From NCBI RefSeq assembly GCF_001431405.1, contig NZ_LDJL01000001.1, positions 1 to 64,000 on the forward strand: a stretch of DNA of 64,000 nucleotides, in the 5' to 3' direction. The translations under genes and the position numbers were made by a program. Of this stretch, positions 1 through 64,000 are shown one piece after another. The first letter of the stretch is position 1, and every line of letters starts with the position of its first letter. Source of the stretch: Pseudoxanthomonas dokdonensis. Its GTDB lineage: Bacteria > Pseudomonadota > Gammaproteobacteria > Xanthomonadales > Xanthomonadaceae. The notes under the pieces are model-generated. The model worked only from the letters and a program-made list of their open reading frames with translations, was not told the origin of the DNA and did not search any database.

Positions 1-80
1 GTGAGAAGTTTTTTGACTTGCTTCCCTTGCCACTTCGTCTGCGCCTTCTGGCTGCAAACCCCGTGGCGGGGAGGAGGGAA

Positions 81-109
81 AGTATGGCCCGATATTTCAG
101 TTTTGGGAA
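81..109 (-). promoter_or_regulatory. Candidate rRNA-operon-type promoter pointing out of the window (left)
   Basis: On the minus strand a -35-like TTCCCA (104-109) and a -10-like CATACT (81-86) are separated by 17 bp. A run of seven A residues on that strand (123-129) lies just upstream, like an UP element. The segment lies past the 3' end of tyrS, and in Pseudomonas aeruginosa the tyrZ gene is followed by a 16S rRNA gene in the same direction, so an rrn operon may begin just left of position 1. No rRNA sequence itself is visible. The rest of 1-285 shows only a small hairpin (59-73) and no gene. Confidence 0.35.
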
Positions 110-285
110 GGGGGTGAGGCACTTTTTTTACGTACTCTTCATCGAGTTCGTGCCAGTGCCTTGTTTCACAGTGGATTCCAGCTGAACAGGCCGATCAGGT
201 TGCCGCAACACCGCTGTTTTTCCGCTGTCTGCGACGCCCCGGGCAATCGCATGGATCGCCAAACCGCTTGTTTCAAGGCCTCAAT

Positions 286-1494
286 TCAGCCGGCAAGCAA
301 CCTGATCCTGGCGAAATTGCGCTTGCCGACCTGCAACACGCCTTCGAACCCTGGCTGCAGCACCAGTCCTGCGTCCTCGACCACGACTCCGTCGATGCGC
401 ACCGCCCGCTCCTTGAGCTTGCGCGATGCCTCGGAATTGCTGGGAGTGATGCCGGCGGCGGTCAGCAGCGCGCCAATCCGCAGGCCTTCGGCCGCAACCA
501 CCACATCCTGCAGCGGCAGCAAGCTGGTGTCGCCCTGTCCGCGGACAACCGCGTGCCAGCCGGCGATGGCCTGTTCGGCCTGGGCCTGATCATGGAAGCG
601 CGCCGCCAGCTCACGTGCCAGCCGCAGCTTGATGTCACGCGGGTTGATCTGGCCGGCGGCAACCTCCGCCTTCAGCGTGGCCGCTTCGCCGGCACCGATG
701 TCGAAGCTGAGCAGCTCGATCCAGCGCCACATCAGCTCATCGCCGATCTTCAACGTCTTGGTGACGATGTCGATGGCCGGTTCATTGATACCTATATAGT
801 TGCCAAGCGACTTGGACATCTTGTTGACTCCGTCCAGGCCCTCCAGCAACGGCATGGTCAGCACAATCTGTGGGGCCTGGCCGTGATGCTCCTGCAAGCC
901 ACGCCCCATCAGCAGGTTGAAGCGCTGGTCGGTACCCCCCAGTTCGACGTCGGCCTTCAGCGCCACCGAGTCATAGCCCTGGACCAGCGGGTACAGGAAC
1001 TCATGGATGGCAATCGGCTGCTGGGCCGCATAGCGCTTGGCGAAGTCGTCGCGCTCCAGCATCCGTGCCACGGTGTGCTGGGCGGCCAGCTTGATCATGT
1101 CGGCCGCGCCCATCTGCCCGAACCATTCGGAATTGAAGCGCAGTTCGGTCTTTTCGCGGTCCAGGACCTTGAACACCTGGTCAGCGTAGGTCTGGGCATT
1201 GGCCAGGACATCCTCGCGGGTCAGTGGCTTGCGGGTGACGTTCTTGCCGGTCGGGTCGCCGATCATCCCGGTGAAGTCGCCAATCAGGAAGATCACCTGG
1301 TGCCCCAGGTCCTGGAAGTGGCGCATCTTGTTGAGCAGTACCGTGTGGCCGATGTGCAGGTCGGGCGCGGTCGGGTCGAAACCGGCCTTGACCCGCAGCG
1401 GCCGGCCCAGCTTGAGGCGGGCGGCCAGCTCTTCGGGCTTGAGGATTTCATCGGCGCCGCGGCCGATCAGTTCAAGGGCATGCTCGATGGACAA
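286..1494 (-). CDS. tyrS: Tyrosyl-tRNA synthetase (TyrZ-type)
   Basis: This cytoplasmic class I enzyme charges tRNA-Tyr with tyrosine. The 402-residue protein has the HIGH motif (DLHIGH, about residue 46) and KMSKS (NKMSKSLGN, about residue 225) of the Rossmann catalytic core, and a C-terminal S4 RNA-binding domain (from about residue 335). Length and motif wording fit the shorter TyrZ branch. The start codon is TTG, preceded at good spacing by GGAAGA; the next residues SIEHALELI match the family N-terminus. It is divergent from the M23 peptidase gene, as in pseudomonads. The identification is secure. Confidence 0.95.
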
Positions 1495-1606
1495 GGCGGT
1501 CTTCCAGAATCAGGGCTGTGACAGGCTTCACGCTAACAGTTCGAATACGAAGCTAAATCGCTGATAAGCAAGGCCTATTCAGGAAAACTCTTTTGTACTC
1601 AATGGT

Positions 1607-1635
1607 TTGACGCGAAGTATTCGTGTGTTTATGGT
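1607..1635 (+). promoter_or_regulatory. Sigma-70-like promoter for the M23 peptidase gene
   Basis: TTGACG (1607-1612) and TATGGT (1630-1635) are separated by exactly 17 bp in the tyrS/M23 divergent intergenic region. A transcription start near 1642 would give a leader of about 40 nt before the ATG at 1680. Confidence 0.5.
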
Positions 1636-1679
1636 AACGCGATTGGGCCCGACCTTGGGCCGGGACCGGAATACTATAG

Positions 1680-3131
1680 ATGCAGCCTACTGGGGACGGC
1701 AGCCGCCGCAAACAGCGCTTCCGCGAGCGTTTGGACGTATTACACGACACCTCACTCCACCAGCGGGTCAAGCAACACCTACCAACAGGACGATGGACGC
1801 GACGGCATTGGATCCACGCCAGTCTGTTCACCACGATTGGCATCCTGGTGGCGACGATTGTCCCGGGCTTCTCGCATATCCCGGCGCCGTCCATCGTTGA
1901 AAGCACCACCACCCTGCATCTGCCCCTGCCGCACCAGGCCAGCACTGGCACCGCGACCGAGATGGGCGACGATGGCTGGGAAGTGGTGCGGATCAAGTCG
2001 GGACAGACCCTGAGTTCGATCTTCTCCGACATGGACATCCCGGCCTCGGTGATGCTGGAGGTGATGAAGCAACCCAGTGCCAAGGCCTCGTTGCGCAACC
2101 TGCGCCCTGGCGTCGAGATCGCACTCAAGGTACCCGAACCGGGCAAGCTGCAGGGCCTGCGCTTCGACGCCGACGCCTCGCACCGGGTCGAACTGACGCT
2201 GGATGGCGATGCCATCAAGGAAAACGTCGTCGAGCGCGAAAGCACCACCCGCACGGTGGTGCTGAGTGGCAAAGTCGGTCGTTCGTTGAACCGTTCGGCA
2301 CGCAAGGCCGGTCTGACCAGCGCCAACATCCGCTCGCTGACCGATGACATCTTCAAATACGACATCGACTTCAACTCGGATCTGGATGCCGACGATCGCT
2401 TCAGCGTGGTGGTCGAGCAGACCTGGCGCGAAGGCGAGCTGGTCAGCACCGGTCCGGTCGAGGCTGCCACCTTCACCGTCGATGGCAAGCTGCATTCCGG
2501 CTTCCGCTTCGCCCGGCCCGGCCACAAGCCGGAGTACTACACCGCTGCTGGCCGGCCGTTGAAGAAGAGCTTCATCCGCATGCCTATTCCGTACGCGCGC
2601 CTGAGCTCGCGCTTTGGTGCCCGCAAACACCCGGTACTGGGCAGGATGCGCATGCACAAAGGTGTCGACTACGCGGCCTCGACCGGTACCCCGATCATGG
2701 CCGCCGGTGATGCCAAGGTGCAGTTCATCGGCTGGCAGCGTGGCTATGGCCGCACCGTGGTGCTGGATCATGGCCAGGGCACCACCACGCTGTACGGGCA
2801 CATGTCGCGTACCGCCAACCTGAAGAAGGGCCAGCGCATCGCCCAAGGCACGGTCATTGGCTACGTTGGCTCGACCGGGCTGGCGACCGGCCCGCACCTG
2901 CATTACGAATTCCGGGTCAACGGCGTGCACCGCAACCCGCTCAACGTCACCATGCCGCCACCGCAGCCGCTGGCAGGCAGCGACATGGTCGCGTTCAAGG
3001 ACTACACCTCCAGCGCACTGGCCCGGATCAGGACGGTCGAGGACATCATCTACGCCGATCTGGACGACGCACCGGCCCAGCCGCAGGTCGCCAGCACCGG
3101 GCAGCCGGCCAGCAAGAACAAGAAAGGCTGA
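1680..3131 (+). CDS. Membrane-anchored M23 (LytM/MepM-like) peptidoglycan endopeptidase
   Basis: This is a predicted zinc D,D-endopeptidase cutting peptide crosslinks in the periplasm. The 483-residue protein has a cytoplasmic basic N-terminus, one transmembrane anchor at about residues 41-62, and an OapA/LysM-like segment (VRIKSGQTLSSIF, about 102-115). The C-terminal LytM domain carries the metal motifs HxxxD (MHKGVDY, about 324-330) and HxH (PHLHYEF, about 404-410), so it looks catalytically intact. The tail is Pro/Ala/Gln-rich. It is divergent from tyrS and upstream of anmK, which recycles anhydro-MurNAc, so the context is cell-wall turnover. The ribosome-binding site before this ATG is weak and a slightly later start is possible. 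Confidence 0.85.
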   Translation: MQPTGDGSRRKQRFRERLDVLHDTSLHQRVKQHLPTGRWTRRHWIHASLFTTIGILVATIVPGFSHIPAPSIVESTTTLHLPLPHQASTGTATEMGDDGWEVVRIKSGQTLSSIFSDMDIPASVMLEVMKQPSAKASLRNLRPGVEIALKVPEPGKLQGLRFDADASHRVELTLDGDAIKENVVERESTTRTVVLSGKVGRSLNRSARKAGLTSANIRSLTDDIFKYDIDFNSDLDADDRFSVVVEQTWREGELVSTGPVEAATFTVDGKLHSGFRFARPGHKPEYYTAAGRPLKKSFIRMPIPYARLSSRFGARKHPVLGRMRMHKGVDYAASTGTPIMAAGDAKVQFIGWQRGYGRTVVLDHGQGTTTLYGHMSRTANLKKGQRIAQGTVIGYVGSTGLATGPHLHYEFRVNGVHRNPLNVTMPPPQPLAGSDMVAFKDYTSSALARIRTVEDIIYADLDDAPAQPQVASTGQPASKNKKG

Positions 3132-3160
3132 TCCCGCAGGTTTCATCAGCGCTTGACCCG

Positions 3161-3187
3161 GAACGCCCCCGCCCCGCGGGGGCGTTC
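3161..3187 (+). terminator. GC-rich hairpin between the M23 gene and anmK
   Basis: GAACGCCCC (3161-3169) pairs with GGGGCGTTC (3179-3187), and part of the loop also pairs. Only TGGTTTC follows, so the U-tract is poor. It may be a weak or factor-assisted terminator 30 bp after the peptidase stop. Confidence 0.45.
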
Positions 3188-3230
3188 TGGTTTCAGTATC
3201 ATCGCTGGCCTGCCCATTGCTGGATGTGCC

Positions 3231-4364
3231 ATGTCCGTGTCGACTACCGATTCCGCCCTCTATGTGGGCCTGATGTCAGGCACCAGCGCCGACGGCATCG
3301 ATGCGGCACTGGTTCGTTTCGCCGCCAACGGCACTGCACTGCAATGCGAACTGGTGCTGGGGCGTACCTTTGAGTGGGAAGACGTCATCCGCGCGCAGTT
3401 GATCACGCTGGGCCAGGGCAGCGATGCGGTGACCCTCGACCAGATCGGTCGCCTGGACGCGCAGGTGGGGCTGGCCTTCGCGCAGGCCACCCAGCGCCTG
3501 CTGAGCGACGCCAACGTCTCGCGCAGCGCGGTCGCGGCGTTGGGCTCGCACGGCCAGACCATCCGCCACCGGCCGCTGGCCGATCCGCCTTTCACCTGGC
3601 AGATCGGCGATGGCAACCTCATTGCCGAGCGCACCGGCATCACCACCGTCGCCGATTTCCGCCGTCGCGATGTCGCCGCCGGCGGCCATGGAGCGCCATT
3701 GATGCCGGCCTTCCATGCCGCGTTGCTGCATTCGCCAGATGAGGACCGGGCGGTGCTCAACCTGGGCGGAATCGGCAACTTCACCTTGCTGCCGGCACAC
3801 GGGCCGGTGCGCGGATTCGATACCGGTCCGGCCAATGCATTGATGGATGGCTGGTGCGAACGCCATACCGGCAAGCCATTCGATGCTGCCGGCACGTTTG
3901 CCGCGCAGGGCCAGGCCGATGCGACCCTGCTCCAGCGCCTGCTGGACGATGCCTGGTTCGCGCTGCCACCGCCCAAGAGCACCGGTCGCGAACAGTTCCA
4001 CCTGGCCTGGCTGGGCGAGGCACTGCAGGGGCTGGACCTCGGCCCGGCGGATGTACAGGCCACCTTGCTGCAGTTGACCGTGCGCACGATTGCCGACGCC
4101 CTGCGCCAGCAGCAGCCACATACCCGCCGGGTACTGGTATGCGGCGGCGGGGTCCACAACCGGGCGCTGATGGCGGCGTTGGCGGCGGCGTTGCCGGACA
4201 GCGCGGTCGAATCCACTGCCGGCCATGGCCTGGACCCGGACTACGTGGAAGCGATGGGATTTGCCTGGCTGGCGCGGGAAACTCTGGCCGGACGGCCGGG
4301 CAATCTGCCCTCCGTCAGCGGTGCGCGTGGCGAGCGCGTGCTGGGCGTGATTCACCCGGCCTGA
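3231..4364 (+). CDS. anmK: Anhydro-N-acetylmuramic acid kinase
   Basis: AnmK hydrolyses the 1,6-anhydro ring of anhMurNAc and phosphorylates it to MurNAc-6-phosphate in the cytoplasm, feeding wall sugars back into metabolism. The 377-residue product opens with the family signature [14 protein letters not shown] (residues 10-23). It contains the ATP/sugar-site segments NLGGIGNF (about 175) and GFDTGPAN (about 192), and the late VCGGGVHN motif (about 304). An upstream extension of the frame is possible, but the ATG at 3231 matches the family N-terminus. Neighbours (a wall endopeptidase and ampG) agree with a recycling role. Confidence 0.95.
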
Positions 4365-4409
4365 GCGGTCTATCCGCCGTGCGCCGTGCCCGGCCAATGC
4401 GTAGCCGCT

Positions 4410-4640
4410 TCAGGCGAAACTTTTGCCGGCCGGTAGTTGCTTGAGCACGAGGATGGCCTCGGACAATACGTCCACCTCTTCGTCCTGGAAGCCGCCGCGG
4501 ACTTCGTTCTCGCAGACGAACAAGCCCTGCTCCAGCAGGTGCAGCAGGGTTTCCTGCGCGCTCCAGCCACGCGCCTTGGCGATGCGCTGGATGCGCTGCT
4601 CGAGCACTGCGTCGATGTCACGCAACACGATTTCGTTCAT
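4410..4640 (-). CDS. Small FitA/Arc-like ribbon-helix-helix protein
   Basis: The 76-residue protein begins MNEIVLRDIDAVLEQRIQRIA. This short strand followed by two predicted helices (RIQRIAKARG, AQETLLHLLEQGL) resembles FitA/Arc-family DNA-binding antitoxins. The C-terminal part is acidic (FQDEEVDVLSEAI). No toxin gene (for example a PIN-domain gene) is adjacent: the left neighbour is anmK, the right is ampG, both on the opposite strand. It could be a solitary regulator rather than half of a toxin-antitoxin pair. The start was set at the ATG whose product begins directly with the strand; an in-frame start 10 codons upstream exists. The function is not established. Confidence 0.6.
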   Translation of the reverse strand: MNEIVLRDIDAVLEQRIQRIAKARGWSAQETLLHLLEQGLFVCENEVRGGFQDEEVDVLSEAILVLKQLPAGKSFA

Positions 4641-4732
4641 CTGTCCCCCTGCACCGGGCGATGTTGGCACGGCGTGCCAGGCCCGTCGACACCGGCCACG
4701 TTGGCGGCGGGTGTTCGGGTAGCATACCTTGC

Positions 4733-6055
4733 ATGACCCAACCCCACTCGATTAAGCCGCGCGACCCGCTGGCCTGGCTGCGGCCTTACCTGGAACCTGC
4801 CCCGCTGGGGGCATTGCTGCTGGGGATTTCATCCGGCTTTCCGTACGCGATGATCGGCGCGACGCTGACCACGCGGCTGGCCCAGGATGGCATCGACAAG
4901 AAGAGCGTCACCGCGTTTTCGCTGGCCTTCCTGGTCTACAACTTCAAATTCCTGTGGGCGCCGTTGATCGACAGCCTGCGCCTGCCGTTGCTGGGACGCC
5001 TGGGCCAGCGCCGCTCCTGGCTGTTCCTGTCGGCTGCCGCGGTGGCCGCTTCAGTGACATGGCTGGGCCTGGCCGATCCCAACGACAGCCTGATGCGGGT
5101 GGCCACCGCCGCGGTGCTGGTCGGTATCGCCGGGTCCACCTTCGACATCGTGATCGACGCCTACCGCATCGAGCTGCTCGAACCGCGACAACTGGGGGTC
5201 GGCTCGGGCATGTCGCAGTACGGCTGGCGCATCGGTTCGGTCAGCGCCGGCGCGTTGGCCTTGCTGGTGGCGGCCAAGTCCGGCTGGAGCACGGCCTACG
5301 CGTTGTGCGCGATGTTCGCGGTACCGGCGGTGATTGCCGGGCTGTGGCTGGGGGAACCCGAACGCCACCGCGAGCCGATCAAGCGCAAGGGCATGGCGGC
5401 CGCGCTCGCCGCGGTGCTTGACCCGCTGATGGAATTCTTCAAGCGCCACGGTGCCTGGCTGGTTCTGCTGTTCGTGCTGCTGCACAAGATTGGCGACACC
5501 CTGGCCAACCTGACCGTGCGCTTGCTGTTGAACGACCTGCACTTCAGCAACGAAGAAATCGCCACCTATGACGTCGGCTTCGGTTTCATCGCCTATCTGG
5601 TCGGCATCTTCGTCGGCGGCATCCTCTACGCGCGGTTGGGGATGAAACGGGCGGTGATGATCAGTCTGGTACTGATGGCGGTATCCAACCTGTCCTTCGC
5701 CGCGCTGGCCCACATCGGCCACAACAACGCGATGCTGGCTTTCACCATCTGCTTCGAGAATTTCGCCAGCGGCATCGGCGGGGTTGCGGTGGTGGCGTAT
5801 CTGTCGGCGCTGTGCAACCTGTCCTTCACCGCCACCCAGTTCGCGCTGCTGTCGGCGGCCGCGTCCATCGTCGGCCGCTTCGTCACCGGCACGACCGCTG
5901 GTGGCCTGATTGAAAGCATGGGCTACGAAAACTTCTATCTGCTGACCACGGTACTGGCGTTGCCAGGCGTACTGCTGTTCGCCTGGATGATCCGCTCGGG
6001 GCTGATCGATCAGGCGATTGTCGAAACCGATGTGCGCAGGGCAGCGGACGGCTGA
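4733..6055 (+). CDS. ampG: AmpG-type muropeptide permease (MFS)
   Basis: AmpG imports GlcNAc-anhMurNAc-peptides across the inner membrane for wall recycling and, in many species, for induction of AmpC beta-lactamase. The 440-residue protein has about 12 hydrophobic segments and the AmpG-typical opening (LLLGISSGFPYAMIGATL, then LVYNFKFLWAPLID). The ATG at 4733 gives the usual short cytoplasmic N-terminus. Lying about 370 bp downstream of anmK on the same strand, it supplies the substrate from which AnmK's sugar is released. No ampR or ampD is visible nearby. Confidence 0.88.
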   Translation: MTQPHSIKPRDPLAWLRPYLEPAPLGALLLGISSGFPYAMIGATLTTRLAQDGIDKKSVTAFSLAFLVYNFKFLWAPLIDSLRLPLLGRLGQRRSWLFLSAAAVAASVTWLGLADPNDSLMRVATAAVLVGIAGSTFDIVIDAYRIELLEPRQLGVGSGMSQYGWRIGSVSAGALALLVAAKSGWSTAYALCAMFAVPAVIAGLWLGEPERHREPIKRKGMAAALAAVLDPLMEFFKRHGAWLVLLFVLLHKIGDTLANLTVRLLLNDLHFSNEEIATYDVGFGFIAYLVGIFVGGILYARLGMKRAVMISLVLMAVSNLSFAALAHIGHNNAMLAFTICFENFASGIGGVAVVAYLSALCNLSFTATQFALLSAAASIVGRFVTGTTAGGLIESMGYENFYLLTTVLALPGVLLFAWMIRSGLIDQAIVETDVRRAADG

Positions 6056-6079
6056 GCGTCCGCCGCCCTGGGGTCGGAT

Positions 6080-6874
6080 TCAATCGGCGTAATCGACGGT
6101 AAACGGCGCGTGGTCGGAAAACCAGCTGTCGCGATATACCGATGTCGCCCGTAACCGGTCCCGCAGCGATGGCGTCACCAATTGGTAGTCGATGCGCCAG
6201 CCGACATCATTGGCGCGGGCGTTGCCACGGTTGCTCCACCAGGTGTAATCCTGGCCCTGAGGATGCAGCGCGCGGTAGGCGTCGACCCAGCCACAACCAC
6301 CGGCCGGATGGGGCTCCACGCACAGGCCGTTGAACCAGTCGCGCTCTTCCGGCAGGCAACCCGAGTTCTTCTGGTTGCCCTTCCAGTTCTTGATGTCCAG
6401 GGCGCTGCGCACGATGTTCCAGTCGCCACACAGCACATAGTCGCGGCCGCTGGTGCGCCACTCTTCCAGGATCGGTGCCAGCCAGTCCATGATCGCGAAC
6501 TTGTATCCTTGCCGCAGTTCGCCGGATGAGCCCGACGGGATGTAGAACGACACCACGCTGAGGTTGCCGAAGCGGGCTTCGATGTAGCGGCCTTCCTCGT
6601 CGAAATCCTCACGGCCCAGCGCGGTGCGCACTTCATCGGGCTCGCGCCTGCTGTAGATCGCCACGCCGCTGTAGCCTTTCTTGGTGGTCGCATCGCGAAA
6701 CCGCACGTGATAGCCCGGCGGCAGGAACTCGCTGCCGCTGAGTTGATGTTCCTGGGCCTTGGTTTCCTGTACGCACAGGATGTCCGCGTCCTGCTCGACG
6801 AACCAGTCGAAGAACCCTTTCTTGGCTGCCGAGCGCAGACCGTTGGCGTTGAAGCTGATGATACGCATGCGCAA
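6080..6874 (-). CDS. xthA: Exodeoxyribonuclease III (AP endonuclease)
   Basis: This Mg-dependent nuclease removes 3' blocking groups and cleaves at abasic sites in base-excision repair. The endonuclease/exonuclease/phosphatase fold is marked by the metal-binding glutamate in CVQETKA (about residue 36), the catalytic Asp/Asn pair in CGDWNI, and the terminal SDHAPFTVDY histidine. Two starts compete: ATG at 6868 (MRIISFN, the family norm) and an in-frame TTG at 6874. The AGGA of GAGGACGCGAT lies about 6 bp before the TTG but about 12 bp before the ATG, so the TTG has the better ribosome-binding geometry. It is divergent from pyrE, a common xanthomonad arrangement. Confidence 0.93.
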   Translation of the reverse strand: MRMRIISFNANGLRSAAKKGFFDWFVEQDADILCVQETKAQEHQLSGSEFLPPGYHVRFRDATTKKGYSGVAIYSRREPDEVRTALGREDFDEEGRYIEARFGNLSVVSFYIPSGSSGELRQGYKFAIMDWLAPILEEWRTSGRDYVLCGDWNIVRSALDIKNWKGNQKNSGCLPEERDWFNGLCVEPHPAGGCGWVDAYRALHPQGQDYTWWSNRGNARANDVGWRIDYQLVTPSLRDRLRATSVYRDSWFSDHAPFTVDYAD

Positions 6875-7013
6875 ATCGCGTCCTCGATTGACAGGCCTGC
6901 AAGGATAACCCGCGCCAATCGCAGCATAGGCGACCGGCCTGGACGGCGGTGGCCACCCGGCAGGCGCCGGTTTGCGCTAGGATTTGCCCATATCCAGCCT
7001 TCGACGGACCGCC

Positions 7014-7700
7014 GTGCACGACCATCGCTCCCGTTTCCTGACCTTGGCCCTGCAGGCGCAAGCGCTGCGGTTTGGCGAGTTCACCCTCAAGTCCGGGCGC
7101 CTGAGTCCCTATTTCTTCAATGCCGGTCGTTTTGACAGCGGCGGCAAACTGGCCGATCTGGCCAGCTGTTACGCCGATGCCATCGAGGAAGCCCGGCTCG
7201 AATTCGATCTGCTGTTCGGCCCCGCCTACAAGGGCATCCCGTTGGCAACCGCGCTGGGCTGCGAGCTGGCCCGCCGTGGCCGCGACGTGCCGCTGGCGTT
7301 CAATCGCAAGGAAGCCAAGGCGCACGGTGAAGGCGGCATGTTGATTGGCGCACCGCTGCACGAACGGCGCGTGCTGATCGTCGACGATGTCATCACTGCC
7401 GGCACCGCGATCCGCGAAGCGCTGGGCCTGATCGCCGAGGGTGGCGGCAGCGTCAGCGGTATAGTGGTGGCGCTGGATCGCCAGGAAATGCTCGCCGCTC
7501 CGGCGCAGGATGGCGATCATGGCGACGCCATCCGGCAGTCGGCCGCGCAATCGGTCGCCCGCGAAACCGGGGTGCCGGTGGTGGCGGTGGCCAACCTGCA
7601 TGATCTGCTGGCGTTCGCCGGCGAAAACGCCGAGCTGGTCAGCCACCGCGACCAGTTGCTCGCCTACCGCGCACGCTACGGTAGCTCCACCACGGATTGA
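7014..7700 (+). CDS. pyrE: Orotate phosphoribosyltransferase
   Basis: PyrE converts orotate and PRPP to orotidine 5'-monophosphate in pyrimidine synthesis. The 228-residue product has the N-terminal GEFTLKSGRLSPYFFN signature and the PRPP-binding loop VLIVDDVITAGTA (about residues 122-134). The chosen start is GTG at 7014, giving VHDHRSRFLTLAL; longer frames upstream add non-conserved residues. The stop is followed immediately by an exported protein gene on the same strand, whose longest frame would overlap it by one base. Confidence 0.94.
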   Translation: MHDHRSRFLTLALQAQALRFGEFTLKSGRLSPYFFNAGRFDSGGKLADLASCYADAIEEARLEFDLLFGPAYKGIPLATALGCELARRGRDVPLAFNRKEAKAHGEGGMLIGAPLHERRVLIVDDVITAGTAIREALGLIAEGGGSVSGIVVALDRQEMLAAPAQDGDHGDAIRQSAAQSVARETGVPVVAVANLHDLLAFAGENAELVSHRDQLLAYRARYGSSTTD

Positions 7701-7723
7701 TGGCAGCAGGGGGCTGCACAACA

Positions 7724-8392
7724 ATGCGTCATAACCCACTATTGATGTTGTCCTTGCTGCTGCTGGCTCCCGTCGCGGCGCTGGCCCAGAACAAGGATGC
7801 CGGAAGCAACAAGAAGCTGTATTGCTGGGATGAAAATGGCCAGCGCGTCTGCAGCGACGCGTTGCCGGCCGAGGCGGTCAATCGCGCGCGCGAGGAAATC
7901 AGCGCCAGAAGCGGCCTGAAGACCGCTGAAATCGACCGTGCACTCACCGACGAGGAACGCGCGGTGGCCGCCGCCGAAGCCGCCCAGCGGCTTCTGGATG
8001 AAGCCAAGGTCGAAACCCGGCGGCGTACCGAGCAGGCGATGCTCACCTCGTACCGCTCGGAAGAAGAGCTGATGCGGGTGTTCAGCGAGCGGACCACGAT
8101 TGTTGACAACAACGTGCGCACGGCCCAGTACAACGTCGGCAGTCTGCGCGATGGTCTGGTCAGTCTGTTGCAGGTCGCCGGCGATCGCGAACTGGATGGC
8201 AAGCCGGTCTCGGAGGACATGGCCAACAACATCCGCCGCCGCCACCTGGAGTTGATGCGCCAGTTGCAGTTGCAGGCCAATTTCGAACGCCAGCGCGTGG
8301 AGCTGGACGACGAAGTGGCCGAAACGCTGCAGCGCTACCGGGCGATGAAAGGCGACGGCGAGGCTGACGCGACGGCCACGCCGGCATCCTGA
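7724..8392 (+). CDS. Exported coiled-coil protein with a DUF4124-like N-terminus
   Basis: The 222-residue product starts with a signal peptide (hydrophobic LLMLSLLLLAPVAALA, cleavage near AQN). It continues with KLYCWDENGQRVCSD, which resembles the short DUF4124 module found in many proteobacterial periplasmic proteins. The rest is almost entirely charged helix, with long E/R/A heptad-like runs (about residues 45-200), so a coiled coil is likely. Two cysteines in the first module could form a disulphide. I set the start at the ATG at 7724 because it begins the signal peptide and has GCAGGGGG upstream. No function is assigned. Confidence 0.75.
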   Translation: MRHNPLLMLSLLLLAPVAALAQNKDAGSNKKLYCWDENGQRVCSDALPAEAVNRAREEISARSGLKTAEIDRALTDEERAVAAAEAAQRLLDEAKVETRRRTEQAMLTSYRSEEELMRVFSERTTIVDNNVRTAQYNVGSLRDGLVSLLQVAGDRELDGKPVSEDMANNIRRRHLELMRQLQLQANFERQRVELDDEVAETLQRYRAMKGDGEADATATPAS

Positions 8393-8497
8393 TCCGGAAG
8401 CCGGCAGCGCAGCCAAACGCGGCCTTGCGGCCAAAATTACTGCCACCGACAAGCCGGGTCGCAGCGCGCTGCGCTCCGGCAAGACCGCTCGGCTGGC

Positions 8498-10825
8498 CTA
8501 GAAGGTAGCGACCAGATCCGGGGCTACGGTTTTCAGATGGGCACGGAAGTCGTCCTGGATGCGTTCCAGCGCCTGCTGGCTGTCAGCCTCGAAACGCAGC
8601 ACCAGGATTGGTGTGGTGTTGCTGGCGCGCAGCAGGCCCCAGCCGTCATCCCAGTCCGCCCGCAGGCCGTCGATGGTGGAGATGCGGGCGCCTTCGAACT
8701 GCGCGCTTTCGACAAACCGTTCGACCACCGCATGCGGGGTGCCCTCGTTGACCGGCACCTTGATTTCCGGGGTGGAGATGCCGTTCGGCAGCGCCTCGAG
8801 CACCTGGCTCGGCGTCTCACTGCGGGCAGCCAGGATTTCCAGCAGCCGGGCGGCCGAATACAGACCGTCGTCAAATCCGTACCAGCGCTCCTGGAAGAAG
8901 AAGTGGCCGCTCATCTCGCCGGCCAGTTCGGCGCCGGTCTCGCGCATCTTGCTCTTGATCAGCGAGTGGCCGGTTTTCCACATCATCGGGGTGCCACCGT
9001 GGCGCAGGATCCAGCCCTGCAGCTTGCCGGTGCACTTGACGTCGAAGATCACCAGTGCGCCGGGGTTGCGCTCCAGCACGTCGGCGGCGAACAGCATCAG
9101 CAGCCGGTCCGGGAAGATGATTTCGCCGTCGCGGGTCACCACGCCCAGCCGATCGCCATCGCCGTCGAAGGCCAGGCCGAGATCGGCGTCGAAACGCTTG
9201 ACGGTCTGGATCAGGTCCTCCAGGTTGTGTGGCTCGCTTGGATCCGGATGATGATTGGGGAAGGTGCCGTCGACCTCGCAGTACAGCGGGATCACTTCGG
9301 CCCCGATCGCTTCCAGCAGTTGCGGGGCCAGGTCGCCGGCCACGCCGTTGCCGGCATCGACGACCACTTTCAGCGGTCGCTCCAGTTGTACGTCATCGGC
9401 GATGCGCTGCACGTAGTCGGCGCCGATGTCACGGTGTTGCAGGCTGCCGGGTTCGCGGGCCTGGTGCAGCTCGCGCTGCTCGATGCGCCGGTACAGATCG
9501 GTGATGGCATCGCCGGACAGGGTTTCGCCGCCGATCACGATCTTGAAGCCGTTGTAATCAGGTGGATTGTGGCTGCCGGTAACGGCCACGCTGCTGCCGG
9601 TACGCAGGTGGTAGGCAGCGAAATAGGCCACCGGGGTGGGCGCCATGCCGATGTCGATGACGTTGCGGCCAGCCTTGCGCAGGCCCTGGATCAGCCCGCC
9701 GACCAGGTCCGGGCCGGACAGGCGGCCATCGCGGCCAACCACGATGTCGGTCAGATCCTGCTGCTGCATGACGGTGCCGATGGCCTGGCCAATCAATTCA
9801 GCCACGTCCACGTCCAGCGTGGTGCCGACAATGCCGCGGATGTCATAGGCGCGGAAAATACCTGGATCAACGTTCACTTGTTTCCTTTCCGAGGGGGCTT
9901 CGGTGTTGCCGGGGGATTTCTTTTCCGTCGCCACCACGGGCAGCGGTTCGCGTTGCAGCGATTCACTCAGGGTCGGTGATTCCTCATCGGCCGGGTCGGC
10001 CGTACCGCGACGCAGTGCCGGCAAGCGCAGCCCGCCACGCGCGATCAGCAGCGACACTATCGCCAGCAGGGCGAATACCACCGCCGCCACCAGGCTGGCG
10101 ACGGCGCCCAGACCCATGACCGCAGCGGTGCTTTCAGGCAGCGCGGCAGCCACCCGCAGACCGGTGTCGCCAACCGCGTGGGCCAGTACCTCGGCGCCGT
10201 CGGACAAGGCCGTGTTGCCACGTTCACGCACGTTGAAGTTGCCCTGGCGCAGGGCCAGGTAGGCGCGGCTGGGCACCACCACTGAATCGAAACCGCCGGT
10301 CAACTGTTCCAGCGGCAGGCTGGCATAGACCACGCCCAGCGCCGAGGATGCGGCCACGCCGAAGCGGGTCTGCTTGCCATCCTTGACCACACGCGCGACC
10401 GGTTCGCTCTGCTTGAGGCCTGCTTCCAGCAGCGCCAGCTTGCTGTAGCCGAATGCGCCGGGATCGGCGTAGGCGGCGTCAAGCGTCGCCGGGTACACCT
10501 GCACGTTATCGACGCCGGCCCAACCGTGCTGGACACGTTTGCTGACCGCGTCGGCATCGCCACTGGCCATCGCCGACTGGACGCTTTCGCTGGCCAGCCG
10601 CTGCTTCATCTGTATGGTCTGGCCGCTGAATGCCGTTTGCACCAGCCGGGTCGCGTTGTCGCGCGCACTCTCGATGCCGTTGGCCAGCTGCGTGTCGCGC
10701 CACTGCATGGCGCCGGTATAGCCCAGCCAAAGCGCCAGCAATGCAAACAACACCGCCAACAGCGGCAGCGTGCGCCCCATGCCACCCGGCATCTGCAGAA
10801 AAACCGATTGAACCTTGTTGGTCAT
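8498..10825 (-). CDS. algC: Phosphomannomutase/phosphoglucomutase with an N-terminal membrane sensor-like domain
   Basis: This enzyme interconverts hexose 6- and 1-phosphates, feeding GDP-mannose and UDP-glucose for LPS and exopolysaccharide. The 775-residue protein is much longer than the roughly 460-residue enzyme. It has TM1 (about 20-40), a roughly 195-residue presumed periplasmic region, TM2 (about 236-263) and a charged linker, then the mutase from about 319. The active-site serine loop (VTGSHNP), metal loop (DGDGDR), sugar loop (GEMSGHFF) and phosphate loop (RASNTTP) are all intact. The start is an ATG just after GGGGGCG; a GTG one codon earlier is possible. It lies 11 bp after dut in a coaBC-dut-algC operon, the same order as in pseudomonads. 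Confidence 0.9.
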   Translation of the reverse strand: MTNKVQSVFLQMPGGMGRTLPLLAVLFALLALWLGYTGAMQWRDTQLANGIESARDNATRLVQTAFSGQTIQMKQRLASESVQSAMASGDADAVSKRVQHGWAGVDNVQVYPATLDAAYADPGAFGYSKLALLEAGLKQSEPVARVVKDGKQTRFGVAASSALGVVYASLPLEQLTGGFDSVVVPSRAYLALRQGNFNVRERGNTALSDGAEVLAHAVGDTGLRVAAALPESTAAVMGLGAVASLVAAVVFALLAIVSLLIARGGLRLPALRRGTADPADEESPTLSESLQREPLPVVATEKKSPGNTEAPSERKQVNVDPGIFRAYDIRGIVGTTLDVDVAELIGQAIGTVMQQQDLTDIVVGRDGRLSGPDLVGGLIQGLRKAGRNVIDIGMAPTPVAYFAAYHLRTGSSVAVTGSHNPPDYNGFKIVIGGETLSGDAITDLYRRIEQRELHQAREPGSLQHRDIGADYVQRIADDVQLERPLKVVVDAGNGVAGDLAPQLLEAIGAEVIPLYCEVDGTFPNHHPDPSEPHNLEDLIQTVKRFDADLGLAFDGDGDRLGVVTRDGEIIFPDRLLMLFAADVLERNPGALVIFDVKCTGKLQGWILRHGGTPMMWKTGHSLIKSKMRETGAELAGEMSGHFFFQERWYGFDDGLYSAARLLEILAARSETPSQVLEALPNGISTPEIKVPVNEGTPHAVVERFVESAQFEGARISTIDGLRADWDDGWGLLRASNTTPILVLRFEADSQQALERIQDDFRAHLKTVAPDLVATF

Positions 10826-10836
10826 CACCGCCCCCT

Positions 10837-11304
10837 TCAGCGTATGCCCGTGTGGCCGAATCCCCCCGCACCGCGCGCGGAATCAGTGAATGTGTCGACC
10901 ACCTGCAAGCTTACCCGCACGATGGGCAACACCACCAACTGCGCGATACGGTCACCGGGCTGGATCACGAACGCTTCCTGGCCACGGTTCCAGGCGCTGA
11001 TCAGCAACGGCCCCTGGTAATCGGCATCGATCAGCCCGGTGCCGTTGCCCAGCACGATGCCATGGCGATGGCCCAGGCCGGATCGCGGCAGCACGATGGC
11101 GCACAGCTGCGGGTCGTGCATGTATATCGAAATGCCGCTGGGCACCAGTGCCGCGTCGCCGGGCTCAAGCGTCAACGGCGCATCCAGCGCGGCGCGCAGA
11201 TCCATGCCGGCGCTGGATTCGGTCGCGTAGTTCGGCAATGGCCACTGGTCGCCGAACCGGGGATCAAGCAGTTTCACTTGCACGCTCGTGCCTGCTGCGG
11301 TCAT
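10837..11304 (-). CDS. dut: Deoxyuridine triphosphatase
   Basis: Dut hydrolyses dUTP to dUMP, keeping uracil out of DNA and supplying the dTMP precursor. All five trimeric dUTPase motifs are visible in the 155 residues: [35 protein letters not shown] and the C-terminal [10 protein letters not shown]. The ATG overlaps the coaBC stop codon (ATGA, 11301-11304), so translation is probably coupled. Confidence 0.96.
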
Positions 11305-12536
11305 GCCTGTAGTCGCTCCACGATGAGTTGCATCAATTGCCTGGCCAGCTCGGTCTTGGGTGCGGAGGCGAATGCGCGCTCGCCATCTTTCCAGTAGGCG
11401 GTCATGGCGTTGCTGTCGCTTTCGAAACCGCCATCGGCAATGCCGACGCGGTTGGCGACAATCATGTCCAGCCGCTTGGCTTCCAGTTTCCCGCGTGCAT
11501 AGCCGGCGACGTTTTCGGTTTCGGCGGCAAAGCCGACCACCAGTTGCAGTGCCTGGGTCTGGGCGGCGACCTCGGCCAGGATGTCCGGCGTGCGCATCAG
11601 GTCCAGGGCCAGGCTTTCACTGGATTTCTTGATCTTGTTGACGGCCGGCTGCCGTGGCGTGTAGTCGGCAACCGCGGCGGCGCCGATATAGATGTCAGCC
11701 GGCAGCGCGGCGAATACCGCCTGGTGCATCTGCGCTGCCGAGCGCACATCGACGCGCTGGACGCCGGCGGGTGTTGCCAGATGCACCGGGCCGGCCACCA
11801 GCGTGACTTCGGCGCCCATGCCGGCGGCAGCGGCGGCGATCGCAAAGCCCATCTTGCCGCTGCTGCGGTTGCCCAGGAAGCGGACCGGGTCCAGATCCTC
11901 ATAGGTCGGTCCGGCACTGACCAGCACCTTCTTTCCCTGCAACGGGCCAGGCGCCGGATTGCCGCTGTCCGCGTCCGCACCGGCGGGCAACTGGATGACG
12001 ATATCCAGCGGCTCGCTGAGCCGGCCCGGGCCGGACTCGCCTTCGGCCAGCGGACCGTCTTCCGGACCGATCACCTGCACGCCGCGTTCGCGCAAGATGG
12101 CGATGTTGGCCTGGGTCGCCGGATGCAGCCACATGTGATGGTTCATCGCCGGGCATACGGTCAGCGGCGCGGTGGTGGCCAGGCACAGGGTGGTCACCAG
12201 ATCATCGGCCGCGCCCTGGGCCAGTCGCGCCAGCAGATCGGCGGTGGCCGGGGCAATGACGATGCGGTCGGCCCAGCGCGCCAGTTCGATGTGGCCCATC
12301 GACGCCTCGGCCGCGCTGTCCCACAAGCTGGTCCGCACCGGATGACCGGACAGCGCCTGGAAGCTCAACGGTGTCACGAATTGCTGGGCACCGGCGGTCA
12401 TCGCCACCTGCACCCGTGCACCGGCATCACGCAGGCGCCGGACCAGATCCAGCGACTTGTAAACCGCAATACCGCCGCCCACGCATAACAGGATGCGCTG
12501 GCCGTGCAGCCTGCCTGGCTGATCTGCTGCCGTCAC
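11301..12536 (-). CDS. coaBC: Bifunctional phosphopantothenoylcysteine decarboxylase/synthetase
   Basis: CoaBC makes phosphopantetheine from phosphopantothenate and cysteine in coenzyme A synthesis. The N-terminal flavoprotein CoaC half (about residues 1-185) has VGGGIAVYK and the PAMNHHMW motif. The CoaB half starts near [18 protein letters not shown] and has RSSGKMG and AAAVADY. The start is GTG at 12536, 9 bp after AGGA; upstream sequence in the same frame looks non-coding. At the substrate-clamp position where E. coli CoaC has ACGD with catalytic Cys158, this protein reads AEGE, so the cysteine is replaced by glutamate. It is divergent from radC, the classic neighbour. Confidence 0.92.
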
Positions 12537-12827
12537 GTCGGGTTTTCCTATCGCCAAACAGGTGCCTAGCTTACCCGATGCGCCGGTATTGTCCGCGTAA
12601 AGCAGTCCGGCCACTGATCGCGAACCGCTGCATCTGTCACCTGCGTCTGCACCTGCCAGAACAGCTACGCCAGCGGCCACCATGTCGGTGCCGGCTACCA
12701 CGGCATGGACCAGTCGCGGTCAATGCAGCCTGAGCGGGGCGTGGTGAGATTGCCGGCCTGCTCTCCTACGTTCTGACACGCCGGTTTCCGATATCCAGCG
12801 GCGGCATGCTGGCGGCAAGCTGTTGTC

Positions 12828-13502
12828 ATGCGCATCCAGGAATGGCCCGCCGCCGAACGCCCCCGTGAGAAGCTGCTGCAGCGTGGCGCCGCGCGCCTGT
12901 CCGATGCCGAGTTGCTGGCCATCTTTCTGGGCTCGGGATTGGCCGGCCAGGACGCGGTCGCCACCGCCCGCAACCTGCTGGCTGCGCATGGACCGCTGCG
13001 CCGGCTGCTGGACCGGTCGGCGGCGGAGTTGATGCGCCTGCCCGGCCTGGGTCCGGCACGTGCCTGCCAGCTGCTGGCCGCGCTGGAATTGGGCCATCGC
13101 CATCTGGCTGCGGATCTGGAGCGCGGTGCCGCCCTGAGTGATCCACTCAGTGCCGGGCGTTACTTCTGCCAGCGCCTGCGGCACCGACCGCACGAGGTTT
13201 TCGCCGCGCTGTTCCTGGACAACCGGCATCGGGCGCTGGCCTTCGAGGAGTTGTTCCAGGGCACGGTGGATGCGGCCGAGGTCCACCCGCGCGAAGTGGT
13301 GCGGCGGGCGATGACCCATAACGCCGCCGCCCTGATCATCGGCCACAATCACCCTTCCGGCTGCAGCGAACCCTCGGCCGCCGACCGCGCCATCACCGTT
13401 CGCCTGAAGCAGGCGCTGGAACTGGTCGACGTGCGCCTGCTGGATCATTTCGTCGTCGGCGACGGGCCGCCGGTGTCACTGGCCAGCCGCGGCTGGATGT
13501 GA
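12828..13502 (+). CDS. radC: RadC-family JAB/MPN-domain protein
   Basis: The 224-residue protein has an N-terminal helix-hairpin-helix-like part ([22 protein letters not shown], about residues 66-87) and a C-terminal JAB1/MPN metalloprotease-like domain. The metal motif is complete: a Glu in the helix before, HNHPSG (about 173-178) and the following S..D (SAADRA). The family is named for DNA repair, but that role in E. coli has been questioned and the activity is unknown. No clear Shine-Dalgarno precedes the ATG. The 291-bp gap back to coaBC shows no convincing gene. Confidence 0.88.
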
Positions 13503-13619
13503 GTCTGGCCGCCAAGCAGGCGATCAACCACGGCGGGCCCTCAAAACAAGGACTTGCGCGCCGCAGTCAGCTAAAATGCGCGTTTCCGTCATTGTTTCTG
13601 ACGCCTGACCGAGACCTTA

Positions 13620-15308
13620 GTGAAAGCTTCCCTGCGCGCCCTGATCAGCCAAGGCATCGATGCCCTGCGCCAAGCCGGCACCCTGCCCGCTGACGCGACC
13701 ACCCCGGATTTCGTGGTGGAACGCCCCAAAACCCGCGAGCACGGTGATTTCGCCACCAATGCGGCGATGCTGCTGGCCAAGGCCGCACGCAGCAATCCGC
13801 GCGCCATCGCCACCGCGCTGGTCGCCGCGCTGCCGGCCAATGAGGACGTGGCGAAGGTCGAAATCGCCGGACCGGGCTTCATCAATTTCCATCTCAGTCC
13901 GGCCGCCTACCAGCGTGAAGTGGCCAGCGCGCTGCGCCTGGGTACTGCGTACGGCCGCAACGACAGCGGCGCCGGCAAGATGGTCGGGGTCGAATATGTG
14001 TCGGCCAATCCGACCGGCCCGCTGCATGTCGGCCATGGTCGCGCCGGTGCCATCGGCGATTGCATCGCGCGGGTACTGGAAGCCAACGGCTGGGACGCAC
14101 GGCGCGAGTTCTATTACAACGACGCCGGCGTTCAGATCGACAACCTGGCGCTGTCGGTACAGGCCCGCGCCCAGGGCAAGACCCCGGACAGCCCGGACTG
14201 GCCGGAAAACGGCTATCGCGGTGATTACATCCAGGATGTCGCCAATGCCTATCTGGCCGGCGAAACCGTGCAGTGCGAGGGCTTCACCGTCACCGGCTCC
14301 GGCGATGCCACTGATCTGGATGCGATCCGCCGCTTCGCGGTGGTCGCGCTGCGCTGCGAGCAGAACCTGGATCTGGCCGCGTTCGGCGTGACCTTCGATA
14401 CCTATTTCCTGGAAAGCTCGCTGTACCGGGACAACAAGGTCGAGGAAACCGTCAGCACCCTGGTCGCCTCCGGCCACACCTACGAAGAAGGCGGCGCGCT
14501 GTGGCTGCGCTCGACCGACTTTGGTGATGACAAGGACCGGGTCATGCGCAAATCCGACGGTACTTACACCTATTTCGTGCCGGACGTGGCCTATCACCTG
14601 TCGAAATGGCAACGCGGTTACCAGCGCGCCATCACCGAACTCGGCGCCGATCACCACGGCACCCTGGCCCGGGTACTGGCCGGCTTGCAGGCACTGGACG
14701 TGGGCATCCCGCAGGGCTGGCCGGAATACGTGCTGCACCAGATGGTCACGGTGATGCGCGGTGGCGAAGAGGTCAAACTGTCCAAGCGCGCCGGCAGCTA
14801 TTTCACCCTGCGGGATCTGGTCGAAGAAGCCGGGCGCGATGCCACCCGCTGGTTCCTGATCGCCCGCAAGCCGGATTCGCAGCTGACTTTCGACATCGAC
14901 CTGGCGCGCCAGCAGAGCAACGACAATCCGGTGTTCTACGTGCAGTACGCGCACGCGCGGGTCTGCAGTCTGCTGCGTCAGGCTGGTGAGAAGGGCTATG
15001 CCTATGATCAGGACAACGGCCTGGCGCATCTGTCATTGCTGGCGGACGAGGCGTCGCTGTCACTGATGATGGAACTGTCGCGCTACCCGGAAATCGTCGA
15101 AATGGCCGGCGAATCGCTGGAACCGCACGCCATCGCGCAATACCTGCGGGAGTTGGCCTATGCTTTCCACACGTGGTACGGCGCCACGCCGGTGCTGATT
15201 GACGATGCCAATACCCGCGATGCGCGCCTGGCATTGGCATTGGCGACACGCCAGGCGTTGGCCAACGGACTGGATTTGCTGGGCGTCAGCGCCCCTGAAA
15301 AGATGTAA
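13620..15308 (+). CDS. argS: Arginyl-tRNA synthetase
   Basis: This class I synthetase charges tRNA-Arg. The 562-residue product has an N-terminal Add-1 domain with [14 protein letters not shown], the HIGH equivalent [10 protein letters not shown] (about 137-146), the KMSKS equivalent KLSKRAG, and a C-terminal DALR anticodon-binding domain. A non-canonical KMSKS is usual in ArgRS. Translation begins at GTG 13620. A TAAAAT box at 13572-13577 is a possible -10 element, but no good -35 accompanies it. The SPOR gene follows 15 bp after the stop, so the two are probably cotranscribed. Confidence 0.95.
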
Positions 15309-15323
15309 CCGGAGAAGTAGTAG

Positions 15324-16109
15324 ATGGCGGCACGACGCGGTAAAAGTCAGGCAAAAAGGAATTCCTCGCAGGCGACGCCGGGCTGGGTATGGCTGATCCT
15401 CGGCCTTCTGATCGGGGCAGGGGTGTTTTTCATCTTCTTCAACAAGGACGGCAATGACTTCAATCCTTATCGGCCACAGCCCAATCCGCAGGCACGTCCG
15501 GCCAGCGCCAGCAGTGCCGACGATGAGCCGGTAGCACCCGATGCCGATGCCGACGAGCAGCCGGCGGCGAGCGCCAAAGAAGACAAGGGTAAGGAGCAGC
15601 AATACGATTTCTACACCTTGCTGCCCGGCAAGGAAGTGCAGATGACCGATGCCGAAGTCGCCGCCAGCGCGCGCGAGGAAGACGCACGCAAAGCACGCGC
15701 GGCACTGGAGAACAAGCCCGACCCGACCGCGGCCGCGAGCAGCCAGCCCAAGCCGATCGACGAAGATGCCGCCAGCCTGGCCAAGCCGGAGCCGACCAGC
15801 AAACCGGCAGCGACGACGGCCAGCCAGCCGGCCACTCCCGCCGCCCCGGCCGCCACCGTGGCCAGTGCTGCGCCGAGCGGTCGCTACATCCTGCAGGCTG
15901 GCGCTTTTGGTGCCTCCAGCGATGCCGAAGCGACCAAAGCCAAGATTGCACTGGCCGGCTTGAACGCGCGGGTCGAATCGGCCGAAATCAATGGCAAGAC
16001 CGTATACCGGGTGCGGATGGGGCCGTATTCCAGCGCGACCGATCTGGCCGAAGCCAAGCAGAAACTATCCGCCAGCGGCCTGCCGGCGATGGCCATCAAA
16101 GCCCAGTAA
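15324..16109 (+). CDS. SPOR-domain, FtsN-like membrane protein
   Basis: The 261-residue bitopic protein has a basic cytoplasmic tail (about 1-19), one transmembrane helix (about 20-40: WVWLILGLLIGAGVFFIFF), a long Ala/Pro/Asp-rich periplasmic linker and a C-terminal SPOR domain (about 186-261). SPOR domains bind glycan strands lacking stem peptides at the division site. The layout is that of FtsN, and FtsN-like SPOR genes downstream of argS are common in gammaproteobacteria. A role in septal murein synthesis is likely but rests on architecture. The ribosome-binding site GGAGAAG precedes the ATG. Confidence 0.82.
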   Translation: MAARRGKSQAKRNSSQATPGWVWLILGLLIGAGVFFIFFNKDGNDFNPYRPQPNPQARPASASSADDEPVAPDADADEQPAASAKEDKGKEQQYDFYTLLPGKEVQMTDAEVAASAREEDARKARAALENKPDPTAAASSQPKPIDEDAASLAKPEPTSKPAATTASQPATPAAPAATVASAAPSGRYILQAGAFGASSDAEATKAKIALAGLNARVESAEINGKTVYRVRMGPYSSATDLAEAKQKLSASGLPAMAIKAQ

Positions 16110-16142
16110 CCTGACCACACCCCGCCGCGGAGAGCAGCCGAC

Positions 16143-17352
<1,210 letters not shown>

Positions 17353-17380
17353 CGGCGACGTCCACTGGCGCGGAGACGCG

Positions 17381-18514
17381 TCAGACGCGCTCTTCGGCCA
17401 ACCTTTCAATCGCGGCGCGCGGGCGACGCAGGTAGAGCCCGCGCAACGCCAGGCCCGGTCGCTCGACGGCATAGTGCAACACCGCGCCGGCGACAAGAAT
17501 GGCCGAGGCATAAGCGATGAAGCTTGCCAGCGGCCTGCCCTGCAAAGCTTCACCCCACAGCGTATCGACCACGTGGTAGACCGATTTATGGGTCAGGTAC
17601 AGGCTGTAGGAAGCCGCCGCCAGCCAACCCATCCCCGGCAACGACCAGCGCCCGATCCAGCTGCGTGCACTGGCACCGGCGACGACCAGCAATGCCAGCC
17701 CGGCGGACAGCACCGGCCAGCCAACCGCGTTGCCGAGTAGTCCGGTGCGCTGGCGGAACAGCCACAACGCCATTGCCATCACTGCCAGGCCGAGCCACAG
17801 GAACAGATTCCCGCGTGCCTGCATCCACGCCCAGGCGCGCGGCCGATAGACGCGGATGCTGGCGATGATGACACCGGCCAGGATGCCGTCGAGCCGGCAC
17901 CAGGTGGGGTAATAGATGTCCTCGACAAACCAGTTGCGCTGCGGTGGGGTGCCGGCGTCGACCAAGGCCGTGTTGTGCAACCAGATCCCACTGCGCAGCG
18001 CGATGCCGCCGACCACGATGACGCTGCACAGGCTGGCGAACGCCAGCACCGACGGTTTGCGTGTCAGCAGCCAGGCCGCCCACGGAAACAGCAGGTAGAA
18101 ATGCTCTTCCACGCACAGTGACCACGCATGCGAGAACGCCGCCTTGGCCGGATAGTCGATCCACAGGTTGACGCTGAAGGTGGCGAATTTCCACCATGGT
18201 TCCATGCCGTCGGATTCGCGCAGCCACGGCACTGCCAGGTACAACGCCAGCACCACGGCGAACGCCGGCAGGATCCGGAATGCACGCTTCAGGTAGAAGG
18301 CCTTCAACGCCAGCGGCTTGCCGTCGGCCAATGGCGCCAGCAGCTGGCTGCCGATCAGGAAGCCGCTGAGCACGAAGAACAGATCGACGCCCATCCAGCC
18401 ATAGCGCGACAGCCATTCGAAGCCCGGCGCCAGACCGCCGATGATGTAGGAGTGGAACAGCATCACCCAGACGATGGCGATGGCACGCAACAGATCCAGT
18501 CCGGGCATTCTCAC
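17381..18514 (-). CDS. Acyltransferase 3 family membrane protein
   Basis: The 377-residue multi-pass protein is of the acyltransferase-3 (OafA/NodX-like) family, which acylates sugars of LPS, capsule or small molecules at the inner membrane. It has about ten hydrophobic segments. The family's Arg and His are in the first helix (LDLLRAIAIVWVMLFHS), and GVDLFFVLSGFLIG follows. An SGNH domain is absent, so this is the short form. The start is GTG 18514 or the ATG two codons later. The substrate cannot be read from the context; it stands alone between ydfG and speA. Confidence 0.82.
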   Translation of the reverse strand: MRMPGLDLLRAIAIVWVMLFHSYIIGGLAPGFEWLSRYGWMGVDLFFVLSGFLIGSQLLAPLADGKPLALKAFYLKRAFRILPAFAVVLALYLAVPWLRESDGMEPWWKFATFSVNLWIDYPAKAAFSHAWSLCVEEHFYLLFPWAAWLLTRKPSVLAFASLCSVIVVGGIALRSGIWLHNTALVDAGTPPQRNWFVEDIYYPTWCRLDGILAGVIIASIRVYRPRAWAWMQARGNLFLWLGLAVMAMALWLFRQRTGLLGNAVGWPVLSAGLALLVVAGASARSWIGRWSLPGMGWLAAASYSLYLTHKSVYHVVDTLWGEALQGRPLASFIAYASAILVAGAVLHYAVERPGLALRGLYLRRPRAAIERLAEERV

Positions 18515-18666
18515 GATGACGTCGTCCTTGGCTGACAGACGTCCAATCTAGCGTAGCCTCCGCGACAAGTCACCGGACGATTCGTCGCCGCAGCGCACAT
18601 TGCGGGCAGGGACAACGGCCGCTGAAGTTTTTGATGCGACAGAGGCCTCGGCGCAGATACAAGCGG

Positions 18667-20556
18667 TTACGGCATCGGTCCATCGGCCAGATAGGTATAG
18701 CCGGTGAGGCCGGCTTCCAGCGCATCGGCCAGCTGTTTCGATTCGCCGTCGTCCAGTCCCGCGGCCTGCACCCGTTGCGCATAGGTAGCGCGCAACTCAT
18801 CCAGCCGGTAGCCAACGTAATCCAGCATCACGTCGGTGGTGTCGCCGCGACGCTGCTGGCTGATCGCGTAGTCCTGGCCGGAGACGCTGACTTCCACCGC
18901 ATCGGTGTCACCAAACAGGTTGTGGATGTCGCCGAGGATTTCCTGGTAGGCGCCGACCAGGAAGATACCGAGATGGTAGCTGTCGCCCGACTCCAGCGAA
19001 TGCAGCGGCAACGAGCTGTCCAGTCCTTCGTTCTCGACATAGGTCTTGACCATGCCGTCGGAATCGCAGGTCATGTCGGCGATGATGCCGCGCCGATCCG
19101 GGGCCCGGTCCAGGTGTTCGATCGGCAGGATCGGGAACACCTGGTCGATCGCCCAAACGTCGGGAATCGATTCGAACACGCTGAAGTTGACGAAATACTT
19201 GTCGACCAGCCGTTCATTGAGCTCGTCCAGCAGATCCCGATGGCTGCGCTCGGTGCTGTCCAGGCGTTCGCGCACCGCATGGGCGATGGCGTAGAACAGA
19301 TCATCGATGCGCGCACGGTGGACCAGGTCCATCTGCCCCAGGGCGTACAGCGACAAGCCTTCGCCGTGGTGATGCTGGGCTTCGTGGAACAACTCGACCG
19401 CCGGCCGGGTGTCCAGTTCAGCATGGATTTCGCGCAGGTGGCGGATCACCGCCGGCTCGTCATCATGCGCTGGTGGTACCCGGCCTTCGGGGGCCTGTTC
19501 CACTTCCGAGACGTTGGCCACCAACACCGCATGGTGCGCGGTCATCGCGCGGCCACACTCGGTGACGATGCGCGGCGGCGGCAGGCCGTTCTGCTCGCAG
19601 GCTTCGGCCAGCGGCTGCACGATGTTGGAGGCGTACTGCTGGATGCCGTAATTGATCGAGCAGTAGCTGCGCGAACGGGTGCCCTCGTAGTCGATGCCAA
19701 GACCACCGCCGACATCGACGTGGCTGATGCGTGCGCCCAGTTTGGACAGCTCGACGAAATAACGGGTGGCTTCGCGCATGCCGTTGGCGATGTCGCGGAC
19801 GTTGGAAATCTGCGAACCCATATGGAAATGCAGCAGCCCCAGCGCATCCTCCATGCCAGCGTCGCGCAGGGTTTTCCACATGTCCAGCACCTGCCGCGGC
19901 GACAGTCCGAACTTGGCCTTGTCGCCGCCGCTGTTCTGCCACTTGCCGGCACCGAGGCTGGCCAGGCGCATGCGCACGCCCAGCCCGGGCTTGACCGCCA
20001 GCGCCCGCGCTTCTTCCATCACCAGTTTCAGTTCGGAGGGTTTCTCGACCACGATGAAGGTCTGCAGCCCCAGTTTGCGTCCAATCAGCGCCAGCCGGAT
20101 GTATTCGCGGTCCTTGTAGCCATTGCAGACGATCAGCCCGCCCGGTCGCGATAGCGCCAGCACCGCCATCAGTTCCGGCTTGCTGCCCGCTTCCAGGCCA
20201 AAGCCTTCACCCTCGTGCGAGGCCAGGGTGCCGGCCACGCCACGGTGCTGGTTGACCTTGATCGGGTACACCGCGGTATAGCCACCGGCGTAGTCCCAGT
20301 CGGCCTGGGCCTGGGCAAAGGCCGACTGCAGCTTGCCGAGGCGATCGCCGAGGATGTCCGGGAAGCGCACCAGCAGCGGCAGCTTGGCGCCATTGTCGCG
20401 GGCGGCGGCGACCACCGCTGGCAGCGAAATCCGGGGGCCGTGTTCACCCTTGGGCGCCACCACCACGTGCCCGGCCGCATCGACGTCAAAATAGCCCTCC
20501 GACCAATGCGGGACGGAATAGGTCTTGCGGGCGTGGTCGACGGACCAGTCGGTCAT
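18667..20556 (-). CDS. speA: Biosynthetic arginine decarboxylase
   Basis: SpeA is a PLP fold-III decarboxylase that turns arginine into agmatine, the first step to putrescine. The 629-residue protein has the PLP lysine in YPIKVNQHR (about 98-106), the glycine-rich DVGGGLGIDYEG loop and the late CDSDG substrate motif. The start was placed at ATGACCGAC (20556), which begins the conserved TDWSVDHARKTY. Starts 3 and 11 codons upstream also exist. It is divergent from speE, so both polyamine genes share one control region (20557-20724). Confidence 0.94.
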   Translation of the reverse strand: MTDWSVDHARKTYSVPHWSEGYFDVDAAGHVVVAPKGEHGPRISLPAVVAAARDNGAKLPLLVRFPDILGDRLGKLQSAFAQAQADWDYAGGYTAVYPIKVNQHRGVAGTLASHEGEGFGLEAGSKPELMAVLALSRPGGLIVCNGYKDREYIRLALIGRKLGLQTFIVVEKPSELKLVMEEARALAVKPGLGVRMRLASLGAGKWQNSGGDKAKFGLSPRQVLDMWKTLRDAGMEDALGLLHFHMGSQISNVRDIANGMREATRYFVELSKLGARISHVDVGGGLGIDYEGTRSRSYCSINYGIQQYASNIVQPLAEACEQNGLPPPRIVTECGRAMTAHHAVLVANVSEVEQAPEGRVPPAHDDEPAVIRHLREIHAELDTRPAVELFHEAQHHHGEGLSLYALGQMDLVHRARIDDLFYAIAHAVRERLDSTERSHRDLLDELNERLVDKYFVNFSVFESIPDVWAIDQVFPILPIEHLDRAPDRRGIIADMTCDSDGMVKTYVENEGLDSSLPLHSLESGDSYHLGIFLVGAYQEILGDIHNLFGDTDAVEVSVSGQDYAISQQRRGDTTDVMLDYVGYRLDELRATYAQRVQAAGLDDGESKQLADALEAGLTGYTYLADGPMP

Positions 20557-20724
20557 TGCAGTCATCTCGAGGGGGAAAGCGGCGTGCATTCTAACGCCTG
20601 TGGCGTGGTCGGCCCGTTACCGGCGCCCGCTGGCCATGCCGTCCACGGCCTGCTGCGCGCGCGGTTGCTACAATTCGCGCTTTCCGGCCCGCCTCGGGGC
20701 CGTCCCCCTTCCAGGATCCACCGC

Positions 20725-21588
20725 ATGAGCAATCCAGACACCACCTCCGCCGACTGGTACATCGAGCATTTCCAGCCCACAGGCTCAGCCATCGGCTACC
20801 GCGTCAGCGGCAAGCTGGATGAGGTGCAGTCGCCGTTCCAGAAGATCGAGATCTACCAGACCACCGACTGGGGCAAGCTGATGCTGATCGATGGCGCGGT
20901 GATGCTGACCAGCCGCGACAATTTCTTCTATCACGAGATGATCAGCCACCCGGCGCTGTTCACCCACCCGGCGCCCAGGCGCGTGGTCATCATCGGCGGC
21001 GGCGACTGCGGCAGCCTGCGTGAAGTGCTCAAGCACCCCGGCGTCGAAAGCGCCACCCAGTGCGACATCGACGAGCAGGTCACCCGGATGTCGGAGAAGT
21101 ACTTCCCCGAGCTGTGCGACGCCAATGACGACCCGCGCGCCGAACTGCTGTTCGATGACGGCGTGGCCTACATGGCCAATTGCCCGGCCGGCAGCGTCGA
21201 CGTGGTCATCGTCGACTCCACCGATCCAGTCGGGCCGGCCAAAGGCCTGTTCAACAAGGCGTTCTACGAAAGCTGTTTCCGCGCCCTGAAGGATGACGGC
21301 GTGCTGGTCCAGCAGTCCGAGTCACCGCTGGCGCTGCTGGAGCTGATCAAGGAAATGCGTGCCGAGATGGGCAAGGCCGGCTTCACCACCTTCAAGACCC
21401 TGCCGTTCCCGCAGCCGTGCTATCCGACCGGCTGGTGGAGCGTGACCATGGCCCGCAAGGGCGGCGACTTCCAGTTCCGCGAGCAGGACGCCGCCAACAA
21501 GGGCTTCGAGACCTTGTACTACACCGCGCCGTTGCACACCGGCGTGCTGGTGGCGCCGCCGTTCATGGCCAAGGCGCTGGGCGAATAA
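20725..21588 (+). CDS. speE: Spermidine synthase
   Basis: SpeE transfers aminopropyl from decarboxylated S-adenosylmethionine to putrescine. The 287-residue protein has the N-terminal beta domain, the nucleotide loop IIGGGDCGSLREVLKH and the acidic motif VDSTDPVGPAKGLF, whose Asp residues hold the substrates. AGGA lies 8 bp before the ATG. A strong rho-independent terminator follows. Confidence 0.95.
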   Translation: MSNPDTTSADWYIEHFQPTGSAIGYRVSGKLDEVQSPFQKIEIYQTTDWGKLMLIDGAVMLTSRDNFFYHEMISHPALFTHPAPRRVVIIGGGDCGSLREVLKHPGVESATQCDIDEQVTRMSEKYFPELCDANDDPRAELLFDDGVAYMANCPAGSVDVVIVDSTDPVGPAKGLFNKAFYESCFRALKDDGVLVQQSESPLALLELIKEMRAEMGKAGFTTFKTLPFPQPCYPTGWWSVTMARKGGDFQFREQDAANKGFETLYYTAPLHTGVLVAPPFMAKALGE

Positions 21589-21613
21589 CAGCGTCCCGGC
21601 TCCCGGCTATCAG

Positions 21614-21640
21614 GCCCCGCTCCATGCGGGGCTTTTTTTT
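21614..21640 (+). terminator. Rho-independent terminator of speE
   Basis: GCCCCGC (21614-21620) pairs with GCGGGGC (21626-21632) across a 5-nt loop, followed directly by eight T residues. Confidence 0.9.
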
Positions 21641-21834
21641 GCCTGAGATCAGCCGCTTGGCGGGATTTGCACGGTCAATACCCGCACCACTGGAACGATG
21701 CTTTCAGCTGAACAGTGCTATCGGCTGCCCGCTTCCGCCCTGACCCGGCGTTAAAATATGGTCAACGACATTTCTCCGACATCGGCTGCTTCCCCCCTGC
21801 TTCACTCGCCGCCGGTCGTCGCAAGGTAGAACCG

Positions 21835-22494
21835 ATGAATACTCTTGCCCGCGTCATCAGACGCGACCTGCCCGCATTGCCGCGGGTGCAACTGCTCAAG
21901 CGCGGTGAACGGCTGCTAGAGCCCGACGTCTATGTCACCTGCCTGGACGACCAGCCGGCAGTGGTCAAGGACTACTCGCGCTATCGCTGGACCCCACTGT
22001 CACTGGTTGCCCGCTGGCTGGTCCGTCGCGAAGCCAGCGTGCTGCGCCGCCTCGCCGGTTGGCGGCACGCGCCTGCGCTGCTGGGCACGCTGGGCGGGCT
22101 GGTACTGGGCATCGAACTGGTGCCGGGACAACCGCTGGGCAGCGCCGGCATGGAAGTGGGCGAGGAAATCTTCCGCCAGCTGCGTGCCGCGGTTGCCCAC
22201 CTGCATGCGGTGGGCATCCTGCACAACGATCTGCACGGCGCCAACGTCATGGTCGGTGCCGGCTCGCTGGTGCTGATCGATTACACCTCGGCGATCCGCG
22301 TGCCGCGCTGGATGCGACGCTTGCCGATAGTGCGCCAGTTGCGCCGCAGTGACCTGGCCAACACGCTGAAAATGCAGTCACGGGCAGCCGGCCAGGCGAT
22401 GCCGATGCGCTGGCATGCCACCTTGTCCGAACCAGCCTGGGTCAGCGGCGCCCGCGCCGGCTGGAAGCGCTTCTATCGTCGCTTCAAGCGCTGA
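21835..22494 (+). CDS. WaaP/RIO-like small kinase
   Basis: The 219-residue protein looks like a minimal protein-kinase-fold enzyme of the Kdo kinase/WaaP/RIO type. It has a lysine in AVVKDYSRYRW (about 40-50), the catalytic loop HNDLHGANVMV (about 126-136) and a metal-binding Asp in LIDYTSA replacing DFG. The glycine-rich loop is poorly defined. Such enzymes phosphorylate LPS core sugars or proteins, and no substrate is indicated here. AAGGTAG precedes the ATG. It converges on glnB with only 3 bp between the stops. Confidence 0.72.
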   Translation: MNTLARVIRRDLPALPRVQLLKRGERLLEPDVYVTCLDDQPAVVKDYSRYRWTPLSLVARWLVRREASVLRRLAGWRHAPALLGTLGGLVLGIELVPGQPLGSAGMEVGEEIFRQLRAAVAHLHAVGILHNDLHGANVMVGAGSLVLIDYTSAIRVPRWMRRLPIVRQLRRSDLANTLKMQSRAAGQAMPMRWHATLSEPAWVSGARAGWKRFYRRFKR

Positions 22495-22497
22495 GCC

Positions 22498-22839
<342 letters not shown>

Positions 22840-23011
22840 TCAGATCTCCTGAAATCCAGGCCATCAGGATAACTCGGTTGCAGTGAGGCCGGGGCTCAGG
22901 TTCAATGGCACTTCGTTGCGTTAGGACTTTTCCGAAGCCGGCCGTCTGTTTCGCCGATGGTGGCGCGGCCACCGCAGGCGCATGCTCAGTGCTCGGCTGC
23001 AAGGAAACCAC

Positions 23012-23278
23012 ATGATTGATTTGAATCCCATTGATGAGCTGGCCCGTCGCCTCAGCAACCTGGTGCCGCCAGGCATGCGCGAGTCAGGCGAAGAACTGCA
23101 ACAGACCTTCAAGACCGCGTTGCAGGGCGGTCTGTCGAAACTGGACCTGGTGACCCGCGAGGAGTTCGAAGTCCAGCGCGAGGTGCTGCTGCGCACCCGC
23201 GAAAAGCTCGAAGCCCTCGAACGCACCGTGCTTGCGCTGGAGTCCCAGGCGGACGCCGGCACCGCCGACCGCACTTAA
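23012..23278 (+). CDS. ubiK: Ubiquinone biosynthesis accessory factor UbiK (YqiC)
   Basis: The 88-residue BMFP-type protein has an N-terminal amphipathic part (MIDLNPIDELARRLSNLVPP) and a C-terminal coiled coil (about 45-80, trimer-forming in known members). UbiK supports the UbiJ lipid-binding complex in ubiquinone synthesis. AAGGA precedes the ATG. The glnB-ubiK-comM order is typical of xanthomonads, and comM begins 12 bp after the stop. Confidence 0.88.
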   Translation: MIDLNPIDELARRLSNLVPPGMRESGEELQQTFKTALQGGLSKLDLVTREEFEVQREVLLRTREKLEALERTVLALESQADAGTADRT

Positions 23279-23290
23279 GCAGCACCGGCC

Positions 23291-24793
23291 ATGAGTCTGG
23301 CCCTGGTGCACAGCCGTGCACGCGCCGGCGTGCGCGCGCCACAGGTACGGGTGGAAGTGCACCTGTCCGGTGGCTTGCCTTCGACCCACATCGTCGGTCT
23401 CCCGGAAGCGGCGGTGCGCGAATCACGCGACCGCGTGCGTGCGGCGATTCTGTGTTCGCAGTTCGAGTTCCCCTCCCGCCGCATCACCGTCAACCTGGCG
23501 CCGGCAGATCTGCCCAAGGACGGCGGGCGCTTTGATTTGCCGATTGCGCTGGGCATCGTCGCCGCCAATGGCCAGATTCCGCGCGAAGCGCTGGCCGAAT
23601 ATGAGTTCCTCGGCGAGCTCGGCCTGACCGGCGAGCTACGTGCGGTCGATGGTGTGCTGCCGGCGGCACTGGCCGCGGCCAGCGCCGGTCGCAAACTGAT
23701 CGTACCGGCGGGCAGCGGTGCCGAAGCGGCGTTGGCCGGGCATGTCGAAGCCTATACCGCGCGCACCCTGCTGGAAGTCTGCGCGGCGCTGACCGGCAAC
23801 AAGACGCTGCCACTGGCGCAGGCGCCTGCTGCCCTTCCCGAACCATTGCCTGACATGGGCGATGTACGCGGCCAGCACCGCGCGCGGCGGGCGCTGGAAG
23901 TGGCCGCCGCTGGCAACCATCATCTGCTGCTGATCGGCCCACCCGGCTGCGGCAAGACGCTGCTCGCTTCGCGATTGCCCAGTCTTTTGCCGCAGGCCAG
24001 CCTGGAACAGGCACTGGAAACCGCGGCCATTGCCTCGGTCAGCGGCCGCGGCCTGGACCCGGCACGTTGGCGTCAACGCCCGTATCGCTCACCGCATCAC
24101 ACCGCCAGCGCGGTGGCGCTGGTCGGCGGTGGCGCGCAGCCACGTCCGGGTGAAATATCGCTGGCCCATCACGGCGTGCTGTTCCTCGACGAATTGCCGG
24201 AATGGGACCGGCGGGCGCTGGAAGTGCTGCGCGAGCCGCTCGAATCCGGCGTAGTTACCGTCTCCCGCGCCGCGCGCAGTGCCGATTTCCCGGCGCGCTT
24301 CCAGTTGATTGCGGCGATGAACCCCTGTCCATGCGGCTGGGCCGGCGATGCCAGCAGCCGCTGCCGTTGCACCCCGGACAACATCCGTCGCTATCGCGGG
24401 CGGATTTCCGGCCCGCTGCTGGATCGTATCGATCTGCATGTGGAAGTGCCGCGGTTGCCGCCGGAGCAACTGCGCACCGACGCCCCCGGCGGCGAAGCCA
24501 GTGCGCCGATCCGCGAACGCGTCATCCGCGCACGCGCGCTGCAGCATGACCGCGTGGGCCATGCCAACGCGCAGATGAGCCAATCGGAGCTGGCGAGCCA
24601 TTGCCTACTGACGGCGGCAGACCAGTCGTTGCTGGAACGCGCGATCGATACCCTGCAGCTATCAGCGCGCTCCATGCACCGGATCCTGCGGGTGGCGCGG
24701 ACGATTGCGGATCTGGATCAGGCCGCTGGCATCCAGACCCGGCATCTGACCGAAGCGCTGGGCTACCGGCAACTGGATCGGGCGTCGGTTTAA
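23291..24793 (+). CDS. comM: ComM/YifB-family AAA+ helicase
   Basis: ComM-like hexameric helicases promote branch migration of incoming DNA during natural transformation. The 500-residue product has an N-terminal LonC-like domain (residues 1-170), Walker A GPPGCGKTLLA (about 216-226), Walker B VLFLDE, a cysteine cluster (NPCPCGWAG then CRC) and a C-terminal Mg-chelatase-like lid. No competence genes are in the window. Confidence 0.92.
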   Translation: MSLALVHSRARAGVRAPQVRVEVHLSGGLPSTHIVGLPEAAVRESRDRVRAAILCSQFEFPSRRITVNLAPADLPKDGGRFDLPIALGIVAANGQIPREALAEYEFLGELGLTGELRAVDGVLPAALAAASAGRKLIVPAGSGAEAALAGHVEAYTARTLLEVCAALTGNKTLPLAQAPAALPEPLPDMGDVRGQHRARRALEVAAAGNHHLLLIGPPGCGKTLLASRLPSLLPQASLEQALETAAIASVSGRGLDPARWRQRPYRSPHHTASAVALVGGGAQPRPGEISLAHHGVLFLDELPEWDRRALEVLREPLESGVVTVSRAARSADFPARFQLIAAMNPCPCGWAGDASSRCRCTPDNIRRYRGRISGPLLDRIDLHVEVPRLPPEQLRTDAPGGEASAPIRERVIRARALQHDRVGHANAQMSQSELASHCLLTAADQSLLERAIDTLQLSARSMHRILRVARTIADLDQAAGIQTRHLTEALGYRQLDRASV

Positions 24794-24851
24794 GACCACA
24801 TGGAGTCTGATAGCCCGGCGTCATCACGATTTGACCGGGATAGCGAGGAGC

Positions 24852-24873
24852 AGCGCAGCGAGCTGCGCTCTAC
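24852..24873 (-). repeat. GTAG-type REP palindrome, copy 1
   Basis: On the minus strand it reads GTAG followed by AGCGCAGC-TC-GCTGCGCT, a perfect 8-bp palindrome with a 2-nt centre. A GTAG head plus imperfect or perfect palindrome is the form of REPs known from Stenotrophomonas and relatives, which are linked to RAYT (TnpA-REP) transposases. No RAYT gene is in the window. Confidence 0.72.
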
Positions 24874-25034
24874 GGAAGCGGATTGCTGCAACAGCTTGGG
24901 ATGCAATGCACAAGGCATTGGCCGGGTTCGACCGATCGATACTGTCACCGACCGCCGGTCTGGCCAATGCAGAGCACGTTGCCTTCTATCGCCAGAGCTG
25001 ACACGGACTGACCACTGGGTTATCAACAAATGAC

Positions 25035-25066
25035 GCGGGCGTCGGTTTGCCACCAACGCCCGCTTT
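25035..25066 (+). terminator. Hairpin, possible comM-side terminator
   Basis: GCGGGCGT (25035-25042) pairs with ACGCCCGC (25056-25063), extended by GG/CC inside, and is followed by TTTGATG. It lies about 240 bp past comM and has a short U-tract, so its role is uncertain. Confidence 0.4.
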
Positions 25067-25110
25067 GATGCTGTTTCACCTTGTGCAATTTATCCGACCG
25101 GGTGAAACGC

Positions 25111-25132
25111 AGCGGAGCCAGCTCCGCTCTAC
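25111..25132 (-). repeat. GTAG-type REP palindrome, copy 2, next to the aceA stop
   Basis: On the minus strand it reads GTAG then AGCGGAGC-TG-GCTCCGCT, an 8-bp perfect palindrome of the same design and orientation as copy 1. It begins 12 bp after the aceA stop, so the hairpin would be the first structure in the aceA 3' UTR and could protect or end the transcript. Confidence 0.75.
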
Positions 25133-25144
25133 ATCGGGTGCTTA

Positions 25145-26434
25145 TCAGGCGACCTTGGCCTGGAACTGCTCTTCTTCGGTCGAGCCGGTCAGCGCAGTCG
25201 TCGAGGACTGGCCTTGCTGGATCGCCTGGGTAACGTTGTCGAAATAACCGGTGCCGACCTCGCGCTGATGCTTGACCGCAGTGAAGCCCTTGTCGGCAGC
25301 AGCGAATTCGGCTTCCTGCAATTCGACGAAAGCGCTCATCTGCCGGCGGGCATAGCCGTGGGCGAGGTTGAACATCGAATAGTTCAGTGCATGGAAACCG
25401 GCCAGAGTGATGAATTGGAACTTGTAACCGTAGCTGGCGATTTCCTTCTGGAACCTGGCAATCGTCGCGTCATCCAGGTTCTTCTTCCAGTTGAAGCTCG
25501 GCGAGCAGTTGTAGGCCAGCAGTTTGCCGGGGAATTTGGCGTGGATGGCTTCGGCGAACTTGCGCGCGAATTCCAGATCCGGCTTGCCGGTTTCACACCA
25601 GATAAGATCCGCATACGGTGCGTAGGCCAGGCCACGACTGATCGCCTGATCCAATCCGTTATGAGTCTTGTAGAAGCCTTCCACGGTGCGCTCGCCGGTG
25701 GTGAATGGCTTGTCGTTGTCGTCGACATCGCTGGTCAGCAGATCGGCGGCTTCGGCGTCGGTACGTGCGATCAACAGCGTCGGCACGCCACTGATATCGG
25801 CCGCCAGGCGCGCGGCGTTGAGCTTTTCGACTGCCTCGCGGGTCGGTACCAGCACCTTGCCACCCATATGGCCGCACTTTTTCACTGCTGCCAGCTGGTC
25901 TTCAAAATGGACGCCGGCAGCACCGGCTTCGATCATCGCTTTCATCAGCTCGAAGGCATTCAACACACCGCCAAAACCGGCTTCGGCATCGGCGACGATC
26001 GGTTGCAGGAAGTCGATGTCGTCATTGCCTTCGGCATGATGCAGTTGGTCGGCGCGCAGCAGCGAGTTGTTGATGCGTTTGACCACTGCCGGCACCGAAT
26101 CGGCTGGATACAGTGATTGGTCCGGATACATCTGACCGGCCAGATTGGCATCAGCAGCCACCTGCCAACCGGACAGATAGATCGCCTTCAAACCGGCCTT
26201 GACCTGCTGCATGGCCTGGTTGCCGGTCAGCGCGCCCAAGGCGTTGACGAAGTCTTCGTTCTGCAGGTAATCCCACAATTTTTCCGCACCAAGGCGGGCA
26301 ATCGAATGTTCGACCACGACAGTGCCACGCAGACGAACCACGTCAGCGGCGGTGTAGTTGCGGGTGATGCCTTTCCAGCGTGGATTGCTGTCCCAGTCTT
26401 TCTGGATTTGTTCGGCGGTAGCTAGCTTGGTCAT
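25145..26434 (-). CDS. aceA: Isocitrate lyase
   Basis: AceA splits isocitrate to glyoxylate and succinate, the first glyoxylate-shunt step needed for growth on acetate or fatty acids. The 429-residue tetrameric-type enzyme has the catalytic [14 protein letters not shown] segment (KKCGH cysteine, about residue 188) and the CSPSFNW loop. It follows aceB by 45 bp on the same strand and should share its promoter. Confidence 0.96.
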
Positions 26435-26479
26435 GGGGTATGTCCGTTTGAGTGGATGCGGGAATGGGGTTGGTTTGTT

Positions 26480-28120
26480 TCAGTCAATGCGCTGATAGGC
26501 CGGCAGGGTCAGGAATTCGGTCAGTTCATCGCTGCGGCTGAGCTCGTCGAGCAGGGCGATGGCTTCGTCGATTTTTCCACCACCGGGCAGTTGACCGGGA
26601 TCGCCGAGCTTGCCCGGTAGTGCCTGCAGGGTGCTGGCCAGCAGCTTGAAATCGATGGCAGTGCCGTCGGCCAGATGAATGTCGCGTGCATGCAGCCACT
26701 GCCACAGTTGGGTACGAGAAATCTCGGCGGTAGCCGCGTCTTCCATCAGCCAGTGGATCGGCACGCAGCCGTTGCCATCCAGCCAGGCGGCCAGGTAACG
26801 CACGCAGACTTCGACATTGCCCTCGAAGCCGGCGCGGGTAATGGTGCCGGTGGAGGGACGAATCAGGTCCTCGCCGGTGACCAGCACATCTTCACGCAGC
26901 ACGTCTTTCTGATTCGGTCGGCGCATGCGCTCGTCGAAAATCTCGCGGGCAATCGGAATCAGTGCCGGGTGCGCGACCCAGGTGCCGTCATGGCCAGCAG
27001 TAACTTCACGCAATTTGTCGGCACGTACTCGCGCCATCGCCTGCTCGTTGCCGCTTTCGTCATGGCTGATCGGGATCTGTGCGGCCATCCCGCCCATCGC
27101 GTGCGCACCGCGCTGGTGACAGGTCTGGATCAGCAGTTCCGAATAGGCCTTCAGGAACGGCTGGGTCATGGTCACCTGACCACGCTCGGGCAGGATCTTG
27201 TCAGCATGGCGCCGGAACGTCTTCAGATAGGAAAAGATGTAATCCCAACGACCACAGTTGAGACCGACCACGCGATCGCGCAATGCATGCAGGATTTCGT
27301 GCATTTCGAATGCGGCGGGCAGGGTTTCGATCAGCACGGTGACCTTCATCTGCCCCTGCGGCAGACCGAGCGCGGCTTCGATATGGGCCAGCGCGGTTTC
27401 CCACAACGCCGCTTCTTCCATACTCTGCAACTTGGGCAGGTAGAAGTACGGACCCCGATCCTTGTCCATCAGTGCGCGTGCATTGTGGAAGGCGAACACC
27501 GCAACGTCGAACAGGCCACCGGCCATTGGAGTGCCGTCGATCAGCACATGCTTTTCATCCAGATGCCAGCCGCGCGGGCGCACCAGCAACACCGCCTGTT
27601 GCTCGAAAGGCTTTAATGCATAGTGCTTGGCTGGCTTGCCGGCCTGTGCAGCGGCGGTGAACTGCAGATGCCCGGCCACCGCATCAATCAACGCGCGCTG
27701 GCCAACCAGCAGGTTGTGCCAGGTGGGCGAAGTCGAGTCCTCGAAATCGGCCATGAACACCTTGGCGCCGGAATTGAGTGCGTTGATCACCATCTTCGGA
27801 TCCACCGGGCCGGTGATTTCGACCCGCCGGTCCTGCAGCGCGGCGGGCGTCGGCGCCACCTGCCAGTCGCCTTCGCGGATGGCGCGGGTGTCTTCACGGA
27901 AATCCGGTAAGCCACCGGCGTCGAAGAACTCCTGCCGCTGCCGACGCGCCTGCAACTGCGCCTGCCGGCCCGGCTCCAGCTCACGGTGCAGTGAGACCAG
28001 CAGCGCCATCAGCGCCGGCGGCAGCAGTTGCGCCTGGCCGGGCGAGCTTCTGGTGATGGCAATACCCGGCGTGGCCCGGATGAGGCTCGGATCGGGGCGG
28101 CTGTGCGGGACAGCGGACAT
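26480..28120 (-). CDS. aceB: Malate synthase A
   Basis: AceB condenses glyoxylate with acetyl-CoA to malate. The 546-residue isoform-A enzyme has the ADFEDSTSPTW signature (about 127-137), VRPRGWHLDEKH, LIETLPAAFEM, GLNCGRWDYIFS and the catalytic Asp in the HWLMEDAAT region. The ATG at 28120 has GGAG at good spacing (GGAGCCTGCC); the frame upstream is not conserved. It is first in the aceBA unit and divergent from a LysR gene. No aceK is visible. Confidence 0.95.
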   Translation of the reverse strand: MSAVPHSRPDPSLIRATPGIAITRSSPGQAQLLPPALMALLVSLHRELEPGRQAQLQARRQRQEFFDAGGLPDFREDTRAIREGDWQVAPTPAALQDRRVEITGPVDPKMVINALNSGAKVFMADFEDSTSPTWHNLLVGQRALIDAVAGHLQFTAAAQAGKPAKHYALKPFEQQAVLLVRPRGWHLDEKHVLIDGTPMAGGLFDVAVFAFHNARALMDKDRGPYFYLPKLQSMEEAALWETALAHIEAALGLPQGQMKVTVLIETLPAAFEMHEILHALRDRVVGLNCGRWDYIFSYLKTFRRHADKILPERGQVTMTQPFLKAYSELLIQTCHQRGAHAMGGMAAQIPISHDESGNEQAMARVRADKLREVTAGHDGTWVAHPALIPIAREIFDERMRRPNQKDVLREDVLVTGEDLIRPSTGTITRAGFEGNVEVCVRYLAAWLDGNGCVPIHWLMEDAATAEISRTQLWQWLHARDIHLADGTAIDFKLLASTLQALPGKLGDPGQLPGGGKIDEAIALLDELSRSDELTEFLTLPAYQRID

Positions 28121-28164
28121 GGCAGGCTCCTTGATAAACGCTTGCGACCAAGGTGCGCTGCAAC

Positions 28165-28192
28165 AAACTATTTGGCAAAACAGTTTTATCAA
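28165..28192 (-). promoter_or_regulatory. Candidate aceB promoter
   Basis: On the minus strand TTGATA (28187-28192) and TAGTTT (28165-28170) are 16 bp apart, giving a start near 28158 and a leader of about 38 nt. The -35 lies 7 bp from the palindrome at 28199-28217. Confidence 0.5.
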
Positions 28193-28198
28193 TACTTT

Positions 28199-28217
28199 GT
28201 ATAAGTCAGGCTTATAC
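28199..28217. promoter_or_regulatory. Perfect 7-5-7 palindrome, putative LysR operator
   Basis: GTATAAGTCAGGCTTATAC has two perfect 7-bp arms around TCAGG. It ends 10 bp before the LysR start codon and sits just upstream of the presumed aceB -35, a location suited to both autoregulation of the LysR gene and control of aceBA. It contains the T-N11-A spacing expected of LysR-type sites. Confidence 0.6.
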
Positions 28218-28227
28218 TTGTGCCGCC

Positions 28228-29196
28228 ATGAGCGACAACAAGCCGCCAAGTATCCGATTTCCCTACAAATCCGACCGGCTCAAGCCTCTGCGCGCCTTCT
28301 GCCAGACGGTGCGGCTGGGCTCGGTTTCGCGGGCGGCCGACGCGCTGTTCGTGACCCAGCCGGCGATTACCGTGCAATTGCAGGCGCTGGAACGTGACCT
28401 GGGGGTGGCCTTGTTCGTGCGCAGCGGCCGGCGCCTGTCGCCCAGCCGCGAGGGCGAGTTGCTGTATGAAATGGCCCAGCCGCTGGTCGAGGGCATCGAT
28501 GCGCTGGAGAGCCAGTTCCGCGACAAGCTCGGCGGCATGGATGCGGGCGAACTCAACATCGCCGCCAACAGCTCGACCATCCTTTACCTGCTGCCGCGCA
28601 TCGTCGAGAACTTCCGCCAGGCCCATCCCGAGGTACGCCTGACCCTGCACAACGCGATCACCGCCGACGGCACCGATCTGCTGCGCTCGGATTCGGTCGA
28701 TCTGGCGGTGGGTTCAATGATGGAAGTACCACCGGACCTCAGCTACGCGCCGGTCTATCGTTTCGAGCCATTGCTGATTGCGCCGACCGGCCACGCACTG
28801 ATCCGCCAGCGCGAGCTGTCACTGCACGACATCTCCGGGCATGGGCTGATCCTGCCACCGCGACGACAGATCACCTATCGGCTGGTGGATCTGGTGTTCC
28901 ACCAGCATCGGGTGCCCTACACCGTTGCCCTGGAAGTCGGTGGCTGGGAAGTGATCAAGCAGTACGTGGCGATGGGCATGGGAATTTCGATCGTGCCGTC
29001 AATCTGCCTGACCGAGGGCGACCGCAGCCGGCTGGCGACGCGTCCACTGAGCCAATGGTTTCCCTCGCGCAGCTATGGCGTGGTGGTACGCAAGGGCAAG
29101 GTGCTGTCGCCGCAGGCGCGGGCTTTCGTCGAGTTGATCCAGCCGGACCTGTTCACCCGCGGTGGCTACGACGACAGCGGCCCTTCGGAGCGTTGA
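28228..29196 (+). CDS. LysR-family regulator, probable regulator of aceBA
   Basis: The 322-residue protein has the N-terminal winged helix (about residues 17-76: LKPLRAFCQTV, SRAADALFVTQPAITVQLQALERDLGVALF) and a periplasmic-binding-like effector domain (about 105-300). Its DNA-binding part resembles CysB/CbbR-type LysR proteins, with a 16-residue N-terminal extension. Divergence from aceBA and the shared palindrome suggest it controls the glyoxylate shunt. The effector is unknown. The start at ATG 28228 was chosen because upstream residues overlap the palindrome. Confidence 0.85.
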   Translation: MSDNKPPSIRFPYKSDRLKPLRAFCQTVRLGSVSRAADALFVTQPAITVQLQALERDLGVALFVRSGRRLSPSREGELLYEMAQPLVEGIDALESQFRDKLGGMDAGELNIAANSSTILYLLPRIVENFRQAHPEVRLTLHNAITADGTDLLRSDSVDLAVGSMMEVPPDLSYAPVYRFEPLLIAPTGHALIRQRELSLHDISGHGLILPPRRQITYRLVDLVFHQHRVPYTVALEVGGWEVIKQYVAMGMGISIVPSICLTEGDRSRLATRPLSQWFPSRSYGVVVRKGKVLSPQARAFVELIQPDLFTRGGYDDSGPSER

Positions 29197-29226
29197 AGCT
29201 GGCGGCTGCAAACAGTCCGTTGGAGA

Positions 29227-29261
29227 AAAAAAAAGCCACTGCGTGACGCAGTGGCTTTTTG
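29227..29261. terminator. Bidirectional rho-independent terminator (lysR / dcp)
   Basis: GCCACTGCGT (29236-29245) pairs with ACGCAGTGGC (29247-29256), with nine A residues on the left and five T residues on the right. It therefore serves both converging transcripts. Confidence 0.92.
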
Positions 29262-29298
29262 TGGCCGGCAATGCAATGCATGCCGGTGACGGTCCGGC

Positions 29299-31470
29299 TT
29301 ACTTCAAGCCACGGTCCTTGAGCATCGGCTCGATGCTCGGGTCCTTGCCGCGGAAATCGCGGTACAGCTTGGCCAGTTCGACGGTGTTGCCGCGCGAAAG
29401 GATCTTGTCGCGGAAGATCTGGCCGTTCTCGCGGGTCAGTCCGCCGTGCTCGACAAACCACTGGTAAGCGTCGGCGTCCAGCATCTGCGTCCACAGGTAG
29501 GCGTAGTAACCAGCGGCGTAACCATTGCCCCAGATGTGCTGGAAATAGCTGGTCCGGTAGCGCGGCGGCACCGCGGCCATGTTGAAGCCGGCCTTCTTCA
29601 AGGCTTCGCTTTCAAAGCCGTCGACATCCTGCAACGGCGCGTCGGCCGGCAGCATGTGCCATTGCATGTCCAGCAAAGCGGCTGAAATCAGCTCGCTCAT
29701 CGCGTAGCCCTGGTTGAAGCTGGCGGCCTTCTTGATCTTCTCGACCAGTTCGGCCGGCATCGCTTCGCCGGTCTGGTAGTGCTTGGCGTAGTGGGCGAAC
29801 ACCTTCGGATCCGACGCCCAGTGCTCGTTGAACTGCGACGGGAATTCGACGAAATCGCGCGCGGTCGCGGTACCAGACAGGGTCGGGTACTGCTGGTCGG
29901 CGAAGATGCCGTGCAGGGCGTGGCCGAACTCATGGAACATGGTGGTCACGTCATCGAACGAGAGCAGCGCCGGTTGGCCTTCGGCCGGCTTGGTGAAATT
30001 GGCGACGTTGTAGATCACCGGCTTGGTGCCCAGCAGCTTGGACTGATCAACGAAGTTGCTCATCCAGGCGCCACCACCCTTGTTGTCGCGCTTGAAGTAA
30101 TCGGTGTAGAACAGCGCCATCGAGGTGCCGTCCTTGTCGAACACTTCGAACACGCGCACGTCCGGCTGGTATACCGGGATGTCCTTGCGTTCCTTGAAGG
30201 TCAGCCCGTACAGCTGGTTGGCGGCATAGAAGACGCCGTTCTGCAGCACGTTGTCGAGCTCGAAGTACGGACGGATCTGCGACTCATCCAGATCGTACTT
30301 GGCCTTGCGCACCTTCTCGGCGTACAGGTTCCAGTCCCAGGCCTGCAGCTTGAAGCCGGGCTTGCCGGCGGCAGCCTGTTCCTTGTCGATCACGTCCTGG
30401 ATGTCCTTGGCCTCGGCGCCGGCACGGGCGACCGCGGCGGGGACCAGCTTCTCCATGAACTGCTCGGCGGTTTCCGGGGTCTTGGCCATCTGGTCGTCGA
30501 GCTTCCAGGCGGCGTAGCTCGGGAAACCAAGCAGCTTGGCGCGCTGGGCGCGCAGCTGGGCCAGGCGGGCGACGGTCTTGCGGGTGTCGTCGTCGTTGCC
30601 CTGTTCGGCACGATCCCAGGAGGCCTTGAACAACTGCTCGCGGGTATCGCGGTCGGTCAGGTTCTGCAGATCCGGCTGCTGGGTGGTGTTCTGCAAGGCG
30701 ATGACGTACTTGCCATCCAGCTTGCGTTCCTTGGCGGCGGCCTGCGCGGCGGCCATCTCGGCGTCGGACAGCCCGGCCAGCCTGGCCTTGTCGCCGACCA
30801 CCAGCGCGCCGTCCTTGGTCGCTGCCAGCAAGGTGTTGGTGAACTGGGTGCTGAGGGTGGATTCTTCCTTGTTGAGTTCCTTCAGCTGCGCCTTGTCGGC
30901 ATCGGACAGCTTGGCCCCGGCGTGGACGAAGTCGTTGTAGGTGTAGTCCAGCAGGCGTGCCGATTCGGCATCCAGATTGAGGCTGTCACGCTGCTCGTGC
31001 AGAGTCTGGATGCGCTGGAACAGCTTGCTGTTGAGGTAGATGGCGTCGCTGTGCGCGGCCAGCTTGGGCGCCATCTCCTCTTCCACCTTCTGCAGGGTGT
31101 CGTTGGTGTTGGCGCCAGTCAGGGCGAAGAAAATGTTGATGACCCGATGCAGCGGACGGCCGGCTTTCTCCATCGCCACCAGGGTGTTGTCGAAAGTCGG
31201 TGCCTCGGCCTGGTTGGCAATGGCATCAATTTCGGCCAGGTGCTGCTTCATGCCCTCTTCCAGCGCCGGGGCGAAGTCACTGTCCTTGATCTTGCTGAAA
31301 TCCGGTGCGCCATAAGGCAGGGTGCTGGCAACCAGCAACGGATTGGTGCTGCTGGCCTGGTCGGCGTCAGCAGTGGTCTGTCCGGTGGTATTCACGGTGG
31401 GAGCATCCTTTCCTGAGCAGGCGGCCAGCGCCAGGCTGATGGCGGCGGCGAGTACGACGGTACGTGACAT
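29299..31470 (-). CDS. dcp: Peptidyl-dipeptidase Dcp-like M3 lipoprotein
   Basis: This M3-family zinc peptidase probably removes C-terminal dipeptides from oligopeptides. The 723-residue precursor has a lipoprotein signal (hydrophobic stretch, then LAAC, Cys about residue 18), so it should be periplasmic and lipid-anchored, unlike cytoplasmic E. coli Dcp. The zinc site FHEFGHALHG and the downstream glutamate region (ARDFVEFPSQFNEHW) are intact. CAGGAT precedes the ATG at 31470; the longer upstream frame is unconvincing. Confidence 0.9.
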   Translation of the reverse strand: MSRTVVLAAAISLALAACSGKDAPTVNTTGQTTADADQASSTNPLLVASTLPYGAPDFSKIKDSDFAPALEEGMKQHLAEIDAIANQAEAPTFDNTLVAMEKAGRPLHRVINIFFALTGANTNDTLQKVEEEMAPKLAAHSDAIYLNSKLFQRIQTLHEQRDSLNLDAESARLLDYTYNDFVHAGAKLSDADKAQLKELNKEESTLSTQFTNTLLAATKDGALVVGDKARLAGLSDAEMAAAQAAAKERKLDGKYVIALQNTTQQPDLQNLTDRDTREQLFKASWDRAEQGNDDDTRKTVARLAQLRAQRAKLLGFPSYAAWKLDDQMAKTPETAEQFMEKLVPAAVARAGAEAKDIQDVIDKEQAAAGKPGFKLQAWDWNLYAEKVRKAKYDLDESQIRPYFELDNVLQNGVFYAANQLYGLTFKERKDIPVYQPDVRVFEVFDKDGTSMALFYTDYFKRDNKGGGAWMSNFVDQSKLLGTKPVIYNVANFTKPAEGQPALLSFDDVTTMFHEFGHALHGIFADQQYPTLSGTATARDFVEFPSQFNEHWASDPKVFAHYAKHYQTGEAMPAELVEKIKKAASFNQGYAMSELISAALLDMQWHMLPADAPLQDVDGFESEALKKAGFNMAAVPPRYRTSYFQHIWGNGYAAGYYAYLWTQMLDADAYQWFVEHGGLTRENGQIFRDKILSRGNTVELAKLYRDFRGKDPSIEPMLKDRGLK

Positions 31471-31546
31471 GGGAAATCCTGTGTTCATGAATTGGGCAGC
31501 GCGGCGCCCCTGGTCCGGATGGCGCGCGCACATCCGGGATGTGACC

Positions 31547-32566
31547 TCACCTTGAGGGCAAAGGTTCCCCGGCGAAGATGGCCACATGCGGCACGCCGTC
31601 GGCGCCAATCCAGCCACGGTACATGCCGTCGGTATTGAACGGCATTGCAAAGTGGCCGTCGGCGGCCAGCACGATCGCCCCGCCATTGCCCCCGGCCAGC
31701 GGGATTTCACGGTTGATCACCGCATAGGCGGCCTCGTCCACGCTCTGCCCGGCGTACTTGATGCGGGCGCAGATGTCATGGGCGGCGACCGCGCGGATGT
31801 AGTACTCGCCCCAGCCGGTGCCGGACACCGCGCAGCCCGCATCGGCATAGGTGCCGGCACCGATGATCGGCGAGTCGCCAATCCGGCCCCAGCGCTTGTT
31901 GGTCATGCCGCCGGTCGAAGTGCCCGCGGCCAGATGGCCATCGCGGTCCAGCGCGACCGCGCCGACGGTACCGAAGTGCTTGGCGGTCTCGACATCGCTG
32001 TGGGCCTGGCCGCCGGCTTCTTCCTTCAGCGCCTTCTGCAGTTGCTGCCAGCGCTTTTCGGTGCGGAAGTAGGCTGGCTCCACCAGTGTGATGCCGTTGT
32101 CGGCGGCGAAGGCCTCGGCGCCTTCGCGCGCCATCATCACGTGCGGCGACTTCTCCATCACCGTCCGCGCCAGCAGGATCGGATTGCGGACCGTCTGCAC
32201 GCCGGCGACCGCACCGGCCTGCAGGGTCGCGCCATCCATCACCGCCGCATCCAGTTCGTTGCGTCCTTCATGGGTGAACACCGCGCCCTTGCCGGCGTTG
32301 AACTGCGGCGAGTCCTCGAGCACGGTGATGGCGGCGGTCACCGCGTCCAGCGCCGGCTTGCCCTGCATCAGTTGCGCATGGCCGGCCTTCAACGCCGCCG
32401 CCATCGCTTCGCGCGCGTCGCTTTCGTCCTGCGCGTCCATGCCTTTGCGGATGACCCCGGCGCCGCCGTGGATGACCAGCACCGGCTCGGCGGCGCTGGC
32501 GCTGGTAACGCCGGCGATGCCCAGGCAACCGAGCAGTATCCGTGCCGCCAATCGTGGGACGTTCAT
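31547..32566 (-). CDS. iaaA: Isoaspartyl peptidase/L-asparaginase (Ntn hydrolase), exported
   Basis: The 339-residue precursor of a type-2 (plant-type) asparaginase self-cleaves before a threonine nucleophile, here the Thr in HFGTVGAVALD (about residue 200). The mature enzyme hydrolyses beta-aspartyl dipeptides. The GNGGA, GDSPIIGAGTYAD and STGG motifs are present. A signal peptide ends near ASAAEP, so it is periplasmic. GGAGATCGC precedes the ATG. It is downstream of dcp's divergent-free start on the same strand, and both fit peptide scavenging. Confidence 0.9.
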   Translation of the reverse strand: MNVPRLAARILLGCLGIAGVTSASAAEPVLVIHGGAGVIRKGMDAQDESDAREAMAAALKAGHAQLMQGKPALDAVTAAITVLEDSPQFNAGKGAVFTHEGRNELDAAVMDGATLQAGAVAGVQTVRNPILLARTVMEKSPHVMMAREGAEAFAADNGITLVEPAYFRTEKRWQQLQKALKEEAGGQAHSDVETAKHFGTVGAVALDRDGHLAAGTSTGGMTNKRWGRIGDSPIIGAGTYADAGCAVSGTGWGEYYIRAVAAHDICARIKYAGQSVDEAAYAVINREIPLAGGNGGAIVLAADGHFAMPFNTDGMYRGWIGADGVPHVAIFAGEPLPSR

Positions 32567-32590
32567 GCGATCTCCTCGCCAGGGGTGGAA

Positions 32591-33193
32591 TCAGACGGTG
32601 CCGCGGTTCTTGCCCTGCCAGGGCCGGTACCACTCGCGGATGCTGGCCATGTCAGCGGCCATGTCATCACTGGGGTAGAACAGCTCGCCGATGCCGACGG
32701 TCTTTTCCGGATAGTGGAAGTAGGCCATCAGAATGGGCACATCGGCGCCCTTGGCGATCTTCCAGAACCCGGTTTTCCATTGCTTGACCGCCTTGCGGGT
32801 GCCTTCCGGGGTCACCGCGAACCACATCTTGTCGGCCTGGCGGATCCGCTCGATGGCCTGCTCGACCACGCCCTTGGGCGAACTGCGATCAACCGGCACC
32901 ACGCCCAGCCTCCGCAGCAGCGGCGACAACGGCCACCAGAACAACTGCGCCTTGCCCAGCACCCGCACTTCGAAGCCGATGGCGATTTTCACCGCCATGC
33001 CCCAGAACCCGTCCCAGTTGGACGAGTGCGGGGCGACGATCATCACCAGCTTGGGCACGTTGGGCAGCTCGCCGACAATGCGCCAGCCCGCCCGCTTCAG
33101 CACCTGCTGGGCGGCCCAGCGGGTGAAACGATTGGGTTTGACCCGCGGCATGTTGGGCGGGCCGGGTGGAACGATGCGACGTTCGTCGGACAT
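32591..33193 (-). CDS. PlsC-like 1-acyl-glycerol-3-phosphate acyltransferase family protein
   Basis: The 200-residue protein carries acyltransferase motif I, H-x4-D, in APHSSNWDGFWG (about 55-66). It also has a later PVDRSSPKG region and the TPEGTRK motif (about 128-134). It lacks the long N-terminal membrane segment of PlsC, like small homologues annotated as lysophospholipid acyltransferases. It lies 24 bp upstream of the asparaginase gene and 2 bp after arfB. The exact acceptor is unknown. Confidence 0.82.
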   Translation of the reverse strand: MSDERRIVPPGPPNMPRVKPNRFTRWAAQQVLKRAGWRIVGELPNVPKLVMIVAPHSSNWDGFWGMAVKIAIGFEVRVLGKAQLFWWPLSPLLRRLGVVPVDRSSPKGVVEQAIERIRQADKMWFAVTPEGTRKAVKQWKTGFWKIAKGADVPILMAYFHYPEKTVGIGELFYPSDDMAADMASIREWYRPWQGKNRGTV

Positions 33194-33195
33194 GT

Positions 33196-33630
33196 CTAAT
33201 CCCAGTCCTTTCTGGATGAACGGCCACTTTTGATCTGGCCGCGTTGCTTCTTGGCATCAACCCGCCGCGCCTTGGCCGCGCGCGAGGGCTTGGTCGCGAT
33301 ACGCCGCTTGGGCACGCTGAGGCCGCTGGCGATGAAATCGGCCAATCGTTCGCGGGCGTCCTGGCGATTACGGTCCTGGGTACGGAAACGCTGGGCGTCG
33401 ATGACCAGCACGCCATCGTCGGTGATCCGACGGTCACGCTTGGCCAGCAGGCGCGCGCGCACCGGCTCGCTCAGCGAGGGCGAATGGGCCAGGTCAAAGC
33501 GCAATTCAACCGCGGTCGAGACCTTGTTGACGTTCTGGCCACCGGCACCACTGGCGCGCACGAAACGTTCGACCAGCTCATCGGCCGGTATCGAAAGTTT
33601 GGCTGAAATTTCCAGTACATCGCTCCCCAT
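33196..33630 (-). CDS. arfB: Alternative ribosome-rescue peptidyl-tRNA hydrolase ArfB (YaeJ)
   Basis: ArfB frees peptides from ribosomes stalled on mRNAs lacking stop codons, as a back-up for tmRNA. The 144-residue product has the RF-like GGQ loop (RASGAGGQNVNK, about 26-37) and the family's basic C-terminal tail (KARRVDAKKQRGQIKSGR) that threads into the empty mRNA channel. GAGG lies directly before the ATG. The next gene starts 2 bp after its stop. Confidence 0.93.
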   Translation of the reverse strand: MGSDVLEISAKLSIPADELVERFVRASGAGGQNVNKVSTAVELRFDLAHSPSLSEPVRARLLAKRDRRITDDGVLVIDAQRFRTQDRNRQDARERLADFIASGLSVPKRRIATKPSRAAKARRVDAKKQRGQIKSGRSSRKDWD

Positions 33631-33752
33631 GACCTCGATTGTAGTCAGGAACCGGCAGCGAGGACAGAACCGGAACAGATGTCAATTAACGTCTGCTTTA
33701 CTCGGCAATCGGCACCATTCGGGACCATTTGTGCAACACGCCGGATCCGATC

Positions 33753-34301
33753 ATGAAACCCGCAGCATCGTCTCTCCGTTGGTGGCTGGCCCTGGCCCTG
33801 GCACTGGTGTGCATGCACGCGGCGGCCCGGGAGCCCAGCGATGCAGATATCGAGAAGCTGCTGGCGGCCTCACGCGCGCAGAGCATGCTCAGCGCGTTGA
33901 TTCCGCAGATGGAGGCGATGCAGCGGCAGCAGTTCGAGCAGGTCATGTCAGGCAAGGACCTGACCGCCGAGCAACGCCAGGAAGTCGAACGCATCCAGGC
34001 CAAGACCAGCGAAATCGTCCGCCGCTCGCTGTCGTGGGAAGAAATGCGCCCGCTGTACATCGACGTCTACAAGAAGACCTTCACCCGCGACGATGTCCGT
34101 GCGATCACCAAGTTCTATGAAAGCAGCGCCGGCAAGAGCCTGCTCGACAAGACCCCGCTGTTGATGCAGAACCTGATGGCGGCGGTACAGCTGAAGATGG
34201 GCCCGATGCTGGAAGAACTGCAGGCTGAAATCCAGGCCGCTTCCGAGCAGCCGGCACCCGCGCCGCCAGTCTCGCCACCGCAGAAGCGCCGCAAGCGCTG
34301 A
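33753..34301 (+). CDS. Exported DUF2059 protein
   Basis: The 182-residue product has a signal peptide (hydrophobic WWLALALALVCMHAAA) and a single helical DUF2059 domain (about 80-150), with the typical ITKFYESSAGKSLLDKTPLLMQ segment. A Pro/Ala-rich tail ends in KRRKR. The function of DUF2059 is not known. It stands alone, divergent from arfB. The start at 33753 begins the signal peptide. Confidence 0.8.
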   Translation: MKPAASSLRWWLALALALVCMHAAAREPSDADIEKLLAASRAQSMLSALIPQMEAMQRQQFEQVMSGKDLTAEQRQEVERIQAKTSEIVRRSLSWEEMRPLYIDVYKKTFTRDDVRAITKFYESSAGKSLLDKTPLLMQNLMAAVQLKMGPMLEELQAEIQAASEQPAPAPPVSPPQKRRKR

Positions 34302-34379
34302 GCGCTGGTCCAGCCGGCAAAGCCGCGTGTGGAAGCAAGCGGCAGCGTCACGCCGCCCTCGATTTGGATTGCTGCAGAT

Positions 34380-35075
34380 TCAGGCCGAAGGCGGCAGCGA
34401 CCAGTCAATCGGCGTCTGGCCACGCCGTTCCAGGTACGCGTTGGCCGCTGAAAAATGGCCACTGCCGAAGAACCCGCGATGGGCCGACAGCGGTGACGGG
34501 TGCGGTGCCTTCAGCACCTTGTGCCGGCGGTTGTCGATGACCTTGCCCTTGGCCTGCGCGTAGCTGCCCCAGAGCATGAACACCAGCCCTTCGCGTTCGC
34601 GATTGAGGGTATCGACGACGTGGTCGGTAAAGCCTTCCCAGCCCTTGTTCTGGTGCGCGCCGGCGCGGCCTTCCTCCACCGTCAATACCGCGTTCAACAG
34701 CAACACCCCCTGCCTGGCCCAGGACTGCAGGTGCCCATGGCCGGGGCGGGCAATGCCGAGATCGCTTTCGATTTCCTTGTAGATGTTGAGCAGCGACGGC
34801 GGTACCGGCACCCCGGGCTGCACTGAAAAGCACAGGCCATGCGCCTGGCCGGCGCCGTGGTACGGATCCTGGCCCAGGATCACCACCTTGACCTGATCGA
34901 ACGGGGTGGCGTTGAAGGCGGAGAATATCTGCGGACCGGGTGGGAAGATCCTGGCCCCGGCAGCCTTGCGCTCACGCAGGAACTGGCCCAGCTGCTGCAT
35001 CTCCGGGCGCTGCAGCCAGTCGCCGACGCGGGCTTTCCAGCTCGGTTCCAGTTTGATGCGGTCTGCTTCGGTCAT
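34380..35075 (-). CDS. ung: Uracil-DNA glycosylase (family 1)
   Basis: Ung excises uracil from DNA and starts base-excision repair. The 231-residue enzyme has the water-activating motif [13 protein letters not shown] (about 68-80) and the minor-groove loop [13 protein letters not shown] (about 191-203). It acts in the same pathway as the xthA and dut products encoded elsewhere in this window. Confidence 0.96.
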
Positions 35076-35158
35076 TGGCCTGCACGTGCGCGGATCGGGC
35101 TGGCAAGGGTAACGCGTGTGCGTTCGAGCGGCACCCCGCAGCGTGCGTCACCCAAGCG

Positions 35159-35593
35159 CTAGGCTGGTAGCGATGGTCCCTTCAGCTCGATGGTGTTGCC
35201 ATCGGGATCCCTGAAATACAGCGACAGGCCGTCGCCTTCGGCACCGAAGTTGGCGCTGGCCGGCCCCCGCGTGCTCACCCCGCAGGCATCCAGATGCCGC
35301 AGCAACGAGGCTTCATCGAACGGCCCGATGCGCAGGCACAGATGATCGACATTGCGCGCCTCGCTGCCGGCAGCGGCGCCACCGGCACTGCCAAGCGGAC
35401 CATCGACACTGATGAGGTCGATCATCGAGGTACCGGCCCGCAGGTGCAGCAGTTCCAGGTCATCGCGACGGCGCACGACATCACAGCCGAGCACCTGTGC
35501 GTACCAGGCCTGGCTGCGTTCCAGATCGGCTACCCGCAGCACCACGTGGTCAATCCGCTGCACGGCAAACGGACGCGTCACCGGCACGTTCAC
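35159..35593 (-). CDS. VOC (glyoxalase/bleomycin-resistance fold) protein
   Basis: The 144-residue protein has two beta-alpha-beta-beta-beta modules. Likely metal ligands are His in RIDHVVLRVADLE (about 15), His in NVDHLCLRI (about 82) and Glu in GNTIELKGP (about 137). Members include dioxygenases, glyoxalases and thiol transferases, and the substrate cannot be read. The GTG start overlaps the stop of the response-regulator gene (GTGA), so they are translationally coupled. Confidence 0.8.
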   Translation of the reverse strand: MNVPVTRPFAVQRIDHVVLRVADLERSQAWYAQVLGCDVVRRRDDLELLHLRAGTSMIDLISVDGPLGSAGGAAAGSEARNVDHLCLRIGPFDEASLLRHLDACGVSTRGPASANFGAEGDGLSLYFRDPDGNTIELKGPSLPA

Positions 35594-36480
35594 GCAGCTG
35601 GCAGCGCCGATGGCATTGCCGGTGCCGGCTCCATCTGTTGCCTGCGCGCGTCGCGATCGCCTTCCATCCGCGCCAGCCGCAACTGGAACAACACCTTGGT
35701 CACCAGCAAGCGCTCTTCGATCGGTTTCAGCACCAGATCGTTGGCACCGGCCTGCAACAGCTCGGACTGATTGTCGCGGTTGCTGTCGCCGGTCATGACC
35801 AGAATCGGCAGGCGCCGCTTGCCGTAGGCGAAGTCGATGCGGATCCGTTGCACGATGTCGCGGCCACTGAGTTCGCCTTTCAGGGTGACGTCGGTCAGCA
35901 CCAGATCGAAGCGATGGGTGGACAGGCCCAGCGATTCAGCGGTCAAAAGAGCGAACGCATCTTCGGCCCGAAGTACATGGATCACGTTGAGATCCTGGCG
36001 CTCCAGCATCCGCTTGGTGGTTTCGGCGACCACCCGGCTGTCTTCGACGTAGAGGATGGTGGCACCGGCCATCGGCTCGGGCTGCACGTAGCCACGGATG
36101 AATGCGGCGAGCGCATCGTGGCCGAGCGACTTGTCGAAGTAGTCGGTGACGAACTCGGTGAAGCGGCGCTCTTCCAGATGCTGCTGCGCGTCGCCGGACA
36201 CCACGATCACCGGCACATAGGCCTGACCGGCTTTTTCGCGCACGGCGCGCGCGATTTCCAGACCGTCGCCATCGGGCAGCGCCAGCGCGGTGGTGACCAG
36301 ATGGACCTCGCCGCTCTGCAGGGCAACGCGCGCTTCGGCAATGCTGGCGCAGCCGAGTACTTCGATACCCGGCACCTCGCTGCTGAGCACGTCGGCAATC
36401 AGTTTGCGGACCAGCTTGGATCCATCGACCACCATTACCCGCGGTGCGTCGCTGATGAGATGCCGGAGGGTCTGCGCCAT
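35590..36480 (-). CDS. Response regulator with two receiver domains, the first lacking the phosphoacceptor
   Basis: The 296-residue protein is two tandem CheY-like receivers (about 13-130 and 140-265) plus a short Pro/Ala tail, with no output domain. The second has the full set (acidic E146/D147, Asp197 in LVLTDVTLKG, Thr230, Lys252). In the first, the residue aligned with the phosphorylated Asp is Ala65 (HLVTTALALPDGDG), although Ser95 and Lys118 are kept, so it is probably a pseudo-receiver. It follows ftsX by 23 bp on the same strand and overlaps the VOC gene. The start is the ATG at 36480, without an obvious Shine-Dalgarno. Confidence 0.83.
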   Translation of the reverse strand: MAQTLRHLISDAPRVMVVDGSKLVRKLIADVLSSEVPGIEVLGCASIAEARVALQSGEVHLVTTALALPDGDGLEIARAVREKAGQAYVPVIVVSGDAQQHLEERRFTEFVTDYFDKSLGHDALAAFIRGYVQPEPMAGATILYVEDSRVVAETTKRMLERQDLNVIHVLRAEDAFALLTAESLGLSTHRFDLVLTDVTLKGELSGRDIVQRIRIDFAYGKRRLPILVMTGDSNRDNQSELLQAGANDLVLKPIEERLLVTKVLFQLRLARMEGDRDARRQQMEPAPAMPSALPAA

Positions 36481-36503
36481 AGGAATCTGAAGAATGAGTC
36501 GGG

Positions 36504-37451
36504 TCAGGTCTGGGTGGGTCGAGTCTGACGCAAGAAGTGGCCGGTCACCAGCCACGCCCCCAGCCAGCCGATGACCGTGGCCCCCGCCAGCACCGCCAGC
36601 GCCCGCAGCGGGTCCAGGCCAGCCAGTACGAAACCACTGCCATAGCTCTGGGTCAAGCGGGCCAGCGGCGCCTGCAGCGCCAGCCCGGCCAGTGCCAGCA
36701 GGCCCAGCGCCACGGCCCCGGCGACCAGACCATACCACGCGCCCAGATAGATGAAGGGGCGGCGGATGAAGCCGTCATGCGCGCCCAACAGCTGCAGCAC
36801 GCCGATTTCCTCGCGCCGCGACTGGATGTCCAGGCGCACGGTGTTGCCGACCACCAGCAACGCGCCAAGGCCGAACAGCGCCGACAGCACCCAGACCACG
36901 CGCTCGCCAAACCCCAGCCAGCCGTCAAGGCGCTTGCGCCACAGCGCGTCGTGTTGCAGCAGGTCGGTTTCCGGCAGCCGCTGCAGGGCATCAAGCAGGC
37001 TGCGGTCATCGCCATGCGGGCGGATGATCAACAGGCTCGGCAGCGGATTGCGATCCAGCGCATCGAGACTGTCGCCCAGGCCACTGCGTTCACGGAACTC
37101 CTGCAGGCCCTGCGCCGGTGTCCGCAGCTCGACCCCGGCGACGTCGTTGCGGCCTTGCAGCTGCGCCCCGATCGCCTGCGCACGTTCGACGCTGACGTCG
37201 GTTTTCAGGAACAGCGAAATCTCGCGCGACTGCTCGACGTTGCCGGCGAAGTGTTCGACATTGGCCAGCACCAGCCACAGCCCTAGCGGCAGCACGAACG
37301 CCACCGCCATCACCCCGATGGTCAGCAGCGTGGCCCACGGTCGGCGCAGCAGGCGGCCAAGGCTGGAAACAAAACTGTACAGATGCTGGTCCAGCCAGAT
37401 GCCGGAACCGGAACGTGGCCGCGCTGCGGCGTTGCTGGCTTCGCGGTTCAT
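36504..37451 (-). CDS. ftsX: Cell-division ABC transporter-like permease FtsX
   Basis: FtsX works with FtsE at the septum to switch on periplasmic murein amidases through EnvC-type activators. The 315-residue protein has TM1 at about 43-64, a periplasmic domain to about 175, and three further membrane helices (about 180-205, 230-255, 282-306), the usual four-helix FtsX plan. Its ATG overlaps the ftsE stop (ATGA). Confidence 0.93.
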   Translation of the reverse strand: MNREASNAAARPRSGSGIWLDQHLYSFVSSLGRLLRRPWATLLTIGVMAVAFVLPLGLWLVLANVEHFAGNVEQSREISLFLKTDVSVERAQAIGAQLQGRNDVAGVELRTPAQGLQEFRERSGLGDSLDALDRNPLPSLLIIRPHGDDRSLLDALQRLPETDLLQHDALWRKRLDGWLGFGERVVWVLSALFGLGALLVVGNTVRLDIQSRREEIGVLQLLGAHDGFIRRPFIYLGAWYGLVAGAVALGLLALAGLALQAPLARLTQSYGSGFVLAGLDPLRALAVLAGATVIGWLGAWLVTGHFLRQTRPTQT

Positions 37452-38134
37452 TCGGCCAGATCCGCGGGGGAAATGTCGTCGAGCAGTTTGCCGTGGTCCA
37501 GGATCAGCACGCGCTTCTTCATCCGTTTCAGCAATGGCAGATCATGGCTGACCACCAGCACGCTGGTGCCGCGTTCGGGCATCGACGCGAACAGGGACAT
37601 GATTTCCGCCGCCAGGGTGGGGTCGAGGTTGCCGGTCGGTTCGTCGGCGACCAGCAAGCGCGGTTCGCTGACAATCGCCCGTGCGATGCCGACCCGCTGC
37701 TGCTCGCCGGCGGACAGCTGGGTTGGCAGTGCGTTCTCGCGGTGGCCCAGTCCCAGCCGGGCCAGCACTTCGCGCACCCGCTTGTTGATGTCGCCACGGC
37801 GATCGCCGCGCAGGATCAATGGCAGCGAGACGTTCTCGGCCACGCTGCGATCGGTCAGCAAGCGGTGGTCCTGGTAGACCGCGCCGACATCGCGCCGGTG
37901 GTTGGCAATGCGGCCGCCACGCACCTTCAGCAGGTTGCGCCCGGCAAACACCACTGCGCCACGACTGGGGCGTTCGCTGAGGTGGATGAGTTTCAGCAGC
38001 GTGCTTTTGCCAGCGCCGGAGTGACCGGTGACGAACAGCATTTCGCCTTCGGCGACGTCGAAGCTGACATCGCTGAGGGCTTCGTGGCCGCCGGGGTATT
38101 GCTTGCTGACGTTTTCAAATCGCAGGACGCTCAT
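37448..38134 (-). CDS. ftsE: Cell-division ATPase FtsE
   Basis: This is the ATP-binding partner of FtsX. The 228-residue ABC protein has Walker A GHSGAGKSTLL (about 37-47), the signature LSAGEQQRVGIARA (about 139-152) and Walker B LLVADEPTGNLD. It is first of a minus-strand unit ftsE-ftsX-response regulator-VOC. No rpoH follows, unlike in many gammaproteobacteria. Confidence 0.95.
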   Translation of the reverse strand: MSVLRFENVSKQYPGGHEALSDVSFDVAEGEMLFVTGHSGAGKSTLLKLIHLSERPSRGAVVFAGRNLLKVRGGRIANHRRDVGAVYQDHRLLTDRSVAENVSLPLILRGDRRGDINKRVREVLARLGLGHRENALPTQLSAGEQQRVGIARAIVSEPRLLVADEPTGNLDPTLAAEIMSLFASMPERGTSVLVVSHDLPLLKRMKKRVLILDHGKLLDDISPADLAE

Positions 38135-38236
38135 GGGCTGCGATTATGCAGGTGTTTGCCGGGCGAGCACAGGGCGCCGCCGGCAACCCTGCCGCTGCAT
38201 GGCAACGGCGAGCGTGGCGTCATCGATTGCCCAACA

Positions 38237-38257
38237 GGCCCGGAACGGATCCGGGCC
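38237..38257. terminator. Hairpin between rhlB and ftsE
   Basis: GGCCCGGA (38237-38244) pairs perfectly with TCCGGGCC (38250-38257) across a 5-nt loop, 10 bp past the rhlB stop. There is no T-run, so it may only stabilise the rhlB 3' end. Confidence 0.35.
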
Positions 38258-38266
38258 GTGCCGCAC

Positions 38267-39979
38267 TCAACCGCCAACCAGCGACTTGAGTCGACGTCCC
38301 AGCCGTCCCAGGAACGAGCCCGAACCATCGCTCTTGGCGGCGGGGGCTGGCTTGGCAGCGGCCTTCTTCTGCGCCGGCACGTGCTTGGTCTGCACCGGTT
38401 GCGCTGCTGCTTTGGCGTTGTTGTCGGTTGCGTTGGCGTTACCGCCTTCGACCGGTCGGCCGTGGCGACGACGACGACGCTTGCGCGGCGCGCGCTCGCC
38501 TTCAGTGGCCGGCGCACCGGTGCTGGCGGCCGGCGCCTGGGCCTGGGCAGCAACCGCGTGCCCGGCGCTGGCATCGGCGTCGGTGCTGGCGCTACGTGGT
38601 GGACGCGGCTTGCGCGGTTTGCCGTCCTTGCCTTCAGCGCTGCGACCTGCGCCACCACTGCGGCTGCGGCCACCGGCGGGTTTGCCACGGCCGCCACCAC
38701 GCCGCTGTTCGTCGGCGGCGCGCTGCTCGCGGGCTTCCTTGAAGATGGCGCCGACGCTTTCTTCCTCGTCGCCTTCCACGGCGGCCCGTTGCGGGCGCGG
38801 CAACGACGTCAGCAGTTCAGCGGTCACCGGTTCGACCGGGATCTTCTGATCGATATAGGCTTCGATGTCAGGCAGGCCCTGCGCGTAGATTTCGCAGGCA
38901 AAGCTGATCGCATCGCCCTCGGCGCCCAAGCGGGCGGTGCGGCCAATGCGGTGCACATAGTCTTCGGCGTCAAACGGCAGGTCGAAATTGTAGACGTGGC
39001 TGATGCCGTCGATATGCAGGCCGCGCGCGGCCACGTCGGTGGCGACCAGGATTTCCAGCTGGCCCTTCTGGAAGCGGTTGAGCAGGCTCTCGCGCTTTTT
39101 CTGCGGCACGTCGCCGGATAGCACGCCGACCCGGTAACCGTTCTTCTCCAGGGTGCGGGCGACCCGCTCGACCCAGGCCTTGGTGTTGACGAAGACCATG
39201 GTGCGGGCGCCTTCGCTGCGCGACAGCAGGCCCAGCAGCAATGGCAGCTTTTCTTCGTTGGCCGGGAAATACATCCGCTGGCGGACACGGTCGGCGGTAA
39301 TCGAATCGGTTTCGACCACCAGCTTTTCCGGCTCGTTCATGTGTTCGTAGGCCAGTTCCAGCACGCGATGGCTGAGGGTGGCGCTGAACAGCAGGGTCTG
39401 GCGGGTGGTGCGCTCGGGCATCCGCCGCAACAGGAAACGGATGTCCTTGATGAAGCCCAGGTCGAACATGCGGTCGGCTTCGTCCAGCACGCACACCTCG
39501 CAGGCGTGCAGGCTGACCACCTTGTGCTGCTTGACGTAATCGATCAGGCGGCCGGGGGTGGCGATGATGACGTCGACGCCTTCCTGCAGCAGCGCCCGCT
39601 GCTTGTCGTAATCAACGCCGCCGTAGACCAGCGCGAAGCGCAGCCCCACTTCAGCGCCGAACTTGACCGCATCCTTGTGAATCTGGATGGCCAGCTCGCG
39701 GGTCGGCGCCAGGATCAGCGCACGCGGGTCTTCGGGCTTGCGGTCGGCCAGCGCCGGACGGGTCAGCAGCCGGTTCATGACCGCGACCAGAAACGCCAGG
39801 GTCTTGCCGGTGCCGGTCTGGGCCTGGCCGGCCACATCGCCTCCGGGCAGGGCCACCGGCAGGGTCAACGCCTGGATCGGCGTGCAGCGGGTGAAGCCGG
39901 CTGCTTCCAGGCCGGACAGCAGGGCCGGATGCAGGTCGAAGGATGAAAATGCTACGTCGGTTAAGGGTTTATCGCTCAT
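38267..39979 (-). CDS. rhlB: DEAD-box RNA helicase RhlB with a long basic C-terminal tail
   Basis: RhlB unwinds RNA, typically as part of the RNA degradosome. The 570-residue protein has the Q motif, [25 protein letters not shown] and HRIGRTAR. The helicase core ends near residue 385. The remaining 185 residues are low-complexity, rich in Arg, Gly, Lys, Ala and Pro (for example [11 protein letters not shown]), well beyond E. coli RhlB (421 residues), and suit RNA or RNase E binding. GAAGAAAG precedes the ATG. It is divergent from trxA in the conserved rhlB-trxA-rho cluster. Confidence 0.92.
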
Positions 39980-40198
39980 GCTTTCTTCTTTGCGGCGCAG
40001 CCAGGTGGCGTGCACCTGTGCGCGTGAAATTGCGGGGGGATCTGCTTGCATCGCTTCGGTCGGCGTCGCACACTGCATCCCACATGCCGGGTCGCGCGGC
40101 CCTTGATTTCGCCACGCAACGCCCCAGTTTACCGCAATAGTGCCGGCCAGCCCGGCCAAATCCGTCCGCAGTGCCTGCGGACCCTGCAGGAGACCCCA

Positions 40199-40540
40199 GT
40201 GAGCGATAAAGTAACCCACGTCGGCGACGCCGATTTCGACGCCGCCGTTTTGCAGTCCGATCAGCCCGTGCTGGTGGACTTCTGGGCCGAATGGTGCGGC
40301 CCGTGCAAGATGATTGCCCCGGTCCTGGACGAGCTGGCCGACGCCTACGACGGCAAGGTCAAGATCGTCAAACTGAACGTGGACGACAACCGCGCCACCG
40401 CCATCAAGTACCACGTGCGCTCGATTCCGATGCTGCTGCTGTTCAAGGACGGCCAGATCCAGGGCACCCAGATCGGTGCCGTCGGCAAGGGTCAGCTGAC
40501 CCAGATGATCGACAAGGGCCTGGGCGCGCAGAGCGCCTGA
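40199..40540 (+). CDS. trxA: Thioredoxin 1
   Basis: This cytoplasmic disulphide reductase has the WCGPCKM active site (about residues 33-39) and the conserved cis-proline in RSIPMLLLF. Length is 113 residues. Translation starts at GTG, with AGGAGA 5 bp upstream. It lies between rhlB (divergent) and rho (downstream), the arrangement known from E. coli. Confidence 0.96.
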
Positions 40541-40597
40541 GCCGCCGGCCGGCCGGCCGGGCCGGCTGAATCTGCTGCAACACCCACCGCGCGGCGC

Positions 40598-40625
40598 TTG
40601 CCGTCGTCGCGGTGACAGTGATAGT
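40598..40625 (+). promoter_or_regulatory. Candidate rho promoter
   Basis: TTGCCG (40598-40603) and GATAGT (40620-40625) lie 16 bp apart in the trxA-rho gap. The -10 is inside a small inverted repeat (TGACA-N7-TGTCA). A start near 40632 would leave a leader of about 100 nt. Confidence 0.4.
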
Positions 40626-40656
40626 GTCATTGCATCCGGCGCGATTCAGGGCGCCG

Positions 40657-40698
40657 CACCCCTTCTGAGAACCCACTCTCCCAGCCATCGCCCGCAGC
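40657..40698 (+). promoter_or_regulatory. C-rich, G-poor leader segment, possible rut-like site of rho
   Basis: A hand count gives 22 C and 6 G in these 42 nt, unusual in this GC-balanced sequence. C-over-G bubbles mark Rho utilisation sites, and rho of E. coli is known to autoregulate by termination in its own leader. The same mechanism here is an inference. Confidence 0.4.
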
Positions 40699-40734
40699 TT
40701 TGCAGGCGCTCGCCCCTTAGCGAGGAATCGCAAC

Positions 40735-42501
40735 TTGTCCGACAGTACCAACGAAACCGGCGCCCCAGCCGAGAAGCGCGTGCGCAAGCCACGTGCCACC
40801 AAGGCCACCAGCAAGACCGCTGCCAAGACCACTACCGCCACTGACGCCGCCAGCGATGCGCCGGCCGCGCCGAAGTCCGGCGCCAGCGACAACCACGACA
40901 CCCCTGCCACGACCAGCGCGCCCAAGCCGGCGCCGGCGGCAGCCGAGTCCGCGCCCGCGAGCAGCGCCGCGCCAGCCCAGAATGCGACGGCCGAATCCGG
41001 CTCCGGTTCCGGCCAGGGCGACAACGGCGGCGACCAGGGCGGCAGGCAGCAGGATGGCGACGGCCAGGGCCAGCGCTTCAACGGCAACAACAACAACCGC
41101 CGCGACCGGTTCCGCAATCGCCGCGACCGCAACCGCGACCGCCAGGGTGGCGGTGGTGGCCAGAACGACGGCCTGCCCAGCGACAACAATGACAACCAGC
41201 CGCCGCGCACTCCGCCCAGCGTGCCGGAAGGCTTTCCGCAGTACTCGCTCAGCGATCTGAAGAAGATGCCGGCGCACAAGCTGCTGGAAATCTCCGAGCA
41301 GCTCAACATCCACGAAGGCGTCGCCCGTGCCCGCAAGCAGGACGTGATCTTTGCGGTGCTGAAGGTGCTGACCCGCCATGGCGAAGGCGTCGCCGCCGAC
41401 GGCGTGCTGGAAATCCTGCCAGACGGTTTCGGTTTCCTGCGCGCGCTGGAAGCCAGCTACCTGGCCGGCCCGGACGATGTCTACATCAGCCCCAGCCAGA
41501 TCCGCCGCTTCAACCTGCGCACCGGCGATCACCTGTCCGGCCGCATCCGCTGGCCGAAGGACGGCGAGCGCTATTTCGCCCTGTCGATGGTCGACACCAT
41601 CAATGGCGAACCGCTGGAAGCCAGCAAGAACAAGGTGCTGTTCGAGAACCTGACCCCGTTGTTCCCGCGTCGTCGTTTCACCCTGGAACGCGGCAACGGC
41701 TCCAGCGAAGACATCGCCGGCCGCATCCTCGACCTGATGGCGCCGCAGGGCAAGGGCCAGCGCGCCTTGATCGTCAGCCCGCCGAAGGCCGGCAAGACCA
41801 TCATGATGCAGCAGATTGCCACTGCCATCACCACCAACCACCCGGACGTACACTTGATCGTGCTGCTGGTCGACGAGCGTCCGGAAGAAGTGACCGAAAT
41901 GCAGCGCACGGTGCGCGGCGAAGTGGTCAGCTCGACCTTCGACGAACCGGCCGCGCGCCACGTGCAGGTCGCGGAAATGGTGATCGAGCGGGCCAAGCGC
42001 CTGGTCGAGCACAAGAAGGACGTGGTGATCATGCTCGACTCGATCACCCGCCTGGCCCGCGCCTATAACAACGTGGTGCCGAGCTCGGGCAAGGTCCTGA
42101 CCGGTGGTGTCGATGCCAATGCACTGCATCGCCCGAAGCGCTTTTTCGGCGCCGCTCGCAACGTCGAGGAAGGTGGCAGCCTGACCATCATCGCCACCGC
42201 GCTGGTCGAAACCGGCAGCAAGATGGATGAAGTGATCTACGAAGAGTTCAAGGGCACCGGCAACAGCGAAGTGCATTTGAACCGTCGCATCACCGAAAAG
42301 CGCGTCTACCCGGCCATCGACATCAACCGCTCCGGCACCCGCCGCGAGGACTTGTTGATCGAACCGGAACTGCTGCAGAAGATCTGGATCCTGCGCAAGC
42401 TGCTGCACCCGATGGACGAAATCGCGGCGATGGAGTTCCTGTTGGACAAGATGAAGAACACCAAGTCCAACGACGAATTCTTCAGCTCGATGAAACGCTG
42501 A
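40735..42501 (+). CDS. rho: Transcription termination factor Rho with a long disordered N-terminal extension
   Basis: Rho is a hexameric RNA-dependent ATPase that ends transcripts lacking intrinsic terminators. The 588-residue protein has the canonical N-terminal domain from about residue 170 ([17 protein letters not shown]), RNA-binding GFGFLR, the P-loop SPPKAGKT and the Q/R-loop region [12 protein letters not shown]. Residues 1-169 are a low-complexity extension: Ala/Pro/Thr-rich first, then Gly/Gln/Asn, then an Arg/Asn/Asp patch (about 113-136). E. coli Rho (419 residues) lacks it. The start is TTG, after GCGAGGA. Confidence 0.95.
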
Positions 42502-42523
42502 GGTCAGTCGCCAGCAAACAGAA

Positions 42524-42547
42524 AGCCCCGCGATTGCGGGGCTTTTT
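42524..42547 (+). terminator. Rho-independent terminator after rho
   Basis: AGCCCCGC (42524-42531) pairs with GCGGGGCT (42536-42543) over a GATT loop and is followed by T residues. The convergent regulator gene ends 46 bp away. Confidence 0.9.
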
Positions 42548-42592
42548 CATGCTGGCGCACTACGACGTCAACGCCGCTGCATCAACCCGCCG

Positions 42593-44611
42593 TCACCGGC
42601 ACTGGAAATCGTCGACGCCGACCGGCGCGCAGCCATCGCCCCAGCGACCGCTCTGGCGCCAGTAATCCACCACCCCGGCCTGGCGCAGCAAGCGCTTGAA
42701 ATCCGGATGCGCCCGCAACCCGGAATACGGCGCGTTCCAGAACGCGACGTAGGGATATTGCGCCATGCCGCCGCTTTCGAACCCGTCCTGGGCCTGCAGG
42801 TAGCGGCGTAAACCGACAACCGCCAACTCTGTGTCACCCAGTGCGTCGGCAACGTTGAACGCTACGTAGACCGAATAAGCGTCAGCATCGGCAATCGGTT
42901 GTTCCAGCTCATGACGCACGCGTGCCAGCATGGCCTCGGGCCGGTCCAGCAGGTTGCCCAGTTCGCGGAAAAAGGGGGTGTCCAATGCCTGGTTCTGCTT
43001 GATCAGGCGCCGATGCAGTTGCCTCAATTCGGCCACGCCACCAGGCCGTTGTGACGCCAACTGGCGGAAGAAGGCAAGATAGTCCGGCTCGGCCTGGCTG
43101 CCTTCAAGTTGCCGCCCACGTTGATACTCCGCTTCGGCATCCTGATAGCGGCGGGCGGCGGTGTAGTCATATTGCAGGTCGCGTGACAGGAACAGCGCCA
43201 TCGGCTCGACCGCGCGCGCCTGTTCGACCAGGCTGATGGTGTCCTGCAGATGGCCGACCGCATAAATCATGTAGGCGTAGTCCCAGATGCGCTCCTTGCT
43301 CGGCGGCCCGCCATCGACCACCTGCTTGGCCAGGGTGATGGCTTCGGCGCGCTTGCCGGCACGCCACAAGGCGTTGGCGCGATCACGTTTGGCGATCCAG
43401 CTGTCCGGGGACAGCGTCGCGATATCGGCGCGCACCTGCAAGGCTTCGCTACGCAAGCTCGCCGCCTGTGGATCACCCAGTTCATTGGCCAGCGCGTTGA
43501 GCGAGACCGCCAGCGCGTCACGGCACAGCACGCAATGCGGATCCAATGCCACCATCTCGCGGGCCAGCTGCAGTCTTTCGCGGTCGTGCTGGAAATCGAA
43601 CAGTTCGCGCATGCCGATGCCGCGCCAGCGCAGGAAGCGCTCGTACGCTTCGACGTTGGTGCTGCCGCCTTGCTGGCGATTGAAGCGGGCCACGTCCAGC
43701 TTGACGCTCAGTGCCTGCGCAACCTGGCGGGAGATCTCTTCCTGGACCGCGAATACATCGCGCAGCTCGCGGGCATAGATCTGCGACCACAGCTGGCTGC
43801 CATCGTCAGCACGGACGAGCTGCGCAGCGACCCGCAGGTGCCCGCCATCGCGGCGTACGCTGCCTTTGAGCAGGTAAGCGACCCCCAGTTTCCGGCCGAT
43901 GCCGGGCACATCCTCATGCCGGTCGCGGAAGGAAAAGCTGGAGGCACGCCCGACCACCCGCAGGCCCGGCGCCTGCGCCAGCTGGTTGAGGATCTCCTCG
44001 GCCAGTCCGTCGGCCAGATAGCCCTGGTCGCGGCGGCGCGAAAGGTCCGCGAACGGCAGCACTGCCAGCGAAGGCACGGCTGCCGGGACGTTCGACGAGT
44101 GCGAAGCAATGCTGTCTGCGCCAGGCTGGCGGGTAAAGAGGCCGGCCACTGCCAGCAGCAGAATGGCTGCCAGCGCAGCCAGCCAGCGCCAGCGTGGTCC
44201 TGTATCCGGCAAAGCCGTCACCGCTCGCGGGTCGCTGTACTCAGCCGCGCCGGTATCCGCTGCGATGTCCGGATCCGGGGCAGTCACTTCGGTCGCGGGC
44301 AAATCGAAGCGATAACCGACCCCATAGATTGTCCGCAGCAGGCGCGGGTGCGTTGCGTCTTCGCCCAGCGCCTGCCGGAGCAGGCTCATGATCCGGTTCA
44401 AGACGCTCTGGGTGACATGCCGATGGCCCCAGATCCGGTCCAGGATCTGCTCGCGGGTGAACACCTGCCCGGGCGAGCCGGCCAGCAACGCCAGCACCGC
44501 GAACGCCTTCGGCTCCAACGCCTGCACCGCACCATCACGCAGCAAGCGCTGGCCAGCAAAGTCGATGACCACATCGTCGAAGGCGAGTCTGGACGCAGCA
44601 GGTGGCGACAC
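42593..44611 (-). CDS. CadC-like membrane regulator with winged helix and TPR-type periplasmic part
   Basis: The 672-residue protein has an OmpR/PhoB-type winged helix at about 8-105 (ALEPKAFAVLALLAGSPG, then LLRTIYGVGYRF) and a single transmembrane helix at about 142-163. The likely periplasmic region starts with a TolB/FlgO-like module (SLAVLPFADLS, about 180) and continues as TPR-like helices. This is the CadC/ToxR plan: DNA binding in the cytoplasm, sensing outside, no phosphorelay. Translation starts at GTG 44611 behind GGAGGAGAG. The target is unknown; the divergent DUF2306 gene is an obvious candidate. Confidence 0.82.
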   Translation of the reverse strand: MSPPAASRLAFDDVVIDFAGQRLLRDGAVQALEPKAFAVLALLAGSPGQVFTREQILDRIWGHRHVTQSVLNRIMSLLRQALGEDATHPRLLRTIYGVGYRFDLPATEVTAPDPDIAADTGAAEYSDPRAVTALPDTGPRWRWLAALAAILLLAVAGLFTRQPGADSIASHSSNVPAAVPSLAVLPFADLSRRRDQGYLADGLAEEILNQLAQAPGLRVVGRASSFSFRDRHEDVPGIGRKLGVAYLLKGSVRRDGGHLRVAAQLVRADDGSQLWSQIYARELRDVFAVQEEISRQVAQALSVKLDVARFNRQQGGSTNVEAYERFLRWRGIGMRELFDFQHDRERLQLAREMVALDPHCVLCRDALAVSLNALANELGDPQAASLRSEALQVRADIATLSPDSWIAKRDRANALWRAGKRAEAITLAKQVVDGGPPSKERIWDYAYMIYAVGHLQDTISLVEQARAVEPMALFLSRDLQYDYTAARRYQDAEAEYQRGRQLEGSQAEPDYLAFFRQLASQRPGGVAELRQLHRRLIKQNQALDTPFFRELGNLLDRPEAMLARVRHELEQPIADADAYSVYVAFNVADALGDTELAVVGLRRYLQAQDGFESGGMAQYPYVAFWNAPYSGLRAHPDFKRLLRQAGVVDYWRQSGRWGDGCAPVGVDDFQCR

Positions 44612-44806
44612 CTCTCCTCCGGCGCAACGGGGCCGGCAAAAGTATAGGCACAAAGCGCGCCGCGACGCCGCGCTTCGCCGGACGCGACTGCTGTTGGATG
44701 TCACTGCCCGGCCATGGGCATCCCTGCGACTTTCCTGCGACTGGCCTGAGGACTTGCCACTGCGGCGGTGCCAGGCTGCCGGTCGCCAGCCCTACGGAGC
44801 AGTGCC

Positions 44807-45673
44807 ATGTCCAAGCAGCAAAAAGCGCGCCTGCCAGCAGCGACCGGGGCGCCGGTATTCGAAGATGTGGTTATTCATTGGCTGGGGCGTTTCCTGCGTC
44901 TGGCGACCTGGCTTGGACTGGCTGGCTTCGGCCTGTACATCGCCTTGCGCGCCACTGGCCGGACGCCTGCCAATTTCAGTCAATGGCGTGCACTGATCGA
45001 GCGGCTGCCGATGCATACCGCATCGGAGTGGATCGCCAACATCGGCATCGGCGTCCATTTCCTGGCGGGCATGATCCTGGTACTGGCCTGGCCGATCCTG
45101 TTCTCAGCCCGCATCCGCGCCGAGCATCGGCTCGTCCACCGCTGGACCGGTCGCGTCTATGTCAGCGCGGCGCTGCTGGCCGGCGGTGGCGGCCTGTCGT
45201 TCATCCTTGGCCATGGCGCCTATGTCCCGGCCGCATCGGTTGCCTTCGGCATCTGGGGCGCGCTGATGATGTCGAGTGCGGTGATGGCATTCGTGCACGC
45301 GCGCGCTAGACGTTTCAGCCAGCACCGGGCCTGGGCCATCCGCCTGTTCGCGCTGGTGCTGGGCTCGTGGCTGTTCGATCTGGAGTTCAGGGCCTGGAAG
45401 GATCTTGCCGGCGGGGTCGGGATTGGCAGCGGCGACACGATGGGGCCGTTCGACCATGCCATCCTGTATCTGTTCTTCGTCCCCAATCTGCTGGTCGCCG
45501 AATGCTGCATCCGCAACCTGCACCGGCCCAGCCGTTGGCCAGCGGCCTTCAGATGGCCGGCCCGGCTGCTGCTTGCCGCCGCCGCGCTCGTATTCGCCTA
45601 CGCAATCATCGTGGTCAGTGCCACCCAGGGCGGCAAATACGGCAAACATCTGCTGTCGTTGTTTGCCGGCTGA
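44807..45673 (+). CDS. DUF2306 multi-pass membrane protein
   Basis: The 288-residue inner-membrane protein has about eight hydrophobic segments. The DUF2306 core (about 90-225) contains HRWTGRVYVSAALLAGG and the conserved HRAWAIR. The function of the family is unknown. ACGGAGC precedes the ATG. It is divergent from the CadC-like regulator. Its last 36 codons lie in a sequence that occurs again 1.45 kb downstream, fused to another gene fragment. Confidence 0.78.
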   Translation: MSKQQKARLPAATGAPVFEDVVIHWLGRFLRLATWLGLAGFGLYIALRATGRTPANFSQWRALIERLPMHTASEWIANIGIGVHFLAGMILVLAWPILFSARIRAEHRLVHRWTGRVYVSAALLAGGGGLSFILGHGAYVPAASVAFGIWGALMMSSAVMAFVHARARRFSQHRAWAIRLFALVLGSWLFDLEFRAWKDLAGGVGIGSGDTMGPFDHAILYLFFVPNLLVAECCIRNLHRPSRWPAAFRWPARLLLAAAALVFAYAIIVVSATQGGKYGKHLLSLFAG

Positions 45674-45877
45674 TCCAGTGCCGCCTGCCGGCACTGGACG
45701 GCGCTGCATGCACCGCCCGATGAGTCACCCGGCGACGTGTGTCTGGCACGGGACACGATGCAGTTAAAAAAAGCCCCGCGATTGCGGGGCCTTTTTGCAT
45801 TATGCGTGAGCGGTCATCGCCTCAGCCGTTGTCGACCGCCGCCCTCCGCAACTTGAGCGTCCCCGTCCGTCTTGATC
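45567..45877. repeat. Direct repeat, left copy (DUF2306 3' end, terminator, gene tail)
   Basis: These about 310 bp match 47022-47331 with about 20 differences by hand count (roughly 93% identity). They comprise the last 36 codons of the DUF2306 gene, a palindrome (45675-45697), a rho-independent terminator, and about 50 bp that match the 3' end of the right-hand TonB-C-like gene. Here that last part is a non-coding remnant beyond the stop of the left-hand gene. Confidence 0.88.
45765..45796. terminator. Bidirectional terminator (left copy)
   Basis: GCCCCGC (45773-45779) pairs with GCGGGGC (45784-45790), with seven A residues before and CTTTTT after. It serves the DUF2306 gene on the plus strand and the TonB-C-like gene on the minus strand. 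Confidence 0.88.
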
Positions 45878-45892
45878 ATGACGCGACATAAA

Positions 45893-46774
45893 CTACTGGT
45901 CACCAGGCTGCAATTCACTCAGCAGGCGCAGGCCGCCTTGATCTTGCATGTAAATACCATTTGATGCCAACGCATCCGGTGAAAAGCCCTCATGACGATG
46001 CTGCTCTGGCCATGGATTTTCGGCGCGCGGACCCGGAACATAGGAAACCCAGCCGTCCGCATCTTCATCATCCCCCCACATTGCGAATTCAATAGGGACT
46101 CTGGCCACACGATAATCCATCTCGGAATCGTCCATGTCGGCAGGCATGAGAAACCGCCATTTCCTCGCGGCAGCGATTGCATTGCGGGCAAAGAGCTCGC
46201 GCCATTGCTGCATCTGCTTCTCACTGTTCGCCAATGCCCTCAAGTTGACCTGCTCCGCAATCACATCCTGGACCTGACCGTCTTTGCCAATCTTGAGGAG
46301 CAGATAAGTAGTGGCTCTTGCTCCTGCCATTGCCATTTGCCCTGGATAGACTGGGGGCTTGAGCTTTCCATCCGCACGAATATCTTCCTTTTCTTCAAGA
46401 ACTGGCGGAAAACTGGCGCCAGCGATACGGACTTCATAGTTGTTCTTATCGTCAGCTTTCGCAACGACACGCAAGGACATCTGGTTGCGCAGGACTGTGT
46501 TGGGCCCGACGATTGCATTAGGCAACGCCGTAACATCGAACTTCCAGGCTCTGATACTCTTATCGAGAAAGCCCTGGACGCTTTGCGGAACTTTATCCAA
46601 GGAGTTCAAGTGATAGCTTTTCACCTCTCCCAACAAGTCCACATCAATAGTGCCTGTAAGCAGAATACTGGCTTCAATCTGCTTGATCAGATCAGACTTG
46701 CCTGCAGCGGAGGCATCAGCGGATCCACACAGAACCCACATCATCAAGAGCAAACCAGTCCATGCCTTGATCAT
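45893..46774 (-). CDS. Secreted TonB-C-like protein, left (diverged) copy
   Basis: The 293-residue product has a signal peptide (GLLLMMWVLCGSADASA, cleavage near ASA-AGK) and a C-terminal half resembling the TonB C-terminal fold (PPVYPGQMAMAGA, then DGQVQDVIAEQVNL and AARKWRF). There is no proline-rich linker or retained anchor, so it is not a normal TonB. It is a paralogue of the gene at 47276-48106 (shared FLDKSIRAWKF/FLDENIRQWKF, DVIAEQVNL, YVPGPR, GFSPDAL), but coding identity is low. GC in one 120-bp sample is about 52%, below its surroundings. The start is ATG 46774, or 46783 three codons earlier. Its stop lies beside a remnant of the other copy's 3' end. Confidence 0.75.
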   Translation of the reverse strand: MIKAWTGLLLMMWVLCGSADASAAGKSDLIKQIEASILLTGTIDVDLLGEVKSYHLNSLDKVPQSVQGFLDKSIRAWKFDVTALPNAIVGPNTVLRNQMSLRVVAKADDKNNYEVRIAGASFPPVLEEKEDIRADGKLKPPVYPGQMAMAGARATTYLLLKIGKDGQVQDVIAEQVNLRALANSEKQMQQWRELFARNAIAAARKWRFLMPADMDDSEMDYRVARVPIEFAMWGDDEDADGWVSYVPGPRAENPWPEQHRHEGFSPDALASNGIYMQDQGGLRLLSELQPGDQ

Positions 46775-46888
46775 CACATTCATCCATAAGTTCGTCCGAG
46801 GACCAGCGTTATAGCAGCAACATGACCGGCAGTCCTCACACTTTTGCCTTGCCATTGCAGTACATGGAGGCTCCCCCGCTTCGACCAT

Positions 46889-47128
46889 GGCGACCAGCGG
46901 GTCACGCTGCATAGCGGCAGCCTAGAATTCACATTGTTATTCCTGGTCGCAGCGGTGAGCGAGGTGCCGGCTTTCGAGCGTTTTGTCTTGCGTGTGTACC
47001 GGTGTTGCCAGTGGTCATTGATGCTGCTTGCCGCCACCGCGCTCGTATTCGCCTACGCAATCATCGTGGTCAGTGCCACCCAGGGCGACAAGTACGGCAG
47101 ACATCTGCTGTCGTTGTTTGCCGGCTGA
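46889..47128 (+). pseudogene. Junction relic: Kef-antiporter start fused in frame to DUF2306 end
   Basis: 46889-46985 matches the start of the antiporter gene at 48258-48350 (HSGSLEFTLLFLVAAV against HSGGLEITLIFLLAAV), but the ATG is replaced by CTG. After about 36 unmatched bases, 47022-47128 repeats the last codons of the DUF2306 gene (LVFAYAIIVVSATQGDKYG). Both parts keep their native reading frame in one open frame that can be extended back to an ATG at 46844 (94 residues, two hydrophobic segments). It is most simply a recombination scar; expression as a small two-helix membrane protein is possible but unsupported by a good start site. Confidence 0.78.
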
Positions 47129-47331
47129 TCCAGTGCCGCCTGCCGGCACTGGACGGCGCTGCGTGCACCGCGCGCTGAGTCACCCGGCGACGTGTGTCTG
47201 GCACGAAACCCAATGCCGTAAAAAAAGCCCCGCGATTGCGGGGCCTTTTTGCATTATGCGTGAGCGGTCATCGCCTCAGCCGTTGTCGATCGCCGCGCTC
47301 TGCAACTTGAGTGTACCCGGTCCGTCCTGGT
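47022..47331. repeat. Direct repeat, right copy
   Basis: This is the partner of 45567-45877, offset 1,455 bp (1,454 after a one-base difference in the A-run). It includes the DUF2306 3' fragment, the same 9-bp-stem palindrome (47130-47152), the same terminator and the genuine 3' end of the right TonB-C-like gene. Confidence 0.88.
47219..47250. terminator. Bidirectional terminator (right copy)
   Basis: GCCCCGC (47227-47233) pairs with GCGGGGC (47238-47244), flanked by seven A residues and five T residues. It is identical in its core to the one at 45765-45796. Confidence 0.88.
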
Positions 47332-48106
47332 AGACCAGTCCGTCAACCAGCGCATCAGGCGAGAAGCCGGGTGAGAGACCTTCGATCGACCATTCGGTAC
47401 TTTCGCGTGGTCCAGGCACGTAACCGATCCACTGGCCGTATGCCCGCGAGAGGCCCATCGAGTAACTGACCGGCACGCGCAGGACTTGGTAGCTGCCAGC
47501 CTGCTTGTCTTCGTCGGCGGTGATTTTCCAGCGGCGGGCGGCGTCGATGCTGGCGTCGGCAAACATCTTCCGCCACTTGCGCATCTGCTCATCACTACCC
47601 TTCACCTGCAGGTTGACCTGCTCGGCGATGACATCGAGCACCCGTCCGTCGCCATCGACCTTCATGACCAGATAGACGTCCGCCGAAACACCGGCACGTG
47701 CTGCCTCGACTGGATAACTCGGCGCAGTCATTCTGGTCCGTTTACGCTGCTTTTGCTTGACCGGATAGAAGTTGAATCCGGTCAGTGCTATCTGCACCGC
47801 ACCATTGGCGGCCGGCTTGGCCACCAGTCGCAGGCTCATGTCGTTGACGACGATGGCATTGGCCGGCACTCCGGGGACAGGCTGGAACTTCCACTGGCGG
47901 ATGTTCTCATCCAGAAAGCCCTTGACGCCGGGTGAAATCTTGTCGGCCTTGTCCAGTTGATAGTCAACCAGACTGCCGTCGGGGTTGACGGTAATCGAAC
48001 CCGAAACCACCATCGCGGCTTCGGTGTCCACGGCCGGTGCCTGCGCCTGCACGACGCCCGCCCATGCAAACAACAACACGCATGCAAACCGAATAATCCT
48101 GCGCAT
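47276..48106 (-). CDS. Secreted TonB-C-like protein, right copy
   Basis: The 276-residue product has a strong ribosome-binding site (GGGAGGATCG) and a signal peptide ending near VQAQAP. Its TonB-C-like domain (PSYPVEAARAGVSADVYLVMKVDGDGRV, AARRWKI) lies at about residues 150-225. Without an N-terminal anchor or Pro-rich region it is unlikely to couple to ExbB/ExbD in the standard way, and its role is unknown. Its 3' end, not the left copy's, matches the tail left beside the intact DUF2306 gene, so this is probably the ancestral gene of the locus. It is divergent from the antiporter. Confidence 0.78.
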   Translation of the reverse strand: MRRIIRFACVLLFAWAGVVQAQAPAVDTEAAMVVSGSITVNPDGSLVDYQLDKADKISPGVKGFLDENIRQWKFQPVPGVPANAIVVNDMSLRLVAKPAANGAVQIALTGFNFYPVKQKQRKRTRMTAPSYPVEAARAGVSADVYLVMKVDGDGRVLDVIAEQVNLQVKGSDEQMRKWRKMFADASIDAARRWKITADEDKQAGSYQVLRVPVSYSMGLSRAYGQWIGYVPGPRESTEWSIEGLSPGFSPDALVDGLVYQDGPGTLKLQSAAIDNG

Positions 48107-48275
48107 CGATCCTCCCTGTAGGGTCACGCCGCTGGTCGCGGCCTGTCCCATCCTACCCCGCTGAATGAGAGTGAATCCACTTTGGGCCGGGCCCCCTCTT
48201 TCCTGTCGTGGTGCCAATATCGCCGTGGTCTGCCGTCATCGCCGGCTTCGGCCATAATGGCCAGCGAGGTGAATC

Positions 48276-50102
48276 ATGCATAGCGGCGGTCTAGAAATCA
48301 CATTGATATTCCTGCTGGCAGCGGTGGTCGCGGTGCCGGTGTTCAAGCGCTTTGGCCTGGGCGCGGTGCTGGCGTATCTGGTGGTCGGGGTGATGCTGGG
48401 TCCCTACGGTGCGCGCCTGGTCACCGATGCCGACCGGGTCCTGGGCGCGGCCGAAATCGGCGTGGTGATGATGCTGTTCGTCATCGGCCTGGAGTTGTCG
48501 CCGTCGCGGTTGCGGGTGATGCGCAAGCCGGTGTTCGGCGCCGGTGGCCTGCAGGTGTTGTTGAGCGGGCTGGCACTGGCCGCGCTGACCCTGCTGGCGG
48601 GGATGTCGTGGAAGGCGGCGCTGGTGATCGGACTGGGACTGGCCTTGTCTTCGACCGCGGTCGGTCTGCAGCTGCTGTCAGAACGCAAATCGCTGACCGC
48701 GCCGCATGGGCGGCTGGCATTCGCCATCCTGTTGTTCCAGGACGTGGCGGCGATTCCCTTGCTGGCTGCCATCCCCCTGCTCGCTGGCGCCACCGAGGGT
48801 GGCCCGCCGCTATGGGAGCTGGTGCTCAAAGCGGTGATCGCGATCGCCGCGCTGACCATCGGTGGCCGGCTGCTGCTGCGCCAGGTATTCCGTATTGTCG
48901 CCCGTTCGCAGATGCCGGAGGTGTTCACCGGTGCGGCCTTGCTGACGGTGCTGGGGTCGGCGTGGATCATGCAGGTGGCGGGATTGTCGGCCGGTCTTGG
49001 CGCGTTCCTGGCCGGGGTGCTGCTGGCCGACTCGGAATACCGGCACGAACTGGAATCGCAGATCGAGCCATTCAAGGGGCTGTTGCTGGGCCTGTTCTTC
49101 ATGGCCGTGGGCATGAGCATCGATCTGCAGCGGGTGTTGTCCGAGCCGATGACCATCGCCGGTCTGGTGGCGATGCTGATGATCGTCAAGTTCGCGATCC
49201 TGTACCTGGTCGGCCGCCGTCCGGGCGGTCTGGACATCCGCGAATCATTGCGGCTGGGCGCGGTGCTGGCGCTGGGCGGCGAATTCGCCTTCGTGGTGTT
49301 TTCCGAAGCCAGTCGGGTCGGCGTGATCGACATGGTGGCGCGCGACCGGCTGGTGGCCGCGGTCGGTCTGTCGATGGCGCTGACCCCACTGCTGGTGATC
49401 GTCATTGCCCGCTGGGCCAGTGCGGGACCGAAGAGCCGCGAGACGCGCGAATATGACCCCTTGCCCGAGGATGGTCAGCCGAAAGTGCTGATTGCCGGCT
49501 TTGGCCGCTTCGGCCAGGTGGTCGCGCGCCTGCTGGCCAGCCAGAAGCTGCCGTTCATCGTCATCGAGCATGACATCGAGCAGCTGGATTTCTCGCGCCG
49601 GTTCGGCAACACCATCTACTACGGCGATCCGGCAAAACCGGACCTGCTGCGCTCGGCGGGCGCGGCGTATGTCGAGGTCTTCGTGATCGCGATCGACGAC
49701 CCGGCCGAGTCACTGCGGGTCAGCGAGGTCATCCGTCATCTGTATCCGCAGGCAACCACCTTTGTACAGGCGCGTGACCGCCGGGTGGCGTGGGAGCTGA
49801 TGGATCTGGGCGCCAAGCCGATCCGCGAAGTGTTCTATTCCAGCCTGCGCACGGGCGAGAAAGTGCTGCGGGCGCTTGGCGTCAACGAAGAAGCCGCGCA
49901 TCGGATGGCCAAGCAGTTTGCCAGCCACGACGAGCGCCTGCTGATCGCGCAGCATGCCGTGCGCGATGACGAGGACGCCCTGCGGCAAAGCGCGGTCAGT
50001 GCGCGTCAGGAACTGGAAGAATTGCTCAATGCCGATGCCGGCGAAGGCCAGTTGGCGACGATTGCCTCGTCACGCCAGCCCGGCGAGGAATCGGCCAGTT
50101 GA
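48276..50102 (+). CDS. Kef-type (CPA2) cation:proton antiporter with a TrkA-N domain
   Basis: The 608-residue protein has an N-terminal antiporter domain of about 12 helices (residues 1-385) and a RCK/TrkA-N domain with a Rossmann nucleotide motif (VLIAGFGRFGQVVARLL, about 408-424). A charged helical tail follows. KefB/KefC proteins export K+ in exchange for H+, gated by glutathione adducts in E. coli; no KefF/KefG partner is nearby, so gating here is unknown. GAGG precedes the ATG. A copy of its first codons forms part of the junction relic at 46889. Confidence 0.88.
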   Translation: MHSGGLEITLIFLLAAVVAVPVFKRFGLGAVLAYLVVGVMLGPYGARLVTDADRVLGAAEIGVVMMLFVIGLELSPSRLRVMRKPVFGAGGLQVLLSGLALAALTLLAGMSWKAALVIGLGLALSSTAVGLQLLSERKSLTAPHGRLAFAILLFQDVAAIPLLAAIPLLAGATEGGPPLWELVLKAVIAIAALTIGGRLLLRQVFRIVARSQMPEVFTGAALLTVLGSAWIMQVAGLSAGLGAFLAGVLLADSEYRHELESQIEPFKGLLLGLFFMAVGMSIDLQRVLSEPMTIAGLVAMLMIVKFAILYLVGRRPGGLDIRESLRLGAVLALGGEFAFVVFSEASRVGVIDMVARDRLVAAVGLSMALTPLLVIVIARWASAGPKSRETREYDPLPEDGQPKVLIAGFGRFGQVVARLLASQKLPFIVIEHDIEQLDFSRRFGNTIYYGDPAKPDLLRSAGAAYVEVFVIAIDDPAESLRVSEVIRHLYPQATTFVQARDRRVAWELMDLGAKPIREVFYSSLRTGEKVLRALGVNEEAAHRMAKQFASHDERLLIAQHAVRDDEDALRQSAVSARQELEELLNADAGEGQLATIASSRQPGEESAS

Positions 50103-50204
50103 AACGGCGCTGATGCGATCGGGCGTGCATCGGCACGCGCTTGGCGACGCGGCACCCGTCGGGTTGAAGCGGCGGTCTGCCATTGCTGCCGGCGGACCGC
50201 TGGC

Positions 50205-53200
50205 TCAGGGCTGATCGCGCAGGAAGCGTGCCATCGATGCGCCGGCACCGGGTGTCATCGGCATGAACTCGGCAGCCACGTCGACGAAGCCGCGCATGAT
50301 CGCGATTTCGCGCGGGGTGCGGTTCAGCGCATCACGCAGGTCGGGATCAGCGCCTGCACGCAACAGCCGCTGCACCACCTTCACCAGGCCATGCAATGCG
50401 GCCAGATGCAGCGGGCCGAAGCCACGCGGATCCTGGCTTTCCAGCGACACGTCTTCGTCCAGCAGGTGCTCCAGGCCGGCCAGCACCACTTCTTCGTTGC
50501 AGGCCGTGCCCGGTTCGGCACGCGCACCCAGCAGCAGCAACAGCGGTGTCACCGAACCGGGCATGGCCAGACTTGAGCCCGCCGGGTCCGGCGCCGCGCC
50601 GGACAGCAGCAAGGTATCGAACAGCGCCAGCAGGCGCGCACGATCGCGTGCGGTGAAGCCATACAGCGCCGCGCAATGCAGCGGGCTCAATCCTTGTGCA
50701 TCACCGGCGTGGACATCGGCACCGGCGGTGAGCAGGCGCGAGGCGATATCCGGCAGGCCAAGGGCGGCGGCCAGCATCAGCACGGTGACCCCGCCGGGCA
50801 ACCGATGCTCGATGTCGGCACCGGCCTGCAACAGGGCATCGACGATGTCGGCCTGGCGCATGCTGACTGCCGCCGACAACGGCGTGGCGCCGGTGCCGGC
50901 GGCGTGTTGCGGATTGGCGCCGCGTTCGATCAACAGATCGACCACTTGCCGATGGCCGCCACCGGCCGCGCGTAACAGGGCGGTGCAGCCCTGCGCGTCG
51001 GGTGCGTCCACCGCAAAGCCCAGATCCAGCAGCCGGCGAACCGCATCGGCATCGCCCTGCATCGCCGCGGCCGGCAGATCCGCCTCGCGCAGCGCGCGCC
51101 TGGGCAGCGGCCAGCCACGCCAATCCAGCCAATCGGCCAGATCCCGCCGGCCACTGGCCAGCGCCACCCCGAGCGGGGTCTGCCCGTCAGCAGCGCGCGC
51201 GGTCGGGCTGGCGCCCTTGGCGATCAGTTGTTTCAGTGCCGGTTCGCGTTCCAGCGCGGCGGCCAGATGCAGGGCGGTCATGCCGTGGCTGTCGCGGGCT
51301 TCGCGATCGACGCCGATGTCCAGCAACCGGTCCAGCAACCGTGACCAGCCCAGCCGTACCGCCAGCGACAGGTTTGGATCGCCGTGCACGCCAGCGGCGG
51401 CGAACGGATCGGCACCGCGCTCGAGCAGTTCCAGTGCGAACTGCTCGAGCCCGCGATGGCCGACGTCGGCCTGGGCACAGGCACTGAGGAATCGCGCCAG
51501 GCCACCGGCGCCGGCCGGCGATACCGCATGGCGCAGGTAAACCTGTACCGCCGGCACCGCTTCGGCGCCACGCGACAGCAATGCGAACAAGGGCGTGTCG
51601 CCGACCGCATCGGTGGTTTCGGCTGCTGCCCCATGCCGCAGCAGCCACTCGACATGGCCGGGTACCAGCGCCAGGTCCGGTGCGTGCAGCAGATTGCCCA
51701 GGTCACGTGCGCTGCACAGGGCCAGCACCGACGCCAGCGAGGCATCGGCATTGCCGGCCTTGAGCGCTTCGCGCACCACCGCGATCGGCGCCCGGTCAGG
51801 CAATACCTGTTCGTCCTGCGCGGTCACCGCGCTGGGCAGCGGATAGGTCGGGTCCAGGGCGCTGACAATGCTCCAGCGGCCGGCGGCGGCGGCAATATCC
51901 ACCGCGCGCTTGCCGTGGCTGTCGGCCTGGTCGGCATCGACGCCCCATTCCAGCAGTCGCCGCAACAGCGCCGGCGAGACCAGCTCGCCGCTGCAGGCCA
52001 GCCATGCAGCGTTGCGCTGTTCGGCATCGACCGCGGCGACGTCGGCATTCGCCTCGGCCAGTTTTTCCAGCACCGCGATGCGCCCGGCACGGGCCGCTTC
52101 CAGCCATGGCGTGCGACCTTCGGCATCGGCCACGTTGACCTCTGCACCGGCCGCCAGCAGGGCATCGACCACTTCGACGTTGCCGGCCTGCGCGGCCTGA
52201 TGCAGCGCAGTGCGCTGGCGAGTATCGCGGGTGGCGACCCTGGCCTTGTGCTTGAGCAGCAGCAACACGCCTGCCGGGTCGTCCTCGTCGGTGGCCGCCG
52301 CAGCCAGCAATGCCGGCTGGCCGGCAGCGGGTTCGGGCTTGGCGCCGCGCTCCAGCAGGAACCTGGCCAAGCGCCAGTTGCCGGCGATGCAGGCAATCGC
52401 CAACGGCGACTGGCCCTCATGATTGAGTGCGTCGATGTCGGCGGCGGCATCGCGCAGCAGCGCCGCTACACCGGGATCGGAGCTGCGTGCGGCATGGTGC
52501 AGCGGGGTGTTGCCTTCGTTGTCGGCGACCCGCGGGTCGGCGCCGTTGGCCAGCAGCGTGGTCACCGCATCCGGGCGGCCATGCCAGCTGTCGCGGGTAG
52601 CGGCCAGCAAAGGTGTCAGCCCGGCATGGCTGTGGTTGAGGTCGACACCATGCGCAATCAGCGCACGCAGCAGGCGCAGATCCGGCAATACCGCCGCCAA
52701 CACCCCCAGGCTGCGCTGATCACGCGAGCCCGGCGCCGGCAATGCATGGGCATCAGCGCCGGCATCGAGCAGTTCCAGCGCGCGTTCGACACGGCCGCCG
52801 CGGGCGGCCTCGAACAGGGCGTGGTCGAGATTGGGATGTTCTTCAACCGGCGCAGCCGTATCCGCGCTGGCGACTGGAGCCGGCATCTGCACCACCGGCA
52901 GGCCACGCGCGGCTACCACCCGCTGCAGGCCCCAGTGCAATGCCGGCGACAGCAGTACACCGGCCACCGCCAGTGTCCAGCGGTTGCTTTCGGCCAGCAG
53001 CCCCGGCCATGCCAGCAGCAGACCGATGCCGAGCTGGGTTGCGACCAGCGCCGCCACCCCCAGGCCTCGCCACGCATGGAAGTCACGTTCGGCCAGCAGC
53101 CGCCAGCGCGATGCCAGGGCCCCGCCTTCGCGTTCCAGTTCCTGCCACAAAGGCCAGGTCCGCCACAGTCCAATCAGCAGCAGGCCGATCACCGCGCTCA

Positions 53201-53513
53201 GTGCCATCGTCGCCGGCAGGCTGCCGCTGTCGCGCACCGCAGCCAGCGGCCACGCCAGCAGGGCGCCGGCAATGGCAAAGGCAGCAGTCCAGGCCAGCAG
53301 CAGACCGGGAATGTCCTGTTGCAGGCGCAACCGCGACGGTGCGCGGCGGGTGTCACGCTGCCACGACACCGCCAGCGCCCAGGCCGGCTGCGCTAGGCAC
53401 ACCATCACCGCGGCGACGATGCCGCCGAAACCGGCCAGCAGCCACAGCACGCTCGCCGTGGCCAATGCAATCGCGCTTGCCTTGCGCAGGGAAACGACGC
53501 GGTTGTCAGGCAT
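50205..53513 (-). CDS. Large membrane-anchored ankyrin-repeat protein
   Basis: The 1,102-residue protein starts with about five hydrophobic helices (residues about 12-215). The rest, to near the C-terminus, is ankyrin repeats, many with the standard G-x-TPLHxAA and LLxxGAD pattern (for example NEGNTPLHHAARSSDPGVAALL, HGMTALHLAAALEREPALKQLI). I estimate some 20 repeats, several degenerate. It is probably an inner-membrane scaffold whose repeats lie in the cytoplasm, but the partner is unknown. The ATG at 53513 overlaps the ycgL stop region by 8 nt, so it is expressed behind ycgL. Confidence 0.83.
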   Translation of the reverse strand: MPDNRVVSLRKASAIALATASVLWLLAGFGGIVAAVMVCLAQPAWALAVSWQRDTRRAPSRLRLQQDIPGLLLAWTAAFAIAGALLAWPLAAVRDSGSLPATMALSAVIGLLLIGLWRTWPLWQELEREGGALASRWRLLAERDFHAWRGLGVAALVATQLGIGLLLAWPGLLAESNRWTLAVAGVLLSPALHWGLQRVVAARGLPVVQMPAPVASADTAAPVEEHPNLDHALFEAARGGRVERALELLDAGADAHALPAPGSRDQRSLGVLAAVLPDLRLLRALIAHGVDLNHSHAGLTPLLAATRDSWHGRPDAVTTLLANGADPRVADNEGNTPLHHAARSSDPGVAALLRDAAADIDALNHEGQSPLAIACIAGNWRLARFLLERGAKPEPAAGQPALLAAAATDEDDPAGVLLLLKHKARVATRDTRQRTALHQAAQAGNVEVVDALLAAGAEVNVADAEGRTPWLEAARAGRIAVLEKLAEANADVAAVDAEQRNAAWLACSGELVSPALLRRLLEWGVDADQADSHGKRAVDIAAAAGRWSIVSALDPTYPLPSAVTAQDEQVLPDRAPIAVVREALKAGNADASLASVLALCSARDLGNLLHAPDLALVPGHVEWLLRHGAAAETTDAVGDTPLFALLSRGAEAVPAVQVYLRHAVSPAGAGGLARFLSACAQADVGHRGLEQFALELLERGADPFAAAGVHGDPNLSLAVRLGWSRLLDRLLDIGVDREARDSHGMTALHLAAALEREPALKQLIAKGASPTARAADGQTPLGVALASGRRDLADWLDWRGWPLPRRALREADLPAAAMQGDADAVRRLLDLGFAVDAPDAQGCTALLRAAGGGHRQVVDLLIERGANPQHAAGTGATPLSAAVSMRQADIVDALLQAGADIEHRLPGGVTVLMLAAALGLPDIASRLLTAGADVHAGDAQGLSPLHCAALYGFTARDRARLLALFDTLLLSGAAPDPAGSSLAMPGSVTPLLLLLGARAEPGTACNEEVVLAGLEHLLDEDVSLESQDPRGFGPLHLAALHGLVKVVQRLLRAGADPDLRDALNRTPREIAIMRGFVDVAAEFMPMTPGAGASMARFLRDQP

Positions 53514-53763
53514 CGGCGAGATCGCTGCCTTCGTGCACCGGTGGAAATTGCAGGTGATAGCCCTGCTGCGCCAGATTGTCGCGGACCACCGCTGCATCGA
53601 CCCGGGCCAGCTTGCGCTCCGGGGTCAGGGCCACGTCCAGCACGAATTCGAGCCGGCCCAGCGAATCTCGCAGCGCGTCGGGCAGTGATTCGAAATCATC
53701 ACGGCAGGCCAGGTAAACATAGGTGTCGGCTTTTCGCTGGCTCTTGTAGACGTAGGCTTGCAT
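53506..53763 (-). CDS. ycgL: YcgL-domain protein
   Basis: The 85-residue protein matches the YcgL family in its opening (MQAYVYKSQRKADTYVYLA), the LGRLEFVLDVAL middle and the GYHLQFPP end. The family is a small alpha/beta fold of unknown role; in E. coli ycgL lies near cell-division inhibitor minCDE. It overlaps the ankyrin gene by 8 nt (53506-53513), implying co-translation. The 190 bp upstream, up to the peptidase gene, show no further gene. Confidence 0.88.
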   Translation of the reverse strand: MQAYVYKSQRKADTYVYLACRDDFESLPDALRDSLGRLEFVLDVALTPERKLARVDAAVVRDNLAQQGYHLQFPPVHEGSDLADA

Positions 53764-53953
53764 TTGGCCGGCAGCACCAGGGTTTAGGGGGACATGGAAT
53801 TGTGGAGTAAATGACCGCCTCGTGAAACCCGCGCTGATTCAGTGATGTGTGTGAAGTGTTGAGTAGAGTCACGCTTGCCGTGACCAACGGCGCAGGCCAG
53901 GGCCGGCCGGCGGCTGCTACGCTTGCCGGTTCATGCAACCGACCGGACTTCCG

Positions 53954-56326
53954 ATGCGCCACGTTTTGCCTGCATTGCTGCTGCCATTGACGCTGTTGGC
54001 CGCTGTGCCCAGCCTCGCCCAGGACACCACGCCGCTGACCATCGAGCAGGTGATGGCCGATCCGGACTGGATCGGGCCGCCAGTGGAGGACGCCTGGTGG
54101 GCATGGGATGGCCAGCAGGTGCAGTACGAAATCAAGCGCGATGCCAGCCTGGTCCGCGATACCTACCGGCAGCCGGTCGGCGGCGGCGCCCCGACCCTGG
54201 TCGATGCCGCCCAGCGCAGCCAGCTGGATGCGTCCCACCCGGTCTATGACCATGACCGCCAGCGGATGCTGTTCGTGCGCAACGGCGATGTGTTCCTGCG
54301 CGACCTGCGCAGCGGCAGCCTGACCCAGCTCAGCCGCAGCAATGAAACCGAAGCCGAGCCGCGCTTCAGCAGCAATGGCGGCGCCATCTGGCGGGTCGAC
54401 AACCAGTGGTACCAGTGGTCGCAGGGCAGCGGCGTCAGCGAGGCCAGTGACCTGAAGGCGGAAAAGGACCCAGCCGATGCCGACAAGCCCGATGGCCTGC
54501 GCGCGCAGCAACTGCGGATGCTGTCCACCCTGGAAAAAGACAAGTCTCTGCGCGAGGCGGCCAAGCAGCAGGCCGAAGCCTGGCGCAAGGCCGACCCGAC
54601 CCGGGCGCCCTTGCCGGCCTATCTGGGCGACAAGGTTGAAATCGTCGACAGCTCGCTGTCGCCGGATGGCCGCCATTTGCTGGTGGTCACCCAGGAAAAG
54701 GACGCCGATGCGGGCAAGGCCGGCAAGATGCCGCAGTACGTCACCGAATCCGGCTATGAGGAATTCAAGGAAGTCCGCACCCGCGTCGGCCACAATGCAC
54801 CGGTCGCGCAGTCGCTGTGGCTGGTCGATGTTGCCAGCGGCACGGTCAGGGCACTGGATTTTTCCAGTCTGCCGGGCATCGACCAGGATCCGCTGGCCAA
54901 GCTGCGCAAGCAGGCTGGCCAGGAGGCGCTGAAGGGCAACCGCCCGGTGCGGATCGAGAACGACAGCACCGGCCAGGCGATGATCTGGTCCGACGACGGC
55001 CAGCAGGTGGCGGTGCAGATCCATTCCATCGACAACAAGGATCGCTGGATTGCCAGCGTCGATTTCGACAAGGCACGCCTGCAGCCACGCCACCGGCTGA
55101 CCGATGCGGCCTGGATCAACTGGGGCTTCAACGAGTTCGGCTGGTTGCCCGACAACCGCACGCTGTGGCTGCTGTCGGAACAGGATGGCCATTCGCACTT
55201 CTATACCCAGCAGGGCAGCGGCAAGGCCCGCCAGCACACCTCGGGCAACTGGGAAGTGTCGGCGCCGGATATCAGCAGTGACGGCCGCAGCGCGTATTTC
55301 CTGTGCAACCGTGAGCGTCCGGCCGATTACGAAGTCTGCCAGCTCGACCTGGGCAGCGACCAGGTGCGTGAAGTCACCGCCCTGGACGGCGTTGAAAGCT
55401 TCAGCCTGTCGCCCGACGGCCGGCAGTTGCTGGTGCGCCATTCACGCGCCTATCTGCCCACCCAGATCAGCGTGGTCGGCATCGACGGCAGCGGTGCGCG
55501 CCAGTTGACCGATACCCGTACCGCCGCGTTCAAGTCGCGCGACTGGATCCAGCCGCAGATCGTGCAGGTGCCGTCCTCGCACGGTGCCGGCCATGTCTGG
55601 GCCAAGTATTACGGCCCGGCGCAATTGCAGCCGGGCAAGCAGTATCCGATCGTGATGTTCGTGCATGGTGCCGGTTACCTGCAGAACGTGCACATGCGCT
55701 ATCCGGCTTATTTCCGTGAGCAGATGTTCCACAACCTGCTGGTGCAAAAGGGCTACATCGTGCTGGACATGGATTACCGCGGCAGCGAAGGCTACGGTCG
55801 CGACTGGCGCACGGCGATCTATCGCAACATGGGTCATCCGGAACTTGAGGATTACCTGGACGGGCTGGACTGGCTGGTCGCCAACAAGCAGGGCGACCGC
55901 GACCACGCCGGCATCTATGGCGGCAGCTACGGCGGCTTCATGACCTTCATGGCGCTGTTCCGCGAGCCGGGCGTGTTCAAGGCCGGTGCCGCGCTGCGTC
56001 CGGTCACCGACTGGACCCAGTACAACCACGAGTACACCAGCAACATCCTCAACACCCCCGACATCGATCCGGAGGCCTATCGCGTCTCCTCGCCCATCGA
56101 ATATGCCGGCGGCCTGCAGGATCACCTGCTGATCGCGCACGGCATGGTCGATGACAATGTGTTCTTCAAGGACTCGGTGGTGCTGACCCAGAAGCTGATC
56201 GAGTTGCACAAGGACAATTGGGAAATCGCCCCCTATCCGCTGGAACCGCATGGCTTCACCCGCGCCGATTCCTGGCTGGACGAGTACAAGCGCATCCTCA
56301 AGCTGTTCGAAAGCAATCTGAAGTAA
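53954..56326 (+). CDS. S9-family prolyl oligopeptidase/dipeptidyl peptidase IV-like enzyme, exported
   Basis: The 790-residue precursor has a signal peptide ([20 protein letters not shown]), a beta-propeller N-terminal half resembling DPP IV, and an alpha/beta-hydrolase C-terminal domain (from about 550). The catalytic triad is visible: Ser in YGGSYGGFM (about 662), Asp in GMVDDNVFF and His in LEPHGFTR. It probably trims proline-containing peptides in the periplasm. An in-frame ATG seven codons upstream is less likely because it precedes the signal peptide. A small membrane protein gene follows 5 bp later. Confidence 0.88.
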
Positions 56327-56331
56327 GCCTG

Positions 56332-56892
56332 ATGCCGCTACCGCCGCCACTGCCCGCCGCACCGCGTTCGCAATTCGTGACGGTGCTGGCGTGGCTGTCG
56401 CTGGCGATGGCCGTGCTTGGCATCGCCAGTGGCCTGCTGCAGGCGCTGGCGTGGCTGGTGACGCCGTCCGGGCCGACGCCGATGGCGTTGCTGCAGGGCA
56501 TGGCGCCGCAGATCCAGTTGCCGCCGCTGCTGGAGTGGAGCCTGCGCCACAGCCAGGCATTGCTGCTGGCCTCGTTGCTGTCCAGCGTGATCACGGCCTG
56601 GGTTTCGTGGCGGCTGCTGCAGCGGCGGGACTGGGCGCGGCGGGCGTTCATCGCCCTGCTGCTGGCCGGCGCGGCGATGGCCGTCGCCGGTGCGGTCGCC
56701 TTCGCCGGCATGATGGCCTGGGCCAGGCAGTTGTCGGGGCTGGATCCGGCCAGCATCGATCCGGCCATCGCAACCCTGCAGTCAGCCCTGAGCATCACCC
56801 TCTATGCCGGCGTCGCGATGATCTGCGTGCTGCACCTGTATCTGTGCTGGAAGCTGTGCACGCCGGCGATCCGTGCCGAGTTCGAGCGCTGA
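56332..56892 (+). CDS. Small four-helix membrane protein, unknown function
   Basis: The 186-residue product has a Pro-rich start (PLPPPLPAAPR), then hydrophobic segments at about 14-42, 68-92, 100-125 and 150-175. It begins 5 bp after the S9 peptidase stop and is certainly cotranscribed with it. I recognise no family. Confidence 0.65.
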   Translation: MPLPPPLPAAPRSQFVTVLAWLSLAMAVLGIASGLLQALAWLVTPSGPTPMALLQGMAPQIQLPPLLEWSLRHSQALLLASLLSSVITAWVSWRLLQRRDWARRAFIALLLAGAAMAVAGAVAFAGMMAWARQLSGLDPASIDPAIATLQSALSITLYAGVAMICVLHLYLCWKLCTPAIRAEFER

Positions 56893-56978
56893 TCGCCCAG
56901 CGCTGATTGCCTTGCCAGCGCGTGCGGGTGCGCGCCCCAGGCTGGCCGCGACTACCGCCGGCCACCGATAATGCCCGA

Positions 56979-56992
56979 TTGATCACAATCAA
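56979..56992. promoter_or_regulatory. Perfect FNR/Anr-type binding site upstream of hemF
   Basis: TTGATCACAATCAA matches the FNR consensus TTGAT-N4-ATCAA exactly. Its centre (56985.5) is 40.5 bp before the hemF ATG. A possible -10, TAGACT (57014-57019), would set transcription near 57026, which places the box at about -41, the class II activator position, and would make the mRNA almost leaderless. In P. aeruginosa hemF is known to be controlled by Anr and Dnr. Confidence 0.78.
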
Positions 56993-57025
56993 TGCACCAT
57001 CAAGGGGCAGGGGTAGACTAGCGAT

Positions 57026-57931
57026 ATGAGAGAGATCAGTCACGTCCGCGACTATCTGACCGGCCTGCAGGACCGTATCTGCGAGGCCATCGAACACGCC
57101 GACGGCAGCGCCCGCTTCAGTGAAGACGTCTGGCAGCGCGCCGAAGGTGGTGGTGGCCGGACCCGGGTGCTGCGCGAGGGCGCGGTGTTCGAACAGGCCG
57201 GGATTGGCTTTTCCGACGTGCGCGGCACCCAGCTGCCGCCATCGGCGTCGGTGCATCGGCCCGAACTGGCCGGCGCGCAGTGGCGGGCGATGGGCGTCTC
57301 GCTGGTGTTCCATCCACGCAATCCGTATCTGCCGACGACACATGCCAACGTCCGCCACTTCCGCGCCGAGCGCGATGGTCAGCCGGTGGCATGGTGGTTT
57401 GGCGGCGGTTTCGATCTGACCCCGTTCTATCCGTTCGACGAAGACGTGCGCCACTGGCACCAGGTCGCCCGTGATCTATGCGAACCGTTTGGCGGCCAGG
57501 TCCGCTACGACGCGCACAAGCGCTGGTGCGACGAGTATTTTTTCCTCAAGCACCGCAATGAAACCCGCGGCGTCGGCGGTCTGTTCTTTGATGATCTGGG
57601 TAATGACTTCGACCAGGATTTTGCCTATATGCGCGCCGTTGGCGACGGCTTCCTGGATGCCTATCTGCCGCTGGTCGAGCGCCGCAAGCAGACGCCGCAC
57701 GGCCAGCGCGAACGCGATTTCCAGCTGTACCGCCGTGGTCGTTATGTCGAATTCAATCTGGTCTACGACCGTGGCACCCTGTTTGGACTGCAGAGTGGTG
57801 GCCGCGCCGAATCGATCCTGATGAGCCTGCCACCGCTGGTGCGCTGGGAATATGGCTTCGTCCCCGAACCCGGCAGCGCCGAGCAGGCGCTGGCCGATTA
57901 CCTGAAACCGCGTGACTGGTTGACGGCTTGA
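57026..57931 (+). CDS. hemF: Oxygen-dependent coproporphyrinogen III oxidase
   Basis: HemF performs the aerobic oxidative decarboxylation of coproporphyrinogen III to protoporphyrinogen IX in haem synthesis. The 301-residue protein has the family blocks [55 protein letters not shown] and GGLFFDD, and the terminal YGFVPEPGS. Lengths and motifs are normal. AGGGG lies 12 bp before the ATG, rather far. The anaerobic enzyme HemN is not in the window. Confidence 0.95.
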
Positions 57932-57984
57932 CCTGACACGCTGGCCAGCGGCAAGGATGTCGCGGCCAAGGCGATGCGTTTTGT

Positions 57985-58055
57985 CGCTCCCGCCCCCGCA
58001 AGGGGGCTAGCCGCCGGGAGCGGCGAAAAACCTGACATGGACGTCGCACAGGGAT
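57985..58055. repeat. Compound inverted repeats downstream of hemF
   Basis: CGCTCCCG (57985-57992) pairs with CGGGAGCG (58015-58022) around an inner GCCCCC/GGGGGC hairpin. It is followed by the short palindromes GACATGGACGTC and CACAGGGATGTG. Stacked palindromes with ATGGA and AGGGATG centres resemble dispersed intergenic repeats seen in gammaproteobacteria. Only one copy is in this window, so the repeat status is unproven. Confidence 0.45.
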
Positions 58056-58065
58056 GTGCTGAAAG

Positions 58066-58101
58066 CGCTGGAATCCATCGGATGGATTCCAGCGTTTTTT
58101 T
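58066..58101 (+). terminator. Rho-independent terminator of hemF
   Basis: A 14-bp perfect stem, CGCTGGAATCCATC (58066-58079) with GATGGATTCCAGCG (58081-58094), is followed by seven T residues. Confidence 0.9.
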
Positions 58102-58140
58102 ATGTCGTCGCCCGGTTTGCGCTTCGCGGGTGGTCGCGGA

Positions 58141-59049
58141 TCAGGGTGAAACCGGTGCCAGTTGCGGCTGTGCGACTTCTTCCCAGCTGCTGTCCGGATC
58201 GAAGGTGGTCATCGCCTTGGCGATTTTCTCGCTGTCGGCACCCAGATCCTTCTGGAACACCTGGCCATCGTGGCTGATCATGAAACTCATGATGCCGCTG
58301 TCGCCGTACTGTGCCGGCCAGGCGACCAGGGCAAAGCCGCGGCTCATGTCCTCGCCCAGCAGATAGCTGTAGGCGCCGCCCGGTGCCGACGGGCCCTGGC
58401 CATCGAGGATATGGAAGCGGTAGCCATGCCAGTCGGCCCCCGGCGTGGCATCGGCGTACAGCGGTCCGAGCGGGCTGATGTCGTCGCCCTGATCCGGCCA
58501 GTACAAACCATCATGGGTGCCATCGCTGCTGAGGATGTGCTGGGCGTATTCGAGCACGCCGTCATCGTCGTGATCGCGCTCGGCATATTCCATCTGCGCA
58601 TCGTGGTAAGCCAGCACCGACTGCAGGGTCAGCAGTTCGTTGTCGCCAATCCGGCGGGCGCGGATTTCATCGGCCCCGGCCTTGGGGTCGAAATGCCAGC
58701 CATCGGCGCTCTTCGACAGCGGCACCGGCAGGGTCCAGTTGCCCTCGCCGACCACCAGGTGCGCCTGATCGCCATCCATCTGGATGCTGTGGCGGGTGCG
58801 ATAGGCGCTGAGGAAATAATCAACATCCTTGCGGGCGATGCCCTCGGTCGGCACGTAGTCAGCCCATTGCGGGCCAAGCAGGGCCTTCATCTGCGCGGCA
58901 TCGGCCTTGTCGGTGCCCAGCGCGGTGACCAGTGCCTGGCCGGCTTCCTCGGGGGTCGGGTAGGCCTGCTGGGCCAACAGCCAGGGCGAGGCCAGCAGCG
59001 TGGAAGTCATCAACAGCGCGCGCGCCAGTGAATGCAAGCGTGGTTTCAT
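58141..59049 (-). CDS. Exported DUF2950 protein
   Basis: The 302-residue precursor has a signal peptide (ALLMTSTLLASPWLLAQQ) and a DUF2950 domain across most of the mature protein (for example GWHFDPKAGADEIRARRIGDNEL and YWPDQGDDISPLGPL). The function is unknown. GGAGTTGCACG precedes the ATG. It follows the DUF3300 gene by 76 bp on the same strand, and these two families commonly occur as neighbours, so they probably act together at the envelope. Confidence 0.82.
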   Translation of the reverse strand: MKPRLHSLARALLMTSTLLASPWLLAQQAYPTPEEAGQALVTALGTDKADAAQMKALLGPQWADYVPTEGIARKDVDYFLSAYRTRHSIQMDGDQAHLVVGEGNWTLPVPLSKSADGWHFDPKAGADEIRARRIGDNELLTLQSVLAYHDAQMEYAERDHDDDGVLEYAQHILSSDGTHDGLYWPDQGDDISPLGPLYADATPGADWHGYRFHILDGQGPSAPGGAYSYLLGEDMSRGFALVAWPAQYGDSGIMSFMISHDGQVFQKDLGADSEKIAKAMTTFDPDSSWEEVAQPQLAPVSP

Positions 59050-59125
59050 CGTGCAACTCCTTGTTTGTTTGCCATGGCTGCTCAAATAGGCGCGCTGGCG
59101 ACCAGCGCGCTGGCGGGCTGCAGGT

Positions 59126-60871
59126 TCAACGACGGCGTCCACCGCCACCGGAACGCTGCGGCGGATGGGCCGGGCGACTGACCTGCCTGGCCGGCGGACG
59201 CGAAGCCGGCGGCTTGCGCGCGGCGGCCTGGCTGGCATGCCCGCGACTGGCCTGCGCATGGGTGGCATTCGGTCGACTGGCACCCTGGAAGGCATTGTTC
59301 TTGGGCGCGGTGTGTTGCGGCGCCGCCTGCTTGCGCACCTGGCTGCGGGCCTGGCTGTTGGCTTGGCTGCTGCGGTTGCTCTTGGCCCGGTTTGCCGCCT
59401 GCGAAGCCTTGGGACTGGTCCTGGCCTTGCTCGCCGCAGTCTGGGCTTTCTGGCGTGCCTGCGGGTTGCTGGAGGCTTTCTGGGCCGCCGACTGGGCCCG
59501 CTGGCGCGCGTCATTGTTGCCACCGCCGGTGCGGTTGGCGGCTACGTCACGGGCGTGGTCACGGGCATCGCCGCTGCCAGCGGTGCGGTTGGCGGCCACC
59601 TCGCGTGCATGTTCGCGGGCATCACCGCCACCGGCAGCGGTACGACCGGCGGCGGCATCGCGGGCGCGGTCACGGGCGTCACCGGCGGGTACGCCACCGC
59701 TGCGGTTGGCTTCGCGGGCGCTGTTGAGTGCATCGCGATTGCTGGTGGCGGCATTGAGCCCACGGCTGTCCATCGAACTGCGCGCCTTGGCCCGGGCTTC
59801 GGCGCGCTGCGGATCGTCGCCACGGAAGGCTTCACGACCGCGCTCACCCTCCAGGTTGCGGCCATACTGCTGGCGGCTGTTGCGATCACGGTAGGGCACG
59901 CCATCACGGTTGACCGCGTTGTGGCTCCAGTTGGACTGGTTGATGTCGCGGCGATTGTTGACGTTGATGTTGTTGTAGCGGTTGACGTCAATGTCGACGT
60001 AGTTGTGGCCGCCGTATCCGTAGTCGTGATAGCCCCAGTGCGGCTCGCCCCACAGCGAATCAACCACCGCCACGCCGACACCGAACGCCATCCCGGTCAG
60101 CAGCGCGTCGCCAACCGGGTAGTAGCGCGGCGGTGGCGGGTAATACGCTGGTGGATAGGACGGATAGGGCCAGCTGCCATAAGCGGTGGTCGGGTTGTAG
60201 CTGGGCACGTAGACGGTCTGTGGATCGCTGGGCTGGATCACGATGACCTGTTCACTGGCCGGCGCCTGTTCGACCACGGTGGTCTGGGTGCCGCTGGTGG
60301 CGGCAGGGGGCGGATCGGTTGCCACCGTCTGCTCGCTGACGTTCTGGTATTCGTTGGAACTCAGGGTGCCGGCTGACTGCGCCTGCCGGCGCAGACGCTG
60401 GACCGCGTCCATCACTTCATCGGGCTGGGCCAGGAAGGCATCACCCAGGCGGGTCACCCAGGCCGGGTCCTGCTCGAGGGTGGCCAAAGCCTGCGGGAAC
60501 GCCACCAGCGACTGCACGCTGGGATCCCAGGGCTGCTCGGCAACCTGCTTGACCGCCGCGTCGCCGGTGGCATCAGGATGTGCCGCCGACCATTTGGCGG
60601 CGTCGGCGACATCGCCCGGATAGGTTGATGCCATCAATACCTGGGCCAGCAACGGGTCCGGATACAGCGCGATGGGCGCGACCATCTGGTCGAGCTCTTC
60701 CTGGCTGAATACGCGGTCGGGTGCGTTGGCCGGCGGCTGCGCGGTGTCGGCAGCTGTGGTGGCGGGCGTGGCAGGCGCCGGCGTGGCGGCCGGCGTCGTC
60801 GATTCATCACGCGAGCATCCCACCAGCAGCACCAGGGCCGTGGCGAGGGCGTAGCGACGGGGATGGCGCAT
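59126..60871 (-). CDS. DUF3300 lipoprotein with a repetitive basic tail
   Basis: The 581-residue precursor has a lipobox (LVGC, Cys about residue 19) and an Ala/Pro/Thr linker. The DUF3300 domain (about 55-260) has the signature LYPDPLLAQVLMASTYP, and a Tyr/Pro-rich stretch follows (about 225-245). The C-terminal half is low-complexity. It contains three to four tandem repeats of about 19 residues built on GDAR-(D/E)-HAR-(D/E)-VAANRT (about 59490-59690) and then an Ala/Lys/Arg/Ser-rich tail ending GGGGRRR. The basic tail might bind murein or nucleic acid, which is inference. AGGAGACG precedes the ATG. Confidence 0.82.
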   Translation of the reverse strand: MRHPRRYALATALVLLVGCSRDESTTPAATPAPATPATTAADTAQPPANAPDRVFSQEELDQMVAPIALYPDPLLAQVLMASTYPGDVADAAKWSAAHPDATGDAAVKQVAEQPWDPSVQSLVAFPQALATLEQDPAWVTRLGDAFLAQPDEVMDAVQRLRRQAQSAGTLSSNEYQNVSEQTVATDPPPAATSGTQTTVVEQAPASEQVIVIQPSDPQTVYVPSYNPTTAYGSWPYPSYPPAYYPPPPRYYPVGDALLTGMAFGVGVAVVDSLWGEPHWGYHDYGYGGHNYVDIDVNRYNNINVNNRRDINQSNWSHNAVNRDGVPYRDRNSRQQYGRNLEGERGREAFRGDDPQRAEARAKARSSMDSRGLNAATSNRDALNSAREANRSGGVPAGDARDRARDAAAGRTAAGGGDAREHAREVAANRTAGSGDARDHARDVAANRTGGGNNDARQRAQSAAQKASSNPQARQKAQTAASKARTSPKASQAANRAKSNRSSQANSQARSQVRKQAAPQHTAPKNNAFQGASRPNATHAQASRGHASQAAARKPPASRPPARQVSRPAHPPQRSGGGGRRR

Positions 60872-61404
60872 CTGCTTCGTCTCCTACGAAATGGACCAGG
60901 GTCGTGGCAGCCAGTTTCGATGGCGGCTGGCTGACGTCCGGTGTTCCTTGATCACATCCGGTGATGCCCTGTTCGGTCACCTTCAGTGCACCGGGCGATG
61001 TGAGTATACGCCGAGTCATGTTTTCGGCCAGTGACCGCCGCGGGGCTGGCGATGAGGGCGGAAATGGGTCGCACGCTGCCCCCCATGAATGGGAAAACGG
61101 CCAATAAAAAGCCCCGCAGACCAGGGGGAGGTCGGCGGGGCCAGAGGAACGGAACCTGGGGAGGGGTTGCCGTTCCAGAGATCACTCCAGGGGATGGGAG
61201 AGATCCAGCGACAGACCTTGCATCTGTCGCGACCTATATGACCACTTTCCACATGGATGGTTCGTGAAGATTATGGTTAAGAATCCGTAATATTTATTGA
61301 CGATTCACCTGTATTAATCGTCGGCTTTTTGACGGATATATACGCAAGTCTAATTCACTTTTTTCAACTCGCTGTTCCACATCATTTTTTTCGCGACGAC
61401 AGCG
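60872..61404. other. Non-coding region between DUF3300 and polA
   Basis: These 533 bp hold no convincing gene. They contain the upstream region of the DUF3300 gene (a TATACT-like box on the minus strand at 61003-61008), the small RNA listed separately, and an AT-rich stretch (about 61260-61400) unlike the rest of the window. In the AT-rich part GACGATT (61299-61305) and AATCGTC (61316-61322) form an inverted repeat followed by GGCTTTTT. Confidence 0.7.
61105..61232 (-). ncRNA. sX13-like small RNA with C-rich loops
   Basis: On the minus strand four consecutive stem-loops can be drawn. SL1 is GCGACAGA/TCTGTCGC (61208-61230). SL2 is a bulged GATC-CTCC stem (about 61180-61205). SL3 is GGAACGG-AACC with its complement (61146-61176). 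SL4 is a terminator, GCCCCGC/GCGGGGC with GACC/GGTC (61111-61141), followed by five U (61106-61110). The loops of SL2, SL3 and SL4 are C-rich (ATCCCC, CCTCCCCA, TCCCCCT). A roughly 115-nt RNA with C-rich loops next to polA is the description of sX13 of Xanthomonas, an Hfq-independent virulence regulator. The 5' end is uncertain; CATATA just upstream may be the -10. Confidence 0.78.
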
Positions 61405-64000
61405 TCAGTGTGCCTGATCCCAGTTGTCACCAACGCCGGTATCCACCACCAGCGGAACGTTGAGTTGCGCAGCCGAAGACATGCGTTGCACCACTTCGGC
61501 GACCAGTACATCGACGAAATCCTGATCCGCCTCGAACACCAGTTCGTCGTGTACCTGCATGATCATCAACGCACGGTCGCGGTGAGCGGCCAGCCAGCCG
61601 TCAACATCGATCATCGCCCGCTTGATGATGTCGGCGGCGGTGCCCTGCATCGGCGCGTTGATCGCCGCACGCTCGGCGCCGGCCTTCTGGCCGGCAGTGC
61701 CCTTGTGGATGTATTCCAGATACAGGCGGCGGCCGAACACGGTTTCCACATAGCCCTGCTCGCGCGCCTGCTGGCGGGTCCGCTCCATGAAATCGCGTAC
61801 CCCCGGATAGCGGCTGAAGTACAGGGCGATGTAGTCCTGCGCCTCGCCCCGGCCGATGCCGAGCTGGCGGGCCAGGCCGAAGGCGCTCATGCCGTACATC
61901 AGGCCGAAATTGATCGCCTTGGCTGCGCGCCGTTCGTTGCCGCTGACCTGGTCGATGGACTTGCCGAACACCTCGGCCGCGGTCGCCTTGTGCACGTCGG
62001 CGCCGGACTCGAACGCGCGCACCAGCCCGGGGTCGTCGGACAGGTGGGCCATGATCCGCAATTCGATCTGCGAATAGTCGCAGGCGATCAGCTTGCGGCC
62101 GGGCGGCGCCACGAAGGCCTGGCGGATGCGACGGCCGTCGTCGGTGCGGATCGGGATGTTCTGCAGGTTGGGGTCCGATGAAGACAGCCGTCCGGTCGCC
62201 GCGCCGGCCTGGTGGTAGCTGGTGTGGACGCGGCCGGTGTCCGGATTGATCATTTCCGGCAGCTTGTCGGTATAGGTGCTGCGCAGCTTGGCCAGGCCGC
62301 GGTATTCCAGGATCACCCGTGGCAGCTCGTGCTGGTCGGCGATCGCTTCCAGTGCTTCTTCGTTGGTCGAAGGCTGGCCCTTCGGGGTCTTGACCAGGGC
62401 CGGCAGGCCGAGCTCGTCGAACAGCAGCGCCTGCAGCTGCTTGAGCGAATCCAGGTTGAAGCTGCGCCCGGCCAGCTCGGTCGCTTTCTGCTGCGCGGCC
62501 AGCATGCGCTTGGACAGATCGGCGCTCTGCCGACGCAGTTCATCCATGTCGATGCGCACGCCATTGCCTTCGATCCGCCGCAGTACCTGCACCAGCGGCA
62601 TTTCGATGCTGCGGTACACATTCTCCAGCGCCGGTTGCGAGGCCAGCTGCGCCGACAGCACCCGGTACAGGCGCAGGGTGATATCAGCATCCTCGGCGGC
62701 ATAGCGGGTGGCGTCATCCAGCGCCACGTGCGAGAACGGTATCTGCTTGGCACCCTTGCCGGCGACATCGGCGTACTTGATGGTGTCGTAGCCCAGGTAG
62801 CGCTTGGCCAGCGAGTCCATGTCATGGCGGCTGGCGGTGGAATTGAGGACGAAGCTCTGCAGCATGGTGTCGTCGTCGTATCCCTGCACGTCGATGCCGT
62901 GGCGACCGAGCACATGCAGATCGTACTTGCCATGCTGGCCCAGCTTGCGGCGCTGCGGATCCTCCAGCACCGGCTTGAGCGCGGCCAGGGTCGCGGCCAT
63001 CTCCAGCTGTGGCGGCGCGCCCGGATAGTCGTGCGCCAACGGGATGTACACCGCTTCGCCCGGATGCACGCAGAAGCTCAGGCCGACCAGATTGGCCTGC
63101 AGCGGGTCCAGCGAATCGGTTTCGGTATCGAAGGCGAACTGCCCGGCGCCCTGCAATTCATCCAGCAAGGCCTGCAGTTGCGACGATGTCAGCACGGCCT
63201 TGTACTGGCCAGGCGAAGCCAGCGCCGAATCCGGCGCCGGGGTGCTGACGGCGGACTTGCCTGCCGCCGCCGCGGCCGGCTCGCCAGTGACGGCGTCCAG
63301 CTCCTTCAATGCCTGGTTGAAGCCGTAGCGCGCATACAGACCGCGCAGGCTGTCGGCATCGCGCTCGCGCAGGGCCAGCGTGTCGGGGCCAGCGTCCAGG
63401 GCCACGTCGGTCTTGATGGTCACCAGCTGCCGGTTCAGCGGCAGCCGCGACATCGCCGCGCGGAAATGTTCGCCGGCCTTGCCCTTGATGGCGTCGGCGT
63501 TGGCGCAGATGCCATCCAGGCTGTCGTGTTCGACCAGCCACTTGGCGGTGGTCTTGGGGCCCCACTTCTCGACTCCGGGCACGTTGTCGACGCTGTCGCC
63601 CATGATCGCCAGGTAATCAATGATCTGGTCCGGGCGCACGCCGAACTTGGCGATGACCGCCTCGTCCGAGTCCAGCCGGCTGCCGCTCATGGTATTGACC
63701 AGCGCGATGCCGGGCCGCACCAGCTGGGCGAAATCCTTGTCGCTGGTGGAAATGGTGACCTCCATGCCAGCCTCGGCGGCCTGCAGTGCCAGCGTGCCGA
63801 TCACGTCATCAGCCTCGACCCCGGGCACCCGCAGCAGCGGGAAGCCCAGCGCCTGCACAATCGCGATCATCGGATCGATCTGGGCACGCAGGTCCTCGGG
63901 CATCGGTGGCCGGTTGGCCTTGTATTCCGGATACAGCTCGTCGCGGAAGGTAGGGCCGCTGGCGTCGAGCACGAAGGCCACGCAATCGGGCTGCTCCTTC
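61405..64000 (-). CDS. polA: DNA polymerase I (5' end outside the window)
   Basis: PolA fills gaps and removes RNA primers. About 865 codons are visible and the frame runs off the right edge (KEQPDCVAFVLDA at the end), so roughly the first 60 residues are missing. The 5'-nuclease domain (YKANRPPMPEDLR), a 3'-5' exonuclease domain with an intact FDTETDSLD, and polymerase motifs A (DYSQIELR), B (RRAAKAINFGLMYG) and C (VHDELVFEA) are all present, so both nucleases look functional. Downstream lies the sX13-like RNA, with no terminator directly after the stop. Confidence 0.96.
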   Translation of the reverse strand, partial: KEQPDCVAFVLDASGPTFRDELYPEYKANRPPMPEDLRAQIDPMIAIVQALGFPLLRVPGVEADDVIGTLALQAAEAGMEVTISTSDKDFAQLVRPGIALVNTMSGSRLDSDEAVIAKFGVRPDQIIDYLAIMGDSVDNVPGVEKWGPKTTAKWLVEHDSLDGICANADAIKGKAGEHFRAAMSRLPLNRQLVTIKTDVALDAGPDTLALRERDADSLRGLYARYGFNQALKELDAVTGEPAAAAAGKSAVSTPAPDSALASPGQYKAVLTSSQLQALLDELQGAGQFAFDTETDSLDPLQANLVGLSFCVHPGEAVYIPLAHDYPGAPPQLEMAATLAALKPVLEDPQRRKLGQHGKYDLHVLGRHGIDVQGYDDDTMLQSFVLNSTASRHDMDSLAKRYLGYDTIKYADVAGKGAKQIPFSHVALDDATRYAAEDADITLRLYRVLSAQLASQPALENVYRSIEMPLVQVLRRIEGNGVRIDMDELRRQSADLSKRMLAAQQKATELAGRSFNLDSLKQLQALLFDELGLPALVKTPKGQPSTNEEALEAIADQHELPRVILEYRGLAKLRSTYTDKLPEMINPDTGRVHTSYHQAGAATGRLSSSDPNLQNIPIRTDDGRRIRQAFVAPPGRKLIACDYSQIELRIMAHLSDDPGLVRAFESGADVHKATAAEVFGKSIDQVSGNERRAAKAINFGLMYGMSAFGLARQLGIGRGEAQDYIALYFSRYPGVRDFMERTRQQAREQGYVETVFGRRLYLEYIHKGTAGQKAGAERAAINAPMQGTAADIIKRAMIDVDGWLAAHRDRALMIMQVHDELVFEADQDFVDVLVAEVVQRMSSAAQLNVPLVVDTGVGDNWDQAH

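What the first reader, a model, noticed from the sequence alone, without database searches (positions are those of the whole stretch)
45567..48350. Tandem duplication of a DUF2306 / TonB-C-like / Kef-antiporter locus
45567-45877 recurs at 47022-47331 (about 93% by hand count) and the start of the antiporter gene (48258-48350) recurs at 46889-46985. The order is therefore DUF2306 end, gene, antiporter start, then the same again: a tandem unit of about 1.4 kb. This is a clear structural event in otherwise core chromosome, and it preserves full-length DUF2306 and antiporter genes at the outer ends.
Basis: seen in the sequence. Interest (0 to 1): 0.8.

Follow-up and report, generated by a model that had tools for sequence, protein, structure and literature searches.

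The report
Two old gene versions, rearranged flanks
Beside a potassium-exporter gene this bacterium carries two very different versions of one fast-changing gene, probably for a protein between the cell's two membranes, with copied scraps of neighbouring genes around them; the scraps record several recombination steps rather than one fresh doubling.

Summary
The repeats are real: 45567-45874 recurs at 47022-47329 (289/307 identical), and the start of the Kef gene recurs as a decayed stub at 46889-46990. But one 1.4-kb tandem duplication does not explain them. The genes between (A', 45893-46783; A, 47276-48106) are 37-41% identical with saturated synonymous sites, while the DUF2306 flank differs by 3.7%. 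The left repeat also holds the end of A, behind the complete gene A'. At least two events of different age are needed. The genus matches Pseudoxanthomonas. In 36 congeners the rho-kef interval holds 0-5 copies of this TonB_C-like gene family (X). In 37 of 44 (non-independent) species pairs with kef at least 90% identical, the kef-proximal X is below 80%. Pieces of the kef start or its 5' flank sit behind a displaced X in 8 of 36 genomes. Three congeners have the order X-reg-DUF2306-X-kef; copying reg-DUF2306-terminator-A-end to the left of A' and losing the inner copy would give this locus. That history is inferred. The pattern resembles displacement arrays of secretion-system immunity genes; the function of X is untested. 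A well-preserved instance of a known kind of event.

The parts
40669..42498 (+). rho, transcription termination factor (open frame; start not fixed); conserved left border of the variable interval
   Evidence: TIGR00767 E=1.7e-205; best stretches mostly 87-97% identical in the loci
42522..42542 (+). rho terminator hairpin AAAGCCCCGCGATTGCGGGGC, one of exactly three copies in the genome as held
42593..44704 (-). reg: regulator with an OmpR/CadC-type DNA-binding domain, found beside DUF2306 in the relatives examined
   Evidence: Trans_reg_C E=1.9e-18; NCBIfam matches below the curated cut-offs; neighbours
44807..45673 (+). DUF2306 membrane protein, intact; its C-terminus keeps the residues invariant in the 17-row alignment
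   Evidence: PF10067 E=5.5e-14; alignment
45567..45874 (.). left copy of the 308-bp repeat (DUF2306 3' end, spacer, terminator, A-end stub)
45822..45875 (-). stub of about the last 17 codons and the stop of gene A, behind the stop of intact A'; 7 mismatches and 1 gap
45893..46783 (-). gene A' (X family): signal-peptide-like start (by eye) plus TonB_C-like sequence, 296 aa from this start, intact; GC 52%, lowest of 86 X genes
46889..46990 (+). decayed stub of the kef start (start codon lost; 10 of 28 codons changed non-synonymously)
46991..47021 (.). 31-bp filler of unknown origin between the two stubs
   Evidence: no significant match to kef
47022..47329 (.). right copy of the repeat: DUF2306 3' stub (47022-47128), spacer, terminator, then the functional end of gene A
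47276..48106 (-). gene A (X family): signal-peptide-like start (by eye), a clear TonB_C match in the C-terminal half and only weak TonB-like hits in the N-terminal half, 276 aa
   Evidence: TonB_C E=2.4e-7; profile A2 vs TonB structures E=1.4e-9; weak N-terminal hits
48276..50102 (+). Kef-type antiporter (CPA2), intact; conserved right border of the variable interval
   Evidence: PF00999 E=6e-54, TrkA_N E=1e-20; match at E<=1e-100 in 37 of 38 genus genomes

Best explanation
The locus is a duplication-and-loss remnant inside a hypervariable cassette interval between rho and kef. (1) Inferred: an older cassette addition put one X gene (A) next to kef and pushed a previous kef neighbour (A') away; A' kept a piece of the kef start, which has decayed since. 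(2) Inferred, by analogy with three congeners: the order was then rho - A' - kef stub - reg - DUF2306 - terminator - A - kef. (3) Inferred: an unequal, at least one-sidedly illegitimate exchange, between sister chromosomes or with DNA of another strain, placed a copy of reg-DUF2306-terminator-end-of-A to the left of A', creating the joint 'A-end stub | A' 3' flank' near 45875. (4) Inferred: the redundant inner reg-DUF2306 was deleted, leaving only the DUF2306 3' stub, joined to the kef stub through 31 bp of filler (46991-47021). Shown: the stubs, their unequal divergence, the great divergence of A and A', the congeners' gene orders, and the recurrence in the genus of divergent X between similar flanks and of kef-start pieces behind displaced X. 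X genes in close congener pairs are under purifying selection and A and A' are both intact, so both are probably expressed periplasmic proteins; their job is not shown.
For: Unequal divergence: kef stub 16/84 vs DUF2306 stub 4/107, p=0.0007 (uncorrected; smallest but one of 15 comparisons); A-end stub 7/54 vs DUF2306 stub, p=0.04 (would not survive correction); terminator to A stop 0/52. By codon, 10/28 vs 3/34 non-synonymous, p=0.013. A vs A': 37% aa, dN 0.71, dS saturated. 48 matches in other genomes score higher with A' than A does, best 41-45% identity. The DUF2306 C-terminus is intact while the right stub breaks an invariant glycine, so the copied block came from a functional DUF2306. Order rho-X-reg-DUF2306-X-kef in G171, G164, G161. 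Kef-start pieces 3-44 bp from the 5' end of a displaced X in 8 of 36 genomes; control segments from inside kef 0/36 and 0/36. Swaps: in three sister pairs kef is 0.91-0.97 identical but the X beside it 0.53-0.75; 37 of 44 pairs with kef >=0.90 have proximal X <0.80 (pairs share genomes).
Against: In the three congeners used as the model order, the piece behind the outer X reaches only 8-20 bp into kef coding (the rest is kef's 5' flank, which is also the X promoter region); only 5 of the 8 cases hold 48-155 bp of coding. Confidence was lowered from 0.55 to 0.5 for this. No scar of a former A' or kef stub was found left of reg: 42499-42595 vs the stub region p=0.86, reverse 0.62; 42546-42592 vs the A end p=0.35 and vs the A' end p=0.24. 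Counts per stub are small and the age ranking assumes equal neutral rates. Kef stub and A-end stub do not differ (p=0.48). A and A' are sisters in the best tree, bootstrap 10 and SH-aLRT 91, i.e. neither shown nor rejected. The more common order with DUF2306 is rho-reg-DUF2306-X-kef (7 of 36, plus one with two X), against 3 of 36 for the assumed ancestral order. No second strain of this species was available. A' could have come from a donor (GC 52%).
Confidence: 0.5

Rival explanations
1. Two-haplotype fusion: a strain with DUF2306-A-kef recombined unequally with a strain carrying the alternative allele DUF2306-A'-kef, so that two alleles of one polymorphic locus now sit in tandem; the kef-stub/DUF2306-stub joint is that crossover.
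For: Flank versus X divergence inside this genome looks like that between sister species. Explains in one step why the flanks are alike and the X genes are not.
Against: The kef stub and DUF2306 stub would be equally old, but differ 16/84 vs 4/107, p=0.0007, with mostly non-synonymous change in the kef stub. Needs a separate event for the A-end stub behind A'.
Confidence: 0.22
2. Insertion of a ready-made cassette (A' plus its old kef stub) into DUF2306-A-kef with duplication of 308 bp of target, by one-sided homologous, one-sided illegitimate integration.
For: Seven of 36 congeners have exactly rho-reg-DUF2306-X-kef. A' has the lowest GC of 86 X genes, 52% vs a mean of 66% for the 84 others. 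Parallel case: in G161 a rho 3' end repeat (88.5% over 218 bp, starts 2.6 kb apart) lies in front of X.
Against: Over the aligned kef start the stub is nearer to this genome's own kef (95/145) than to any of 47 others (best 86/145), so a donor would have to be a sister lineage. No match to A'-kef stub in the plasmid collection.
Confidence: 0.18
3. Simple tandem duplication of the 1.4-kb unit, with the genes diverging afterwards or the flanks homogenised by gene conversion.
For: Gross order fits; A and A' are weakly sister in the tree.
Against: dS between A and A' is saturated while the DUF2306 flank differs by 3.7%. The left repeat holds the end of A behind an intact A'. Conversion from an old stub would have put decay into the functional DUF2306 end, which is intact.
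Confidence: 0.05
4. Assembly artefact (chimeric join or mis-resolved repeat).
For: Draft genome of 34 contigs.
Against: The copies are 6% different and lie within a 325.7-kb contig with unique sequence between them; kef-start pieces behind displaced X occur in seven other genomes too.
Confidence: 0.02

Closest known systems
Displacement arrays of T6SS immunity genes in Vibrio cholerae (PMC5361080; abstract, part of the introduction and passages seen)
   Same: Fixed locus with variable cassettes; that paper proposes homologous replacement plus addition by homology-facilitated illegitimate recombination, with displaced genes pushed along the array, and notes that copies in one genome do not cluster together in trees.
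   Different: No effector or secretion gene was found beside X among the window genes scanned; the border gene is a Kef antiporter; X is not known to be an immunity protein.
Homology-facilitated illegitimate recombination (PMC3240628; abstract seen)
   Same: One homologous and one illegitimate joint could give stubs such as the kef start and the A end.
   Different: Inferred from scars only; competence of this organism was not examined.
Tandem duplication / random loss of gene order in animal mitochondria (search listing with starts of abstracts seen)
   Same: Gene order changed by copying a segment and losing redundant parts, leaving remnants.
   Different: Bacterial chromosome; exchange with another strain is as possible as a sister-chromatid duplication.
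TonB C-terminal domain family (PF03544)
   Same: A scores above the Pfam cut-off; a profile of 12 X proteins matches solved TonB domains (best E=1.4e-9).
   Different: No membrane anchor or proline-rich linker seen by eye; A' is just under the Pfam cut-off (22.8 vs 24.6 bits).

Membership tests
Simple tandem duplication | All parts of the two units have the same age and order | tested here: not met
   Divergence ranges from 0/52 to 16/84 and saturated dS; A-end stub out of place
Displacement (cassette addition) array | Copies in one genome are not each other's closest relatives | tested here: inconclusive
   48 matches in other genomes score higher with A' than A does, but the best tree joins A and A' with 10/91 support
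Displacement (cassette addition) array | Remnants of the displaced neighbour lie beside old cassettes | tested here: met
   Kef-start piece behind A' and behind displaced X in 7 other genomes of 36; controls 0/36 and 0/36; 3 hits away from any X; in 3 of the 8 the piece is nearly all 5' flank
Displacement (cassette addition) array | Alleles at the fixed locus differ between close relatives while the flanks are conserved | tested here: met
   three pairs; 37 of 44 pairs, not independent
T6SS/toxin immunity array | A cognate effector or toxin gene lies at the locus | tested here: not met
   None among the seven window proteins from rho to the ankyrin gene; the ankyrin protein matches Dot/Icm Ank models only far below their cut-offs, as shared ankyrin repeats would. 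Other genomes' loci were not scanned for this
TonB energy transducer | N-terminal membrane anchor, proline-rich linker and TonB_C domain, with ExbBD (definition recalled) | tested here: not met
   By reading the sequences: no proline-rich linker; no ExbB/ExbD among the window neighbours scanned. No signal-peptide or membrane predictor was run
TonB_C domain (PF03544) | Score above the curated cut-off | tested here: inconclusive
   A 31.5 bits (met), A' 22.8 bits (not met), cut-off 24.6

The most novel reading that the evidence does not exclude
The rho-kef interval of Pseudoxanthomonas and its relatives is a polymorphic self/non-self or defence locus: X proteins are periplasmic TonB-domain decoys that protect against TonB-dependent intruders (bacteriocins, phages) or periplasm-acting effectors, alleles are swapped between strains, and old alleles are kept in the array for breadth of protection.
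Probability: 0.08. Interest if true: 0.75.

Novelty: new member of a known kind. Interest (0 to 1): 0.4.

Why it matters
The scars let one read a partial order of recombination events at a locus where versions of an uncharacterised, probably periplasmic gene family differ sharply between species whose neighbouring kef genes are over 90% identical. That hints at selection for diversity in a gene with no assigned function, and gives a clean system for studying how cassettes are added, rather than replaced, in bacterial chromosomes.

Tried and rejected
Simple tandem duplication plus divergence, and duplication plus gene conversion, were rejected. A microhomology joint at 47020-47026, noted early, was dropped because the kef similarity beyond 46990 is not significant. 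A kef-stub or A' scar left of reg was sought and not found. The first genome-contig scan with A returned no relative. A plasmid source for A'-kef stub: no match in PLSDB. PADLOC: no match for five window proteins. Literature: no paper held all the terms (TonB C-terminal domain, periplasmic, tandem, Xanthomonas; Pseudoxanthomonas, TonB, tandem, paralogs) or (five immunity-array terms); these are narrow searches, not proof of absence.

Rows dropped: of 94 X matches, those under 225 aa or of 400 aa and more were left out of the tree (86 rows) and. G165 gave no kef match at E<=1e-100; G168's contig was too short for the stub count (36 genomes, this one included). One search used 31 genomes with a proximal X of 35 with 900 bp of kef. 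One search's weaker hits of the kef start (E up to 0.01, many not beside an X) were not counted; one search used E<=1e-5 and still gave three hits away from any X (G117, G178, G153). An earlier count said 11 of 28 stub codons; the recount is 10.
Full report
Observation. 45567-45874 matches 47022-47329 at 289 of 307 aligned bases, and the start of the Kef antiporter (48258-48359) recurs at 46889-46990, 82% over 83 nt in register and 78% over 116 bp. Reading the sequence adds something: the 308-bp repeat holds the end of DUF2306, a spacer, a terminator, and about the last 17 codons and the stop of gene A. In the left copy this A-end lies behind the stop of another, complete gene, A' (45893-46783). 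So a 'unit' is not simply repeated.

The genes between the repeats. A and A' belong to one family, here called X: a signal-peptide-like start (by eye) followed by TonB_C-like sequence. A passes the Pfam cut-off and A' falls just short; a profile of 12 members matches solved TonB domains, best E=1.4e-9, through its C-terminal half, while the N-terminal half gives only weak hits. A and A' are 41% identical locally and 37% globally, with dN 0.71 and saturated dS. In a search of 395 genomes of the family, 48 matches in other genomes scored higher with A' than A did. In a tree of 86 X proteins A and A' are joined, but only with bootstrap 10 and SH-aLRT 91. A' has the lowest GC of the 86 (52%; mean of the 84 others 66%).

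Ages of the scars. Per part, the two copies differ by 0/52 (terminator to A stop), 4/107 (DUF2306 end), 8/95 (spacer), 7/54 (A-end) and 16/84 (kef start). The kef stub differs from the DUF2306 stub at p=0.0007 and the A-end stub from the DUF2306 stub at p=0.04; kef stub and A-end stub do not differ (p=0.48); these are 15 uncorrected comparisons. The kef stub has lost its start codon and changed 10 of 28 codons non-synonymously, yet over the aligned start it is nearer to this genome's own kef (95/145) than to any of 47 others (best 86/145). It looks like a home-grown pseudogene piece. The DUF2306 C-terminus encoded by the left copy keeps the residues invariant among 17 sequences, while the right stub breaks one, so the copied block was functional when copied. 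One tandem duplication does not account for these facts.

Setting. The interval is bordered by rho and kef. In 36 congeners its content was: rho-X-kef 10; rho-reg-DUF2306-X-kef 7, and one more with two X whose rho lay outside the stretch; rho-X-reg-DUF2306-X-kef 3; rho and kef without X between 4; the rest arrays of two to five X, some with rho outside the stretch fetched, and one contig too short. In 8 of 36 genomes (this one included) a piece of the kef start or its 5' flank sits 3-44 bp from the 5' end of an X that is not next to kef; two control segments from inside kef gave 0/36 each, and three further kef-start hits lay away from any X. In G171, G161 and G164 the piece reaches only 8-20 bp into the kef coding sequence; in the other five it holds 48-155 bp. 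In three sister pairs kef is 0.91-0.97 identical and the last part of DUF2306 0.88-0.99, while the X between them falls to 0.53-0.75; in two of the pairs parts of reg (and in one the start of DUF2306) are also replaced. Of 44 congener pairs with kef at least 0.90 identical, 37 have a proximal X below 0.80 and 7 do not; the pairs share genomes and are not independent. X is nonetheless constrained: dN/dS in the close pairs is about 0.15-0.37 by division, against 0.03-0.12 for kef. So X versions are exchanged or differentially lost at a fixed place, and additions can leave kef stubs.

Terminator. The 21-mer AAAGCCCCGCGATTGCGGGGC occurs exactly three times in the genome as held: after rho and in the two repeats. 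Of 11 hairpins with this stem only these three share the loop. In six congeners with rho-reg-DUF2306-X-kef my hairpin scan found only the rho terminator in the interval; G063 had additional ones of other sequence. This suggests, without proving it, that the DUF2306-A spacer carries a copy of the rho terminator from a time when A lay next to rho.

Mechanism. The order rho - A' - kef stub - reg - DUF2306 - terminator - A - kef, modelled on G171, G164 and G161, gives the present locus if a copy of reg-DUF2306-terminator-A-end was placed left of A' and the inner reg-DUF2306 was later deleted. This explains why the kef stub is old, why the A-end stub lies behind A', why the DUF2306 stub has changed least, and why both outer genes are intact. 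No scar left of reg was found; that support is missing. Because the pieces in the three model congeners are nearly all 5' flank, I lowered confidence in this history from 0.55 to 0.5. Rivals are a fusion of two haplotypes, or insertion of a ready-made A' cassette; all three share the conclusion that A' and A are old alternative versions. [quoted passage not shown] the recombination type itself PMC3240628, abstract). The comparison is of pattern only: no effector gene was found among the window genes scanned.

Function. X proteins are probably soluble periplasmic proteins with one clear and perhaps a second TonB-C-like domain.

Verdict. The repeat is real and informative, the single-duplication reading is not right, and the locus is a new example of a known style of recombination-driven array. 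Interest 0.4.

Noticed in passing
L119 (G160) about 2969-8806 in kef-oriented coordinates; L108 (G155) 4788-8801: Between X and kef two congeners carry very large open frames (1946 and 1338 aa) that look glycine-rich and secreted by eye, in G160 with about twelve tandem repeats of roughly 261 bp.
   Followed up: no
L138 (G161) 25-238 vs 2589-2806 (kef-oriented); L161 (G083) 379-511 vs 2058-2190: In two other genomes the 3' end of rho is repeated (88.5% over 218 bp; 97.7% over 133 bp) on both sides of 2.4 and 1.5 kb of DNA: a second flank-duplication scar at the same interval.
   Followed up: partly
L139 (G163) 4283-7956 (kef-oriented): One congener holds four X genes of different clades in a row, several of them the versions found singly in other species.
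   Followed up: partly
L142 (G208): A genome of another family of the order has a DUF2306 as similar to the window's (69-70%) as the closest congener's, with the same regulator beside it: the reg-DUF2306 pair may move between families.
   Followed up: no
window 50205-53597: A 1130-aa ankyrin-repeat protein follows kef, convergent with it, here and in the loci of several other genera of the family.
   Followed up: no
L146 (G078) 4761-5642, L151 (G087) 5167-5985 (kef-oriented): Some X copies in arrays of other genera are broken by stop codons, so arrays also lose members by decay.
   Followed up: no
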